Origin: Platanthera guangdongensis
Taxonomy: Eukaryota > Streptophyta > Magnoliopsida > Asparagales > Orchidaceae
Direction: 5' to 3'
NCBI GenBank assembly: GCA_039583875.1
Contig: CM077150.1
Location: forward strand, 53,323,451-53,387,450
Length of the DNA: 64,000 nt
Shown here in pieces: positions 1-64,000 of this stretch. The position numbers and the translations under genes were made by a program. The notes below the pieces were generated by a model that worked only from the letters and a program-made list of their open reading frames with translations, was not told where the DNA came from and did not search any database. Positions within the stretch are counted from its first letter, which is position 1. Each line of letters begins with the position of its first letter.

Positions 1-360
1 ACCCTCCATGTACATAATAAGAGTATCCCACATCTCCTTAGCTGTCTTACAGTGTATCAAATTCTGGAAGGTAGCATCATCTATAGCACTCACAATGATG
101 TTCTGAGCCCTCTTGTCCATTGTAGCTAGAACTATCTCATCCTTTGTCATTTCAGAGAAATCCTTAGGTGTTCTCTGATTTGCATCGAAGACTGAAACCT
201 TTATGGGCACATATGGCCCTTCTTTAACTGTGATGTAAATTTTAGGGTCTGAGGCTTCCATAAACAGTCTCACCCTTTCCTTCCAGATGCCAAAAATTTC
301 TTTCCTACAAATGGGTAACTTCATGGATCCCAATTCCTTATGATTCTCAGTAGAACCCAT
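1..360 (-). CDS. gag: Copia gag (capsid) N-terminal part, partial
   Basis: The reading frame is open from an ATG at 360 down to position 1, giving 120 codons, and is cut by the window edge. It begins MGSTENHKELGSMKLPIC and contains the copia gag signatures FGIWKERVRLFMEA and CKTAKEMWDTL, the latter typical of the UBN2/Retrotran_gag region. It is almost identical to the first 120 residues of the gag at 55480. Gag packages the element RNA in cytoplasmic virus-like particles. The start codon lies about 90 bp past the primer binding site, as in the other copy. No break is visible in this portion. Confidence 0.88.
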   Translation of the reverse strand, partial: MGSTENHKELGSMKLPICRKEIFGIWKERVRLFMEASDPKIYITVKEGPYVPIKVSVFDANQRTPKDFSEMTKDEIVLATMDKRAQNIIVSAIDDATFQNLIHCKTAKEMWDTLIMYMEG

Positions 361-450
361 GTTTCTTGATTTTCTTGATTCTGTACTTTACTTAGACTGA
401 ATCTGCCAACAGGATCTTCTCAGACAGTTAAGTCCTTTTTGAGTAACCTC

Positions 451-462
451 CCTCTGATACCA
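451..462 (-). other. Primer binding site, initiator Met tRNA type
   Basis: On the minus strand this reads TGGTATCAGAGG, 2 nt past the LTR end, matching the TGGTATCAGAGC consensus complementary to the 3' end of plant initiator methionine tRNA. Confidence 0.88.
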
Positions 463-739
463 CTTGAAAGATATTGTACCTAATCACCTAGAGGGGGGGG
501 GGGGATGAATAGGTGACTTAAATCTTTTTAACTTTTTAGGCAGAATTCAGATTAATTCTCAGAGTTATAACTACTTTTACCAAGCAATCAAACAACAATC
601 ACAGCAAACCACATACACACAGTGAACACACAGGTTTATAGTGGTTCCCCAATGTTTGGGTACATCTACTTTCCCCCTTCGCCTATCTAGTAGTGTACTA
701 GATTCGGCCAAACTCCTCCACTATCTCAGATCCTCAGAT

Positions 740-940
740 CTTACACTCAGAACCTCAACCAGGTTCCTACAGCTCAGGCCCAAGGACCCACAACTCAGTC
801 TTCTCCAAAGACCTACACTCAGCTTCTTCACAAAGCCTACACTCAGCCACAGCAGGCCTACACTCAGCTACAACAGGCCTACACTCAGAGATACAAATCT
901 CCTACACTCAGGCACACAGGCCCTACACTCAGCCTTTATA
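740..940 (-). repeat. TGAGTGTAGG-type minisatellite within the LTR
   Basis: About seven copies of CTACACTCAG (plus strand) separated by variable 8-15 bp spacers. The matching block in the right LTR lies at 54915-55085. It falls downstream of the TATA box, so in the transcribed R/U5 leader. Confidence 0.75.
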
Positions 941-1338
941 ATTACATGCTTACAAACTCAGATCCCTAAGAATCCTACAAGATAATATGAATACAAAATG
1001 TAAACCCAACAACTCAGAGAAAAGAGAGAAGAGTTGTGAGTTTTTTGATGAGTTCTTGGAAGAACTCAGCTGAAATCAATCTGACTTGGCTTTCTTCAAA
1101 GCTTCTTGAATGTAGAACACAATAAGATTGATCTCCTCTGTAGTTGATCCTTGATCTCTGCTACTTAAGATTCAGAACAAAATCTGAACCCTTCTTCTCA
1201 GCCTGGTTCCAACGGCAGTCTTCTTGGATGGAGCTCTCTCTCTCCAACTACTTGGATCTTCACTAGATTCTTCAAGGAATAGCTAGATCTTCTTTTCTTT
1301 TCAATTACTTGAACAACTGTTTCTGTAGACAGTATAAA

Positions 1339-1350
1339 CCTATATATAGG
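1339..1350 (-). promoter_or_regulatory. LTR TATA box
   Basis: CCTATATATAGG on the minus strand, about 130 bp downstream of the last GTGTCGACAC unit. The right-hand LTR has CCTATAAATAGG at the same place. The transcription start should lie about 30 bp further along the minus strand. Confidence 0.65.
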
Positions 1351-1485
1351 CCTTCTTCATGGTAACCGACTGGTCCGGTTCATAACTGATTTCTGACAAC
1401 TCTGACAGGTGCAGTAGACCGGCTGCAATGGCAGCTGTCAAGTCATCCAGTCAGTTCTTGAAAAATCTGTAACTGTCTGAAAGTG

Positions 1486-2360
1486 TCGAGACTGTCTGTC
1501 TTTAAGTGTCGACACTTATAGACTAAGTGTCGACACAAGTTGTCTAAGTGTCGACACTAGCCTACATGGTGTCGACACAACTCCTTGTGTTGTGGACTTC
1601 ACTTCTCGACACAGCTTCTTTTTCATGTGTCGACACTGATAATGTGTGTCGACACAAGTACTTGTACTTCAGTATATTGCTGAATTCTTGTAAGTGTGGA
1701 CACATCTCCTTTGTGTCGACACATCTTCATGTGTTGAACTTGTTCTGTGTCGACACATCTTCTTGGTGTCGACACATGCCTTCTATGTTGATACTTGCTG
1801 AGTGTCGACACTGCTCCTTGTGTCGACACATTCTTTTTCTGTTGAGACTCTGGCTGAGTGTCGACACATCTCCTTTGTGTCGACACTTGTACTTAGAATT
1901 TTTGTTGAACTTTGCTAAGTGTCGACATTGCTCCTTGTGTCGACATTTTCTTCAAGTGTTGAGTCTTCAGCTGAGTGTCGACACATTCTTTCTTGTGTCG
2001 ACACTTTCTTCAAGTGTCGACTCTTCTGCTGTGTTTCGACACATTGCTTTGGGTGTCGACACTTATACTTAGACTCTGCTGACTTTTGCTGAGTGTCGAC
2101 ACAGCCTCAAAGTGTCGACACTTCCTGATGTAGAAACAGTTTCTCTGGGTGTCGACACAACTGCTAAGTGTCGACACTGCTTCACTGCACTTTACTTTAT
2201 TGAGTGTCGACACAGCTCCTTGTGTCGACACTTTCTGTCTGGTGTCGACTCTGCATCCCTGGTGTCGACACAATCACTCCAAGTGTCGACACTCCTTGCC
2301 TGGGTGTCGACACAAGTCTTCTTAAGTGTCGACACTTTGCTCCTGGGTGTCGACACATGG
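1486..2360. repeat. GTGTCGACAC palindrome array in LTR U3
   Basis: Roughly thirty copies of the 10-bp perfect palindrome GTGTCGACAC, plus decayed versions, spaced about 20-45 bp apart by variable AT-richer sequence. Because the motif is its own reverse complement it creates Cys-Arg-His and Val-Ser-Thr rich open frames on both strands; these are not genes. Some units have lost the CpG (GTGTTGA, GTGTGGA), as methylated cytosine deamination would produce. Confidence 0.9.
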
Positions 2361-2506
2361 ACTTAGAAAATTTTTCATCTTTCCTGTAAATACTTAACCT
2401 ACACAAGGCAACTCAAAATACATCAAATACATTTTGATGTATATCATTGAGTGGGGTGAGGCTTCTTCAAATCAGGTACATTTAAACCAATGTACCCAAC
2501 ACTGTC

Positions 2507-2634
2507 AAAACAGAATTGAAAATGTCCTCATCAATAGAGTTCATGTGCAGTCTAATCCTTGCCTTCTAAAGTGCAAACTTAGATAGATTGCACACTGGAG
2601 GTCTGGTGCTAGCATAATCTCTGTTTTGGGCCAT
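2507..2634 (-). pseudogene. Interrupted copia gag N-terminus (family B left copy)
   Basis: On the minus strand an ATG at 2634 opens MAQNRDYASTRPPVCNLSKF, followed by an in-frame TAG and then KARIRLHMNSIDEDIFNSV before the family A LTR begins at 2501. This is the usual start of a SIRE-type gag. It sits downstream of a matching primer binding site and LTR (2807-3361). The frame is destroyed by the stop and by the LTR insertion. Confidence 0.72.
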
Positions 2635-2728
2635 GTTTTGTGAAGAAATAATTCTAATAACAAACTTAAAACAAGCAGATCTAACTAGAGGGATCTTTGG
2701 GTTCAGGTGTTAGCATGTGCAACCACTA

Positions 2729-2806
2729 AGGTGTGGTATTTTAACCAACCTAGAAGATGTGGTATTTTTAACCAACCTAGAAGATGTGGTATTTTTAACC
2801 AACCTC
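2729..2806 (-). repeat. Triplicated ~26 bp leader repeat
   Basis: Three head-to-tail copies of a unit containing GTGGTATTTTTAACCAACCT lie between the primer binding site and the gag start of the family B element. The last copy runs into the primer binding site, so the repeat probably arose by slippage around it. Confidence 0.8.
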
Positions 2807-2818
2807 CCTCTGATACCA
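2807..2818 (-). other. Primer binding site of family B left copy
   Basis: Reads TGGTATCAGAGG on the minus strand, 2 nt from the LTR boundary at 2821, matching initiator Met tRNA. Confidence 0.85.
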
Positions 2819-2820
2819 AT

Positions 2821-3361
2821 TGAAAGTGCAAGTTAGATCTGATATACTCTAGAGGGGGGGGGGGTGAATAGAGTATGGTTCTTGCTAAAAACTTTTTACA
2901 ACTGTTGTTGTATTCCTAAGTGAACAGGGAAGCAAATAACATATAACAACTATCTAATCAAAAAGCAATCACAAACCACAGCCAGAAAACAAAAGAAAGT
3001 AAGCAACCAGAAGACACAAGGAGCTATAGTGGTTCCCCAATCAATCTGGGTACATCCACTCTTCTACCACCCTAGGTAGGAATCCACTGCAGGATGAGTT
3101 GATCAGGTGTCCTGCGCACCAATGAGCTTTTGATAAGGTGCTCAAAAACCAAACCAGATTTTTTTGATCAGGTGTCTTGCCACCACTGAGTTTTGACAAG
3201 GTCTTAGAAAACAGCACAAACTTTTGAAGTGAGTTTGATAAACCCTTTACAGCAGAGAGAGAGAGAGGGATGAGATGATCTTCTCTGTCAACAATCAGAG
3301 AGAAGATAGTGTATGTTGTCAAAGCTCCCCCTGAGATCTTGAGTTGTTCAGGAGTGAAGAT
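2821..3361 (-). repeat. 5' LTR of family B left copy, truncated by the assembly gap
   Basis: The plus strand starts TGAAAGTGCAAGTTAGATCTG and can be followed to the gap at 3362. It matches, in reverse orientation, the last ~540 bp of the LTR ending at 40787: shared CTCTAGAGGGGGG, GGTGAATAGAGTAT, GGTACATCCACT and GATCAGGTG segments. Confidence 0.83.
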
Positions 3362-3861
3362 NNNNNNNNNNNNNNNNNNNNNNNNNNNNNNNNNNNNNNN
3401 NNNNNNNNNNNNNNNNNNNNNNNNNNNNNNNNNNNNNNNNNNNNNNNNNNNNNNNNNNNNNNNNNNNNNNNNNNNNNNNNNNNNNNNNNNNNNNNNNNNN
3501 NNNNNNNNNNNNNNNNNNNNNNNNNNNNNNNNNNNNNNNNNNNNNNNNNNNNNNNNNNNNNNNNNNNNNNNNNNNNNNNNNNNNNNNNNNNNNNNNNNNN
3601 NNNNNNNNNNNNNNNNNNNNNNNNNNNNNNNNNNNNNNNNNNNNNNNNNNNNNNNNNNNNNNNNNNNNNNNNNNNNNNNNNNNNNNNNNNNNNNNNNNNN
3701 NNNNNNNNNNNNNNNNNNNNNNNNNNNNNNNNNNNNNNNNNNNNNNNNNNNNNNNNNNNNNNNNNNNNNNNNNNNNNNNNNNNNNNNNNNNNNNNNNNNN
3801 NNNNNNNNNNNNNNNNNNNNNNNNNNNNNNNNNNNNNNNNNNNNNNNNNNNNNNNNNNNNN
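3362..3861. other. Assembly gap (500 N)
   Basis: Exactly 500 N, probably a nominal gap size. It hides the rest of the family B LTR and its insertion flank. Open frames spanning it are artefacts. Confidence 0.99.
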
Positions 3862-5151
3862 TACTTGTTGTTTACAATGCTTAGGAATACTTTGGACTTC
3901 GGTACTGTCTGCTTCTAGCTATGCATGTGATTCTCTCTCATGTACATGTGAAAGAGGGTAAAAGAATATATATGTTACAGAGTAGACGCTGCTTCCAATT
4001 TTATATATTAATGATGATAATTTAAGCTCTGATGAGCAGAATGGTGTGGAACTGTGGAAACAACAGAGCAGTGTTTTGTAACTTCCATGAAACAGTTGGC
4101 TCGAAAATTCCATTTTTGTAGTGTTCATGTCAACGACGGCATGACCACAGTTTGATGATTGTGGCTATGTTTGGCCTTAATACGAATTTTGTTAAATGAT
4201 GTTTACTAAGAAGCTACCTAAATGCTACCAATGTTTCCCACCACCGCATCTACCACTTTCACAACTCTCCTAACTAGAATCTAGGCCTCATTTGGCGCGG
4301 CGGTGGCGGGCGCAACCAGCGGGAGCAGATGGAGCTTTCGAACTAGAGGTGGGGAGGGGCTGCAGACGGAGCTTTTAGCTTCATTCCTCAGGGCGTGCAG
4401 AAAACAACAGAGCAAACGACGTCGGCGTCCGTTTGATTTCCGCTGTCCGGCGAACTTGTCAATAATTGGATCTCATGTGAATCATTTAACCATCGCGACT
4501 TTCAGAAATCTTGAGATCATTGAACGAAACTAGACTGTAGTTACACCATCTGATGATTAGTTTTGGGCCTGCTATTTGGCTCTGGTAGGTTAGCAATTTC
4601 GAACTTTAGTTGCAGTTTAATTATACTTTTGTTTTGCAATTTGAAATTGTAAAGTGAAGTTCATAAGTTGTATTGAGAGGAGTTTCAAATTGTGTTTTTC
4701 TTACTAGATTCGTTAAAAACAATTGGCCCAAACTATTCTATCTGATATTCTTGAGCAGTATGTTTTGGACGGATATAGCAATTGGATCTCGATTGAAGTT
4801 AAACAGATCCAACACAGTAAAACTTTAGAACACTGCCTCTGATTCAGGTGTAATGTGGAAGTTTATTTTACGGCTATTTGTTCTGGCGAGTTGATCAAAA
4901 ATGTTAGGATTTGTAACATCTTCATTTCTTCTAGACCCTAGTATGTGTTAAGGGCATGACATGTGATGAGATATGTGAGTTAGGGCAAAAAGTGACCCAA
5001 GGATTCTTTGAACAAGGTGAACTCACATAGTGCGCTCGATGGAGCACAAGTAGCTTGGCAAGACCGGTTATGACCGCTATCAAGAAAATAAATTATTTTT
5101 GAGCATAAAATGCATACTTTTTAATGTGAGGTCGGGCGTCATGACTGACGA
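3862..5151. other. Intergenic DNA, no gene recognised
   Basis: No recognisable protein, RNA gene or element termini. A GC-rich patch at 4294-4450 (GGCGCGGCGGTGGCGGGCGC near its start) has a short open frame, 4303-4533, without detectable family features. The AGGCCTCATTTGG at its edge resembles ends of plant MITEs, but no matching inverted end was found. Confidence 0.5.
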
Positions 5152-5245
5152 TCATGACGGCACCGCCTCATCTATATCTATACTAAATATTAAGATTGTT
5201 GTCCATCTATCTATATCTATACTAATATATAAGATTGTTGCATGT
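5152..5245 (+). repeat. Short tandem duplication, TCTATATCTATACTAA units
   Basis: Two ~50 bp head-to-tail copies of a segment containing CTATATCTATACTAA and TAAGATTGTTG. The TC-plus-TATACTA style resembles 5' ends of plant Helitrons, but no CTRR 3' end with hairpin was paired with it, so only the duplication is claimed. Confidence 0.5.
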
Positions 5246-5273
5246 TCACGGTAGATAGATTCGTGTATACGTC

Positions 5274-5657
5274 TGTTAGGATCTCAACAGCTCAGCAGAG
5301 TTTTTACTTCAGCGGCAGATCAGGCAGCCACGTGTCAACATCTCATTTTAGCCAGAAATAACCAGCATTAATGCTCAACGGTCCACGTGTCCTGTTCTTT
5401 AATCTTGGCATTGTAATGGATAGTTTCTGAATGGAGTATATATATACTCCTTTTAATTGTAATAGTTTTTTTTGAATGAATTGAAAGGCTTTTCTTCTCT
5501 CTCACTTCTTTCTCTCTCTCTCTCTCTATTCTCTCTCTCTCTCTTCTCTCTTCTCTCTCTATTCTATTTTCTCGTCAGTTTTATTTTCCGGCGGCCTTCC
5601 GGCGTCGGCTTGGAACAATATTTCCCGGCGGCCTTCCGCGCGGGATTGAACCTTACA
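5274..5657 (+). repeat. 5' LTR (384 bp) of the truncated gypsy element
   Basis: Starts TGTTAGGATCTCAACAG and ends GGATTGAACCTTACA. It contains a TATA-like GAGTATATATATACTCC near 5435 and then a long CT microsatellite (5498-5560), typical of an LTR promoter and leader. ATTTGGTGCTCTCG directly follows, as expected for a primer binding site. The 3' LTR is missing. Confidence 0.65.
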
Positions 5658-5687
5658 ATTTGGTGCTCTCGTTCTGACTCACTTCCC

Positions 5688-6470
5688 ATGACGGATCACA
5701 CCAGATCCAAGGATCATCAGCACATTTTTCAAGATCTGCAAACTATCATCCAGACCGAAAAGGATGCTACGACTCGCCAAATTATGATTTCGTGATGATT
5801 TTTATGCTAAGGAAGCTGTGTTAATCAACAAATTGTCGATCGCGAAACGAATCAACCGACAAGATCGACTCTTTACAATTGACATGATGGCCCAGTTCAA
5901 GAACGTTCAACAAACTCTTGAACAATTGAGTTCCCGACCGCACTATACAGAAACAGGCCATTCTTCATCACCAAACGGGGTTTTGGGACCTACACTCAAT
6001 ACTGCACTTACCCGGGTAGTCCGTCCCTTCTTCCTCCGATTTTAAATTTCATTGCCCCCGATTCAGTGAGGGAAGCCCTACTGATTGGCTTATAATTTGC
6101 ACCTTTATTTTCAATTTCATAATACCAGTGCTCGCGATTACCTCCTAATTGCTGCATGCCATCTTGATCAGCCAGCATCTAGGTGGTATCAGCTACGATG
6201 CGCGAACAACCAAATATACATTCCAATTTTGTCGATGCTTTAACAAAACGCTTGGCCCTTCTTGTTATGACGATCCAGCGGAAAAACATAGTAAAATTAC
6301 GCCAACTACCAATGTTCTGGATTATAAAACACAATTCGAAGAATATTTAACGCGAATCCAGGCCTTTCACCATCTTTTTTACCAGTATCTTTGTTTCCGG
6401 ACTAAAGTCTAGTATTCGAGCAATTGTTAAAAATGCAACGTCCTACCGCCTCCATAGCTTTGCAACGTCC
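5688..6470 (+). pseudogene. Gypsy gag remnant
   Basis: An ATG at 5688 opens MTDHTRSKDHQHIFQDLQT, the position and style of a chromovirus-like gag start. Further along, in shifting frames, are FSEGSPTDWL (5' gag domain), then LDQPASRWYQ and GPSCYDDPAEKHSKI with NVLDYKTQFEEYLTRIQ, which together match the retrotransposon gag domain (aliphatic-aromatic core, typical order). At least three frameshifts and several stops separate the pieces. No zinc knuckle remains. Gag would normally form the particle shell; this copy cannot encode it. Confidence 0.66.
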
Positions 6471-6622
6471 TTACAACGTCCAATTCTTCTATTTCCATTT
6501 AAGCCTCATTTCTAACAAGTAATTGGAGATATGCATGGTTTTCTTTTTCAATTATAAGTTTTTACAAACAATGGAAAGGTAGTTGGTAGGCTTTGCAGCC
6601 CGATGCCCGAACTGAATCAATT

Positions 6623-6754
6623 AGGCTCCATTTGGGGGGACTTATTTTCACCGATCAAGCGTTACGACGCATGAATCGGATCTTAATTATGATCTATTCC
6701 TGCGATCGTAATGCTGAGCTTTGGGGTGAAAATAAGTCCTCTCAAACAAAACCT
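6623..6754. mobile_element. Small MITE with ~30 bp imperfect inverted ends
   Basis: AGGCTCCATTTGGGGGGACT at the left pairs with the reverse complement of the right end (AGTCCTCTCAAACAAAACCT), and both continue into GTGAAAATAAG. The element is 132 bp. Flanks are TT on the left and AA on the right, so a target duplication could not be fixed and the superfamily is open. The internal hairpin could extend over much of its length. Confidence 0.62.
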
Positions 6755-7194
6755 AAATGAAGTGTGTGTTTGGAGTGATGAACGGATGGCTAAATTCTTT
6801 TTAAAAAATTATAGGTAATTTTCCTCATTTAAAACGGCAAGTGTAATTGAGTCTTTATTCATGATTTGCTAAACGGCGGAGTGCTTATTGATATTAATTC
6901 AGCAACTTTAAACTGGCCTTTATTATTGAGTTTTTCATTCACGGTTTTGCTAAACAGTGAACATATATATTTCAGCAATGTGACACGAGGGACATTTGCG
7001 CTCAGCTCCCACACGCATAGCGTACGAGAAACTGTGGCGTCAATACATCCCCTGCTTGGATTCGGGGGGAGTAAAGTGCATCCCTGCACTTTACGGTAAA
7101 GTGCGGGCATCCAACGGCTCGCGTGGATGTCAGCACACATATCAATGCGAGTGCATCTGAGAATTTGCAAGAAACTGTGAGTAGCAGATGTATT

Positions 7195-8155
7195 GTCTTG
7201 CTCCAGGAAGGGGAGGGGTAATTGCTCCGGGAAATATCTTTTCCTTCAAATGCAACATTTTATTAGTAATGATCGCAATGGGCACACATGAGAGAATGTT
7301 TTAGCAAATGTGAGAGACATTTGGCCCCGCTATAAAATTTGAAGGGGAAGATTTTCCCCGGAGCAAGAAAATGTGAGCAGCAGATGTATTCACTGCAAAG
7401 CACGGTCTCTTGTGCAAGGCGGCTTGTTTATCAAATGAGAGATTTGTTGTTGTGGCTACCATATCAGCTCATCGAGCACAAATCCGTGTGCATCGTTGTT
7501 TCAGGGAGCAACTAAAGCCAAATTGAATTTTGTTTTGATTGTCTTAATAATATCAAAATTGAATAAAAGCGACACTGCTAAGCTAATGGTCTTAAGGCTT
7601 TGTGTTCTTCAACATCAAAGTGTGATCAAACGTCTTCCTTGGCCTTTGAAAGCACCAAATCTACTCTGTGGTGGTTGGGATGAACGTGCGTTCTAGGGTC
7701 ATCATCCCCACACAATGGTATTCCTGAATGTGAGCAATCGTCATCTTCCGTCTACATCGTGTGATAGTAGCTATACCTCCGACCGTTGCTCATTGACATA
7801 TCACATGGAAAATGGCACAGCCATAAAAGATAAAAATTGTACCCATTTGTAGGTAATTTCTATAACCGCCCCACTTGAAAATTGCGATCTTTGCTATGGT
7901 CGTTACCACACATTGTGAATGGACGACGAAGTGGGGCAATGGTATTCCTCGTGGCACATGTGATACTATATCATACTAGTATGCCATAAATTATTCATTG
8001 GAAGAGTTTTGCATGCATCTATTTAGAAGTTCTTTTACAAATTTTTGGTCAGAAGAAGAGAGCACACATGCTGAGAAATTCTCATATATGTGTCCATTGC
8101 GATCATCACTAATAATATGTTGAAATTGAAGGGGAGATTTTTCAAGAAAAATTCC
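7195..8155. repeat. Inverted repeat pair around a ~750 bp loop
   Basis: The reverse complement of about 7200-7330 matches about 8040-8150: shared CCATTGCGATCATYACTAAT, ATGTTG, TTGAAGG and GAGA blocks at perhaps 75-80 percent identity by eye. The loop holds no recognised gene. This could be the ends of a decayed transposon or a fold-back insertion. Confidence 0.5.
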
Positions 8156-8190
8156 TACGCAAAATAGTCGTATTTTTAAACCATTAGAAC

Positions 8191-8208
8191 CCCGGGCACG
8201 TGCCCGGG
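8191..8208. other. 18-bp perfect palindrome CCCGGGCACGTGCCCGGG
   Basis: A perfect palindrome with a G-box-like CACGTG centre. A degenerate relative (CTCGGGCAAGTGCCCCAG) lies at about 8796-8813, and between them TCAAATTTTTCG near 8209 is roughly mirrored by CAAAATTTTGACC near 8749. The pair may bound an undescribed ~600 bp insertion. Confidence 0.5.
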
Positions 8209-9319
8209 TCAAATTTTTCGTGAAATAAGCTGAAGTCCGCTCTTTCCTCTTCTTTCCGCCTTCCACGCTTCCGCGATTCCAGTCGCGACTTGTAAGCGTC
8301 GCTGCATATGCCATATTTTCCTTCACAAGAAGATGACGAGCGGACTAGGAGTGTGGTTGTGCGGGACGACAACTTTATTCTCCGTTTCGGTGTTTCCTTC
8401 CCCTCTACGGACAGTGCGGCTGTGTTGTGGACCTTCTCCATCAAGATTGCTGCAAGGATCTAGTGTCATCTTCTCCTCTAGGCTCACGGTTGGAGGATGG
8501 GCGACATTCCAGATCTGCTCTGATCAGTTTTTTGGAGAAGAGAACACCTAGATCCGAAACTATCGGCACTCTGCTTTTCCTCCTGCCGCCTTCTTGGAGT
8601 GTTTTTAGCCATTGTCGATTTCAGATTTGGAGGAGAAGGCATGAAGCAGTCCTGTCATTTTGGAGAGGGTGGTCGTAGGAGCAAGCTAAAGAAGGCTTCT
8701 ACGATTTCCTTTTCTTCAGATTTGGAGGAAGTCGAGCTCTAGCACCAGCAAAATTTTGACCGAGAGAGCACGGACGGACCCACTACTAGACACGCTCGGG
8801 CAAGTGCCCCAGCGTGTTTTTCGCGGTATAACCTAGGGCTAAGCTAAGGCAGGAATTTTCTTCATGTCTTCGCGTGATCCTCTGCAGAGAAAAATCACGG
8901 TGACTCCTCAGTGCGGCGGAGGCGGGCGGCGGCGTCCCCTTCTCTGGACTCTGGAGTGCAGCAGCGGCGACCCATTCTCTGGATTCTGGAGTGCAGCGCC
9001 GACGACATTACCCCGTGAGTCCGTGATGTTGTCCGTCCCTCCCTCACTTATCTAGTTTTCTCTTTTGCGGATTTTGATATTAGGACTTTAGGCTGCTCTG
9101 ATTTTTCACCATGTGTCGGTCTCCTACTCGGCTCCTCCACAGGCTACCCTTCCAGGAAGTGAAAGATGGTGATTTAAACCAGCGACACCTTGATCTCGTT
9201 TCTGCCTGAGCAGAGGAGCAGACTTTTATCTCCTTTCTCCATGGCAAGTGATTTTCTAGCCCTTTTTGTTCTAGTTTTATGCTAATATGCTATAGTTTGA
9301 ATTTCTAGCCTTTTGATCT
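8209..9319. other. Intergenic DNA, no gene recognised
   Basis: Moderately GC-rich sequence with short open frames on both strands (8184-8444 minus, 8333-8551 plus, 8864-9055 plus) that show no recognisable domain, no consistent codon bias and no paired splice sites. It may be a captured host fragment, but I cannot name one. Confidence 0.4.
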
Positions 9320-9341
9320 GATTTCTCCAAGCTTTTAAAAA

Positions 9342-9560
9342 CCGGACCGGACCGGCGGTCGGACCGGTCGAACCGCGAACCGGGGACCCAGCCGGTCCGG
9401 TCCAGATAAGAAAACCGCATCCTCCAAGGACCGCTCAAGAACCGCGGAACCGGGCGGGCAGACCGGTGGGCCGGGAACCGGGCGGGCGGACCGGTGGGCC
9501 GGGAACCGGGCGGGCGGACCGGTGGGCCGGGAACCGGGCGCGATTTCAAGCAACCGGGCC
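9342..9560. repeat. CCGG / GGGCGGGCGGACCGGTGGGCC repeat arm
   Basis: About three tandem copies of a ~32 bp unit built on GGGCGGGCGGACCGGTGGGC plus irregular GGACCGG repeats. Very GC-rich within an AT-rich neighbourhood; probably transposase-binding subterminal repeats. Confidence 0.75.
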
Positions 9561-10036
9561 TTTTGCCCGCCTGCTATCAAATATCAAAAAAAAAAGGTAG
9601 GCAGGGGGTTTCAAACCCCCACCAATACAATAGTAATATAATAGCGAACCACCTGGCCATTTGGTTTGTTTGTTTTTAAGTTGTAATATATTATATACAT
9701 ATCAATATTAACGTATGTATAAAATCTAATTTAATATACATGTATATATAAATATTAATTACATATTTTGTTAAATATATTATTATATTAACATATGAAA
9801 TTATCTTTTTAAAATTAAAGTTTATATATTTTTAATATATACGTACATGATAATCTATCCTTCAAATAATTTTACGTTCCGTTTGGTACGACGGTGGCGG
9901 TCATCAATGTGGTGGTTATGAACCGTCGTTCTTGAACGTCCGACCATATATAAGAAATTTCATACATTTTTATGTTCGATCTTGAACCGAAAATTTATAG
10001 GTAAATTTCTAAGTTAATGTTAATTTTTTTTATTTG

Positions 10037-10037
<1 letters not shown>

Positions 10038-10081
<44 letters not shown>
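10038..10081. repeat. (TA)n microsatellite
   Basis: Uninterrupted TA dinucleotide run of about 44 bp inside the 848-bp TIR element. Confidence 0.95.
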
Positions 10082-10084
<3 letters not shown>

Positions 10085-10619
10085 ACGGTTCGACCCCGGT
10101 AGAACCGGTTGGACCGGTTCAACCTTGAACCTTTCCCTCCGCCGGTTCGATGTCCGGTCTAGTTTTCAAAACTTTGGATTTCTCCTAATTTATGCTATAA
10201 TTTCTTCTTTTTAATTTGGGCATTTGTAATTTCTTGCAATTTTTCTCTGTTTTTTCAAATGATCTGATTATTTCTCCTTTTTCACCAAGCATCATCTGAT
10301 TATCTCAAATTGAAACGTTCAGCTCAACTTGTGATGCAACTGACAAAGTGATTTTCTCTAAAAAATTAAATTGGTTTCTTCAACTCGTTAAAAGATAATT
10401 ATGATACTGATTATTCTTTTTCAGTTTTCACAATTTGTGATGCAACCTAAAGCCTTAGAAATGATGATCTTGGATGAATATGACAACACCTGTATTGATC
10501 TGTTATCAAACACCAACAAACGACCATTCATTTTTAGAATCTTACTTCATTGCCTCACTACACCATATCATGCATATGGTTGCGCTCAAAAACCACTACT
10601 ATATTTGAAAAAAACAACT

Positions 10620-10880
10620 ATTGTAGAGCTACGGTAGCGGTTGCATGTGTGTTGCATCCGTTGTCGTGGTCGTAGGGTTTGGTAGCAGTTACCCAATATA
10701 TTGTGGCGTCCCTACAACTGCTACTATAGGTACATCTATTGTAGCGGTTATGGTTTTCAATGGTAGCAATTATTCCATTTTACAGCTACGGTTACGATAC
10801 TCTATGGTAGCGTTTATGCTTGTATTTGACAACATTTATGATTCCTATGGTAGGAATTATCCTCATATATAGCAACGCTT
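10620..10880. repeat. CACTA left subterminal repeats
   Basis: Repeated short units such as TAGCGGTT, GGTAGCA and CTACTATAG in both orientations. These would be the TNPA-type transposase binding sites. Confidence 0.75.
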
Positions 10881-11696
10881 TATATTTTCAATGACAACGA
10901 TTATGATGATCAATACAAGCAGTCCGAGAATGGACCCTAAATTCAATAATATTCAATTGGAGGCAAGAGTGGACCCAAAATTCAATTACAAACGTGATTT
11001 CACAGTCAAGAGTTAAAATTTCCAATGTGATTACAAATGTGATTATCAATGTCATTCCCAAGCCAAAATTCAATTACATCTCGAACACTCAAATGTCATT
11101 CCCAAGATAAGAGTTAAAATGTCAAAGGAAAAATAATTCAATTAGCTATATATTATCATCAACTAGATGACAAAAAAAATTTTAAACTTTTCTCCTCAAC
11201 CCATATATCTGGAACACTCAAATTTGTAACAAAATCAACAGAATAAGAAATTTGCTACTCCTACGTCAATTTTTCCACAAAGTGTGGCCGGAGACCTCAA
11301 CGCGACATCTTCAAGTTCTTCTTTTGAATATTTCTGGTAAATCACGGTCAGCTTGTCATCTTGCACAAAAGAATGAAATCCCACCATTATCTCAGCACAC
11401 TCCCTGCGCCATAATCAGGATTATCAATTACAAACATGCCACCTTACGGCCGAAAAATTCAACAATAAATACCACCAAGCACAAGAGTTTCATTCCTCAG
11501 CTGTGGCTCCCAAAGTAAGTTTCACATATAATTAATTATGTAAAAATAAATGATTGACTTCCAAACAAAATAAAGCTAAACATTCACGAGAGAGAACACC
11601 ATACTGATAATACAATTCTAGAATAAACAAAATAATTAACAATTCAACAAGTTTAAAGTCATTTAACTAATAATGTGGAAAATAAAAAGAAGATTT

Positions 11697-12281
11697 TTAG
11701 TCAAAAAGACTGAAACCCATATCATCATCACTCTCCTCCTTTGCCTCTTCATGCAAACGGAGAAAAATGGTACAGATTAGGAACACAAAGGGGCAAATTA
11801 TTCATCATAATATCAAAAACGAGACAGTAAAAAGTAAAAAAAAACTTTCTTCTCCCCAGCAGCTGGGGCTGCTTCCGTGGCATCACTACCGCCACCACCA
11901 GTGCCTGGAGCTGCTATAGCAACGGAAGGTCCACGTACACCTAAAAAAACCATCCGAACAATACAGGGATCAAAGTCGATGAAATGAAAAGGAACGGAAT
12001 TAATCAATCTAGAAAATAGAATGGAGAATAAGACTGGATCCAACGCCGAGGATGAGATCATGGATGCTCCTCTTCTCAAGAAGCTTTGCAAACAGGGTCG
12101 CCCAATAAGATTCAAAAGAAAATTTGCAGATTTCACCAACGTGGAGATCTCCGCCTGCTCACTTGAAAAGTATTAGAAAGCCTACAATCTTTTGTGTCGG
12201 AGAATGCAATACAATAATGTTACCGTGATGGGAATCCGTCATCATATACGATCAAAGCAGCGCTTGCTCACCAAAAGACAT
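11697..12281 (-). pseudogene. Acidic ribosomal protein P1 gene fragment, intron-containing, captured by CACTA
   Basis: P1 is an acidic stalk protein of the 60S ribosomal subunit. On the minus strand an ATG at 12281 opens MSFGEQA, then, shifted, AALIVYDDGFP; after an intron-like gap come [27 protein letters not shown] and HDLILGVGS, a second intron-like gap ending TTTTTTTAG, an alanine/glycine hinge (VAIAAPGTGGGG...AAPAAGEKK), a third gap, and the family's diagnostic end EEAKEESDDDMGFSLFD followed by TAA. Order and length match plant P1. Several single-base frameshifts and at least one stop kill it. Retained introns and 5' leader show DNA-level capture rather than a reverse-transcribed copy. 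P2 is less likely because the N-terminal half is P1-like. Confidence 0.85.
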
Positions 12282-12480
12282 TGTAGGCAGCAAACAAGAA
12301 AAAATTGAGATCGAAACAAGAGATCTTATTTCTGCTCCCGATCAGATCTCATCAGAGAGGTCGAAACCTACCCGCAACGAAAACACTCGGCCGGGATGAA
12401 TTGCAAAAAGGAAGAGCTGAAACGCCAGCTTTATATCAAGTTTTGTTGACATCTGCTATTTAATCACAGCTCATCCGTAA
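12282..12480 (-). other. Captured 5' flank of the P1 gene
   Basis: Upstream of the P1 start on the minus strand is a leader-like stretch with TTTCGTTGCGGGTAGG and, further up, TATATAAAGC near 12430, which could be the host TATA region. It sits within the CACTA element, so the capture probably included promoter sequence. Confidence 0.45.
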
Positions 12481-12949
12481 ATCCGACGGCTATTAAAACT
12501 CGGTTGAGCAATATTTACTTAGTCTTTTTTTTGTTATCAAGTGATGATTATTTTCCTTAATATTTTATTAGGCACAATGCAAATGTGATAGCGAAAATCT
12601 TGAATATTTGGAGCAGATTTGCAACACTTATTTAAAACGAGGCGAAAATTTTAGCTACGTTTCTAATGACAAATGCTATTTTATTTCTCCACATGGATTG
12701 ATTTTCATATTTCTCCGAGACAAAAAAAACTAAAGAAGTTTAGGCACACATAATATATGTCAATAAAAAAATTTGTCACTCCCCACTAACATGATCATAA
12801 AATAACAAAATTTTAATGTAAAAAAATGAACTCTTGAGGTTGCTAAATAACTCGGAGTCATACGGAGATAATAACTTTTTTCATGGAAATTTTGGGGAAG
12901 TGTGGGCGAATTTTGGGGAAAATTTTGGGTGTGTTAGCATTTATAATAT

Positions 12950-13140
12950 ATCATAGCGGTTGTAAATGCAACCATAAATTTATATTTGTAGCATTTTTGT
13001 AACCGCGACAACATAATTGATACTATATGTATGATATGTTATAGTAGCGTATATTTATAAATAGTTGCGGTTATAAACGCTACCACAAATATCTTTAGTA
13101 GCGTTTATATAACCGCTACAAATTAAGCGCTACCATATGC
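12950..13140. repeat. CACTA right subterminal repeats
   Basis: Units such as TAGCGGTTGTAAATGC, GTAACCGC, GTAGCGTTTATATAACCGC in both orientations, mirroring the left arm. Confidence 0.75.
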
Positions 13141-13378
13141 ATGATATGATGTAATGTCATACACACACCAATGTGTCATCAGTATGACTTGGTTGAAGCA
13201 TGAACACTATACTCATAAACATGACAAAAGTATTTATATAGGGGACATATTATGTAGTATGACATGCATAATATATGTTTGTATATGGATTCTCATAAGC
13301 ATAGAAACATGTGACTGTTAATTTGAAATGAGCGACTTAACATTATCACACGGATACTCATTAGATTATATTAGACAC

Positions 13379-15213
13379 ATGAAGAGGTGATCTTCTCACA
13401 TCTTCCAAAGTCAAGAGTACGCATCCTTAGCATATCCTCTATTGTACGGTTCGTTCTTTCTGTTTGTCCATCAGTTTGAGGACGGAACGTTGTACTAAAC
13501 TTAAGCTTTGTGCCCAGACTTTTCTGGACCAACCTCCAGTCTTTGGACGTGAATCGTTCGTCACAATCGCTGACTACACTCCTAGGAATCTCATGTAGTC
13601 GCACAATGTTGTGAACGTACAACTCTACCAGCTTCTCCATGCTATCCTCTTTCTGATTTGGGATGAAATGGGCCACTTTGGTCAAGCGGTCCACAATCAC
13701 CCAAATCGCGTCGTTACCCTATTGCGATCGAGGTAAGTCGTGTACAAAATCCATGAAGATGTCATCAAACTTCCATTCAGGAATCAGAAGAGGCTTCAGG
13801 AACCCTCCTGACTTCTGACACTCAGCCGTCACTAAGGAGCGGGTTTGACACCGACTCATGTATAAAGCTATATCACGCTTCAAACAAGGCCACCAAAAGG
13901 ATTTCTTCATATCCAAGTACATCTTTGTACTGCCCGGGTGAATGAGTACTTCGTAAAGTGAGCCTCAAACATAAACTCCTCGCGGAGCTTGCCGAACTGC
14001 GGTACACATATCCTTATGTCCTTCCTCAATACCCCATCAATAATCTCCCAGGCGCTACCCTCGCCTGTTTGAGCTTCCACCACGAATGGATGCAACTCTC
14101 CATCCAAACTAGTCGCTTCTCGTACACAATCAGATAAGTCGTTTTGTAACTAGATCCAGTTCAATCGAGCCATGCTTGACTCGCCTCTTGCTACACACTC
14201 AATACCAAGGGATTCACAGTCCCAACCGCTCATCATGAACTTCGATCCAACTCCTTGACCAGAGTATTTCATACTCAAGTCATCCGCCACCACGTTGGCT
14301 TTGCCTGGCGTATACTGAATCGCCACTTCATAATCTCCAAGGAACTCGACTCATCTGCGCTGCCGCATATTCAAGTTCTTTTGGTCTAGAAGATACTTCA
14401 GTCTTTTGTGGTCCGTGAAGATCTCCACCTTCGCACCATACACATAGTGTCGCCACAACTTTAGTGCAAAAATTACCGCCGCCAACTCCAAGTCATCGAC
14501 AGGGTAATTCCTTTCGTGAGGTTTAAACTGCCTAGACCCAAAGGCCATGACACTGCCATGTTACACCAACACGCAACCCAGCCCACATCATGATGTGTCA
14601 CTGAAAATTTGAAATCCTTCAGTCCCTTTAGGCAGACTTAGGATTGGAGCTGTCATCAGTCCTTTTTTCAGGGTGTCAAATGCCTGATTGCACTCTTGAG
14701 TTCACACAAACTTCTGATCCTTACGAGGTAGAGACGTGAGGGGTAGAGCTATCTGCAAAAAGTTTTCCACAAACCTCTATAGTACCCGGCTAGTCCAAGG
14801 AAACTTCGAACTTCCGCCACGGTTCTCAAAACTGGCCAATCTCTGATGGCCTCCACTTTTGCAGGATCCACCACCACCCCATCACTGCTGATCACATGGC
14901 CCAGAAACGCCACCTTCTCCAACCAGAACTCGTACATTGAGAACTTTGCATAAAGCTGGTTCTCTCTCAACACATGCAACACCAATCGCAAATGAGTCTC
15001 ATGCTCTGCCTCCGATTTGGAGTATACTAAGATATCGTCAATAAAGATGACAAAAAAAGTCCAAGTATTCACGAAATACCTGATTCATCAAATCCATGAA
15101 GACTGATTGTGCGTTTGTCAGCCCGAACGACATCACAGAGAACTCAAAATGACCATAGCTTGTTTTAAAAGCCATCTTGGGTATGTCTTCATCTCAAATC
15201 CGCAACTGGTAGT
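13379..15213 (-). pseudogene. Tekay/Del-like gypsy pol remnant, unit A (RT, RNase H, integrase)
   Basis: On the minus strand the order is RT (15213 to about 14750: [19 protein letters not shown] with the YVDD-equivalent [24 protein letters not shown]), RNase H (14548 to 14270: [36 protein letters not shown]), integrase zinc-binding region (14107 to 13860), and integrase core (13740 to 13380: VDRLTKVAHFIP, SDCDERF, FRPQTDGQTERTNRT). Many stops and frameshifts break it. The integrase is cut at 13379, and at 15213 the RT joins directly to a scrap of gag (GFAAK, about 15215-15255), so PR and most of gag are deleted. Nearly identical to 19473-21317. Confidence 0.85.
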
Positions 15214-15293
15214 ATCCTTCTTGGCCGCAAAACCCATCAGCTCATTGGAAACAATCGCCCGACGGTTGCAGTTCTCGCCTGGTGGTAGCTTAG

Positions 15294-15398
15294 CGTTGAG
15301 TGGCCAGACGCTGAGAGCATTGAGTGGCCAGACGCTGAGAGCATTGAGTGGCCAGGCGCTGAGAGCGTTGAGTGGCCAGACGTTGAGAGCGTTGAGTG
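15294..15398 (-). repeat. 24-bp minisatellite in LTR (4+ units)
   Basis: Plus-strand unit GTTGAGTGGCCAGACGCTGA + GAGC, about 4.4 copies. It is 24 bp, a multiple of three, so it generates repetitive open frames on both strands that are not genes. The second copy at 21393 has one unit fewer. Confidence 0.9.
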
Positions 15399-15804
15399 CT
15401 AGCGCGCGGCGTTAGGTATGTACCGCTCGGCGATAGCTCTATTTCATCGAGCGTCGATCGAAGATCTGTTCGTCCAGCACTGGAGGATGACCGCACGGCG
15501 ATAGTAGCTATCACCTGGCGATAGCCCTGTTTCGTTGAACGTCGAATGAAGTGCTCAGTTCGTCGAATTCTGAGTTTTCGAGAAAACGTCGAGTTCTCGA
15601 GAAAAACGATACCGCGCGGCGTTAGTATTATCGCCGGTGTTAGCGCGACATTATTTTCTGGCCGAGCGCTCGTGAACCTACTACTCGATGGTAGGTAGTT
15701 ACCGCCCGGCGGTAGCGGACAAAAGCAGTTCCGTCGTTTGGCCTTATAGTTGTCCGATTTCATTTAGGATTCGATCCTAAGGCCCAAGACTCTCCTCCAG
15801 AGTA

Positions 15805-15813
15805 CTTATATAG
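15805..15813 (-). promoter_or_regulatory. Candidate LTR TATA box, copy 1
   Basis: CCTATATAAG on the minus strand, preceded by a leader-like AAACCCTAACTCTC stretch. Conserved at 21880-21889. Confidence 0.45.
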
Positions 15814-16749
15814 GGCTGAATCGTTGTTTCTCCTCATCTTTATCATTTGGGAAGTGAGAGTTAGGGTTTTGAAGAGAATGGGAGGGAGGAGGAAGAAGAG
15901 AGCTTTCTTCCGCCATTGACGGAGCTTTAGACCTCCGATCGTCGTTCCGAGGCCAAATCCGTGGAGAGGACGTGAAGGCGCTCTTTTTCATCCATGCAAG
16001 ACAAGGCTTCATGGCAAGAAAGAGGAGTTGAAGGGTAACGACACTTCTACTCTCGGTTATAGGATGCGTGCATGACATCTTTTCATTTTTATTGATTTTA
16101 TTTCAAGCATATAGGCACCAGATCTCTCAAATGAGAGAGATTTGGGTTGCCATAATTCAAGAGCAGCCACCGAGTTGATTGTGTTTGTCCACGACATGAT
16201 ATTGCATTAGAGATCTACTCCGTTAGTGGATAAGCATTGTAGGTGAAGCCGCAATCGCGGCCGTTAGTCCGACTCGGTGATGATGCATAGCGGCAAGACG
16301 CAGTTTGAGATGTTGTGTGTCACCCCTCATTTTGCGTGAGTATGCGTTTGTGGAACCGGACAAGGGTAGATCCGTTGTGAAGGCAGATGGTTTCCTTGGG
16401 GCACAGTAACGTTAATCGGAGTCGGACAAGGTTAGCTCTGTTATGACGGTAGATGGTTTCCTTATGGCACGGGAACGTTACGGTACGAACGGTGGATTTG
16501 GGGCGGGAAAGGTGTGGTATTGTGATGTGCTAAGGCACGATTTGTCTCTATGGTCGGCTGGCTAGCCCATGACGTTGCAAAGTCATGTGTGGAGAGTGTC
16601 TCGGCGAGACAAATCCCGTTCTGTGGAACTGACAAGAATGCCGATCTTTGGGCAAGCCCGAACGATTCCAGTTGGGTCCTGCTGGGTCTCCTTCGGTGGA
16701 CTTGATCCCCATATTGGAGTCGGGCCTGGGTCATCGCGACGGGTGGGAT

Positions 16750-19282
16750 CCCATACAAAGCTTTGTATGGTGCCATCTTTATATTTGCTTGGTAACTGTT
16801 GTTATAAGCGAACTCTACCATGAAGAGGTGATCTTCCCACTTCTTCCCAAAGTCAAGAGTACATATTCTCAGCATATCCTCCATTGTATGGTTCGTTCTT
16901 TCTGTTTGTCCATCAGTTTGAGGATGGAACGTCGTACTGAACTTGAGCTTCGTGCCCAGACTTTTCTGAACCAACCTCCAGTCTTTAGACGTGAAACATC
17001 CATCACGATCACTGACTATACTCCTAGGAATCTCATGTAGTCGCATAATGTTGCGAACGTACAACTCTACAGCTTCTCCACGCTGTCCTCTTTCCGATTT
17101 GGGATGAAATGGGCCACTTTGGTCAAGCGGCACACAATCACCCAAATCGCATTGTTACCCTGCTACGATCGAGGTAAGCCGTGCACAAAATCCATGAAGA
17201 TGTCATCAAACTTCCATTCAGGAATCGAAAGAAGCTTCAGGAACCCGCCTGGCTTCTAACACTTGGCCTTCACTAAGGCGCAGGTTTGACACCGACTCAC
17301 GTACAAAGCTATATCACGCTTGAAACCAGACCACCAAAAGAATTTCTTCATATCCAAGTACATCTTTATACTGCCGGGTGAATGGAGTACTTCATAAAGT
17401 GAGCCTCAAACATCAACTCCCGCAGAGCTTGCCGAACGGCGGTACACAAATCCTTCTGTCCTTCCTCAAGATCCCGTTAATCATCTCCTAGGTGCTACCC
17501 TCGCCTGTTTGCACTTTCATCACGAATGGCTGCAACTCTTCATCCAAACTAGTCGCTTCTCATATACGATCGGATAAGTCGTTTTATGACTCGATCCAGT
17601 TCAATTGAGCCATGCTTGACTTGCCTCTTGCTACGCACTCCATGCCAAGGGACTCATAGTCCCGAATCAAACGCTCATCATGAGCTTCGATCCAACTCCC
17701 TTGACCAGAGTATTTCCTACTCAAGGCATCCGCCACCACATTGGCTTTGTCTGGCGTATACTTAATCGCCACTTCGAAGTCATCAAGGAATTCGACCCAT
17801 CTGCGCTGCCGCATATTCAAGTCCTTTTGGTCTAGAAGATATTTTAGGCTTTTGTGGTCCGTGAAGATCTCCACCTTCACACCATACACATAGTGCCGCC
17901 GCAACTTTAGTGCAAAAATTACCGCCGCCAACTCCAAGTCATGGACGGGCTAATTCCTCTTGTGAGGCTTCAACAGCATAGACCTAAAGGCTATGACACT
18001 ACCATATTGCACCAACACGCAACCCAGCCCATATCCTGATGCGTCACTGAAAAATTGAAATCCTCCAGTCCCTTTAGGCAGACTTAAGATTGGAGTTGTC
18101 ATCAGTCTTTCCTTCAGGGTGTCAAACACCTGATTGCATTCTTGAGTCCACACAAACTTCTGATCCTTACGAGTTAGAGAAGTAAGGGGTAGAGCTATCC
18201 GCGAAAAGTTTTCAACAAACCTTCTATAATACCCTGCTAGTCCAAAGAAACTTCAGACTTCCTCCATGGTCTCAAAACTAGCCAATCTCTGATGACCTCC
18301 ACTTTTGCAGGATCCACCGCCGCCCATCACCACTAATCATATGGCCCAAAAGTGCCACCTTCTCCAACCAGAACTTGCACTTTGAGAACTTTGCATAAAG
18401 CTGGTTCTCTCTCAGCACCCGCAATACTGATCTCAAATGAGTCTCATGCTCCGCCTCCGATTTGGAGTATACCAAGATATCATCAATAAAGATGACAACA
18501 AAAGAGTCCAAGTACTCACGAAATACTCGATTCATCAGATCCATGAATACTGATGGTGCGTTCGTCAACCCGAACGGCATCACCGAGAACTCGAAATGAC
18601 CATACCTCGTTCCAAAACCGTCTTGGGTATGTCCTCATCTCGAATCTGCAACTGATAGTATCCTGACTTCAAGTCCAACTTAGAATACACCACTGACCCC
18701 ACCAACTGGTCGAATAGGTCGTCTATCCGAGGAATCAGATACTTGTTCTTGACAGTCAGTTTATTCAACTCTCAGTAGTCTATGCACAACCACATAGTAC
18801 CATCTTTCTTCTTCACAAACAACACTGGAGCGCTCCAAGGTGAAGAACTAGGTCTAATATACCCATGCTCTAATAGTTCCTGCAACTGTACTTTGAGTTC
18901 GGCCAACTCTTTTGGTGCTATCCTAAAAGGAGGATGTGACACCGACCTAGCCTCTAACACTAACTAAATCGAGAAATCAATCTCCCAATGACGAGGTGCT
19001 CCAGGAAGTCATCATGAAACACATCCTCTAACTCTGCCACTACCGACACATCTCCAAGTGACAGCATAGAAAGGCGAACCTCCAACAACGCTATAAGAGC
19101 TACTCCTCCCTGGTTAACTGCCCGCACTAACTGTATGGCCAAAATGAGGGAGCAGGCCACTCTACTAAGGCCCTCGAACTTAACTTCTACCTGCCCTTCA
19201 CTTCTTAGGGTCACCACCTTCGATAGGCAGTCGATACTGGAACGCTGCTCTGCAAGCCAGTCCATTCCCAATATCAAACTCC
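16750..19282 (-). pseudogene. Tekay-like gypsy pol remnant, unit B (protease tail, RT, RNase H, integrase)
   Basis: On the minus strand: C-terminal half of the aspartic protease domain (19282 to 18960: LILGMDWLAEQRSSIDC, EDVFHDDFLEHL), RT (18960 to about 18250: [75 protein letters not shown]), RNase H (18150 to 17690: [49 protein letters not shown]), integrase zinc region and core to 16750. The core (SDRDGCFTS, FHPQTDGQTERTNHT, VEFAYNNSYQ, MAPYKALYG) ends abruptly in LTR sequence. Stops and frameshifts are frequent. At 19282 the protease joins integrase of the next unit through shared TTTGATATTGGGA, a microhomology junction. Confidence 0.85.
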
Positions 19283-21317
19283 ACATTCCTATGGCGGGCA
19301 TTAAAAATACTTTGATTGCCGATCCTGGGAAACCTTCATGCGCTCCTGAATGGTTCTCACAAACTCGCATGAATCGACCACCACTTCTTTTCCTAAAGGT
19401 TTGGTGTCTCCCGCCTCTATCCAGGACATTAGCATTCGACACTGCCTCCCATACCAAGCTTCGTATGGCGCCACATGAAGAGGTGATCTTCCCACATCTT
19501 CCCAAAGTCAAGAGTACACATCCTTAGCATATCCTCGATTGTACGGTTCGTTCTTTCTGTTTGTCCATCAGTTTGAGGATGGAACGTTGTACTAAACTTA
19601 AGCTTTGTGCCCAGACTTTTCTGAACCAACCTCCAGTCTTTGGACGTGAATCGTTCGTCACAATCGCTGACTACACTCCTAGGAATCCATGTAGTCGCAC
19701 AATGTTGTGAACATACACTCTACCAGCTTCTCCATGCTATCCTCTTTCTGATTTGGGATGAAATGGGCCACTTTGGTCAAGCGGTCCACAATCACTCAAA
19801 TTGTGTCGTTACCCTATTGCGATCGAGGTAAGCCGTGTACAAAATCCATGAAGATGTCATCAAACTTCCATTCAGGAATCGGAAGAGGCTTCAGGAACCC
19901 GCCTGACTTCTGACACTCAGCCGTCACTAAGGCGCAGGTTTGACACCGACTCATGTATAAAGCTATATCACGCTTCAAACAAGGCCACCAAAAGGATTTC
20001 TTCATATCCAAGTACATCTTTGTACTGCTCGGGTGAATGGAGTACTTCGTAAAGTGAGCCTCAAACATCAACTCATCGCGGAGCTTGCCGAACTGCGGTA
20101 CACATATCCTTATGTCCTTCCTCAATACCCCCATCAATCATCTCCCAGGCGCTACCCTCGCCTGTTTGAGCTTCCACCACGAATGGATGCAACTCTTCAT
20201 CCAAACTAGTCGCTTCTCGTATACAATCAGATAAGTCGTTTTGTAACTAGATCCAGTTCAATCGAGCCATGCTTGACTTGCCTCTTGCTACACACTCAAT
20301 ACCAAGGGATTCACAGTCCCAACCGCTCATCATGAACTTCGATCCAACTCCCTTGACCAGAGTATTTCATACTCAAGTCATCCGCCACCACGTTGGCTTT
20401 GCCTGGCGTATACTGAATCGCCACTTCATAATCTCCAAGGAACTCGACCCATCCGTGCTGCCGCATATTCAAGTCCTTTTGGCCTAGAAGATACTTCAGT
20501 CTTTTGTGGTTCGTGAAGATCTCCACCTTCGCACCATACACATAGTGTCGCCACAACTTTATTGCAAAAATTACCGCCGCCAACTCCAAGTCATCGACAG
20601 GGTAATTCCTCTCGTGAGGTTTAAACTGCCTAGACCCAAAGGCCATGACACTGCCATGTTACACCAACACGCAACCCAGCCCACATCATGATGTGTCACT
20701 GAAAATTTGAAATCCTTCAGTCCCTTTAGACAGACTTAGGATTGGAGCTGTCATCAATCCTTTTTTCAGGGTGTCAAATCCCTGATTGCACTATTGAGTC
20801 CACACAAACTTATGATCCTTACGAGGTAGAGACGTGAGGGGTAGAGCTATCTGCAAAAAGTTTTCCACAAACCTCTATAGTACCCGGCTAGTCCAAGGAA
20901 ACTTCGGACTTCCGCCACGGTTCTCAAAACTGGCAAATCTCTGATGGCCTCCACTTTTGCAGGATCCACCGCCACCCCATCACTGCTGATCACATGGCCC
21001 AGAAACGCCACCTTCTCCAACCAGAACTCGTACATTGAGAACTTTGCATAAAGCTGGTTCTCTCTCAACACATGCAACACCAATCACAAATGAGTCTCAT
21101 GCTCTGCCTCTGATTTGGAGTATACTAAGATATCGTCAATAAAGACGACAACAAAAAAGTCCAAGTATTCACGAAATACCCAATTAATCAAATCCATGAA
21201 CACTGATGGTGCGTTTGTCATCCCGAACGACATCACAGAGAACTCAAAATGACCATAGCTGTTCTAAAAGCCATCTTGGGTATGTCTTCATCTCAAATCC
21301 GCAACTGGTAGTATCCT
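19283..21317 (-). pseudogene. Tekay-like gypsy pol remnant, unit A copy 2
   Basis: Same content as 13379-15213 with a longer integrase tail: RT (21317 to 20840), RNase H (20646 to 20311: [28 protein letters not shown]), integrase zinc region ([22 protein letters not shown] pair in CQTCALVTAEC), core (FHPQTDGQTERTNRT) and, unlike copy 1, the post-core part (APYEAWYGRQCR, IQERMKVSQDRQ) down to 19283. Multiple frameshifts; PR and gag are deleted at 21317 exactly as in copy 1. Confidence 0.85.
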
Positions 21318-21392
21318 TCTTGGCCGCAAAACCCATCAGCTCATTGAAAACAATCGCCCGACGGTTGCAGTTCTCGCCCGGTGGTAGCTTAG

Positions 21393-21473
21393 CGTTGAGT
21401 GGCCAGACGCTGAGAGCATTGAGTGGCCAGGCGCTGAGAGCGTTGAGTGGCCAGACGTTGAGAGCGTTGAGTG
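21393..21473 (-). repeat. 24-bp minisatellite in LTR (3+ units)
   Basis: Same unit as at 15294-15398 with one copy fewer. Confidence 0.9.
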
Positions 21474-21879
21474 CTAGCGCGTGGCGTTAGGTATGTACCG
21501 CTCGGCGATAGCTCTATTTCATCGAGCGTCGATCGAAGATCTGTTCGTCCAGCGCTGGAGGATGACCGCCCGGCGATAGTAGCTATCACCTGGCGATAGC
21601 CCTGTTTTGTCGAACGTTGAATGAAGTGCTCAGTTCGTCGAATGCTGAGTTTTCGAGAAAACGTCGAGTTCTCGAGAAAAACGATACCGCGCGGCGTTAG
21701 TATTATCGCCGGTATTAGCGCAACATTATTTTCTGGCCGAGCGCTCGAGAACCTACTGCTCGGTGGTAGGTAGTTACCGCCCGGCGGTAGCGGACAAAAG
21801 AAGTTCCGCCGTTTGGCCTTATAGTTATCCGATTTCATTTAGGATTCGATCCTAAGGCCCGAGACTCTCCTCTAGAGTG

Positions 21880-21889
21880 CTTATATAGG
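21880..21889 (-). promoter_or_regulatory. Candidate LTR TATA box, copy 2
   Basis: CCTATATAAG on the minus strand, conserved with 15805-15813. Confidence 0.45.
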
Positions 21890-22823
21890 GCTGAATCGTT
21901 GTTTCTCCTCATCTTTCTCATTTGGGAAGTGAGAGTTAGGGTTTTGAAGAGAAAGGGAGGGAGGAGGAAGAAGAGAGCTTTCTTCCACCATTGACAGAGC
22001 TTTAGACCTCTGATCGTCGTTCCGAAGCCAAATCCGTGGAGAGGATGTGAAGGCGCTCGTTTTCATCCATGCAAGACAAGGCTTCATGACAAGAAAGAGG
22101 AGTTGAAGGGTAACGACACTTCTCCTCTAGGTTATAGGATGCGTGCATGACATCTTTTCATTTTTATTGATTTTATTTCAAGCATATAGGCACCAGATCT
22201 CTCAAATGAGAGGGATTTGGGTTGCCATAATTCAAGAGTAGCCACCGAGTCGATTGTGTCTGTCCCCGACATGATATTGCATTAGAGATCTGCTCTGTTA
22301 GTGGATTAGGCATTGTTTGTGAAGCCGCAATCGTGGCCGTTAGTCCGACTCGGTGATGATGCATAGCGACAAGACGCAGTTTGAGATGTTGTGTGTCCCC
22401 CCTCATTTTGCGTGAGTATGCGTTTGTGGAACCGGGCAAGGGTAGATCCGTTGTGAAGGCAGATGGTTTCCTTGGGGCACGGTAACGTTAATCGGAGTCG
22501 TACAAGGTTAGCTCTGTTATGACGGTAGATGGTTTCCTTGGGGCACGGGAACGTTACGGTACGAATGGTGGATTTGGGGCGGGAAAGGTGTGGGATTGTG
22601 ATGTGCTAAGGCACGATTTGTCTCTATGGTCGGCTGGCTAGCCCATGACGTTGCAAAGTCATGTGTGGAGAATGTCCCGGCGAGACAAATCCCCCTTTTG
22701 TGGAACTGACAAGAATGCCGATCTTTGGGCAAGCCCGGACGATTCAAGTTGGGTCCTGCTGGGTCTCCTTCGGTGGACTTGATCCCATATTGGAGTCGGG
22801 CCTGGGTCATCGCGACGGGTGGG

Positions 22824-25640
22824 ATCCCATACAAAGCTTTGTATGGTGCCATCTTTATACTTGCTTGGTAACTGTTGTTATAAGCGAACTCTACCATGAA
22901 GAGGTGATCTTCCCACTTCATCCCAAAGTCAAGAGTACACATTCTCAGCATATCCTCCATTTATGGTTCGTTCTTTCTGTTTTTTCCATTAGTTTGAGGA
23001 TGAAACGTCGTACTGAACTTGAGCTTCGTGCCCAGACTTTTCTGAACCAACTTCCAGTCTTTAGACGTGAAACATCCATCACGATCACTGACTATACTCC
23101 TAGGAATCTCATATAGTCGCACAATGTTGCGAACGTACAACTCTACAGCTTCTCCACGCCGTCCTCTTTCCGATTTGGGATGAAATGGGCCACTTTGGTC
23201 AAGCGGCACACAATCACCCAAATCGCATTGTTACCCTGCTACGATCGAGGTAAGCCGTGCACAAAATCCATGAAGATGTCATCAAACTTCCATTCAGGAA
23301 TCGAAAGAAGTTTCAGGAACCCTCCTGGCTTCTAACACTTAGCCTTCACTAAGGCGCAGGTTTGACACCGACTCACGTACAAAGCTATATCACGCTTGAA
23401 ACCAGACCACCAAAAGGATTTCTTCATATCCAAGTACATCTTTATACTGCCCGGGTGAATGGAGTACTTCATAAAGTGAGCTTCAACATCAACTCCCGCG
23501 GAGCTTGCCGAACTGCGGTACACAAATCCTTCTGTCCTTCCTCAAGATCCCGTTAATCATCTCCTAGGCGCTACCCCCGCCTGTTTGCACTTTCATCACG
23601 AATGGCTGCAACTCTTCATCCAAACTAGTCGATTCTCATATACGGTCGGATAAGTCGTTTTATAACTCGATCCAGTTCAATCGAGCCATGCTTGACTTGT
23701 CTCTTGCTACGCACTCCATGCCAAGGGACTCACTGTCCCGAATCAAACGCTCATTATGAGCTTCGATCCAACTCCTTGACCAGAGTATTTCCTACTCAAG
23801 GCATCCGCCACCACATTGGCTTTGCCTGGCGTATACTTAATCGCCACTTCGAAGTCACCAAGGAATTCGACCCATCTGCACTGCCGCATATTCAAGTCCT
23901 TTTGGTCTAGAAGATATTTTAGGCTTTTGTGGTCCGTGAAGATCTCCACCTTCACACAATACACATAGTGCCGCCACAACTTTAGTGCAAAATTACCGCC
24001 GCCAACTCCAAGTCATGGATGGGCTAAATCCTCTTGTGAGGCTTCAACAGCATAGACCTAAAGGTTATGACACTACCATATTGCACCAACACGCAACCCA
24101 GCCCACATCCTGATGCGTCACTGAAAATTTGAAATCCTCCAGTCCCTTTAGGCAGACTTAAGATTGGAGTTGTCATCAGTCTTTCCTTCAGGGTGTCAAA
24201 TGCCTTATTGCATTCTTGAGTCACACAACTTCTGATCCTTACGAGTTAGAGAAGTAAGGGTAGAGCTATCCGCGAAAAGTTTTCAACAAATCTTCTATAA
24301 TACCCTGCTAGTCCAAAGAAACTTCAGACTTCCGCCATGGTTCTCAAAACTAGCCAATCACTGATGACCTCCACTTTTGCAGGATCCACCGCCGCCCATC
24401 ACCACTAATCATATGGCCAAAAATGCCACCTTCTCCAACCAAAACTTGCACTTTGAGAACTTTGCATAAAGCCGGTTCTCTCTCAGCACCCGCAATACTG
24501 ATCTCAAATGAGTCTCATGCTCCGCCTCCGATTTGGAGTATACCAAGATATCATCAATAAAGATGACAACAAAAGAGTCCAAGTACTCACGAAATACTCG
24601 ATTCATCAGATCCATGAATACTGATGGTGCGTTCGTCAACCCGAACGACATCACCGAGAACTCTAAATGACCATACCTCGTTCCAAAACTGTCTTGGGTG
24701 TGTCCTCATCTCAAATCCGCAACTGATAGTATCCTGACTTCAAGTCCAACTTAGAATACACCACTGACCCCACCAACTGGTCGAATAGGTCGTCTATCCG
24801 AGGAATCAGATACTTATTCTTGACAGTCAGTTTATTCAACTCTCAGTAGTCTATGCACAACCACATAGTACTATCTTTCTTCTTCACAAACAACACTGGA
24901 GCGCTCCAAGGTGAAGAACTAGGTCTAATATACCCATGCTCTAATAGTTCCTGCAACTGTACTTTGAGTTCGGCCAACTCTTTTGGTGCTATCCTAAAAG
25001 GAGGACGTGACACCGACCTAGCCTCTGACACTAACTAATCAAGAAATCAATCTCCCAATGAGAAGGTGCTCCAGGAAGTCATCATGAACACATCCTCGAA
25101 CTCTGCCACTACCGACACATCTCCAAGTGACAGCCTGGAAAGGCGAACCTCCAACAATGCTACAAGAGCTACTCCTCCCTGGTTAACTGCCTGCACCAAC
25201 TGCATGGCCAAAATGAGGGAGCAGGCCACTCCACTAAGGCCCTCGAACTTAACTTCTACCTGCCCTTCACTTCTTAGGGTCACCACCTTAGATAGGCAGT
25301 CGATACTGGAACGCTGCTCTACAAGCCAGTCCATTCCCAATATCAAACTGAAGTCAACCAACGGTAGAACTGCCGCTACCAACGTGAAGTCAACTTCATC
25401 CAGACTCCAACAAATGCGCCCCTTTGCCCTGGTAGTCATGGATGACCTATTGGGCATGCACACCTTCAGCTCTGCGTCTGTCGAGAATGGCTCAACTCCA
25501 ATCCTCCGGATAAAGCTTTCCGCAAGGAAGGAGTGCGACGCTCCCATATCAAATAATACCCTAGCGGGGTACCCAAAGACTAACACAAAGCTTAAACATA
25601 GACAACATATATAAACCATCTTGAAAGTCTAAGATAAAAA
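22824..25640 (-). pseudogene. Tekay-like gypsy pol remnant, unit B copy 2, with complete protease
   Basis: Pol on the minus strand from the protease down to integrase. Protease (25640 to 25050) includes GYPARVLFDMGASHSFLAES; the catalytic D-S/T-G triad reads D-M-G, so the active site is altered. RT follows (25031 to about 24350: [43 protein letters not shown]), then RNase H (24224 to 23743: [43 protein letters not shown]) and integrase (23523 to 22824) ending in LTR sequence at the same place as unit B copy 1. Frameshifts and stops interrupt every domain. Confidence 0.86.
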
Positions 25641-25689
25641 GATTAACTCAAACTTTCATACCTGTCACCACATCGGGTTGGAGGATCGC

Positions 25690-26837
25690 TTCCTGCTGCA
25701 CAAGGTTATATACCCTTGGCTGCACGGGTTGGAAACGAGAAGAGCTAGACTCTGCCATCTTTCCTTTCTCCACCGTGCTAGGCCCGGAGCGCACTGACTG
25801 TTTTTGTCTCGGCTCCTGCTCCGCACTTCCCTCAGGATAGAAACGAGCTATGTTGCCCGGTTTACCATACTTATAGCACGTTCGTGGTCCCTTGAAGCGA
25901 GACCCCCTGACTCCATACTATCCTTCTCCCAATTCTTATAAGAAGTTCTTTCACTTACTCCCGTTAGTTCTTCCTTGAGATTGAGAAGACTTTCCTTCTC
26001 CCTGCTTGGCCGCAAAACCCTTGTAACGTTGGGTTCACTCTAAATCGCTCTCCAACGTTCTGGCAGCCTCAACCAGCTCATTGAAACCAGCATTCGTCAT
26101 AGATATGAGGGGTTGCCTCAGATTCTCCCTCAATCCATGGTAGAAGAGGTTGTCCCTCTCCACATCATCAGCCATGGTCGTTCCAGCATAACGACCCAAC
26201 CTAGTAAACTCCTGAACATACTTGTCCACTATTTTGTCCCATTGCACCAAGTGAAGAAATTGCCTCTGAAGGGCAAGCCTTGTCGACATAGGAATGCACT
26301 TCTTCAAGAAAGCATTCCTGAATTCTTCAATGGACGGGGTGTGTACAGGAAACTGGCGACCACTTTGGCTCACCCCACCACAACTTAGCGTCTCCTTCCA
26401 AGTTGAAGGTCGCAAACTCAGATTACTTTTCCTCTAGTATCTCTGTCGCCCTCAGAAGTTCTTGAATCCTTGCCCACCAATCCTCCGCATCAGTAGGCCT
26501 GCCGAATCCTTAAACATTGGAGGATGGAAGCTTAGGAAGTACTTCATCTGTCGGTCTCCATGTCCGACAAATACTCTTTCTGCCAATGGCTTTGCTTTCT
26601 TAGCTCCTCCGCCTAGCATGACTGTTGTGGCATCAGGGGTAGCAAGAGTTACTACCCATGCAACAGGGGTCCCAACATGGGCTGCTGAGGCAGCTTGGGC
26701 TGCACCAATACTTCTGCAAGCATGCGACAGAAATCGGTCGGGGTTACCCACATGCCCAACGGACCTAGTGCAGTATCACCGCACGCCGAAGGCTCTTCTG
26801 GTAGCCTTGACGTCCTCATCTCATCACTTGCACCCAA
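25690..26837 (-). pseudogene. Tekay-like gypsy gag with decayed zinc knuckle
   Basis: On the minus strand: a start region near 26837 (RTSRLPEEP, PTDFCRMLAEVL), then, shifted, the matrix/capsid part FLSFHPPMF, DAEDWWARIQELL, FNLEGDAKLWW, then 26415 to 26035 with FRNAFLKKCIPMSTR, FTRLGRYAGTTMADD, FYHGLRENLRQPLI and FNELVEAARTLE. The zinc knuckle at about 25860-25900 reads CYKYGKPGNIARFY: second and last cysteines and the histidine are lost from CX2CX4HX4C. Several frameshifts. In the family the product forms virus-like particles; this copy is dead. Confidence 0.84.
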
Positions 26838-26988
26838 AGCAAATCAAGGTAAAATAAGAATTAGTCTCTATTCGCAAGACTTAGACACTAGGACACTCAC
26901 GGTCCCGCGATACTCCTATGTGGATAACTTCTTAACGCAATTTGTTTATGAAATTCGTCCACAAAGACATACCTTGGACACTAACCTA

Positions 26989-27000
26989 GCTCTAATACAA
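26989..27000 (-). other. Primer binding site of the Tekay-like element
   Basis: Minus strand reads TTGTATTAGAGC, two mismatches from the TGGTATCAGAGC initiator-Met consensus, 3 nt from the LTR boundary at 27004. Confidence 0.6.
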
Positions 27001-27003
27001 AAT

Positions 27004-28522
27004 TGTAACACCTCCCCTGTCATGACTGTATAATATAGGTCCGGCCGGGGCCCCACAACAAACAGACTCCACAGCTTTAGCATTAAAAGATGATATGAAC
27101 TACCCAACTCAAAACTCAGACTAAAAATAGCAGAAATAAACAATCAGACTAGAAGTTATCCACCAAACGGAGAGTATCAAAATGGCCTTAGGGCCTTGCA
27201 CAACATAAGTCCATGACTTAAGCATCATTAAACAATAATAATGTGCATATGCACTACTAAGCTACCTCGACATATAAGCCGGATTACATTTCCTGGAGCA
27301 TACATTCAATTAGAATACATGCAAATAATAGAAAGATCACTTCATACGACTTAGAACTTTTTGGTCGGCGAGCTTGCTCCTGCTTGCGATCCTTGCCCTG
27401 TAAAAATTTGGTTGTAACGTGGGTCAGCATAGGTTGACCTCAATTATGTAACCAACACATCTCCTCTCGGCCGTCCCTCACGGACCCCGGGGCACTCCAT
27501 CACCCTGCAAGTCAGCAATTCGTATGCAAAATACAATAACATGTAAAACTATAAAACAGGTTTGGATGTCTCATACAACAAACACGTTTCTATGTTGAGC
27601 ATATAATAAAATGGGCCTACAATGCAGCATGAATGCAATCCCGGGTTTCACCCAAGGCACCCTAAAGCGTATGCTTCTAACACATCATCACATCGGGTAC
27701 TTTAAATTATCCATTGACGTTCAAGCCGCAAACACAAGGGTACTCTAAATTCCCCAAATGATATACAAACCGCAATCACAAAGGTACTCTGAATTCCCCC
27801 AAATAGCAAACAAGCCGCCACACAAACAAACCGATAAGAAACCTTATTAGACCCCACCCGTCGCGACGACCCAGGCCCGGCTCCAATATCGGATCAAGTC
27901 CACCGAAGGATACCCAACGGGACCCAGCTGGAATCGTCTGGGCTTGCCCAAACTCAACATTCTCGTCAGTTCGACAGCAGGGGACTTATCTCGACGGGAC
28001 AATCTCCACACATGACTTTGCAATGTCACGGGCTAGCCAGCCGACCGTAGAGACAAATCACGCCTTAACACATCACAATCACAGGCCTTTCCCGCCCTAA
28101 ATCCACAGTTCGTTCTGTAACGTTCCCGTGCCCCAAGGAAACCATATACCGTCACAACGGAGCTAACCTTGTCCGGTTCGATTAACGTTATCGTGCCCCA
28201 AGGAAACCAACTACCGTCACAATGGAGCTAACCTTGTTCGGTTCCGCATACGCTTACTCTCGCGAAAAAAAGGAGGGAACATGCAACATCTCAAACGACG
28301 TCGTCACTATGCATCATCACCGAGTCGGACTAACGACCGTGACTGCGGATTCACCCACAGTGCCTAATCCACTAACGGAGCGGATCTCTAATGCAATATT
28401 ATGCCCGGAATGGGCACAATCGACCCGGTGGCACCTCTTGAACCATGACAACCTAAATCCCTCTCATTTGAGAGATCTGGTGCTTATATGCTTGAAATAA
28501 AATAAAGAAAAGGAAAAGATAC
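27004..28522 (+). repeat. Tekay-like LTR, plus orientation, interrupted by the LARD
   Basis: Starts TGTAACACCTCCCCTGTC. Its internal order (GTGGGTCAGCATAGG, then the conserved CCACCCGTCGCGACGACCC block at 27855, then TTTGAGAGATCTGGTGCTT at 28455) runs in the plus direction, whereas the LTR copies in the 13-26 kb array run minus. It is cut at 28522 by the LARD; the remainder was not found beyond 34712. It abuts a minus-strand primer binding site, an abnormal configuration. Confidence 0.7.
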
Positions 28523-28689
28523 TGATAGATTTTAAATATTCCTATTTTGATGTACATTAAATAAGTCGTTTTACTTTATTTTGTTATTTTTACTTAATTT
28601 TCTGTAATAAATTGCTCCTATTTTAGAATATTTTCTAACTTAGTTTATTTTGATTTTCTGAAAAATTTCAGGAAAAGTCAATTTTTTGC

Positions 28690-29345
28690 ATATATCACGC
28701 CCGTGTAATTATTCGACACGCCTGTGGCCTGGGCGTGATACGTCAATTTCCCATGAAATCAGCGAATTTGAAGAAAAATCATGTGACACGCCTGGACACA
28801 CGCTCGTGTCCAAGGACACGCCCCGTGTTCTAGGCCCGCGCCAGCCAGATCGATGTTTTGCGCTCGACGTTCGTCGAGCCGACAGAGACACACCCGTGTC
28901 CAATTATTCGACACGCCCGTGTCCAATTATTCGACACGCCCGTGTCATTCTCGATCGACAATCACGGCTCCAGCTCGACGATTTTCCGCTCGACTCGTCG
29001 ACCCAACAGAGTGACACGCCCGTGTCAGCCTGACACACCCCGTGCCGATGCCCGTGACCATCTCTCGACATTCTTCACTCGACTATCATCAACTCAACCA
29101 ACACACCCTTGTCAAGACGCCACACGGGCGTGTACTCCTCCACCTGGCCCGACAAACTGCCGCCGACGACTTTCAATGCAAACGACGCCCAGTTCAACCT
29201 CCCCGACACGCCCGCAGTCACGCCCGTGACCTGGGGCGTGACCGCCGCGTTTTCAGCCGCAAAGTCAATTTCATGTCAAATCGGACGACCGCCATTTAAA
29301 TGGTGCTGACATGCCCCCTGACACGCCCGCGTTAGAGGGCGTGTT
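28690..29345. repeat. GACACGCCCGTGTC palindrome cluster in LTR U3
   Basis: At least a dozen variants of the near-palindrome GACACGCCCGTGTC, some preceded by ATTATTC, plus CTCGACGTTCGTCGAG near 28862. Strongly CpG-rich against an AT-rich element. The partial second LTR repeats the first of these. Confidence 0.82.
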
Positions 29346-29361
29346 CCATGAAATTTTTGTC

Positions 29362-29368
29362 TATAAAT
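29362..29368 (+). promoter_or_regulatory. LARD LTR TATA box
   Basis: CTATAAATTT just downstream of the motif cluster, the same order as in the copia LTRs. Confidence 0.5.
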
Positions 29369-30089
29369 TTCCAGCTTCTGTAAGGATTTCTGTTCCCTTT
29401 CCATGAACCATTTTGTATAGGGTTATGCTACCGAGATGATCCCAAATGTTATGTAAGAGATATTCCCCCCCACTCTTTAGCTTTTGTTTTCGTTCTTTGT
29501 AACCCCTGTTTTTTACTTAATCAAATGTGTTTTTTCGTCTCTTTACATGATGTTGGAATGAATCTAAGCAACAAAACCTTATACAATCTTATTTTTACTT
29601 GTTTTGCTTTTGTTTTTATTCTTTAAAATGGGTGTGTGAGTGTATGAGATTAGTTCTTTTTATGCTTTTATACTTCATTATTTTTAGTTAGTTTTGTTTA
29701 GACTTAGTTCTTTATAGCCTTTAATGCACTCCTATAAATCTGAAAAAGCGTTTTCAAAGTAATTTTTATTTTTGCTAACTTAGATTTTCGTGTTTAGCTC
29801 GTAAAATTTTCGTTCCTTTTTTCTTTATTTTCACTTTATATGCACTTTTACGGAGTTATAGGAATGTATATATAGTTGTTTTAATTTTTCAAACACTTAA
29901 TTTACCTTTTATTTTCAAAAACTTTTTGCTCATTTTATTTTTCTGACTCATTTTATTCATTTCTACGAATTCTAGCGGTAGAAATGTAATCGTTTTAATT
30001 TTTCGGCAACTTAGTCTTTTCCTTTTTCTTGTACGTGTGCGTGCGTGTATGGGTTAGTTTAAATTGCTTTCTTTCAATTCTATAGAGGG

Positions 30090-30545
30090 GTACGTGTGTT
30101 GCATTTATTTTCGCCTACTCGTTAAAGGTTAAATGACGTGCTTTAATTTTCTCCTACTCGGTTGATTAGGACTTGTGTGCGTGTGTTTTAATTTCAAGTA
30201 GAGTGCGTGAGTGTTAGCATTTATTTTCGCCTACTCGCTAGGAGTTAAATGACATGATTTTATTTACCGCCTGCTCATTTGTGTTAAATGACAAGTCTTT
30301 ATTCTGTAATTATTTAAGTAGTACTTGTACTTGTATTTATTTATGCCTACTCGATAGGAGTTAAATGACATGACTTAATTTTTCTCCTACTCATTTGAGT
30401 AGGATTTGTGTGCGTGCGTTTTAATTTTCAGTAGAGTACGTGAGTGAGTGCATTTATTTTCTCCTACTCGTTTGAGTAGCACTCACTTTATTTTGTCCCT
30501 CCACTCATTTCAGTGCTACTCGTTTGAGTAGGACTTGCACTTTAC
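30090..30545. repeat. Dispersed CTACTC..GAGTAG repeats
   Basis: About eight units of CTCCTACTCGTTTGAGTAG-like sequence, many palindromic, alternating with TTAAATGACRTG and TTTTAATTTTCAGTAGAG blocks. Transcribed position if the TATA at 29362 is used. Confidence 0.7.
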
Positions 30546-31474
30546 TGCTTTCCTTTTACTGCTTTTTCATCGCTGCCGTCCCCATTCCGATTAGTGGCTA
30601 ACCTTTCTTAGCCCTCAGTATCAAAGAGCATTGGGATAAATAAAATTGCTTTAAATAATTAAAGATCCTGTTTTTCCAATTAATTAAAATTAACTTAAGG
30701 TTTGCCTAGGGTTTACGATGCGTAGGACCACATAATCGATGTGTTTTGCCCTATTTTCGTAGTCCATACGCTAGCTAGCCGAGTGGCCGTGCGTATGGAC
30801 CTATCACCCCTTGGTAAAGAGAGTTCCGCACTAACCCTCGAGAGAGGAGGCCCTCCAACTCTACCGGATTGGGTTCCCCACCCAATAGCGGGGTTCTTAG
30901 CGTAATGCGGGCGTTAAGAGGAATCCTTCGTCGGACGAGAGCCCGGTCAAATAGTCTTAGCGTTCAGGTGAGCGATAGTCCTAGAGATATGTGAGCTCAT
31001 TTTAGTGGAACCTCCACGACCAAGTCTCCGCCTTAATTAATTAGAAATTTAGGATCTCTTTTTATTAAAGTATATTTTAGTTCAAATTTTATTCGCTGCC
31101 CTCGAGCTAAGCTCTTCATCGGCTCCATCTTTTTTATGCTTTCATTTTTATTGCCTTCTTATTATATATATAAAATTACCCGAAAAGTAATTATTGGTAA
31201 AATAATAGTCCCCTTTAGGAAAGAGTAAAAATAATAAACTGATCCCGAGAACAATACGACCTTGATATTCCACACCAGAATATCATGTACTACACACGAT
31301 AGGTGAACTTGCCTCCTTTCATTAAAACTCGACTCAAATGTTTTTATATCCAAATAATAAATCTGTGCGCCCCGTTTTCTAAATAAAAACCACAATACGC
31401 TTTTCTTAAATAAAACCGCCCGGGGCGCCGCGAGCTCGTAATCATTTTTTGGAGTTTTAACCCGCATCAAGTTT

Positions 31475-31490
31475 TGGCGTCGTTGCAAGG
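31475..31490 (+). other. Primer binding site, Asp-tRNA type (decayed)
   Basis: TGGCGTCGTTGCAAGG compared with TGGCGCCGTTGCCGGG expected for Asp tRNA priming in Athila-like elements. Confidence 0.55.
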
Positions 31491-32984
31491 ACCATTCGTG
31501 TCGTTATTTCGAACTCCGGAATACCTTTAATTTTACTATTATCTATATACAAAAAAATGGCCAACTAAAATAAATTAATAATAAGTATTATTAATATAAA
31601 ACTTACAAAATATATAAAAAAACTACTTCAAAAAAAACAACACCAAAACTTAAAAAAAATTATGTTATAATATCTATAATTATATAAATAAAATGATGTC
31701 GTTTTCTACTAACAAAAACTAACTTAAAAACTAAAAATCCAAAATCTCAAAACTTAAAAATTAAAAATAAAAATCTAAAACACTTAAAAACTAAAAATCC
31801 AAAAATCTCAAAAACTAAAAAATCTAAAACTCTAAAACACTTAAAAAACTAAAAAAATAAAAAATAATAAAAAAACATAAAAACTGAAAAATCAAAAAAT
31901 CTAACAAACTTAAAAACTAAAAAATAAAAAAAAGTCTAAAAAATTTCAAAAAAAAAATCAAAAATCTAAAAAAACTTTGCGCGCACTTATTCACAAAACT
32001 TAAATAAAAACAACCAAACCAAATGATTTACAAAAACTACTAACCATTGAAAATAAATAAAATTTTTCTATTTTTTATATATCAATTTTGTTTTCACTTC
32101 GGCGCGCTTCACACTATTGTGCACGTTAGAGGACGCATTTTTGTACATGCTCAAGCTAAGCCGTTTGTTTCAACACACACACACACACTTGCCCCTACCG
32201 CCCGTACCTTTTCGCCGAGTTTATTATTTTTGTTATTCTCTTTTTTGCTATTTCTTTTTCATAATGCATGGTTTTCACATGTGCCTCCCCAAACTCGTCT
32301 TAGGGAAACTTCTACCCGCCTTTTTATTTTTGACCATATTTCATTTTGTATATTACCGTTCTACATACTTAGATTGCAACATTGAGGACAATGTTGGCTT
32401 TAAGTATGAGGCTGTTTTCTTATTTTTTCTACTTTCTGCACTTTTACATTTTGCAATAATAACAAAAATCATCAAGAATAAAAAAATTGCAAAAATAAAA
32501 TCTTCAAAAAAAATGTTCTCCTTGTTTTTTATAAAGAAAAAAACCATAAAACAAAAAAAAAACAAAATTTTTCTCCTTGTTTTAGCAAGCCCGCGGCGTT
32601 CGACTCATCGAACAAACCACCTAAATAAGAGTCTGTTCGCGGCCATCGAGTTTTTACGTTGTCCTTTTTTTGCAAAAAATGTTTTTTCGAAAATACCAAA
32701 AATCCTAAAAAAAGAATAAACTCTAAAAATAAAAAAAAATAAAAAACAAAAAAAAAGATAAAAGCTCTAAAAAATTCCAAAAAAATGTATTGTTAATTAT
32801 GTAACGAATAATTCAATCATCTCATTCTTAACCCTTTTCGCTCTCCAAAAATTTAGTTGCGAGTTAATTTATAGTCGAATTTTAGTTATTCTTTGCTTTC
32901 TATTTGTTTATTAATTAGAGATCGATAGATTTAGATATCTGAGGTTAAGTGGCGATTTGGAACAACTACTATAAAGGCTCCTTC
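31491..32984. other. LARD internal domain, AT-rich, non-coding
   Basis: Long A-rich runs (31560-31980) and T-rich runs. The block CATTGAGGACAATG followed by TTTAAGTATGAGG (32377-32409) resembles the sequence near polypurine tracts of Athila-like elements. Open frames here are low-complexity Lys/Phe runs, not genes. Confidence 0.55.
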
Positions 32985-33208
32985 CGGTGCTTCTGGGGCG
33001 ATTACGGGTCGGACCCCGGGTGCATGTTTTACTTGTGGGAAGCCGGGACACTTTGCCCGTGACTGCCAGAGTGGAGACCAACCGTTTCTACGAAGGTCTA
33101 AGAGATGACTTGAGGCTACTACTCTGGGTGCCGATGGCGCAGGGTTTCTTGACCTTGGTCAACAAGGCCCGGTCCTTGGAGAAGAACATGATTTTTTTAA
33201 AAAATTAA
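32985..33208 (+). pseudogene. Two permuted gypsy gag fragments
   Basis: First a zinc knuckle CFTCGKPGHFARDC (about 33027-33068), a perfect CX2CX4HX4C, then immediately, in another frame, FYEGLRDDLRLLL and GFLTLVNKARSLEKN, from the gag helical domain that normally lies N-terminal of the knuckle. The order is thus reversed, as expected from rearranged or template-switched fragments. No start and no continuous frame. A minimal gag relic in an otherwise non-coding element. Confidence 0.78.
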
Positions 33209-33550
33209 AATAATTACATTTCTACCGCTAGAATGCGGTAAAATGCATAAAAAGTGAAAATAAAATTTAAAGGAACAAAAGTTTTTGCAAATAAACGAAA
33301 AGTACAAGTGCTTGAAAAATTGAAATGACTACATTTCTACCGTTAGAATGCAGTAGAAATGGATAAAATGAAAAAATAAAATTTAAACGGGCAAAAGGTT
33401 TTTGAAAATAAAAGCAAAAAGAAGTGTTTGAAAAATTAAAACGACTATATATATATTCCAATAACTCCGTAAAAGTGGTTAAAAAGTGAAAATAAAGTGA
33501 AAAAATTAAAGTTTTACAACCTAAAAGGGAAAATCTAAGTTGCTCCTATT
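33190..33550 (-). repeat. Inverted copy of an LTR segment inside the LARD
   Basis: The reverse complement of this block matches 29780-30015: shared CTTTTACGGAGTTAT, ATATATAGT, GTTTTAATTTTTCAAACACT and CTAGCGGTAGAAATGTAAT. Part of it is itself duplicated (33215-33275 and 33325-33385). The pair could fold into a long hairpin across the element. Confidence 0.75.
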
Positions 33551-34483
33551 TTGTAAAGTTTTTTTATATTGTTTTAAGTTTTTATTAATAATACTTATCT
33601 GGGGTTAAGTTTTTAAGAATTTTTGTATGTTTTTTGGTTTAGATAGAGACTTATTTTCACAATTACATCTATTTATCTAAATAGTTGCACTTTTCTTTTG
33701 TTAGAAAATAATAATCTTAGATTTCAAGTTATGTTACTCCAAGTTTTTTTTTTCCAAATTTTAGGAACGTTTAATTTATAAAGGTTGCTCTCAAAAACTT
33801 TTTGTTAAACTTAGTTTTATTTTTGAACACAACCCTTTCCATTTTTTTCAAGTTATACTTGACATGATTTTGATCCTTAAAAGATCCTATGTCAATGTGA
33901 ATAAGATTTCGTTCCGTAAACATATGCATTCAATATGTGAAAGATTATATGTTATGGAGTAAGAGGATAAAATACATTACTCCTACACATATACATTGGG
34001 TTAATTTTATGAAGTTGAAAAAAAACATATTAGGAAAATAAGATTTCATTTTCCTAATAATCTAAAAGGAAAAAAATGGAGGTTCGAGCAAAAAAAATAT
34101 ACCCTCACCTCTAAATCAAGGCCCTCTTCATAAACCAACACCCCCTCTGCCAAATTCAAAAAATTCTAGATTTAATTTTAAAATATTTTGAGAGCATAAT
34201 TTGGTAAATTTTATTATTTCATATAATTTTTATAAAGCTAAAGTTTTCAAAATCCAATCTAGTTTTGTTAGCCTAACAAATAAAATTTTTTGCTATCTAT
34301 TCGATCATATCAGAAGTTTTTAGCTGAAACTCTTCCTTATTTAAATTTTTGGCATAACTTAGGAATTAACTCTAAAACTCCTAATATTTATTTCGATCTT
34401 TATTTAAATTAATTCAAACGGTAGCTAAACTTAGCATTTTTTAATTCATTATAAATTCATCTCCAACTTTTGCTCTGGAATAA
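33551..34483. other. LARD internal 3' region, no gene
   Basis: AT-rich, no domain recognised. Confidence 0.5.
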
Positions 34484-34506
34484 CAAAGCTTAAGTATGAG
34501 GGTATT
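34484..34506 (+). other. Polypurine tract of the LARD
   Basis: AAGCTTAAGTATGAGGG directly before the second LTR start at 34507. Confidence 0.55.
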
Positions 34507-34712
34507 TGATAGATTGTAAATATTCCTATTTTGATGTACATTAAATAAATCATTTTACTTTATTTTTGTTATTTTTTCTTAATTTTCTGGAATAAATTGC
34601 TCCTAATTTGTAAATATTTTCTAACTTAGTTTATTTTTGATTTTCTGAAAAATTTCAGGAAAAGTCAAATTTTGCATATGTCACACCCGTGTAATTATTC
34701 GACACGCCCGGC
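34507..34712 (+). repeat. Truncated 3' LTR of the LARD
   Basis: About 206 bp matching 28523-28730, ending at GACACGCC where similarity stops. Truncation by deletion or by a later insertion cannot be told apart here. Confidence 0.75.
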
Positions 34713-34773
34713 GGTAACTGTTATCGTGCATCGATAGCTCCAGGATTTTTGGGTTTACCCTTCTCGACAGCGG

Positions 34774-35740
34774 TTATTTTGGTCTCTTGAGCACTAGGGA
34801 CAATGGGGCGCCGGGCTTTCGCTTCCCGGCGTCGGTCGAAGGCAGCGGGGCCGGCTCGTCATGGCAAGATTGAGCCGCGGACTTCGCGAGAGCCAGCGGA
34901 TCTCTCACGGATTGGCTCTTGGCAGCATGAGCCTCGTCGAAGGGTTGGCGCAGGGGGATCTCGCGCTCTCCTGTAGAGGCGACAGCACTCAGCCCTAATC
35001 TTAAAAAAGGGGGGGGGGGGGGGGAGGAATAGCGAGTCAAAGGCGAGACCGTACCTTCGCTCGGAGGCACGGGGAGGAGCGAATCGACGCCCCGCCGGAG
35101 GAACTGGACGTCGAAATCCTTGGTTCCGAAGAACTCAAGGAGGGCGCTCTCGCGCGAGCCCAAGGAGGGCTACTTGTAAGCAGTGTCCTCATACTGAATG
35201 GGCGCGAGAGGAACGTTCCCGAAATCACCGGAAACGAAGACGAACCTCTCACTCCAGTGATGGTGCTTGTTGGCGAGATCGGTGGTCTTGAGCAGCTGCC
35301 CCGAAAAGAAGACCACCCCTCCCTTAGCGCGGAAGGTAAACAGCTTTCGGAAGATGGGGAGGCTGAACTTGATCCTCTCGGATCGCATGTAGCAGATGAA
35401 CGCCACAAGGATAGCGACCGAATTATGATTCAGCTGCGCGGGAACCACTCCATAGTACCGGAGGGCCTATCGCATCTCTGTCCAGAGGGGGAGGCGGAAG
35501 CCCACCTCGAGTGCTCAAGGGGAATGGCGAGCTCCCCCTCCCACGCACTGTTCACCCTGTCGGGTTGCCAGGGTTTCGCGCTATGAAGCCGGCGGAAATA
35601 TAGCGAGACTGGATCAGTTGGAACTCCTCTATGGTTAGGCTACAAGAGGGGAACTGATGCTTCTGGAAGGCTTCCGCGCAATTAGAGCGTCCCTCGCTTC
35701 CGCCGGCATCGTGCTTGTGAGGTTGAGGGCGAGGTCTTCA
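34774..35740 (-). pseudogene. Gypsy-type ORF1-like protein (PF04195-like domain), broken
   Basis: On the minus strand: an ATG near 35731 (PAEARDALIARKPS), a frameshift into LTIEEFQLIQSRY, a further break, then EVGFRLPLW, YYGVVPAQLNHNSVAILVAF, LFTFRAKGGVVFFSG and HHHWSERFVFVSGDFG (35540 to 35170). This arrangement is the 'putative gypsy type transposon' domain found in extra ORFs of Tat-like gypsy elements and in many plant hypothetical proteins. A single in-frame TAG at 35167 separates it from a Ser/Pro-rich tail (35163-34774) in the same frame. Biochemical role unknown. A TATA-like TCTATAAAATATG lies ~155 bp upstream (35880-35892). Confidence 0.68.
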
Positions 35741-37800
35741 GAAGAGAGGCGAGAGCGAGAGCTAAGCGAGAACGGGAGAAGGAAGCGGAAGCAAGCAGGA
35801 GCTCTCGGCAAACCGCGAAAGCAACGAGGAAAAGGCACGAATTTCGGATCGGAGAAATAAATATGGTAGTGGACACCCATATTTTATAGAAAATCGCAGT
35901 CATGATGGCTATTCCCAAAAGGCGGCGGGGGTACAGCCGTCACGCCCTAAGTCGGCAACGCCTCGGTTTCCCGCCCAAGATTGAAACGACTGACCGACAA
36001 ATTTGATTAGCGCAAACATTTTGAGATGACACGCGACAAGTAAAAACGAGCGGAAGCAGGGTTACTCTCGCCGAACGAGAGCCGATAAATAATAATAATA
36101 ATATCAAAGTTATGAGTTTCAAAGACCAATAAAAAAGCAACATGGTACATGGGGGAAGGGAAGGTCGGGGGGGTAAGAAAGGATGAGACTTCGCGAATCA
36201 ATAAGGTTCCCACCGCCATCGTCCTCGTTCCACTGCCTAGTCCTCGGTGAGCCTGCAGGTTGAAATAGGACGATAGGACGGTGCATCCTAGGTTGATTCG
36301 GCGGGACAGGTCTCGGATCCGCGCAATACACCTTTCGGGGAGGACCCGGCGGTAGGCCCACCTGGCCGATCTATCTCGCCTACGAAGTAGTCTCGCTCCA
36401 GAGCGTCTAGCCTCTTCTCCACCGATTGGCGGAACTCTCTCGCCGCAGAGCCATGGGCCCGCTCCCGCCATATAAGCTTCGACAGGACGCGACAACACTC
36501 CTCCCCCGCCTTTTAGCACTCCCGGCACTGGTCAAGATTTCCTCCATCTCGTCAGATGAAGGGAAGGGGAGATCTCGCCGTCCTCCCCCTCTCTATCTGC
36601 GTCGTCATCTTCATCTTCATCCTCTGCGTCAGTTCCCGACCGCGAGCCCAGTTCCCCTGACAAAGGGTTCCACATTCATGGCGAGAGCTAAGCAATAATT
36701 ATGATAGCATACCACATACCTGCAGTATGGCGAGAACCATCGGCCGACGACAGGATAGAAGGCCCACCCCCCCAGCTCCAAAGAGAAGGTGGAGTGGCTT
36801 TCCTTTTCCCGGGGGGAAGATTTTACGCATGGTGATCCCGGCTTGGCCGGAAGTAGGGGGAGTTGTCCTCTCTCGCAAGATGGCTGGCATCCTAGGGAGC
36901 TACAGAAGATTCGACAGCCACTCCTCCACCGGTAGGGTGGAATCAACCGTAGGGGCAGGCTGATTAGCGACCCTTACTTCGTTTTCCCGGGTGGCGAGAC
37001 CCAGTTTGGCAGAAACTGGTGCTGGCGGGAAGTCAATTCAGCAATCTGAGACTGAGTCAGGAGTGAGAGTGGAAAAGATACCTGCAGTTCTCGGGGAGTG
37101 AGGTGAAGGAGCGACCTCCGAGACCCGCAGTTGATTCTCAGGAGGACGAAATGATGAGTCCAAGGGCTCCTGCGGGGCCTGACGTCGTCAGGGGCCATTT
37201 CCTGCGAGAAGTATCGCGTCAGTTGCAAATCCTTCCGCGTAAACAGCTAGTGGTTTCAATGATTAGCGAGTCGAGAGACATACCTTCTGTGAAGAGGATC
37301 ATCCGCACGGCTTGGGGTCAATGTAGGCGAGCTCCTGTTCTCGTGAGATAGGTCACGCTGGACCACCTTCGCCCTCTTCTGCTCTTTCTTTTTCTTCTTT
37401 AGCTGAGAGGGCTCAGCGACTGACGACTTTCTTGCCAGCCAGGGGGAAACCAAGGCGCAGTTAGCCTTGGTTCGCGCCTGGGCCGCATCGATACAGTCTT
37501 GAAGGTCCTGCGGGAGCGGTTTGTCAACACGCTTGGAACGCATCGCCGAAGGAAGCGAGAACTCAGACAAGGAGAGACATTCGGGGGCAGATTTATGGCC
37601 GTCTATCAGCACATATATATAGCCACAGTATGGCCCACCAAAAGATTCTCTGATGATGACACGTGCCCAGCGAATATTGACGGGTTGGGCGTGTCTTTTC
37701 GAGCGTAGAGCTTGCTCCAAAAGAGATGAGATTGTGTACAACCCATATTCGCTGAGTAGGACCCGGAGTCACGAACGGTCAGGATTAGACTAACTTCGGG
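35741..37800. other. GC-rich gypsy-derived region, no confident gene
   Basis: Composition matches 34774-35740. The minus strand has an open frame 37741-37256 with a Lys-rich stretch (QLKKKKKEQKRAK) and then donor-like AG|GTATGT (37278), CTGCAG|GTATC (37083) and CTGCAG|GTATGT (36722) sites with plausible acceptors between them. This may be the C-terminal, spliced part of an ORF1-type protein from a Tat/Ogre-like element. No pol domain is visible. Confidence 0.4.
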
Positions 37801-38430
37801 CTCTCGACCAGAAGAACTCTCACCCTGAGGAAGCTCCTGGTACTCTCCTCCACCAGTTCAAAGGTATAGAAAAGATCTACCACCTCCTCCTCCTCCTGCA
37901 GCTGGTGCTCCTGGTTCAAGCTCTCAAAGGTCTGCCCCTGTTCAAACTTATCAAGACATCATGGCAGATCTTCCTCTCATAGCAGTCAGCACAGGCAAAA
38001 CTCTTCAGGAAAACAACATCAGCAGCAACAACAACATCAGCAACAACAACATCAACAAGCTGAAAGTTCTAGAAGATCAACCTCTCCTCCTGTTCCTTAT
38101 GAAGATCCAGAAACAGCCAACACAGCTAAAATGGCCAGGTTCCAGGAACTAGTAGGCCTTTCTTTGATTAACAAGGCAAGGCTAAAGGGAAGGACATTTC
38201 TGAATACACTGCAATGTACAAATACAGGGGAGAAGAACTGAAAGGTTTGAAAAGGCTAACAAATTTTTTAATGTTGATGATTATATGAAATTACATCCTG
38301 AAGCAGTGGTCCCTAGAGCTACATCTCTGAAGATTATAGGGGCTATTGACATGACAATGACTATGAAACAAGCTTCAAATCCAAATAGGGAAATACATTT
38401 ACCAAGCCAGGAGACAAGGGCAAGGATGTA
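37800..38430 (+). pseudogene. 3' ORF C-terminal remnant of family B copia element
   Basis: Coding-like material upstream of the family B 3' LTR. In shifting frames: a proline/serine-rich part, a Gln/His tract (HQQQQQHQQQQHQQ, near 38020-38060), VPYEDPETANTAKMARFQEL, then GKAKGKDISEYTAMYKYRGEEL, DDYMKLHPEAVVPRATSLKI and a basic terminus. Position just before the polypurine tract matches the extra 3' ORF (env-like) of SIRE-type elements. At least three frameshifts. The 5' side of the element is missing before about 37800. Function unknown. Confidence 0.6.
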
Positions 38431-38629
38431 AAGCATCAGGAGAAGAAGCAGAAGAAATGAAATCTGAACTATTTTATTTCTATTTTTCTCTATTAAACTA
38501 TTTCATATTGTCCGACAAAGCTATTGTGTAAATATATCTGCTGCATGTGTTAATTATCTCTGCCAGATATATGTTTTTCCTGCTTTGTTTACTTTATGTT
38601 TTTATTTTGAGTCTATTAGTGACCTCACC

Positions 38630-38644
38630 CAAATATGGGGAGAT
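38630..38644 (+). other. Polypurine tract of family B element
   Basis: AAATATGGGGAGAT immediately before the LTR start TGTTGG at 38645; primes plus-strand DNA synthesis in this family. Confidence 0.75.
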
Positions 38645-38859
38645 TGTTGGATCCCTAGTTTGATTTGGACTAGGTTCACTAAGCTAGATGATGTGACCCA
38701 ACATGCATAACCAGGGTCATAGTTATGTCCTATAGTGTAGGCCAAGTCCTCATTAACAACATCACATGGACAAGCCATCATTAGACTGCCAGAGACTCAA
38801 GACTTAGAGTTTTTCCAGAGATTCAGAGATTTCTCAAGAAACTAAGTAAAATGATTTCG

Positions 38860-39680
38860 ACGTTCGTCGAACTCAGGTCGACGATAGTCGTTCTCAGCTC
38901 GACGAATTTAGAGAAATATTCTCTGAGCTGAGCTCGACGAACTTCAGTCACAGATCGATGATCCTTGGACTCCACCTTCAGAATTCTAAGTCCAGACTGT
39001 TCTCTAGACTCAGGTCGATGAACCTAGTTCGAAGGTCGACGAACATCATTCTTTGCTCGACGATTTCTGGACTTTCACTTCAACTCTATTGCTAGAGGTT
39101 TATCAATTTTCTCTAAGTCCAGAATCATTTTCAGCTCGATGAATTCAAGGTTCTCTATACTTAGTTCGACGAATTCAAGGTTCTCCAGATTTAGCTCGAC
39201 GAACCTTATTCTTTGGTCGATGAATCTTTGGACTACTACAGTATTCTGTCGAGACTATGTTGTCTAGTCTCAAGTTGACGAACTCAATTCTCTTCCCGAC
39301 GAATTTTGGAACCAGAAGACTTGTGTCGACACTCAGAGTATATGTCGACACCACTGAGTCGACACTAGAAGAACTTGTGTCGACACCCAGATCATCAGTC
39401 GACACTTTGGAAAGGTTGTGTCGACACCAGGAGTAATTGTGTTGACACCGGAGTAATTGTGTTGACACACAGAATATTTGACAACTCCAGAATAGTTGCT
39501 GAACTCTAGTCGATGAACACATTTACCAGCTCGACGAACTTCAGACACAGATTAGGCAAAGTTCAAAATAGACAGCAGTTTCAGTTTCAAGCTCGACGAT
39601 CTTGCAACTCAGCTCGACGAACAGAAGTTCTCAGTTCGACGAACTACATACTCAGCTCGACGAATTCTGCTATCTGTTCG
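38860..39680. repeat. GCTCGACGAA / GTTCGTCGA motif array with GTGTCGACAC units
   Basis: About twenty TCGACGAA-core units in both orientations (38860-39240, 39500-39680) flank a cluster of GTGTCGACAC-type units (39325-39475), the palindrome typical of family A. Confidence 0.82.
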
Positions 39681-39930
39681 ACGATTCCAGACATAGTTAT
39701 TTCCGGTCTTCTGACCCCACTCTAATGCGATAATTCCAGAGTAATTAATGCTCTAACATTCTCTGAATATAACTGTTAGAAGGAGCATTAATTATGGTCT
39801 TCTCCAGGATTATTTCTTGCCGTTTTCCATGGGACAGTTGGAGAAATAAATCAATGTCGTTTATTCTCAAGGCTGTCAGCATTAATTGTAGAATAATTCA
39901 AATTTTTGAAAGACAGATTTTGACAGAAAA

Positions 39931-39938
39931 TATAAAAG
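39931..39938 (+). promoter_or_regulatory. Family B LTR TATA box
   Basis: TATAAAAG, 250 bp downstream of the motif array. Confidence 0.5.
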
Positions 39939-40787
39939 AAAAAGAAGAGAATAACACAAAGAAGAATCGAGGATCATTAAAAAAAGTTTTACACAGAGCA
40001 CATTTCACTCAGAGGCATACAGAGATTACAGAGATACAGAGAAATATTTAGTCTTGAACAATCTGCTTTGTCAACAAGAAGCATTCTCTGATACAGCGAA
40101 GCCCCGACCAGAAGCTCATCAGTACCTGAAGAAGAAGAACAACAATACCTATATCTAGATTCTTCTTTCTTCAAGCACTCCAGGACACTTCAAAAGAACA
40201 ACATCAGTTCCATCTGTCAAAGAAGTTCCTGAAGATTATTGCTGGTCAAGAATTCAGTTTGAAGACCTATCACCCTGAAGCTTAGCTCCTATTTTTCCCT
40301 GATTCATTCTACATCTCAGGGGGAGCCATAAGCTATAATCAAATCCATAGTCTTCTCAGTTGTATATTGAGAAAGAGAAGACAAAATCATCTCTCACCCC
40401 CACTGTATAAAGGGTTGTCATCTCTATTCAAAAGTGATTCCTTGGTTGCAAGTCTCATGATCAAAAGACTTGGGTTGGTTTTTGAGCACCTGATCAAAAG
40501 CTCATTAGTGTCAGGCACCTGATCAAAAATCTGAGTGGATTCCTACCAAGGGTGGTAGAAAAGTGGATGTACCCAGGCTAGGGAACCACTATAAAATTGT
40601 TGTGTCATCTGGTTGCCCCTTTTTCTTTTGTTCTTGATGTGCTTGTGCTTTAGGTTTATTGTGTGCTAGCTATATTTATTTCTGCACTTTTAATTTACAA
40701 CAAAAGCTGTAATAGCTGTTAGGAATTTGTTAAGAATACTCTATTCACCCCCCCTCTAGAGTATTACAGATCTAATTCTCACTTTCA

Positions 40788-43087
40788 AGGACATGTGCTC
40801 TGGAGCGGGGTGAGACCGACATGGGGTCTAATATGGGACATTAGAGTGGAGCTGGAAGCTTTCCCATTCCTGAGTGAAGTCAAGGGCGCCCTTTTTAGTG
40901 TCTGCCAATAGAGCCCTTGTCGTAGGATTTTTAGAGCCAAGCCTTTCCACCAAAATGCTACTCGCATACGCCCCCGTGTACTTCACGTAAAGCATATTCT
41001 TCTTCAGGTGGGGATATACACTTGAATATGACCTGGAAAAGGTGAGCTTGTAGAGATCATTGGCTATGATGGAGAAAGTGGTAGCACTGATTCGTTGGCA
41101 TCGGGCCTCTATAGGGTCCACTAATAGTTGCCTGCTTTTGAGGCAGGCGATGATGAGGTCCATCTAGCAAGGATCCCCTTCTACGATGTTGGCGATCTCA
41201 TAGGGCCCCGAAATACTGGAACGAGCAAGTCCTTGACTCGAAAGTGTCGGGTTTGGTACCTTGTGCCAGAGTTGGCGAGCTTGGACAGAGCATCCGCTTT
41301 GGTGTTCTGATCAAGAGGAATGTGGAGGATTTGGTGAGATTTTTTCCCAAAGATAAATTTTGTCAGCTAGAGGCATCGTGCGAGTTGCTCGTCTTTTGCC
41401 TCATAGTCTCCCTTGACCTGTGATACTACTAGGTGAGAGTCAGTGTTGATAGTTAAGTTCTCCACCCCACAATGAATTGCTAGGAGAAGTCTGACGATTA
41501 GGGATTCGTACTCCGCGATGTTTTTGATGGTTGGGAACTTCAGATAGAACCTATATTCGAGAACAGCCCCATCAGGACTCGTTAGCAGCAGGCCTATACA
41601 TGCCCCCTTGGTGCCTGAAGCCCGCTGATGTACAAAGTCTGTTGCACGAGAGCCATGCGGTACGAGCTAGGCGCTTCTTTTGGAGGAATATGCTTTCTAC
41701 TATGCAATCAGCTAGGAATTAGGACTTGATGAAGGGCCCTTGCAGTACCGGATGTCGAATTCCCTTATCTCCACTACCTACTTGACTAGCCTTCTTGATA
41801 CCTCGGGCTTCTGCAGGATCGCTCGAAGTGGCAGCGGCGTGAGTACTTTGATAGTGTGGGCCTGGAAGTATCGCCAGAGTTTTCATGCATAGAATACTAG
41901 GGCCAGAGTCATTTTATTTGTCGTGGGATATCTGCTCTCGATATCGGACAAGACTTTTCTAAGGTAATAGACTGGGCGCTGGATCCCCTCTTCGTCTTTG
42001 ACCAAGACCAAGCTGAACGCGTAAGACAAAACTATTAGATTTAGGAAAAGGGCTTTGCCTTTGGTGGGATTTGAGAGTAGTGGGGGAGTGGCCCATTACT
42101 GTTTAAGGTGTTTAAAGGCAGTTTGAAACTTGTTCGTCCATTGGAATCTAGTGTGTCGAGCCTCGAGGAGCGCTTTGAAAAAATGGAGATACTTGTCCCC
42201 AATTCAAGCCAAGAAGCAGGAGAGCACAACTATCCTTATGTTGAGATGTTGAACCCCCTTGATGTTGTGAGGGGGAGACATGTCCTCCAATACTTTAATC
42301 TTTTCGGGTTATCCACTATTCTTTATTGTGTTATCATGAAGCTTAGGAACTTCCCTGCGGTAACCTTGAATGCACACTTGGAATGATTTTGGCATAGTTG
42401 GTAATGACGGAGGAGTTGGAAGCATTTATCTAGGTCTTCTAGGCGGTGGGCCCGTCGGATGCTATTCACTAGCAAGTCGTCGATGTAAACTTCCACGTAT
42501 TACCCGATGAGACTTTGGAACACCAGGTTCACTAGCCTCTAGTAGGCAGCTCCAACATTCTTTAATCTGAAAGGCATTACTGTATAACATTATACTCCTT
42601 TGTCTTTGCGAAAGTAAGTGTGCTCTTCATATTTCGGGTTCATCTGGATCTAGTTGTATGCCTAGTAGATGTCCATGAAGTTAAGGAGTTTGTGCCTGGC
42701 TATTGCATCCACAAGCTGAACGATGCGAGGGAGAGGGAAACTGTCCTTCAGACATGCTTGTTTAAGATTGTTATAGTTGGCACACATCCTCCATTCTACT
42801 GAAACCTTTTTTTTACTATGACCATATTGGCGAGCCAACTGGGGTACGCTGCTTCCGGATGAATCGTGCAACCAAAAGCTTGTCTACCTCTGCCTCGATG
42901 ACAAAAATTCTTTCAGGCATAAAGTTGTGCTTTTTCTGGACCACCGGCCTGCAAGTTGGGTCGATGTCTAGTGTGTGTGTGATGATTTGCAGGTATACTC
43001 CCGGCTTGTACTAGAAATCCATGCAAATATATCTGGTTAGTACGCAAGTAGTTCATGTATTCCCCCTACTCCTCCGGGGAAAAGAGT
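40788..43087 (-). pseudogene. Tat-lineage gypsy pol remnant (RT, RNase H, integrase N-terminus)
   Basis: On the minus strand: end of protease/start of RT (43020-42880: RPVVQKKHNF, VIEAEVDKLL), RT (VEWRMCANYNNLKQACLKDS, PLPRIVQLVDA, VYIDDLLVNS near 42480, KCAFKVTAGKFL), RNase H (41540-41260: AEYESLIVRLLLA, NTDSHLVVSQVKGDYEAKDE, NTKADALSKLANS), then the H2C2 integrase zinc region (41160-40793: NDLYKLTFSRSY, ILRQGLYWQTL, SCQLHSNV-type end). RT and RNase H sequences are of the Tat type (NxNACxKDSFPLPRI). Stops and frameshifts throughout. The family B LTR interrupts it at 40788 and the family C LTR at 43087, so it is older than both. Confidence 0.82.
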
Positions 43088-43639
43088 GATTAAAGTATCT
43101 AGCGTCTACCTAAATCACCTAGAGGGGGTGAATAGATGATGTTTGTGTTTTTTTTGCGTAATAAAATTTCTTAAAAACCAAGCACACAAACAAGAGAGAT
43201 TTATAGTGGTTCCATGTGTTGGGTACGTCCACTTTCCCGCCTCTCCTATCTCCCACTAAGGGGCTGATTCGGCTATTTCACCTTTCTCAGATTACAACGA
43301 ATCTTACACCTCAGAGCCACAACTCATACAACTCGGAGACGACGCTCCTACCACTCAGAGAACAATCTCTCCTAAAACTCGATCCACAACCGTATCTACA
43401 AACTCGATCCACAAACGGATCTACTCACTCGATCAACAAACAGATCTATAAACTCGGAGAAATTATTTCCTACAATCAGTAAAAGAATATTACATAATAC
43501 AAATGATTACAAGTCTTCACACATGTTCTTCGAATAAAATAGATCTTGAATCTTGGAGAACCTGGAGAAATGAAATCTTAAAGACCTTGAATTGTGAACC
43601 ATCAATCTTCGAATGACTTGATCTTGAGGAGTTTGGATC

Positions 43640-43672
<33 letters not shown>
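43640..43672. repeat. (GA)n microsatellite
   Basis: Uninterrupted GA run of about 33 bp inside the family C LTR. Confidence 0.95.
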
Positions 43673-43675
<3 letters not shown>

Positions 43676-43847
43676 AATCCTATCTTGAAAGTCGAAGAAG
43701 ATGAATCTGTGCACAGTAAGTAGTTGGTGGCCGATCTGAATTCGCGAAGTGTGAGGATAAGACCGATGGTTTCACGTTTTGGGAAGTTCTTGTAGATTTA
43801 AAATGTTATCAATAACACGATTAGTATGGAATAAAAATATCCCTATG

Positions 43848-43856
43848 TATTTATAG
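43848..43856 (-). promoter_or_regulatory. Family C LTR TATA box
   Basis: CTATAAATA on the minus strand, about 120 bp downstream of the motif array. Confidence 0.55.
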
Positions 43857-43974
43857 AGATCTTCTTACCAACGGTATAAAAAATTTTCCAACAATGAAAC
43901 CTAAAAACACTGTGCATGCCAACCGAACCCGAGACTGGTTTTTGAAATTATCGGAAAATGACCCAAGTCAAATT

Positions 43975-44575
43975 CATCGAGTATCATCGAGTATCATAAT
44001 GATACTCGTCAAATACATCTTGATATACGACGAAAAGGACTTAGCCAAATCATCCCAGGCCGGCTGGTCACTTAACGCCATGGTGAAGAGACATACTCGA
44101 CGAATTGATCGAGTATTACCTACCATACTCGACGAATTCGTCGAGTATTGGTTAACTGACTCAACGCCGTTACACTCGACACCTGAGTTCACATAACGCC
44201 ATAAGCAGTATTCGACGAATATCATCGAGTTAACTCAACACACTCAACACTTTGATATTCGACGAATAATACTTGGAAAAATCTAGAGAAGTAGCGTCAA
44301 CTGGACTCGACGAATTCGACATGTATCACTTAACATATTCGACAAATTCAGCGAGTACCGTTAGATACATTAGACGAATTTGACGAGTATGAATGATGAT
44401 ACTCGGCGAATTTTACTTAATAGATTTTTCACCGCTTTGGCAAAATTACCCTAGCATAAGAGATGATTCGATGAGTATAGGTAGGTATACACGACGAATT
44501 CGATGAGTATCACGCTGATACTCGACGAATTCGATGAGTATTCCAAACCATACTCGATGAATTATACTTGGGAGA
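43975..44575. repeat. ATACTCGACGAATTCGTCGAGTAT motif array
   Basis: About twenty units of ACTCGACGAAT or its complement, several fused as palindromes (for example GACGAATTCGTCGAGTA at 44130-44146), ~25-40 bp apart. Some have lost the CpG (CTCGATGAAT, TTCGACAAAT). Confidence 0.85.
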
Positions 44576-44870
44576 ATTTCTATCTCTCTAATTCTAAGCC
44601 TTGACCATTCTTGAGTCTTCACTTATACTTGGGATATAAGTACACCCCAATAGAGAGATTACACGTGAGTCAACACTTTGACCTATACAATGAGGAATTA
44701 CATTGTATAATCCTGTGTTTCTGTCCCACTGTAACTTTACATTGCTGTGTACTTAGCAATGAAAACCTGCAAGTACATAATTAAATAACATATCAAATAC
44801 AGTCACAATTCATCTTAGCTTGACCAGACCCTTCTTTAAATCAGGATTATTGTGGATACAATACCCAACA

Positions 44871-44885
44871 ATCTCCCCCTATTTG
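44871..44885 (-). other. Polypurine tract of family C
   Basis: Minus strand AAATAGGGGGAGAT adjoining the LTR start at 44870. The following 200 bp (to 45080) are an AT-rich 3' untranslated stretch with a short TA run. Confidence 0.75.
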
Positions 44886-45079
44886 AAGAATTCAATATCT
44901 TACATGGTGAATTGCACAAGATAAATAATAATATGAAAACTTGAAAAGATAAATAATATTAACAAAACACGCATTCCAAGACAATTATTAAAATTATATA
45001 TATATATATGTCAAAAATTGTTCACAGTTTTTAACAAGGGGTGGGGGGGGGAACCCACAACTCAACACATAATATAACT

Positions 45080-45159
45080 ACTATTCCTGCCTACACTGAC
45101 TCTTTTGCCTCTTCCTGTCAAAATAAGCCTTCGGCTTAGGGTAATACTTTGGAGGAGGT
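45080..45159 (-). pseudogene. C-terminal end of the family C 3' ORF, separated by solo LTR
   Basis: On the minus strand PPKYYPKPKAYFDRKRQ, matching SKYFPKPYHYFERQK in the 3' ORF of the right-hand family A element (near 63840-63880). It continues the frame that ends at 47938 on the other side of the solo LTR. Confidence 0.75.
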
Positions 45160-47937
45160 TGTCACAACCCGCATTTTCTCCGCATTAATGATATATCAAA
45201 GTAAGAGAAAATGCACGTCGTGATGCCACATCTGCAGGGATAACTGCAGACGCTCAGGAAAAACCCCAACTTAACACCTTTATGGAAGATTTATAAGTTA
45301 CTTAAAGAAAATCCAGTTTAAGTTAAGCGGTTAGCCGTATCCCTCGGCTCAGTTACTCATCTAATTCACGAGAAAAGATAATTATACATTGCAAAAAGTA
45401 CTTTATTTACAATATTAGACATCCTATATGAGTATAAATATCCTTAGAGGACAACTCATGGTATGCAAGACTCTAGATTTATAATAATAATAAAAGTTGC
45501 TTTTACAACCGTTAAATATAGTGATTTAGATTTTAAATATGGCATATATGAAGTATAAGTAGTAATTTTTATACTTTGAAATATCTAACATGCAATCTAG
45601 CATAAACCTTCCCAGAGAGTAAGTAAAAACAACCACAAAGCGGTAAACTAGCAGATAGCAAAGTATTCAATATTTCAAAAGAAAACTACCAGTGAGCATC
45701 AACAACCTGACACAAACCCACTGAAAGTATGCAAGTCTAAACTAAAAACAAAACAAAAAACTACCTCACAATGGTGAGGAAAACTACTGCAACAACTATA
45801 GTCCACAAGCTACTACCCAACTCAGTCGCTCAACTGGCTACAGCCCTGAACCTGAGACATTCAAAATAAGAACATCTCAGCAAGTAAATACAAGTGGCAA
45901 GGAAATAAACAGGTAAAGGTACAAAGGCAAGAAGGGTTTATCAAACCTGTCTATAAGAAATGCTGAAAACCACAGCTGATTAGCCAAAAAAAACAACTAA
46001 AGTAAAAGTCTGTAATAAAGAAGTTAAATGAAGATTTGCAAGAAGTGTGGAACGAAGCCATGCTTCGACAAAATCTGCAAGGATTAACATAAAATAGCAT
46101 AGCCTGATCTAGGAAGTAAATGGAGCACAAAACAGCTCGAAAGCATGAATCATTAACATTGGAAAGACCAACCAGGCTGTAGTTAGTGACCAATTATCCC
46201 ATACCAGGCTCCCAGACCCAAACATCCCACAAGAGTCACTGTTGTGGTGACCACTTGTCCCAACCCAATCCAACAGTCCTCAAAAAAGAGACCAACAAAC
46301 ACCAAGTGTAATGATCCACAAACCGACATCCAGTTGGTGGTCCTTTATCCACTACCAACCTTCATAGCCGAAGAAACAACATAAACAAACACCCCAAACC
46401 AAAACCCAAGACTAAATTCCCTGAAATACCCAAACAAGCCCTAAAATCACTCTAAGGACCATACATGATGAATACTACACGAAACGACAAAATTTCCTAA
46501 GTCTGGCCAAATTCGGCGAGTATACCCGACGAACCACAAGGATACTCGATGAATTTCACAACACTCGATATACTCAGCGAATGCTACACGATACTCGACA
46601 AATCAACCAATGATACTTGACGACTTCCCGTGATACACGCCGAAATTCCCTTAGCTTCACCGGCCACTCAATACTTATAAGCCTAGATTATATACGGCGA
46701 TTCATCGATTATACTCAACGAATCGGGCTCCTCTCGATATCACACTGTCGATACTCGACGAAAATGACTTGACTAACTCTCATTTACTCGACGAATCTGA
46801 CTTATGCTACTAAACTATACTCAACGAATCTCACTAAGTCTAATTCCTTATATTCGACGAATCTGCCTTAACGAATTCTTATACCTATTTCATACTCGAC
46901 GAATTTACCCAGCATATACGCCAAATTTTCCTTAGGCTGAACTATGATATTCGACGATTCTATCCTCGATACTCGCCGAATCCTACCATCGATACTTGAC
47001 AAATCCACTATACGATATAAGCTAAATTTTACTTAAACCCATTCACCTAAACCCCATGGCTTGGCCGAAAACCTACACTACCCTAAGGGGTTCTTCCAAA
47101 GCTCATCCTATACTACTCCTACTCTTTAAGGGCGAAGGAAGAGGAAGGAAACAATGGATTGAAATTGACATGCAAGGAGGAAATCACTTCCTTGAAAACT
47201 CCGGAAAGACGGCTCCGCTCGCACCGTGAAAAGGATAGGCCGCCAAAAGATCCCAACAACGTTTCCTGAAACTTTTGGAGGAGAAAAGAGGTCAAAATAA
47301 CTAACCCTAACACCTAAAAATGAGGAATCAGGAAGATCTTACTACGATCGGGCAGATCTCAGTGAGAGCTTTCCAAATCTCTACTCTATCGAGGAATCCG
47401 ACCACCAGATCGCTGGGAAACACCGACCGAAGGCATGCAGAACGCCGCTCCTTTCTATTTCGCAAAAACAACCAACGCTCGGTTCGGGAAGATGATGAAT
47501 AGGAATAGCGTTGACGTGACTGATTTCTTCCTATTTATACTTATAATTATATATATATTATTAATTAAATAACATCAAAATGACCCAAAAGCCAAACCAA
47601 CTCATAATCTTACAAATCCCACCGTATCTAAATACCGACACTATGATCTAACAGAGAAGTTGAAATACCATCCAAAAAACCAAACCTGGGTAAAACACAC
47701 TCGAAGACAAAACTCCAGCACATCCCTATAAAAGCTCCGCCGAGTCACCAAAATAGACCCGACTCGCGAGGGAAGATGCACAAAAACCAAAACAAACCAA
47801 CCACGCAGAAAACCTACTAAGCAAACCCATGCTCCAATAATTGACGCTCGTTAACTATGTGTCAACGTAATTCCCTGATGTGAAAAATACGTCACTACGA
47901 GAATTAAAATAAACACCGAAAAATCAGGGGCATTACA
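45160..47937 (+). mobile_element. Ty3-gypsy solo LTR (2778 bp) with perfect target duplication
   Basis: Ends TGTCACAACCCGC...CAGGGGCATTACA, flanked by GAGGT at 45155-45159 and 47938-47942, an exact 5-bp duplication. No internal coding domain or primer site, so this is a solo LTR left by LTR-LTR recombination. Chromovirus-like LTR termini; orientation inferred as plus from ACATCTCAGCAAGTAAA (45870) and a TATTTATA near 47532. It lies in the 3' ORF of the family C element and is younger than it. Small open frames inside it are not genes. Confidence 0.9.
46505..47030. repeat. TACTCGACGAAT motif array in the gypsy solo LTR
   Basis: About twenty ACTCGACGAAT-like units, mostly one orientation, with CpG-loss variants (TACTCAACGAATC, ACTTGACAAATC). 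The same core as in the family C copia LTR although the elements belong to different superfamilies. Confidence 0.82.
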
Positions 47938-50201
47938 GAGGTGGAGGCATTGGATCAACATTGCTATGGTTTTTGAAGTGTGTCCTCCTTCTAGTGCAAG
48001 CCAACTTGTACTTGTTCCATTCCCCTTGGTCATAGTATATTTCACTCTTTTTTCCTCTGAGATCGACCAAGGAAAATCTATCCAAGATGATTCCTCTTGA
48101 AACTAGACTCCACACCTCTTCCATTCTCTATCTCTGGCAGACAGATCTCTGGCAGAGTCTGATCTTGCAGCAGATGGACCTTCACCATACATTCTATTCT
48201 TGTAGACTGGAGCAGAGGGAATCTCTTCAATAGCAGTAGCAGCAGTGTCTTGAAATAATTCATGTATGTTTGTCCATTTTGAGAGTAATCATCAGGAGGA
48301 CGAACTTCAACAGGAACGGGCACAACAGGTGCTTGCAAGCTTGTCAACTGACCATATAGCCACATGCAATTGTCATAGCCGTAGTCAGTAGTCATTTTGA
48401 AGTTTTCTACATGGCAGCTTCAACGAAAATCAGCTATGCTTTCATAGCCTCCTTCCACTTTCTGACATCAACAATGATAACATTAGAATAAGCAGGAAGA
48501 GTTCTGCCAAAGTGAGCCATAGATCTATTGTGGGCATCTATCATTGTCTTTGCATTTGTGTCAAAATTATCAACAGTTTATTTGGTGTATTTGAGGCCAT
48601 CCATGTTAATCTTTATGGATTTTCCCCCTCAACAAATAGTAAGTCAAGCTTGGTGTCAAGTGCTTCAATTGAATTTTAACTTCAGCAAGGCCTTTGTTAA
48701 CATCTTGCTCGGTCTCTTTGACCTTGTCTAGAACTTTCTTCATTGTCGCTTCATACTGCGTTTGCTGTCCTGCCAACATGACCTCTATTGTCTTTATAAT
48801 TGAACTATCAACACCGGAGGTGGCAACCGTCTCAGAAGAAATATCTAGGAGAGAAGGCAGATCTTCATCGTGAGACTCATATATCAGAGATAATCATGGT
48901 TTAGAACTCAACAAAGGCACTACAATAACTAAGATAGGTGTATGCTCCTTTGCATCTCCTTCCTCATCAGAACATCAACTACCTCCTCAGGAGAATTGGA
49001 GGTATACCTGTTGCCTTGGCTACTCCCTTTTCAAGGTTGCAGATAAACCTGTCAACCTTAGTAGCAACTGTTATCGATGGCCTAGTCACCTCCCCCTCAA
49101 AAGATGAAGCAGGAACAATCTCTGGGAGAGGGACAATCAGGTTCTCTATTGAAACTAGCTCAGACCCATCATTAACATTATCAGCATCTTTGGGCTCATT
49201 AGCAACAATCATTTCCTCATCAAAATCTATCTCATAGTCATCCACAGTCAAATCATCATCAACTGCAGCATCCTCAACCTCAGCAGGCACTAACTCCTCA
49301 ACAATAGTCTGAGCAATCTGAGCAACCTCTGTCAGAAGATTCTCTGGCTCTGGAAATGGAAATGGACTCTCTGCAACTGAAGTAATAGCTGGCTCACCCT
49401 CAGATCCTGCACACCATCTATCAGGGGCTTCATTGGGGTGTGGAGTAGGAATCCTATCCTCAGGAGCCTGATCTTCCTCCTCCACAGGCAAGTATGGGGC
49501 TCCCCTTGCCTCAAGTTCCTTTTTCCCACCTTGAGAAGATGGTAGAGCCTATCTTCCTTAGATGATGGATAAACACTCCTTTGGTCATATCGAACTTGTC
49601 ATGGTCCATTTGATTCACGTACAAGCAGATAATCCTCCCAAGATGGGAGTGCAAAGGCTGTCCTTGATCTTTCAAACAACGATACACCCCAATCAAGTTT
49701 CTTCCTGCAGATGATGGCACCAAGAGTCTTGAACATTTCTGTAGAGAGATAGTCGTGGGAACCAGTCTTACACAAGAACACATTACCCATGATGTCGGAA
49801 AGAAGCTTGCTTTCTTCATTCATCCCTTTTCGCTTGACTACTTTTGTGCCTCTAGGCAATCCACAGAACAAAAGAGCAGTAGAGAAATCACCCTCATTGA
49901 GGTAATCTGCCTTTTCATAAACTAGAAGCCGCAAGTACCAAGTGAGGAGTGAAGCTTTCACCTTGACCTTTGTCTTCTGAACCAGGCTCTTAATGACTGT
50001 GCCTTCATGATACAGATTGGCATTCCGGAAGAATTCAAGAATTTCCATGTCGAGGACCTTGCAAGGGTGTTCTAAAACAAAGGAAAGTACTGCAGTCTCC
50101 AACATTAGTAAAACATTTTTGAACTCATCAGAAGCATCAACAATGCCTGTGTGAACAAGTTCTCCTCCCCCTAGAAAATCACTTGTGCTTTTGGGAGCCA
50201 A
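47938..50201 (-). pseudogene. 3' ORF of family C copia element (plant transposon-protein-like domain)
   Basis: On the minus strand the N-terminal part begins MAPKSTSDFLGGGELVHTG at 50201, where the start codon is now TTG, probably a lost ATG. The first ~200 residues (to 49599) are homologous to the 3' ORF at 61177: FLCKTGSHDYLSTEMFKTLG aligns with LSKPGGHDRVSAHMFGLM. After a frameshift comes an acidic middle part (49491-48979: EEEDQAPEDR, DDDYEID-like runs), then further broken frames to the C-terminal LACTRRRTHFKNHSN at 47950. The solo LTR splits the last codons. Gene order pol then 3' ORF is that of SIRE-type elements. Molecular role unknown. Confidence 0.72.
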
Positions 50202-50710
50202 TGAGAATGCTGAATCTGTAATGAACTAGATTTCTGAACTTGGTTGGAGTCGGCGACAGTGTGGTTTCGGGAAAACACCACGAGAAGAAACTGCCGGAAA
50301 TCCTTGCTGAACTGTCGGCTAGGTTTAGGAAGTAGTTCATCGCCCTAATCGAGGAGGAACGAGCCTAGACCATGGAGGAAGAAGATCCAGTTGTGTGGGA
50401 GCCAAATAGTCATGATTTCTGATTCGGCGAGTCGGTTGAGGATTTCATCGAAATTGACTATGTGGTTGCCCCCTAGACTATATATATTAATTTTAAAATT
50501 ATCTAGAAGGCGCGTACCTGAATTCGTGGCTCTTAAGATCCAATATAGTAAGATAGAAATTTTGCATAAGTTGAGTTCGACGAGATTCACTAGATGCAGA
50601 GTCTTATTCGGCGAGTGTACACTGATATCTGATGAATCAGCGAGTTTGTCATCCGATATTCGCCGAATTTACCTTGGAAATTTCCTGCCATTCCAAAGTA
50701 GTTCCTGAGT
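50202..50710 (-). promoter_or_regulatory. Spacer with motif cluster and TATA-like box upstream of the 3' ORF
   Basis: Between the end of RNase H (about 50711) and the 3' ORF the minus strand holds four motifs of the type found in this family's LTR: TTCGACGAG (50576), ATTCGGCGAGT (50606), GATGAATCAGCGAGT (50630) and GATATTCGCCGAATT (50654). A TATATATAG follows at 50479-50487. This looks like an internal promoter; no experimental support is available. Confidence 0.5.
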
Positions 50711-53197
50711 GAGTCCTTCTTCAAGAGTCCATGTTTAGCATGCCTAGTTCCATTTTGAAAAAATGAGAACTTGGCCTCGTACAGTGGCTTCATAAAATTA
50801 TCGCGATCAGCTTGTCCGTCGGGACATAGCTGAGAGCTATGTCTTTGTTCTCCACATGCTCCCGGATGGAGCGATATCGCACCTCTATGCGCTATGTCTG
50901 GTTGTGAGAGACTTGATTATTTGTTATCACTATTGCACTGGATGAGTCGTAATACTTAGTAATTTCCTTGAACTTTAGGTTGTAGTCTTCCAGTTGATTA
51001 CTTATCCATAGAAGCTATGTGCAACAACAACCCGTAGAGATATACTCTGATTCGACAATAGAAGTTGCCACCAATTCTGCTTCTTACTGCTCCATGAGAT
51101 AAGATATCTTCCAAGGAATTGACACATCTCGGAAGTGCTTTTCCTCCCATCCCTGCTTCCTACAAAATCAGCATCTAAAAAACCAATTAGATTGACATCA
51201 TTATTTCTTGGGTACCATAAGCCAAGATTGGGTGTACCTTTAAGGTATCTTAAAATTTGCTTTGCGGCAATGTAATGAGATTCTTTAGAGTTCACCTAGA
51301 ATCTAGTACATACGCATGTTGAAAATATTATATCTGTCTACTGGCAGTGAGGTCGAGCAAGATCCATTATGCTTCTATAATTGGTTTTATTAAAAAGTTT
51401 CCCTTTCTCATCCTTGTCCAGAGACACAGTTGAACCCATTGGAGTCCTCATAGAGGTTGCATTCACCATTCTGAATCTCTTAAGAAGCTCCTTGGTGAAC
51501 TTCATCTGAGAGATAAAAATTTCATCTTCAGATTGTTTCACCTGAAATCCTAAGAAATACTTCAGCTCTCTCATGTTGCTCATTTCAAACTTCCCTTGAA
51601 TAAGTATGGAAAACTTTTTACAAAGGTTGTCTTCCGTAGATCCAAAATAATACAATTGATATAGATTTGCACTAGCATAATCTTGTCTTTTACTTCCCTA
51701 AGAAATAATGTCTTATTTTTCTTTCCTTTGGTGAACTTATTCTCAAAAAAAATCTAGACGTCTCATACCAAGCTCTGGGAGCTTGCTTTAAACCATACAG
51801 AGCTTTATTTAAGAAATAAGCATAATCAGGGAAATTACAATTAACAAAACCTGGGGTTGCGCTACATACACTTCCTTTTTCGGATTCCCTTTGAGGAATG
51901 TTGACTTCACATACATTTGGTAGACGGTGAAGCCTTTGAGGGAAACATATGCAAGAAACAACCTGATCGCCTCGAGCCTAGCCACTAGAGCAAATGTCTG
52001 ATCGAAGTCGATCCCTTCTTCTTGTCTGTATCCTTGAGCAACAAGCCTTACTTTATTCTTGATAATGACTCCATTTTTGTCCAGCTTGTTTCTGAAATTC
52101 CACTTGGTGCCGATCACGTTCTATCCCTTGGGCCTGGGTACCAACTCCCAGACTTTGCAACGTTCAAACTAATTGAGCTTCCCTTGCATTGCCAAAATCC
52201 AAGAAACATCCCATTTTCCTTCTTCAAATTTCTTCAGCTCAACCTGAGATAGAAAACTAAGATGCATAATCTCATTAGCTGTACCACTTTTGGTTCTAAC
52301 TCAGTCACCTAGCTCTCTAATGATTTGATCAACATGGTGATCTCTTAGGTGTCTGAACACAAGATTTCTTCCTCTGTCGCCCGCAGGTTGTACAACATCC
52401 TGCGCATTCTCTGGGGTTGGTTTATCTTGTTGTTCTTCATCCACCAAGCCTAGATCGACGATCTTGACCGAGATTGGAATCTCTTACTTGACAGCTTCAT
52501 CCAAGCTTAGTTACTTGAACCTGGTACCTACATCTGCACCAATAACACTAATTGAGCTGCGTTGCAGCAGGTTTGTCTTATCAAATACGACATTTATTGA
52601 CTCTTATACCACCAGAGTTTTCTTATTGAAAATCCTATATGCCTTACTATGACAACTATAACCTACAAAATACCTTCAAAATATTTTGTTACAAACTTGG
52701 TGCGGTAATACTTAACGAAGCATTTACTTCCAAAGATTCTAAAATAGGACACAATTGATTTTCTGCCCTTCAATAGCTCATAGGGGGTCTTATGATAGCT
52801 TTTGTTGATAAGTGCTCTATTTTGCACGTGACAAGCTGCGTTGACTGTTTCAGCCCATAAGTACTCCAGAAGTGAAGCGTCGTTCAACATAGTTGCACAT
52901 GATTTAATTAGGGTTCTATTCATTCTCCCAGCAACTCCATTTTACTGTGGAGTGCATGGGGAGGAAAACTCATGAAAGATACCTTGACTTTCACAAAAAT
53001 TTTGTCATTGCACCAGTCTAAAACTTTGTTCCATGATCACTTTTGATGTTGACCACTGAGCAGTTCAATTTGTTCTGAATTTGCTGGACAAAATTAGTGA
53101 AAGAATCAAAGGTGTCTGACTTGTGTTTCAGAAAGAATACCAAAATAAAATGCGAGTAGTCATTAACAATTACCAGCATGTAGACCTTACATCCTTG
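50711..53197 (-). pseudogene. Family C copia pol (integrase, RT, RNase H), broken
   Basis: On the minus strand: integrase core from about 53197 (VYMLVIVNDYSHFILVFF, SDHGTKF, then the E-containing region, NRTLIKSCATML, AETVNAACHVQNRA), connector, RT ([52 protein letters not shown] where [10 protein letters not shown] is usual, MRELKYFLGFQVKQ), RNase H ([30 protein letters not shown], then ELGMLNM at the end). The YVDD box region (about 51660) is disrupted. Many frameshifts and stops. Gag, protease and the integrase zinc region are absent past 53197. Confidence 0.84.
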
Positions 53198-53359
53198 TAG
53201 AAAGTAGCGAATAAGAAAGAACAAACGGATAGACTTTTTGAATAATTGAAATTTTATTATCCAAAAAGATATCATTTACAAAGGTATGACCTCCCTTATA
53301 TAGAATGGAGAAGATATGAGAGAGAGTATACAAACAATGTGGGACTAAACATTTACAGT
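53198..53359 (-). other. LTR-like promoter fragment between two copia elements
   Basis: The minus strand reads TTTAGTCCCACATTGTTTG, then TCTATATAAGGGAGGTC and a T-rich stretch. The TCCCACATTG plus TATATAAGG combination is common in plant LTR promoters. It replaces the expected pol 5' part of family C and borders the family A LTR. Source element not identified. Confidence 0.45.
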
Positions 53360-53502
53360 TGTTGGGTACATTGGTTTAAATGTACCTGATTTGAAGAAGC
53401 CTCACCCAACTCAATGATATACATCAAATGTATTTGATGTGTTTTTGAGTTACTTGTGCAGGTTAAGTATTTGCAGGACTGAAGCAAAAATTTCTAAGTC
53501 CA

Positions 53503-54380
53503 TGTGTCGACACCCAGAGGGAAAGTGTCGACACTTAAGAAGACTTGTGTCGACACCCAGGCAAGCAGTGTCGACACTTGGAGTCATTGTGTCGACACCT
53601 GGGATGCAGAGTCGACACCAGATACAAAGTGTCGACACAAGGAGCTGTGTCGACACTCAATGAAGAAAGTACAGTAAAGCTGTATCGATACTTAACAGCA
53701 GTGTCGACACCTAGAAGAACTGTGTCTACACTAGAAAGTGTCGACACTTGGAGCTGTGTCGACACTCAGCAAAAGTCAGCAGAGACTAAGTATAAGTGTC
53801 GACACCAAGAACAATGTGTCGACACTCAACAGAAGAGTCAACACCTAAAGTAAGTGTCGACACCCAGAACAATGTGTCGACACTCAGCTGAAGACTCTAC
53901 ACTTGAAGAAAGTGTCGACACATGGAGCTGTGTCGACACTTAGCAAAGAACAGAAAGATCATCAAATTATTCTAAGTACAAGTGTCGACACTAAGGGAAT
54001 GTGTCGACACTCAGCTGAAGTCTCAACAGAAGAATCAAGTGTCGACACAAGGAGCTGTGTCGACACTCAGCAAGTATCAACATAGAAGACTATGTGTCGA
54101 CACCAAGAAGCAGTGTCGACACTTAACAGATTCAACACAAGAAGTTGTGTCGACACAAAGGAGATGTGTCGACACTTAGAAGAATTCAGCAAAAGCTAGA
54201 AGATCAAGTACTTGTGTCGACACTCAATTTCAGTGTCGACACATGGAGAAGAATCTGTGTCGAGACATAGTATCTACAACACAAGGAGTTGTGTCGACAC
54301 CTTGTAGACTTGTGTCGACACTTACACAACTGTGTCGACACTTGGTCTATAAGTGTCGACACTTAAAGACAGAAAGTCTC
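53503..54380. repeat. GTGTCGACAC palindrome array, right LTR
   Basis: About thirty exact GTGTCGACAC palindromes, plus variants such as GAGTCGACACC and GTGTCGAGACA. Many are arranged as pairs ~12-16 bp apart (GTGTCGACACaaggagctGTGTCGACAC style). Dispersed rather than strictly tandem. Open frames across it on both strands are by-products. Confidence 0.92.
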
Positions 54381-54515
54381 GACACTTTCAGACAGTTAGA
54401 GATTTTCAAGAATTGACTGGATGACTTGACAGCTGCCGTTCCAGCCGGTCTACAACACCTGTCAGAGATGTCAGAATTCAGTTATGGACCGGACCAGCCG
54501 TTACCATGAAGAAGG

Positions 54516-54527
54516 CCTATAAATAGG
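54516..54527 (+). promoter_or_regulatory. LTR TATA box
   Basis: CCTATAAATAGG, 140 bp after the last palindrome. Transcription expected about 30 bp downstream. Confidence 0.68.
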
Positions 54528-54914
54528 CTCATACAGTTTACAGAAACTGTTGTTCAGATTGTTGTTCAAGTATATGATCAAGTATCAAATCAAGAAGATC
54601 TAGCTGTCTAAGTGCAGATCTAAGAAGTTGGAGAGAGAGGCTCCATCCAAGAAATCAGCCTCTGGAACTAGGCTGAGAAGAAGGGTTCAGATATATTCTG
54701 GATCTTAAGAAGCAGAGGTCAAGGATCAACTGCAGAAGGAGACAATCTTATTCAGTTCTACTTTCAAGAAGCTTTGAAGAAAGCTAAGTCAGATTGAATC
54801 CAGCTGAGTTCTTCCAAGAACTCATCAAGAAACTCTCAACTCCCCTCTCTTGGTTCTGAGTTGTGAGTTATCATTTGTATTATCATTTTTAACTTGTAGG
54901 ATCCTTTGGATCTG

Positions 54915-55085
54915 AGTGATTGTAAGCCTGAAATTATAAAGGCTGAGGGTAGGGCTTGAGAGCCTGAGTGTAGGAGATTGAAATCTCTGAGTGTAGGCCT
55001 TGGTGGCTGAGTGTAGGCCTTGGTGGCTGAGTGTAGGCCTTTGTGGCTGAGTGTAGGCTTTGTGGAAAAGCTGAGTTGTAAGGCT
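54915..55085 (+). repeat. TGAGTGTAGG minisatellite in LTR leader
   Basis: Seven or so copies of CTGAGTGTAGG followed by CCTTGGTGG-like spacers, about 20 bp period at its most regular (55000-55060). Confidence 0.82.
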
Positions 55086-55376
55086 TTGGGCCTGAGGTGT
55101 AGGAACCAGTTTGGGTTCTGAGACAGTGGAGGAGTTTGGCCGAATCTAGTACACTGCTAGATAGGCGAAGGGGAAAGTGGATGTACCCAAGCTTGGGGAA
55201 CCACTATAAAACTCTGTGTCTGCTGTGGTTGTGCTGTGATTGTGAATGCTTGTGTGATTGCTGTGCAAAAGTAGTATAGATTCTGTGATATAACTGATTG
55301 CTGCCATTAAAGTTTCAAAAAGAATTAGGTCACCTATTCACCCCCCTCTAGGTGTTTAGGTACTATATCTTTCAAG

Positions 55377-55388
55377 TGGTATCAGAGG
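55377..55388 (+). other. Primer binding site
   Basis: TGGTATCAGAGG, 2 nt from the LTR end; initiator Met tRNA type. Confidence 0.9.
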
Positions 55389-55479
55389 GAGGTTCCTCAA
55401 AAAGGACTAACAGTCTGAGGAGATCCTGATTGGCAGATTCAGTCTAAGGTAAATTACAGATTCAAGAAAATCAAGAAAC

Positions 55480-56661
55480 ATGGGTTCTTCTGAGAATCAC
55501 AAGGAATTGGGTTCCATGAAATTACCTATATGCAGAAAGGAAATCTTTGGGATCTGGAAGGAAAGGGTAAGGCTGTTTATGGAAGCCTCAGACCCTAGGA
55601 TATACATCACAGTAAAGGAAGGGCCTTATGTGCCCATGAAGATATCAGTTCTAGATGCAAATCAGAGAACTCCAAAGGATTTCTCTGAAATGACTAAGGA
55701 TGAGATTGTCCTAGCCACCATGGACAAGAGGGCACAAAACATTATAGTGAGTGCCATAGATGATGCAACTTTTCAGAATCTAATACACTGTAAGACAGCC
55801 AAAGAGATGTGGGACACTCTTATTGTGTATATGGAGGGTTCTGAAGAAGTTAGACAAGATAGAAAATCCTTGCTAAATCAGGAGTATGAAAGTTTTAGAC
55901 AAGGAAAGGGTGATAGCATAACTGAGTGCTATAAGAAGTTCTACAGAATAGTGAATGAACTCATGTCTTATGGAAGAGAGTTCAGTAATTATGAACTAAA
56001 TGACAAGTTCCTAAGGTCCCTAACTAAAGATTGGGACACAAAGATTTGTGCCATAAGAGAAATGGCTAAGTTGGGAGAAATTCCTCCACCTACACTGTTT
56101 GGCAAGTTATTGTCTTATGAAATGCAATTGACAGTGAGGAAAGAGGAGGAGAAATCAACAAGAACTGAACACAAGGAAAGAACAGTAGCCTTCAAGACAG
56201 AAGCCTCCAGAAAGTGCAGGAATAAGTCACCAACTCCACCTCCAAAGGTAGTTGAATCAGAGTCAGATGAGTCAGTCAGCACAAAGTCTGAAAGCAGTGA
56301 AAGTGATGAAGACTTTGCTGCCTTCACTAGACACTTTCAGAAATTCTTGAAGAAGAAACAATGGAGGACAAGGCCTTCTACTTCAAAAGGAAAAGAAGAT
56401 TTTTATCAGGATAAAAAGGCTTCAAAGAAGGACAGGAAGAGGACTAAATCTAGCAAGGCAACTGGTTCTAAGATAGTGTGCTATTGCTGCAATAGACAAG
56501 GCCATGTTATTGCAGATTGTCCTGAAAAGAGAAAGGAGTCTAGTGACAGGAAGAAGACTCATTTCAAAGGCAAGAAAGAGAAGTCTTTTGTTGCCAAGAA
56601 GAGAAGACTCTATCAGATATCTCTTCTTCAGAAACTGAGTCTGATGCTGAGGCATACATAG
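55480..56661 (+). CDS. gag: Copia gag with zinc knuckle (frameshifted at its end)
   Basis: 393 codons from ATG 55480. Residues 1-230 are the copia gag domain (FGIWKERVRLFMEA, CKTAKEMWDTL, SLLNQEYESFRQGKGDSI, LTKDWDTKICAIREM). A Ser/Glu-rich linker follows (260-290), a Lys-rich basic stretch (300-330), and a perfect zinc knuckle CYCCNRQGHVIADC at about 334-347 for RNA binding. The frame ends at 56661 after a shift near 56605; the original frame continues as SETESDAEAYIGLF into the next ORF. The start is chosen because it lies ~90 bp after the primer site and matches the left copy. The product would form cytoplasmic particles. Confidence 0.9.
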   Translation: MGSSENHKELGSMKLPICRKEIFGIWKERVRLFMEASDPRIYITVKEGPYVPMKISVLDANQRTPKDFSEMTKDEIVLATMDKRAQNIIVSAIDDATFQNLIHCKTAKEMWDTLIVYMEGSEEVRQDRKSLLNQEYESFRQGKGDSITECYKKFYRIVNELMSYGREFSNYELNDKFLRSLTKDWDTKICAIREMAKLGEIPPPTLFGKLLSYEMQLTVRKEEEKSTRTEHKERTVAFKTEASRKCRNKSPTPPPKVVESESDESVSTKSESSESDEDFAAFTRHFQKFLKKKQWRTRPSTSKGKEDFYQDKKASKKDRKRTKSSKATGSKIVCYCCNRQGHVIADCPEKRKESSDRKKTHFKGKKEKSFVAKKRRLYQISLLQKLSLMLRHT

Positions 56662-57305
56662 GGCTGTTTGCTGAAGAAGAAGAAGAAGAATTCATGCAGA
56701 TAATGGAGTCTATTTATGAACAAGAAGACAGTCAATGCCAAGGGCTAATGGCTTTGACAGAGCATGACAAAATCCTGGAGCAGCCAGGACCCAGTAAGGT
56801 ACAAAGTTCAACTCTAAGTTCAGTTTCTTGTTCCAGTACAGAATCAGATTCTTCATCATCAAGTGATGAGAATGTATCTGAGTCTGAGGAAGATATTCAT
56901 CAGCTTATAGATGAATATAAAGTACTGTTGCAAGCTTACAAGAAAAGCAAGTCCCTAGCCAAAAGTCAGGCAAAGGAAATTGCTGATCTTAAAGCTGCTG
57001 CAACAGATTCTGAGAAGCTATTTGATCAAAAGCTAAATGAGATAGCCAGGCTGAAACACATAACAGTGATTCAGATGGGGACTATCACCTTTAAGAATGA
57101 TCAAATCAAGAGTCTGGAGATCAATCTTCAGAAAGAGAGAGAGCTTGTTGCTAGGTTTTCTAAACCTAAGTCAGTGCTACCTTTAATTGATGAATTTGTT
57201 CATCATAAAGGTAAGGCTGGACTGGGTTTTATTAACCTGCAAGGACTGAGCAGTCCAAGTCCAAGTCCAAGGGCAAAGCCCCAACATTCAACAAGTCTGC
57301 TGTAG
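56606..57305 (+). CDS. Gag C-terminal extension, coiled coil (separated by frameshift)
   Basis: Continuation of gag in another frame; the ATG at 56694 is internal. It holds an acidic Ser-rich stretch (SSTESDSSSSSDENVSESEE), then about 100 residues with heptad-like spacing (LIDEYKVLLQAYKKSKSL, KEIADLKAAATDSEKLF, IKSLEINLQKEREL) predicted to form a coiled coil, then a Ser/Pro run. Long coiled-coil gag extensions are known in SIRE-type elements. It ends at 57305 because of a further frameshift. Alone it is unlikely to be translated. Confidence 0.75.
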
Positions 57306-57723
57306 ATAAGACAGCAAAGACAGTACCTAAGCAAAGGTACAATAAGTTTGAATGTTGGTGCTGTGGCAAAGTTGGCCATTTTGCAATGGACTGTTGGCAC
57401 AATGCTAGTGCCAAAGTGAGTAACAAATTACCTGTTGGAAAGCCAGTAGGTAGTTTTGTCAAGTTGCAAACTAACAAGTACCAAGGACCCAAGAATTCTT
57501 TGGGTTCTAAGGTTCATTAATCTGTTTTGCAGGTGAGTCCAAGTGGCCATACCCAACATGGTACTTGGACAGTGGATGTTCCAGACATATGACTGGAACT
57601 AAGAGGATTACTAAAGGACTACATTCCAATAAAAGATGGTCCAAAAGTCACCTTTGGTGGTTCTGAAAAAGGAATCATCAAAGGATTTGGTAACATTTCT
57701 AGCACTTAGTTACCATTACTCAA
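57306..57723 (+). pseudogene. Second zinc knuckle and protease region, frameshifted
   Basis: A second perfect knuckle CWCCGKVGHFAMDC is encoded at 57353-57394. The copia aspartic protease active site follows, WYLDSGCSRHMTG at about 57560-57598, with D-S-G intact. Downstream pieces [16 protein letters not shown] lie in another frame, with a stop at about 57707, and pol resumes at 57724. At least three shifts occur within 420 bp. The protease would process the Gag-Pol polyprotein inside the particle. Confidence 0.82.
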
Positions 57724-60165
57724 GTGGCTTATGTTAAAGGGTTGAAACACAACCTAATAAGTATAAGTCAATTAAGTGATGTAGGGTATGACATCTCATT
57801 TGTTAAAAATGGTTGTCATATCAAGAGGTCAAGTGATCAAGAGATCATTTTGACTGGTTATAGGAAAAGGAATGTCTATTGCTTAGACATTATGGTTGAG
57901 AAAAATGGTTCTCCAGTGTGTCTTGTAGCTGATGAGACAGTCTCTCATTGTGTCAAATGGCACAAGAGGCTTGCCCATCTTAACTACAAGACTATTAGCA
58001 AACTCTTTAGCAAAGATTTAGTGAGGAATGGTCCTCAGGTTAAGTGTGTTAAAGATGGTATTTGCTCAGCTTGTCAAAAGGGCAAGCAGACTAAATCCAC
58101 CTTTAGAAGCATAGAAATCAAAGATGCTGTGAGGTGTTTATACCTCTTGCATATGGATCTCTTTGGTCCAATGTCAGTTCACAGCTTAGGTAGGAAGGTC
58201 TATACCTTTGTAGTTGTAGATGACTACTCAAGGTTTTCCTGGGTGTTCTTCTTAAGACAGAAATCTGAAACACCTAGTGTCTTCCATAACTTTGTCAAGC
58301 AAATTCAGAATGAACTAAACAGTACAGTGGTCAAGATTAGAAGTGACCATGGTACTGAATTTCAGTCTGATAGCATGACAAAACTATGTGAAGACTTTGG
58401 GATATTTCAAGAATTCTCTTCACCTAGAACACCTCAGCAAAATGGCATTGCTGAGAGGAAGAATAGAACCTTGATTGAGGCAGGTAGAACCCTATTAAGT
58501 GATACATCACTGCCAGAGTATTTCTGGGCTGAAGCAGTTAACACTGCATGCCATGTTATAAATAGGGCTACCATCACTAAAGGCCTCAACAAGACCCCCT
58601 ATGAAGTTGTGAAAGGCAGGAAACCAAACCTATCCTACTTCAGGATCTTTGGGTGCAAATGCTTCATACTTAATAATGGGAAGTCTTACTTGACTAAGTT
58701 TGCTGCCAAGTCCCAAGAGGGAATTTTTGTTGGGTACAACAACAACAGTAAGGCTTATAGAGTCTACAACTTGTCTACTCAAGTTGTAGAAGAATCTGTG
58801 CATGTAGTTTTTGATGAGACTAAACTTATTAACAATGAGTTGTCTAGTAGTGTATGCAGCCCCACAGGTTTAACACAGAAGATGGACAAGCTTGCTATAG
58901 AAGAAGACAGTGGCTATTGTCCAGGGGGAGAACTACATGTACCAGTTGCTGATAAAGTTCAAGAAATACAGCATGATGGAGATGCTGAAGAGGTTCAACC
59001 AGAAGTTAGGATGCCTCCAGCCAACAGGCATCTTAGAGATCATCCAATAGAGCAGATTATTGGAGATCCAAGACAAGGAGTACAAACCAGGAGCAGAAAC
59101 ATGAATACAGCAATCTACTCCAGTTTTCTATCTCAAGTTGAACCTAAGAAGTTTGAAGAAGCCATACTAGATCCACAATGGACTGAAGCAATGCAAGAAG
59201 AGCTTAATCAGTTCAAGAGGTGCAAGGTCTGGGAACTTGTTCCTAAACCTAAAGACCACAATATAATAGGAACTAAGTGGATCTACAGGAATAAGATGGA
59301 TGAACAGGGGGTCATCATTAAGAATAAAGCAAGATTGGTTGCTAAAGGATATAGACAAGAAGAAGGTATTGACTTTGATCAAACCTTTGCTCCAGTAGCC
59401 AGACTGGAAGCCATAAGGATGTTCTTGGCCTATGCAACCTATCAAGGATTCAAGGTTTACCAAATGGATGTCAAGTCAGCATTCCTGAATGGTAATCTTA
59501 AGGAAGAAGTCTATGTGGAACAGCCTTCAGGTTTTGTTGATCCAACTCTACCTCATCATGTCTATAGACTTAGGAAAGCTTTATATGGGTTAAAGCAAGC
59601 CCCTAGGGCTTGGTATGAAACCCTATCTAGTTTCCTCATTGAGAACAAGTTCTCAAGGGGGAAAATAGATAAGACTCTATTCCTTAGGGAATCTAGAGGC
59701 AAAGTTATACTAGTCCAAATATATGTAGATGACATTATATTTGGGTCTACTGAAAGCAGCCTTTGCAAAAAGTTTGCAAAACTGATGCAAGGTCAATTTG
59801 AGATGAGTAGTATGAGAGAGCTGAAGTTTTTCTTGGGTCTCCAAGTTAAACAGACTGAGAGTGGTTTATCCATATGTCAGTCCAAGTTCACCCTAGAACT
59901 CATAAGGAAGTATGGTATGGATTCATCCAGCACCATAAAGACTCCTATGGGGTCAAGTATGTCTCTTAGCAAGGATGATGTAGGGAAACCTGTAGATGAA
60001 ACCTTGTATAGAGGGATAGTTGGCTCCCTATTATACTTGACTGCTAGTAGACCAGATATCATGTATGCTACATGTGTCTGTGCAAGGTATCAAGCCTGCC
60101 CTAAAGAGTCTCATTTGACTGCAGTCAAAAGAATACTGAGATATCTAAAGGCACTCCCTATCTAG
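57724..60165 (+). CDS. pol: Copia pol: integrase and reverse transcriptase
   Basis: 813 codons open; position 57724 is a GTG, so the true frame comes from upstream. Order: end of protease ([16 protein letters not shown]), pre-integrase zinc region (WHKRLAHLN ... CSACQKGKQ, residues ~78-125), integrase core with D (LHMDLFGP), D (SDHGTEF) and E ([11 protein letters not shown]) present, GKR-like connector, then RT from ~residue 495 ([57 protein letters not shown], catalytic [23 protein letters not shown]). All catalytic residues I can see are intact. The frame is lost at YLKALP (60165), where RNase H should begin. Confidence 0.95.
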
Positions 60166-60664
60166 GCCTCTGGTACCCTAGGAATGGAGATTTTGAACTA
60201 ACGGTTATTCAGATGCAGACTTTGCAGGATGCAAAGAAGATAGAAAAAGCACTACTGGAACCTGTCAATTCCTAGGTGGGAGACTAATTTCATGGAGTAG
60301 CAAAAAGCAAACCAGTGTGGCTATCTCCACTGCAGAGTCAGAGTATGTGGCTGCAGGAAGTTGCTGTGCTCAACTTCTGTGGATACAACATCAGCTAGAG
60401 GACTATGGATTTCAGGTAAGTAGAACTCCACTCTTCTGTGATTCTACTAGTGCTATTTCAATAGCTAATAATCCTGTATCTCATAGTAGAACAAAACATA
60501 TTGAAATTAAATATCATTTTCTTAGGGAGCATGTAGAAAGAGAAGATATTTTATTAGAATATGTTAAAACTGATAATCAAATAGCTGATATGTATACTAA
60601 GCCCCTAGAAGAAGCTAAGTTCAATAGATTTAAAATTGAACTAGGAATGATAAACTTAGAGTAA
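60166..60664 (+). CDS. Copia RNase H (frameshifted from RT)
   Basis: After the shift at 60165 the frame resumes with DADFAGCKEDRKSTTGTC (catalytic D in the DADFAG motif), ISWSSKKQ, then from 60317 STAESEYVAAGSCCAQLLWI (E), LFCDSTSAISIANNPVSHSR (D), KHIEIKYHFLREHV and ADMYTKPL, ending ELGMINLE with TAA-type termination at 60662. RNase H removes the RNA strand during reverse transcription. A second small shift lies near 60203. The ATG at 60317 is internal to the domain. Confidence 0.9.
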
Positions 60665-61176
60665 GTTTACAGAATTGAAATTGGCTAAGTAAAAAGGTGT
60701 CGACACATAGACAAGTCTATGTCGACACAGAATAGTGGTGTCGACACTTCAGGAAAAAGGTGTCGACACATCTAGGAAGTTGGTGTCGACACTTCAGAAT
60801 ATTAGTGTCGACACATGTCAAGTAGGTGTCGACACATCCAATGTGGTGTTGACACTTAAGTTTTACTCAAAATTTTCTAAGTAAAGTCTCGACTATGTGT
60901 CGAGTAGAGTGGTGTCGACACATAAACAAGTGTCGACACATAAAATCTGTTGACTAAACTTGTGTCGACACATATGTGTCGAAACATTATAAGTCAGTGT
61001 CGACACTTATTGCCAGTGTCGACACATTGTAAGTTAGCTGTCCCGCCTGTTCATCTTCAAAATTAGAAAGGTATAAATAGGGTTTTGTCTTTGTTTGTCG
61101 ACACGCTTTCAAAGTTTCGAGACCAAACTTCTGTGTCGACATTTCTCTTCTCTCAAGACAAATTCTACAAACCCTA
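60665..61176 (+). promoter_or_regulatory. Internal palindrome array and TATA box: candidate promoter of the 3' ORF
   Basis: The spacer after pol contains about eleven exact GTGTCGACAC palindromes (60696-61024) plus variants, the same motif as in the LTR U3. It then has GGTATAAATAGGG (61071-61082) and a further GTCGACAC, and the first ATG is at 61177, about 105 nt from the TATA box. The order array-TATA-leader copies the LTR promoter layout, while the sequence between motifs is different. A dedicated promoter for the 3' ORF is inferred. Confidence 0.65.
61072..61080 (+). promoter_or_regulatory. Internal TATA box
   Basis: TATAAATAG, identical core to the LTR box at 54518-54526. Confidence 0.6.
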
Positions 61177-64000
61177 ATGACGCCTAAGCTAGAGGAGAAT
61201 GTCAACAAAGGATACGAGCTGGTGCGTGGTGCTTTCGAAGATGCTGATCAGAAATCAAGTCTGTCGTAACCCTAGTAGTCAATTCTGGGTTAGAATATTT
61301 AGTTTCTGATCCTACTAAGATATGGAAGAGAGAGGTACTTGAATTCCTCAACGGAGCCAAAGTGGATGAATCTGGATACAAGATCAAATCCAGAGTTCAT
61401 GGAACAAGGGTTAAGGTATCCCCTAAAAGTCTGAGGAAGATTCTCCAGCTACCAAGAACTCAAGAAGAAGATGAAGTTACTGTTACAAAGACCAGGGAAG
61501 CTCTAACCTGGTGTGGACTTGATCCTAAGATGAAGATAGGTTCTGTTTTCAACCGGAAAGACATGAACAATCAAGGAAAGTTTCTTTCTGAAATTGTGGG
61601 AAAGGTCATTCTCAGCAAGCCAGGAGGGCATGACAGAGTGTCTGCCCATATGTTTGGTCTTATGATAAGGATTATCTTCTCTCTAAACACTGACTGGTCT
61701 ATGATAGTCTATGAGAAGATTAAGGAAAGCTTGAAGAAGCCCAATCTGGGCAGAATCATTAGTCTATACCTAGCTGGTGCCATACCAGAGGTAATGCAAC
61801 AAGCTGCAGGAAGCAAGATAAATCATATGAGAAGGATGGATCTGAGGATCTTTTCTAGATGGGACAGGGTGTTGTCAAAGGAGATGCCAACCCCTAAGAA
61901 GACAGTTACTGAGAAGGAGATTCCTCCAAAGAAGAAGAGAAAGACTGCTCCAATGGCACAAGAGTCCACTAACAGTTCTGAAAGTGAAGAACAGGTTGTC
62001 TTCACTCCAGATGAGCATGAGGAAGAGACTACTGCAAAGACTCCTGCTCCTCAAGAGATTGCTGAGATCCAGGGGGAGCTACCTCAAGCTAGCCCCATCC
62101 ATAAGAATCAAAGCCAGGGGGAGCTTCCAGTTGTAACTGAACCCACTACACTGGAAAGTGAACAAGCCACCACCATCATACTAGAGGTAATCACTGAACT
62201 AAACACTTTGAATTTTACTATGGAAGATACTGATTTGTCTGATGATCATCAGCAACTCCAGCTGGATAGCCAAGTCTCAGATGCTGTCAAAGAAGACACA
62301 TCTACTGTTGTTCAAGTGGTTCCTGATTCAGTGGTTGAAGAGCCTAGAATTTCTCCAGCTCCTTCACCACAAGAATACACCATGGAAGATTTGTTCCTAA
62401 ATCTGGATCAAGCAGATTTTGACATGGACAAAGCTGCTGCTGAAGAAGAGAATGCTGCTGTTGAGGGAGAGCAAGTGCAGAATCTGGAAGAGCCTATAAG
62501 GCAAGAAACTGAGAAGGCACAAGATGTGCAAACTAAAAGGCCTCCTAGCCCTAAGGAGAGGGTGGATATAGCCAGCACCTCTGCCTCAGAAGATGAGGAA
62601 GCTGAAAGGGCAAAGAAAAAGAAACTTTATGTCTTCAGGAGAAGAAGCCAGAGTTACAAGAAGGCTCTCCAAACAGTTGCACCACAGCATATAATTCAAC
62701 CAGCCCCAGCCATTGATTATAGTGCACTGATGGTGGCAATGCAAATCAAGTTGGATGAGCATAGGAAGGCCATAGAGAAATATGTAGATGAAGGGCAAAA
62801 GTCACTCCAGTTTGATCTTGCCCAAGATATCAAGTCTATAAGGTTTGAAATGAACCTTAATAAGAAGGAGATGACTGAATGCTTCCACAAAGGTGGAAAT
62901 GCAGTGGTGTACTTGGAAACACACCAGGAAAAGATAAAGGCCCAAGTGGATGACATAGCATTGAAGCAAGGGTATGTTCTTGAAAATCAGCTAAGGATGA
63001 ATGACAATTTGACTGCTTCCCATAATGCTATTGTCACTGAGTTAAAGAACAAGGCTGCTGAACCTTCTACCTCTACTGCTGCAGTTAAAGCTGATTTGAC
63101 AAAGTATTTCAAGAAGAAATCTCTGCTGTTAAGACTGCTATCCAAGCATCCTAGAAGGCCATATCTGAACAACTTCAAAAGATCAAACCTTTCTTTAAAG
63201 ATGAAATCAGATACTTGGATACTCAAATAAGATTTCAAAAGGATGATGTCAGAGATCATATGGCTAGAGAAGTCATAAAGGGGGAGAGAGTTTTAGTCAA
63301 AGCTAGCTCTGATCATGCCAAATGGATATCTAATTCCATCAGAGATACACTGGGCTATCATCCACTTTGTGATGATGACAATGTTGCTGAATCTGGAATT
63401 CAACCTGCATATCTTGGAGGTGAGCAACCAGAGGTAGCTCAAGTGATCTATCCTCCACCAGATTTTGAAATGGTGCAAGATGATATTCATCACATGTATA
63501 GCCCAACTGAAGGGAAGTCTAATGTTATTCTGGAGAAAGTGGTTCAGCCTATTTCTGAAGCCATGCAAGAGGCACTGCAGAAAGAAGAAGAGACAAGGTT
63601 GTCTGAGAAGAGGTTTAGGGAATAAGTAGAACAAAGGCCAGACTTTGAACAGTGGAGCCCTACCTCTAGGAACATTATATTAACTGCCTGGAAAGCTGCC
63701 AAGGATAATATTCAAGACAGGAACAAGTGGTTCTCTGAAGCTGAATGGAGGAAACATGAATCAAGACAAGAGGCAATTATTCAATACAGAAGGAAGGCAA
63801 AGATGGGAACGCTACCTCCTACTGCCCAGGAGCCTAGCAAGTACTTTCCAAAGCCATACCATTACTTTGAGAGGCAGAAGATCAAAGCTGAAGAGCTTAA
63901 AAAGAAAGATCTAAAAGGCAAGAAGCCTGCTGATGCTGAAACTGCTGATGCTCCTGTCCAAGCTAAAGTTCAAGCTGGCAAAGGAATAGTGATTAAGGAG
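61177..64000 (+). CDS. SIRE-type 3' ORF: plant transposon-protein-like domain, NLS-like motif, coiled coil (frameshifted, partial)
   Basis: ATG 61177 opens MTPKLEENVNKGYELVRGAF, broken by a shift before a TAA at 61267; the main frame then runs to 63230. N-terminal ~200 residues: SGYKIKSRVHGTRVKVSPKS, LSKPGGHDRVSAHMFGLM, INHMRRMDLRIFSRWDR, resembling the 'putative plant transposon protein' domain. A basic PPKKKRKT motif (near 61923) looks like a nuclear localisation signal. An acidic, Glu-rich region follows, then RRRSQSYKKA and a likely coiled coil (62740-63050). After a shift near 63117 the frame continues to a TAA at 63623 and, beyond it, to the window end with SKYFPKPYHYFERQK. No signal peptide or membrane segment is evident, so the usual 'env-like' label is not supported here. 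Confidence 0.8.

Follow-up and report, generated by a model that had tools for sequence, protein, structure and literature searches.

How plant copia retrotransposons express the extra gene at their 3' end is debated. Bousios et al. (2010; PMC2829016) discuss splicing, suppression of a stop codon and an internal promoter, the last of which was proposed in 2002. The question is raised by an element of the orchid Platanthera guangdongensis in which the spacer between the RNase H region and the 3' open reading frame (ORF3) carries palindromic boxes and a TATA box like those of its LTR. Here we analyze this spacer in the window, the stretch of 64,000 nucleotides that was studied as a whole, and in further copies. 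Judged from its motifs and their conservation, the spacer is probably an internal promoter that would be controlled by the same box-binding factor as the LTR and would give ORF3 a separate mRNA.

The element and its two box arrays

The element, which we call element A, is 12,970 bp long and lies on the plus strand, as do all its features below; it starts at 53360 and extends 2,329 bases beyond the window. Its 5' LTR (53360..55374) has the form TGTTGGG...ATCTTTCA; its 3' LTR lies beyond the window, in the excised stretch L006, and the two differ by 20 substitutions in 2,013 aligned bases. This small difference, together with a 5-bp duplication, ACAGT, on both sides of the element, marks a recent insertion. 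The 5' LTR is followed by the Sirevirus-type intervening AGTGG and the primer-binding site TATCAGAGG (55375..55388), a gag ORF (55480..56661, Retrotran_gag_2), a pol piece (57724..60165; gag_pre-integrs, rve, SH3_retrovirus and RVT_2), the end of RNase H (60166..60664), whose frame is broken in this copy, and ORF3, which occupies 61177..64000, continues beyond the window end and is broken after codon 30. The Pfam domains of copia gag, integrase and RT are thus in their usual order. The breaks in the pol/RNase H frame and in ORF3 had escaped an earlier note on this DNA.

The class of the element can be read from the signals described for Sireviruses by Bousios et al. (2010). Their 5' junction is CA/ATTGG (or AGTGG) followed by TATCAGAGC; element A has CA/AGTGG and TATCAGAGG, with one mismatch in the 9-base primer-binding site. 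Their polypurine tract is AGGGGGAG followed by AT/TG at the 3' LTR; here AAATAGGGGGAGATTGTTGGG precedes the 3' LTR in L006, and the identical word is found in a second copy, copy B. A C-rich integrase signal is described about 21 bp before the LTR end; CACCCCCCTCTAGGTG, placed by eye rather than by the published alignment, has its last base at 55354, 20 bp short of the LTR end (55374). A TATA box shortly after the box cluster of the LTR has its counterpart in CTATAAATAG at 54517, 132 bp past the last box. The core of the repeated box (RM) is TCGA in element A instead of CGG-CCG, but CGG-CCG is not an absolute criterion, because it is present in 12 of the 13 published RMs and absent from that of Tnd-1 (PMC2829016). 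Classified by its junction, polypurine tract, integrase signal and TATA motifs and by Pfam matches to copia gag and RVT_2, element A is a Sirevirus-type copia.

In the LTR, 30 exact copies of the box GTGTCGACAC, or 34 when one mismatch is allowed, extend over 53504..54385, and the TATA box TATAAATA follows at 54518..54525. The whole spacer (60665-61176) holds 11 exact boxes and 16 with at most one mismatch. The array upstream of its TATA box (60697..61025) accounts for all 11 exact boxes and for 14 with at most one mismatch. The internal TATA box is the same word, TATAAATA, at 61072..61079, within GGTATAAATAGGG at 61070-61082; it lies 46 bp past the last upstream box and 105 nt before the ATG at 61177. 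Three further boxes are found in the leader near the expected start site (61095..61142), those at 61095 and 61133 with one mismatch and that at 61114 with two. The earlier note had described about 30 palindromes and a TATA box in the LTR, and about 11 palindromes, a TATA box and an ATG some 105 nt on in the spacer, and these counts were reproduced.

With at most one mismatch there are 93 boxes in the whole window, while 100 shuffles gave 1.1 on average and never more than 5. Between the two arrays (55374-60664) and after the spacer (61177-64000) none was found, even with up to two mismatches. Specifically for the TATA box, TATAAATA arises in 0.06% of 5,000 dinucleotide shuffles of 61026-61176, and the looser TATAWAW in 2.1%; since an extra TATAAATAGG occurs in the integrase coding sequence at 58557, the TATA word alone is weak proof. 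The boxes are spaced by about 20 bp in both arrays, with helical phasing that is significant in the LTRs (p 0.0002-0.025) but not in the spacer (p 0.16-0.27). The distance from the last box to the TATA box also differs, 132 bp in the LTR versus 46 bp in the spacer, which counts against an internal promoter. Once the boxes are masked, no similarity longer than 17 bp remains between spacer and LTR. The spacer is therefore not a displaced fragment of the LTR, as the earlier note had also held.

An internal promoter of this kind would work as follows. The spacer would give the element a second promoter for RNA polymerase II, and one factor recognising GTGTCGACAC would bind both arrays. The TATAAATA word downstream of the last spacer box would then direct initiation at about 61103. 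The product would be an ORF3 mRNA with a short leader, separate from the genomic gag-pol RNA.

The spacer in other copies and other elements

Copy B lies on the minus strand at 1..2501, where its 5' LTR with box array and TATA box and the start of its gag are seen; the remainder is in L007. In the LTR array, differences between copies A and B affect 10 of 360 positions within boxes, as against 91 of 530 between them. This contrast survives when the boxes are defined from one copy alone: 4/300 versus 97/590 outside for boxes exact in A, and 2/270 versus 99/620 for boxes exact in B. In the spacer the two copies differ at 7 of 170 positions in boxes, 46 of 260 in the upstream non-box sequence, 13 of 65 in the non-box leader and none of the 11 at the TATA box. 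Because nearly every box holds a CpG, and CpG is as a rule mutable in plants, the survival of the boxes is notable. Copy B itself is inserted into a further Sirevirus-type element (2502-3361), just past the primer-binding site and apparently within gag; the junction of the element that was hit, CA/ATTGG-TATCAGAG, lies near 2808.

To obtain close copies, the genome was searched with the start of the 3' ORF, and 40 of 9,569 candidates were scored. Thirty loci including element A were excised, which with copy B makes 31, and 30 of these show both flanks (L022 was excluded). All 30 readable copies have TATAAATA 103-107 nt before ORF3, all 30 have the ATG, and their spacers contain 13-18 boxes with at most one mismatch, 8-13 of them exact. 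Over the 29 comparisons with A, differences amount to 145/4,860 (2.98%) in boxes, 485/7,608 (6.4%) in the upstream non-box sequence, 4/319 at the 11 TATA bases and 329/11,576 (2.8%) in RNase H. The boxes are thus as variable as RNase H and less variable only than the neighbouring non-box sequence, a result that speaks against an internal promoter. At 61133, where the leader box of A carries a single mismatch, 25 of the 29 other copies have an exact box. Apart from B, every one of these copies shares at least 90% identity with the query; they are therefore young, and they do not count as independent.

More distant loci of the same genome were found in a protein search with P0004, in which 101 of 109,654 candidates were scored; from those 101 we picked by hand 12 places, about 0.9 kb each, that are 55-75% identical to P0004. 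In the spacer, their identity to A is 65-72%. They do not represent 12 families, since they fall into six groups at 90% identity and two at 85%. In 11 of the 12, TATAAAT lies 100-112 nt before the ATG, and L063 has TAAAAATAGG there. The last box precedes the TATA position by 46-47 nt in 11 of the 12 and by 66 nt in L057; there are 8-16 boxes with at most one mismatch, 2-11 of them exact. When the boxes are masked, alignment of these arrays to A nearly vanishes, being limited to a single stretch of 17 bp ahead of the first box in eight loci and absent in four (E <= 0.01), so boxes and spacing persist although the sequence between the boxes has largely changed. The leader does align to A, with 69-94% identity over 16-116 bp. 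The P. zijinensis gene model P0003 continues upstream of ORF3 as GINR...SVDT, in the frame of GGTATAAATAGG...GTCGACAC, which lies 111 nt before the ATG; this part reads as a translated TATA-to-ATG leader, a match that is weak alone (E 0.05 in 64 kb) though it is the top match and in the right place.

The earlier note had held that its idea would fail if the spacer proved variable and motif-free in most family members, and neither the close nor the divergent loci show such a pattern. Its proposal of an internal promoter is the best-supported account, with boxes, TATA box and ATG retained in all 30 close copies and, apart from one TATA and one spacing exception, in the 12 divergent loci; from this arrangement we infer initiation at the predicted site, the separate mRNA and the shared factor.

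Elements with similar LTRs but no ORF3 provide a comparison. Sixteen stretches of 8.9-10 kb were taken around box-rich places; L006 belongs to A and L007 to B, and ORF3 was not found by tblastn in the other 14. As controls we used only L008, L009 and L010, in which both LTRs are recognisable. These have LTR pairs with GTGTCGACAC arrays and Sirevirus primer-binding-site and polypurine-tract words, tblastn gave no match to gag, pol or ORF3, and box clusters were confined to the LTRs, with no internal array. This agrees with the four published Sireviruses that have boxes and no ENV, in which linker boxes are absent (PMC2829016). The three elements are possibly non-autonomous partners under the same regulator.

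A distant bearer of ORF3 (~31% identity, E 1e-29), element D, gives a mixed picture. The 3' LTR assigned to it by order and strand only (43100..44881, minus strand) has 20 ACTCGACGAAT-type boxes, and its spacer (50215..50725, minus strand) has three of this type with at most two mismatches, compared with a mean of 0.28 and a maximum of 2 in 60 shuffles and with one in the spacer of A. No ACTCGACGAAT-type boxes were found in the pol and ORF3 of D, and no GTGTCGACAC in its spacer. These counts are only suggestive of box types being matched between LTR and spacer within one element. The only TATA-like word of the D spacer, TATATATAG, lies about 285 nt before ORF3, so that D lacks the 105-nt layout; this distance and the small number of spacer boxes argue against an internal promoter.

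Boxes of both types also occur elsewhere in the window. At 46480-47060 there are sixteen ACTCGACGAAT-type boxes (shuffle mean 0.53) in an apparently different element that begins TGTCACAACCCGC, so it looks as though this motif occurs in unrelated elements. In the LTR of another Sirevirus-like element (38642-40788), seven GTGTCGACAC boxes with at most one mismatch stand within a AGCTCGACGAA array (39323-39468), as if box blocks had been exchanged between families. The window further contains a 5.9-kb unit in two tandem copies that are 96% identical, with an internal 1.85-kb repeat (13376-25349). In the whole genome (4.25-Gb assembly) GTGTCGACACNNNNGTGTCGACAC is found at 9,722 places, versus 6 for the pattern read backwards. 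In IMG/VR one contig has a box pair (L001), and no relatives of pol were found there.

CpG content, ORF3 and competing explanations

The spacer is also set apart by its CpG content. The body of element A (54560-60660) contains only 3 CpG in about 6.1 kb, while the CpG ratio of the whole window is 0.70. Nearly all other CpG of the element are in the LTR array up to its TATA box and in the spacer up to about 61352, where the CpG-retaining stretch (60701..61352) covers array, TATA box, leader and roughly the first 175 nt of ORF3; outside 60690-61360, the CpG of the internal region are at 60202, 61554 and 63810. Counted over the internal region that was read, the spacer has 20 CpG in 456 bp versus 9 in 8,009 bp for the rest, and six of these 9 are at the start of the 3' ORF. 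The same boundary inside the gene is seen across the copies: all 30 have 6-11 CpG within the opening 184 nt of ORF3, and the following 700 nt hold 0-1 in 29 of 30 and 7 in L041. CAG/CTG is not depleted in gag, and the situation is less clear in pol (CTG 30 versus 43 expected). In our reading, CpG was lost from the body of the element and was protected, or kept by selection, at two places that resemble promoters, the LTR array and the spacer. Selection rather than low methylation may account for the retention.

ORF3 itself is constrained. Comparing B with 7 of 18 other open copies, dN/dS is 0.05-0.07 for the first 600 nt of ORF3, at a dS near saturation, and 0.06-0.09 for RNase H, with 0.22 in one copy that has stops. 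The start of ORF3 is under purifying selection. Synonymous divergence between B and the seven others is 1.57-2.15 in the 3' ORF versus 0.55-0.90 in RNase H (L007, L014-L043), a hint that lineages have exchanged the ORF3 module.

Hydropathy alone was used to look for a transmembrane segment, a trait of Sirevirus ENV-like genes, and none was seen in the ORF3 sequences scanned, which for element A comprise a piece from the window: the highest 19-residue Kyte-Doolittle mean is 1.28 (P0001, P0007, P0002 and the window piece), and 1.10 in P0003. Basic stretches resemble nuclear signals, PPKKKRKT in the window and PPRKKRKT in the P. guangdongensis gene model P0005. Relatives of ORF3 match PF20167 over about 147 residues with E 2e-7 at best, at scores below the cut-off of 45 (17.7 bits for the window piece and 31.4 for the best, P0001). 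For these three reasons we would not call ORF3 an envelope. As to the coiled coil of Sirevirus ENV-like genes, the AlphaFold model of P0001, built with 11 relatives, has long helices at 467-602 (pLDDT mostly 60-78 from residue 491), but the model as a whole is poor (pTM 0.26). All protein search matches among the candidates scored were Platanthera gene models.

The strongest competing explanation is that translation of ORF3 uses an mRNA initiated in the LTR and then spliced, with a donor at 55448 (AAG/GTAAAT) or 60415 (CAG/GTAAGT, 60413..60421 in RNase H) joined to an acceptor 20 nt upstream of the ATG (61157). With splice-site matrix values that we assumed, and that are not fitted to orchids, the RNase H donor is the best of 633 GT sites scored and the leader donor before gag ranks 4th. 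The most pyrimidine-rich tract among the AG sites of 60420-61400 is the acceptor-like TCTCTTCTCTCAAG (61144..61157). The RNase H donor is exact in 26 of 29 copies, the acceptor AG is present in 28 of 29 close copies, and the 12 divergent loci all have an AG at -18. In the protein sequences of two P. zijinensis gene models, P0003 and P0008, the exit from RNase H falls at the corresponding residue, but these models may be ab initio. However, the 55 nt that precede the ATG in copy B contain no AG, and yet this copy keeps the TATA box, boxes and ATG; moreover, splicing leaves the TATA box, the boxes, the 46-47 nt spacing and the CpG stretch unexplained. Splicing has been predicted for the env-like genes of BAGY2 and Athila (PMC2829016). 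We consider this explanation unlikely; promoter and splicing routes could exist side by side.

A second possibility is that the main role of the arrays lies in RNA structure, in being targeted by small RNAs of the host, or in the dimerisation or packaging of RNA, and that the TATA box is incidental. The arrays do give far more stable RNA folds than shuffled sequences do (z of -9.5 in the spacer and -8.5 in an LTR piece), but good folding is expected of any self-complementary box array. LTR palindromes of maize Sireviruses are small-RNA hotspots (PMC5311732, PMC10760457); silencing targets should, however, be lost, and the boxes are instead kept better than their surroundings. An RNA role also predicts neither a TATA box 46-47 nt past the last box nor the CpG kept in the start of ORF3, and we regard it as very unlikely. 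That the spacer array is a passive relic is barely credible: the alike box spacing and the fact that tandem arrays can expand by slippage would suit a functionless tandem expansion, but a copied LTR fragment was rejected on the scant box-masked similarity, the boxes outlive neighbouring sequence between copies, and the three ORF3-less elements have no internal array. Taken together, the sequence evidence favours an internal promoter over splicing, over RNA structure and over an LTR relic.

Relation to known systems

The central idea of the earlier note is already in print, since Bousios et al. (2010) proposed an internal promoter. They reported palindromic boxes in 13 Sireviruses, located upstream of ENV in all nine that have both boxes and ENV (in 77 of 79 linker copies), with CpG islands at the box clusters and a TATA box after the LTR cluster; they support an internal promoter and state that one could not be conclusively identified (PMC2829016). 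In the open-licence literature we found no later paper that identifies such a promoter. The arrays of element A resemble the published RM boxes in that palindromic LTR boxes in high copy number precede a conserved TATA box, boxes precede the 3' gene, and the clusters are CpG-rich. They differ in the core, here TGTCGACA without CGG-CCG, for which Tnd-1 is the published exception; the Vitis RM CGGTCGACCG shares GTCGAC with the box core here. Where that study could not conclusively identify an internal promoter (PMC2829016), an internal TATA box at a nearly fixed distance is present here and is kept. What is new is this internal TATA box, the near-fixed spacing, the copy-level conservation in one genome, the CpG footprint that reaches into the gene, and the TCGA core. 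With a concrete candidate core promoter and a predicted start site, the question of expression can now be decided with RNA data. A single regulator may prove to control the genomic RNA and the extra gene alike, and perhaps also relatives that are non-autonomous.

The protein invites a different comparison. Like the 3' aORF of sunflower Athila, which encodes Transposase_32 (PF20167; PMC11728184), relatives of ORF3 match PF20167 and have basic stretches; unlike Athila, which is Ty3/Gypsy, ORF3 lies in a copia element and all its PF20167 scores are below the gathering cut-off.

By analogy, the nearest working system is the internal promoter of foamy virus, where a retroelement likewise has both LTR and internal promoters; there both answer to one DNA-binding activator, Tas, and the internal promoter drives the gene of that activator itself (tas and bet; PMC4929722). 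Carried over in full, the comparison would make ORF3 a nuclear, element-encoded regulator (an activator or anti-silencing factor) that recognises GTGTCGACAC, with LTR and internal promoter forming a foamy-virus-like feedback circuit, which we think quite unlikely. If it were true, elements that share these LTR boxes but lack ORF3 would be controlled in trans, and elements with another box type, such as the ACTCGACGAAT found in the LTR and weakly in the spacer of element D, would have a matching ORF3. Foamy virus is, however, an unrelated lineage, and the factor proposed here may instead be a host protein.
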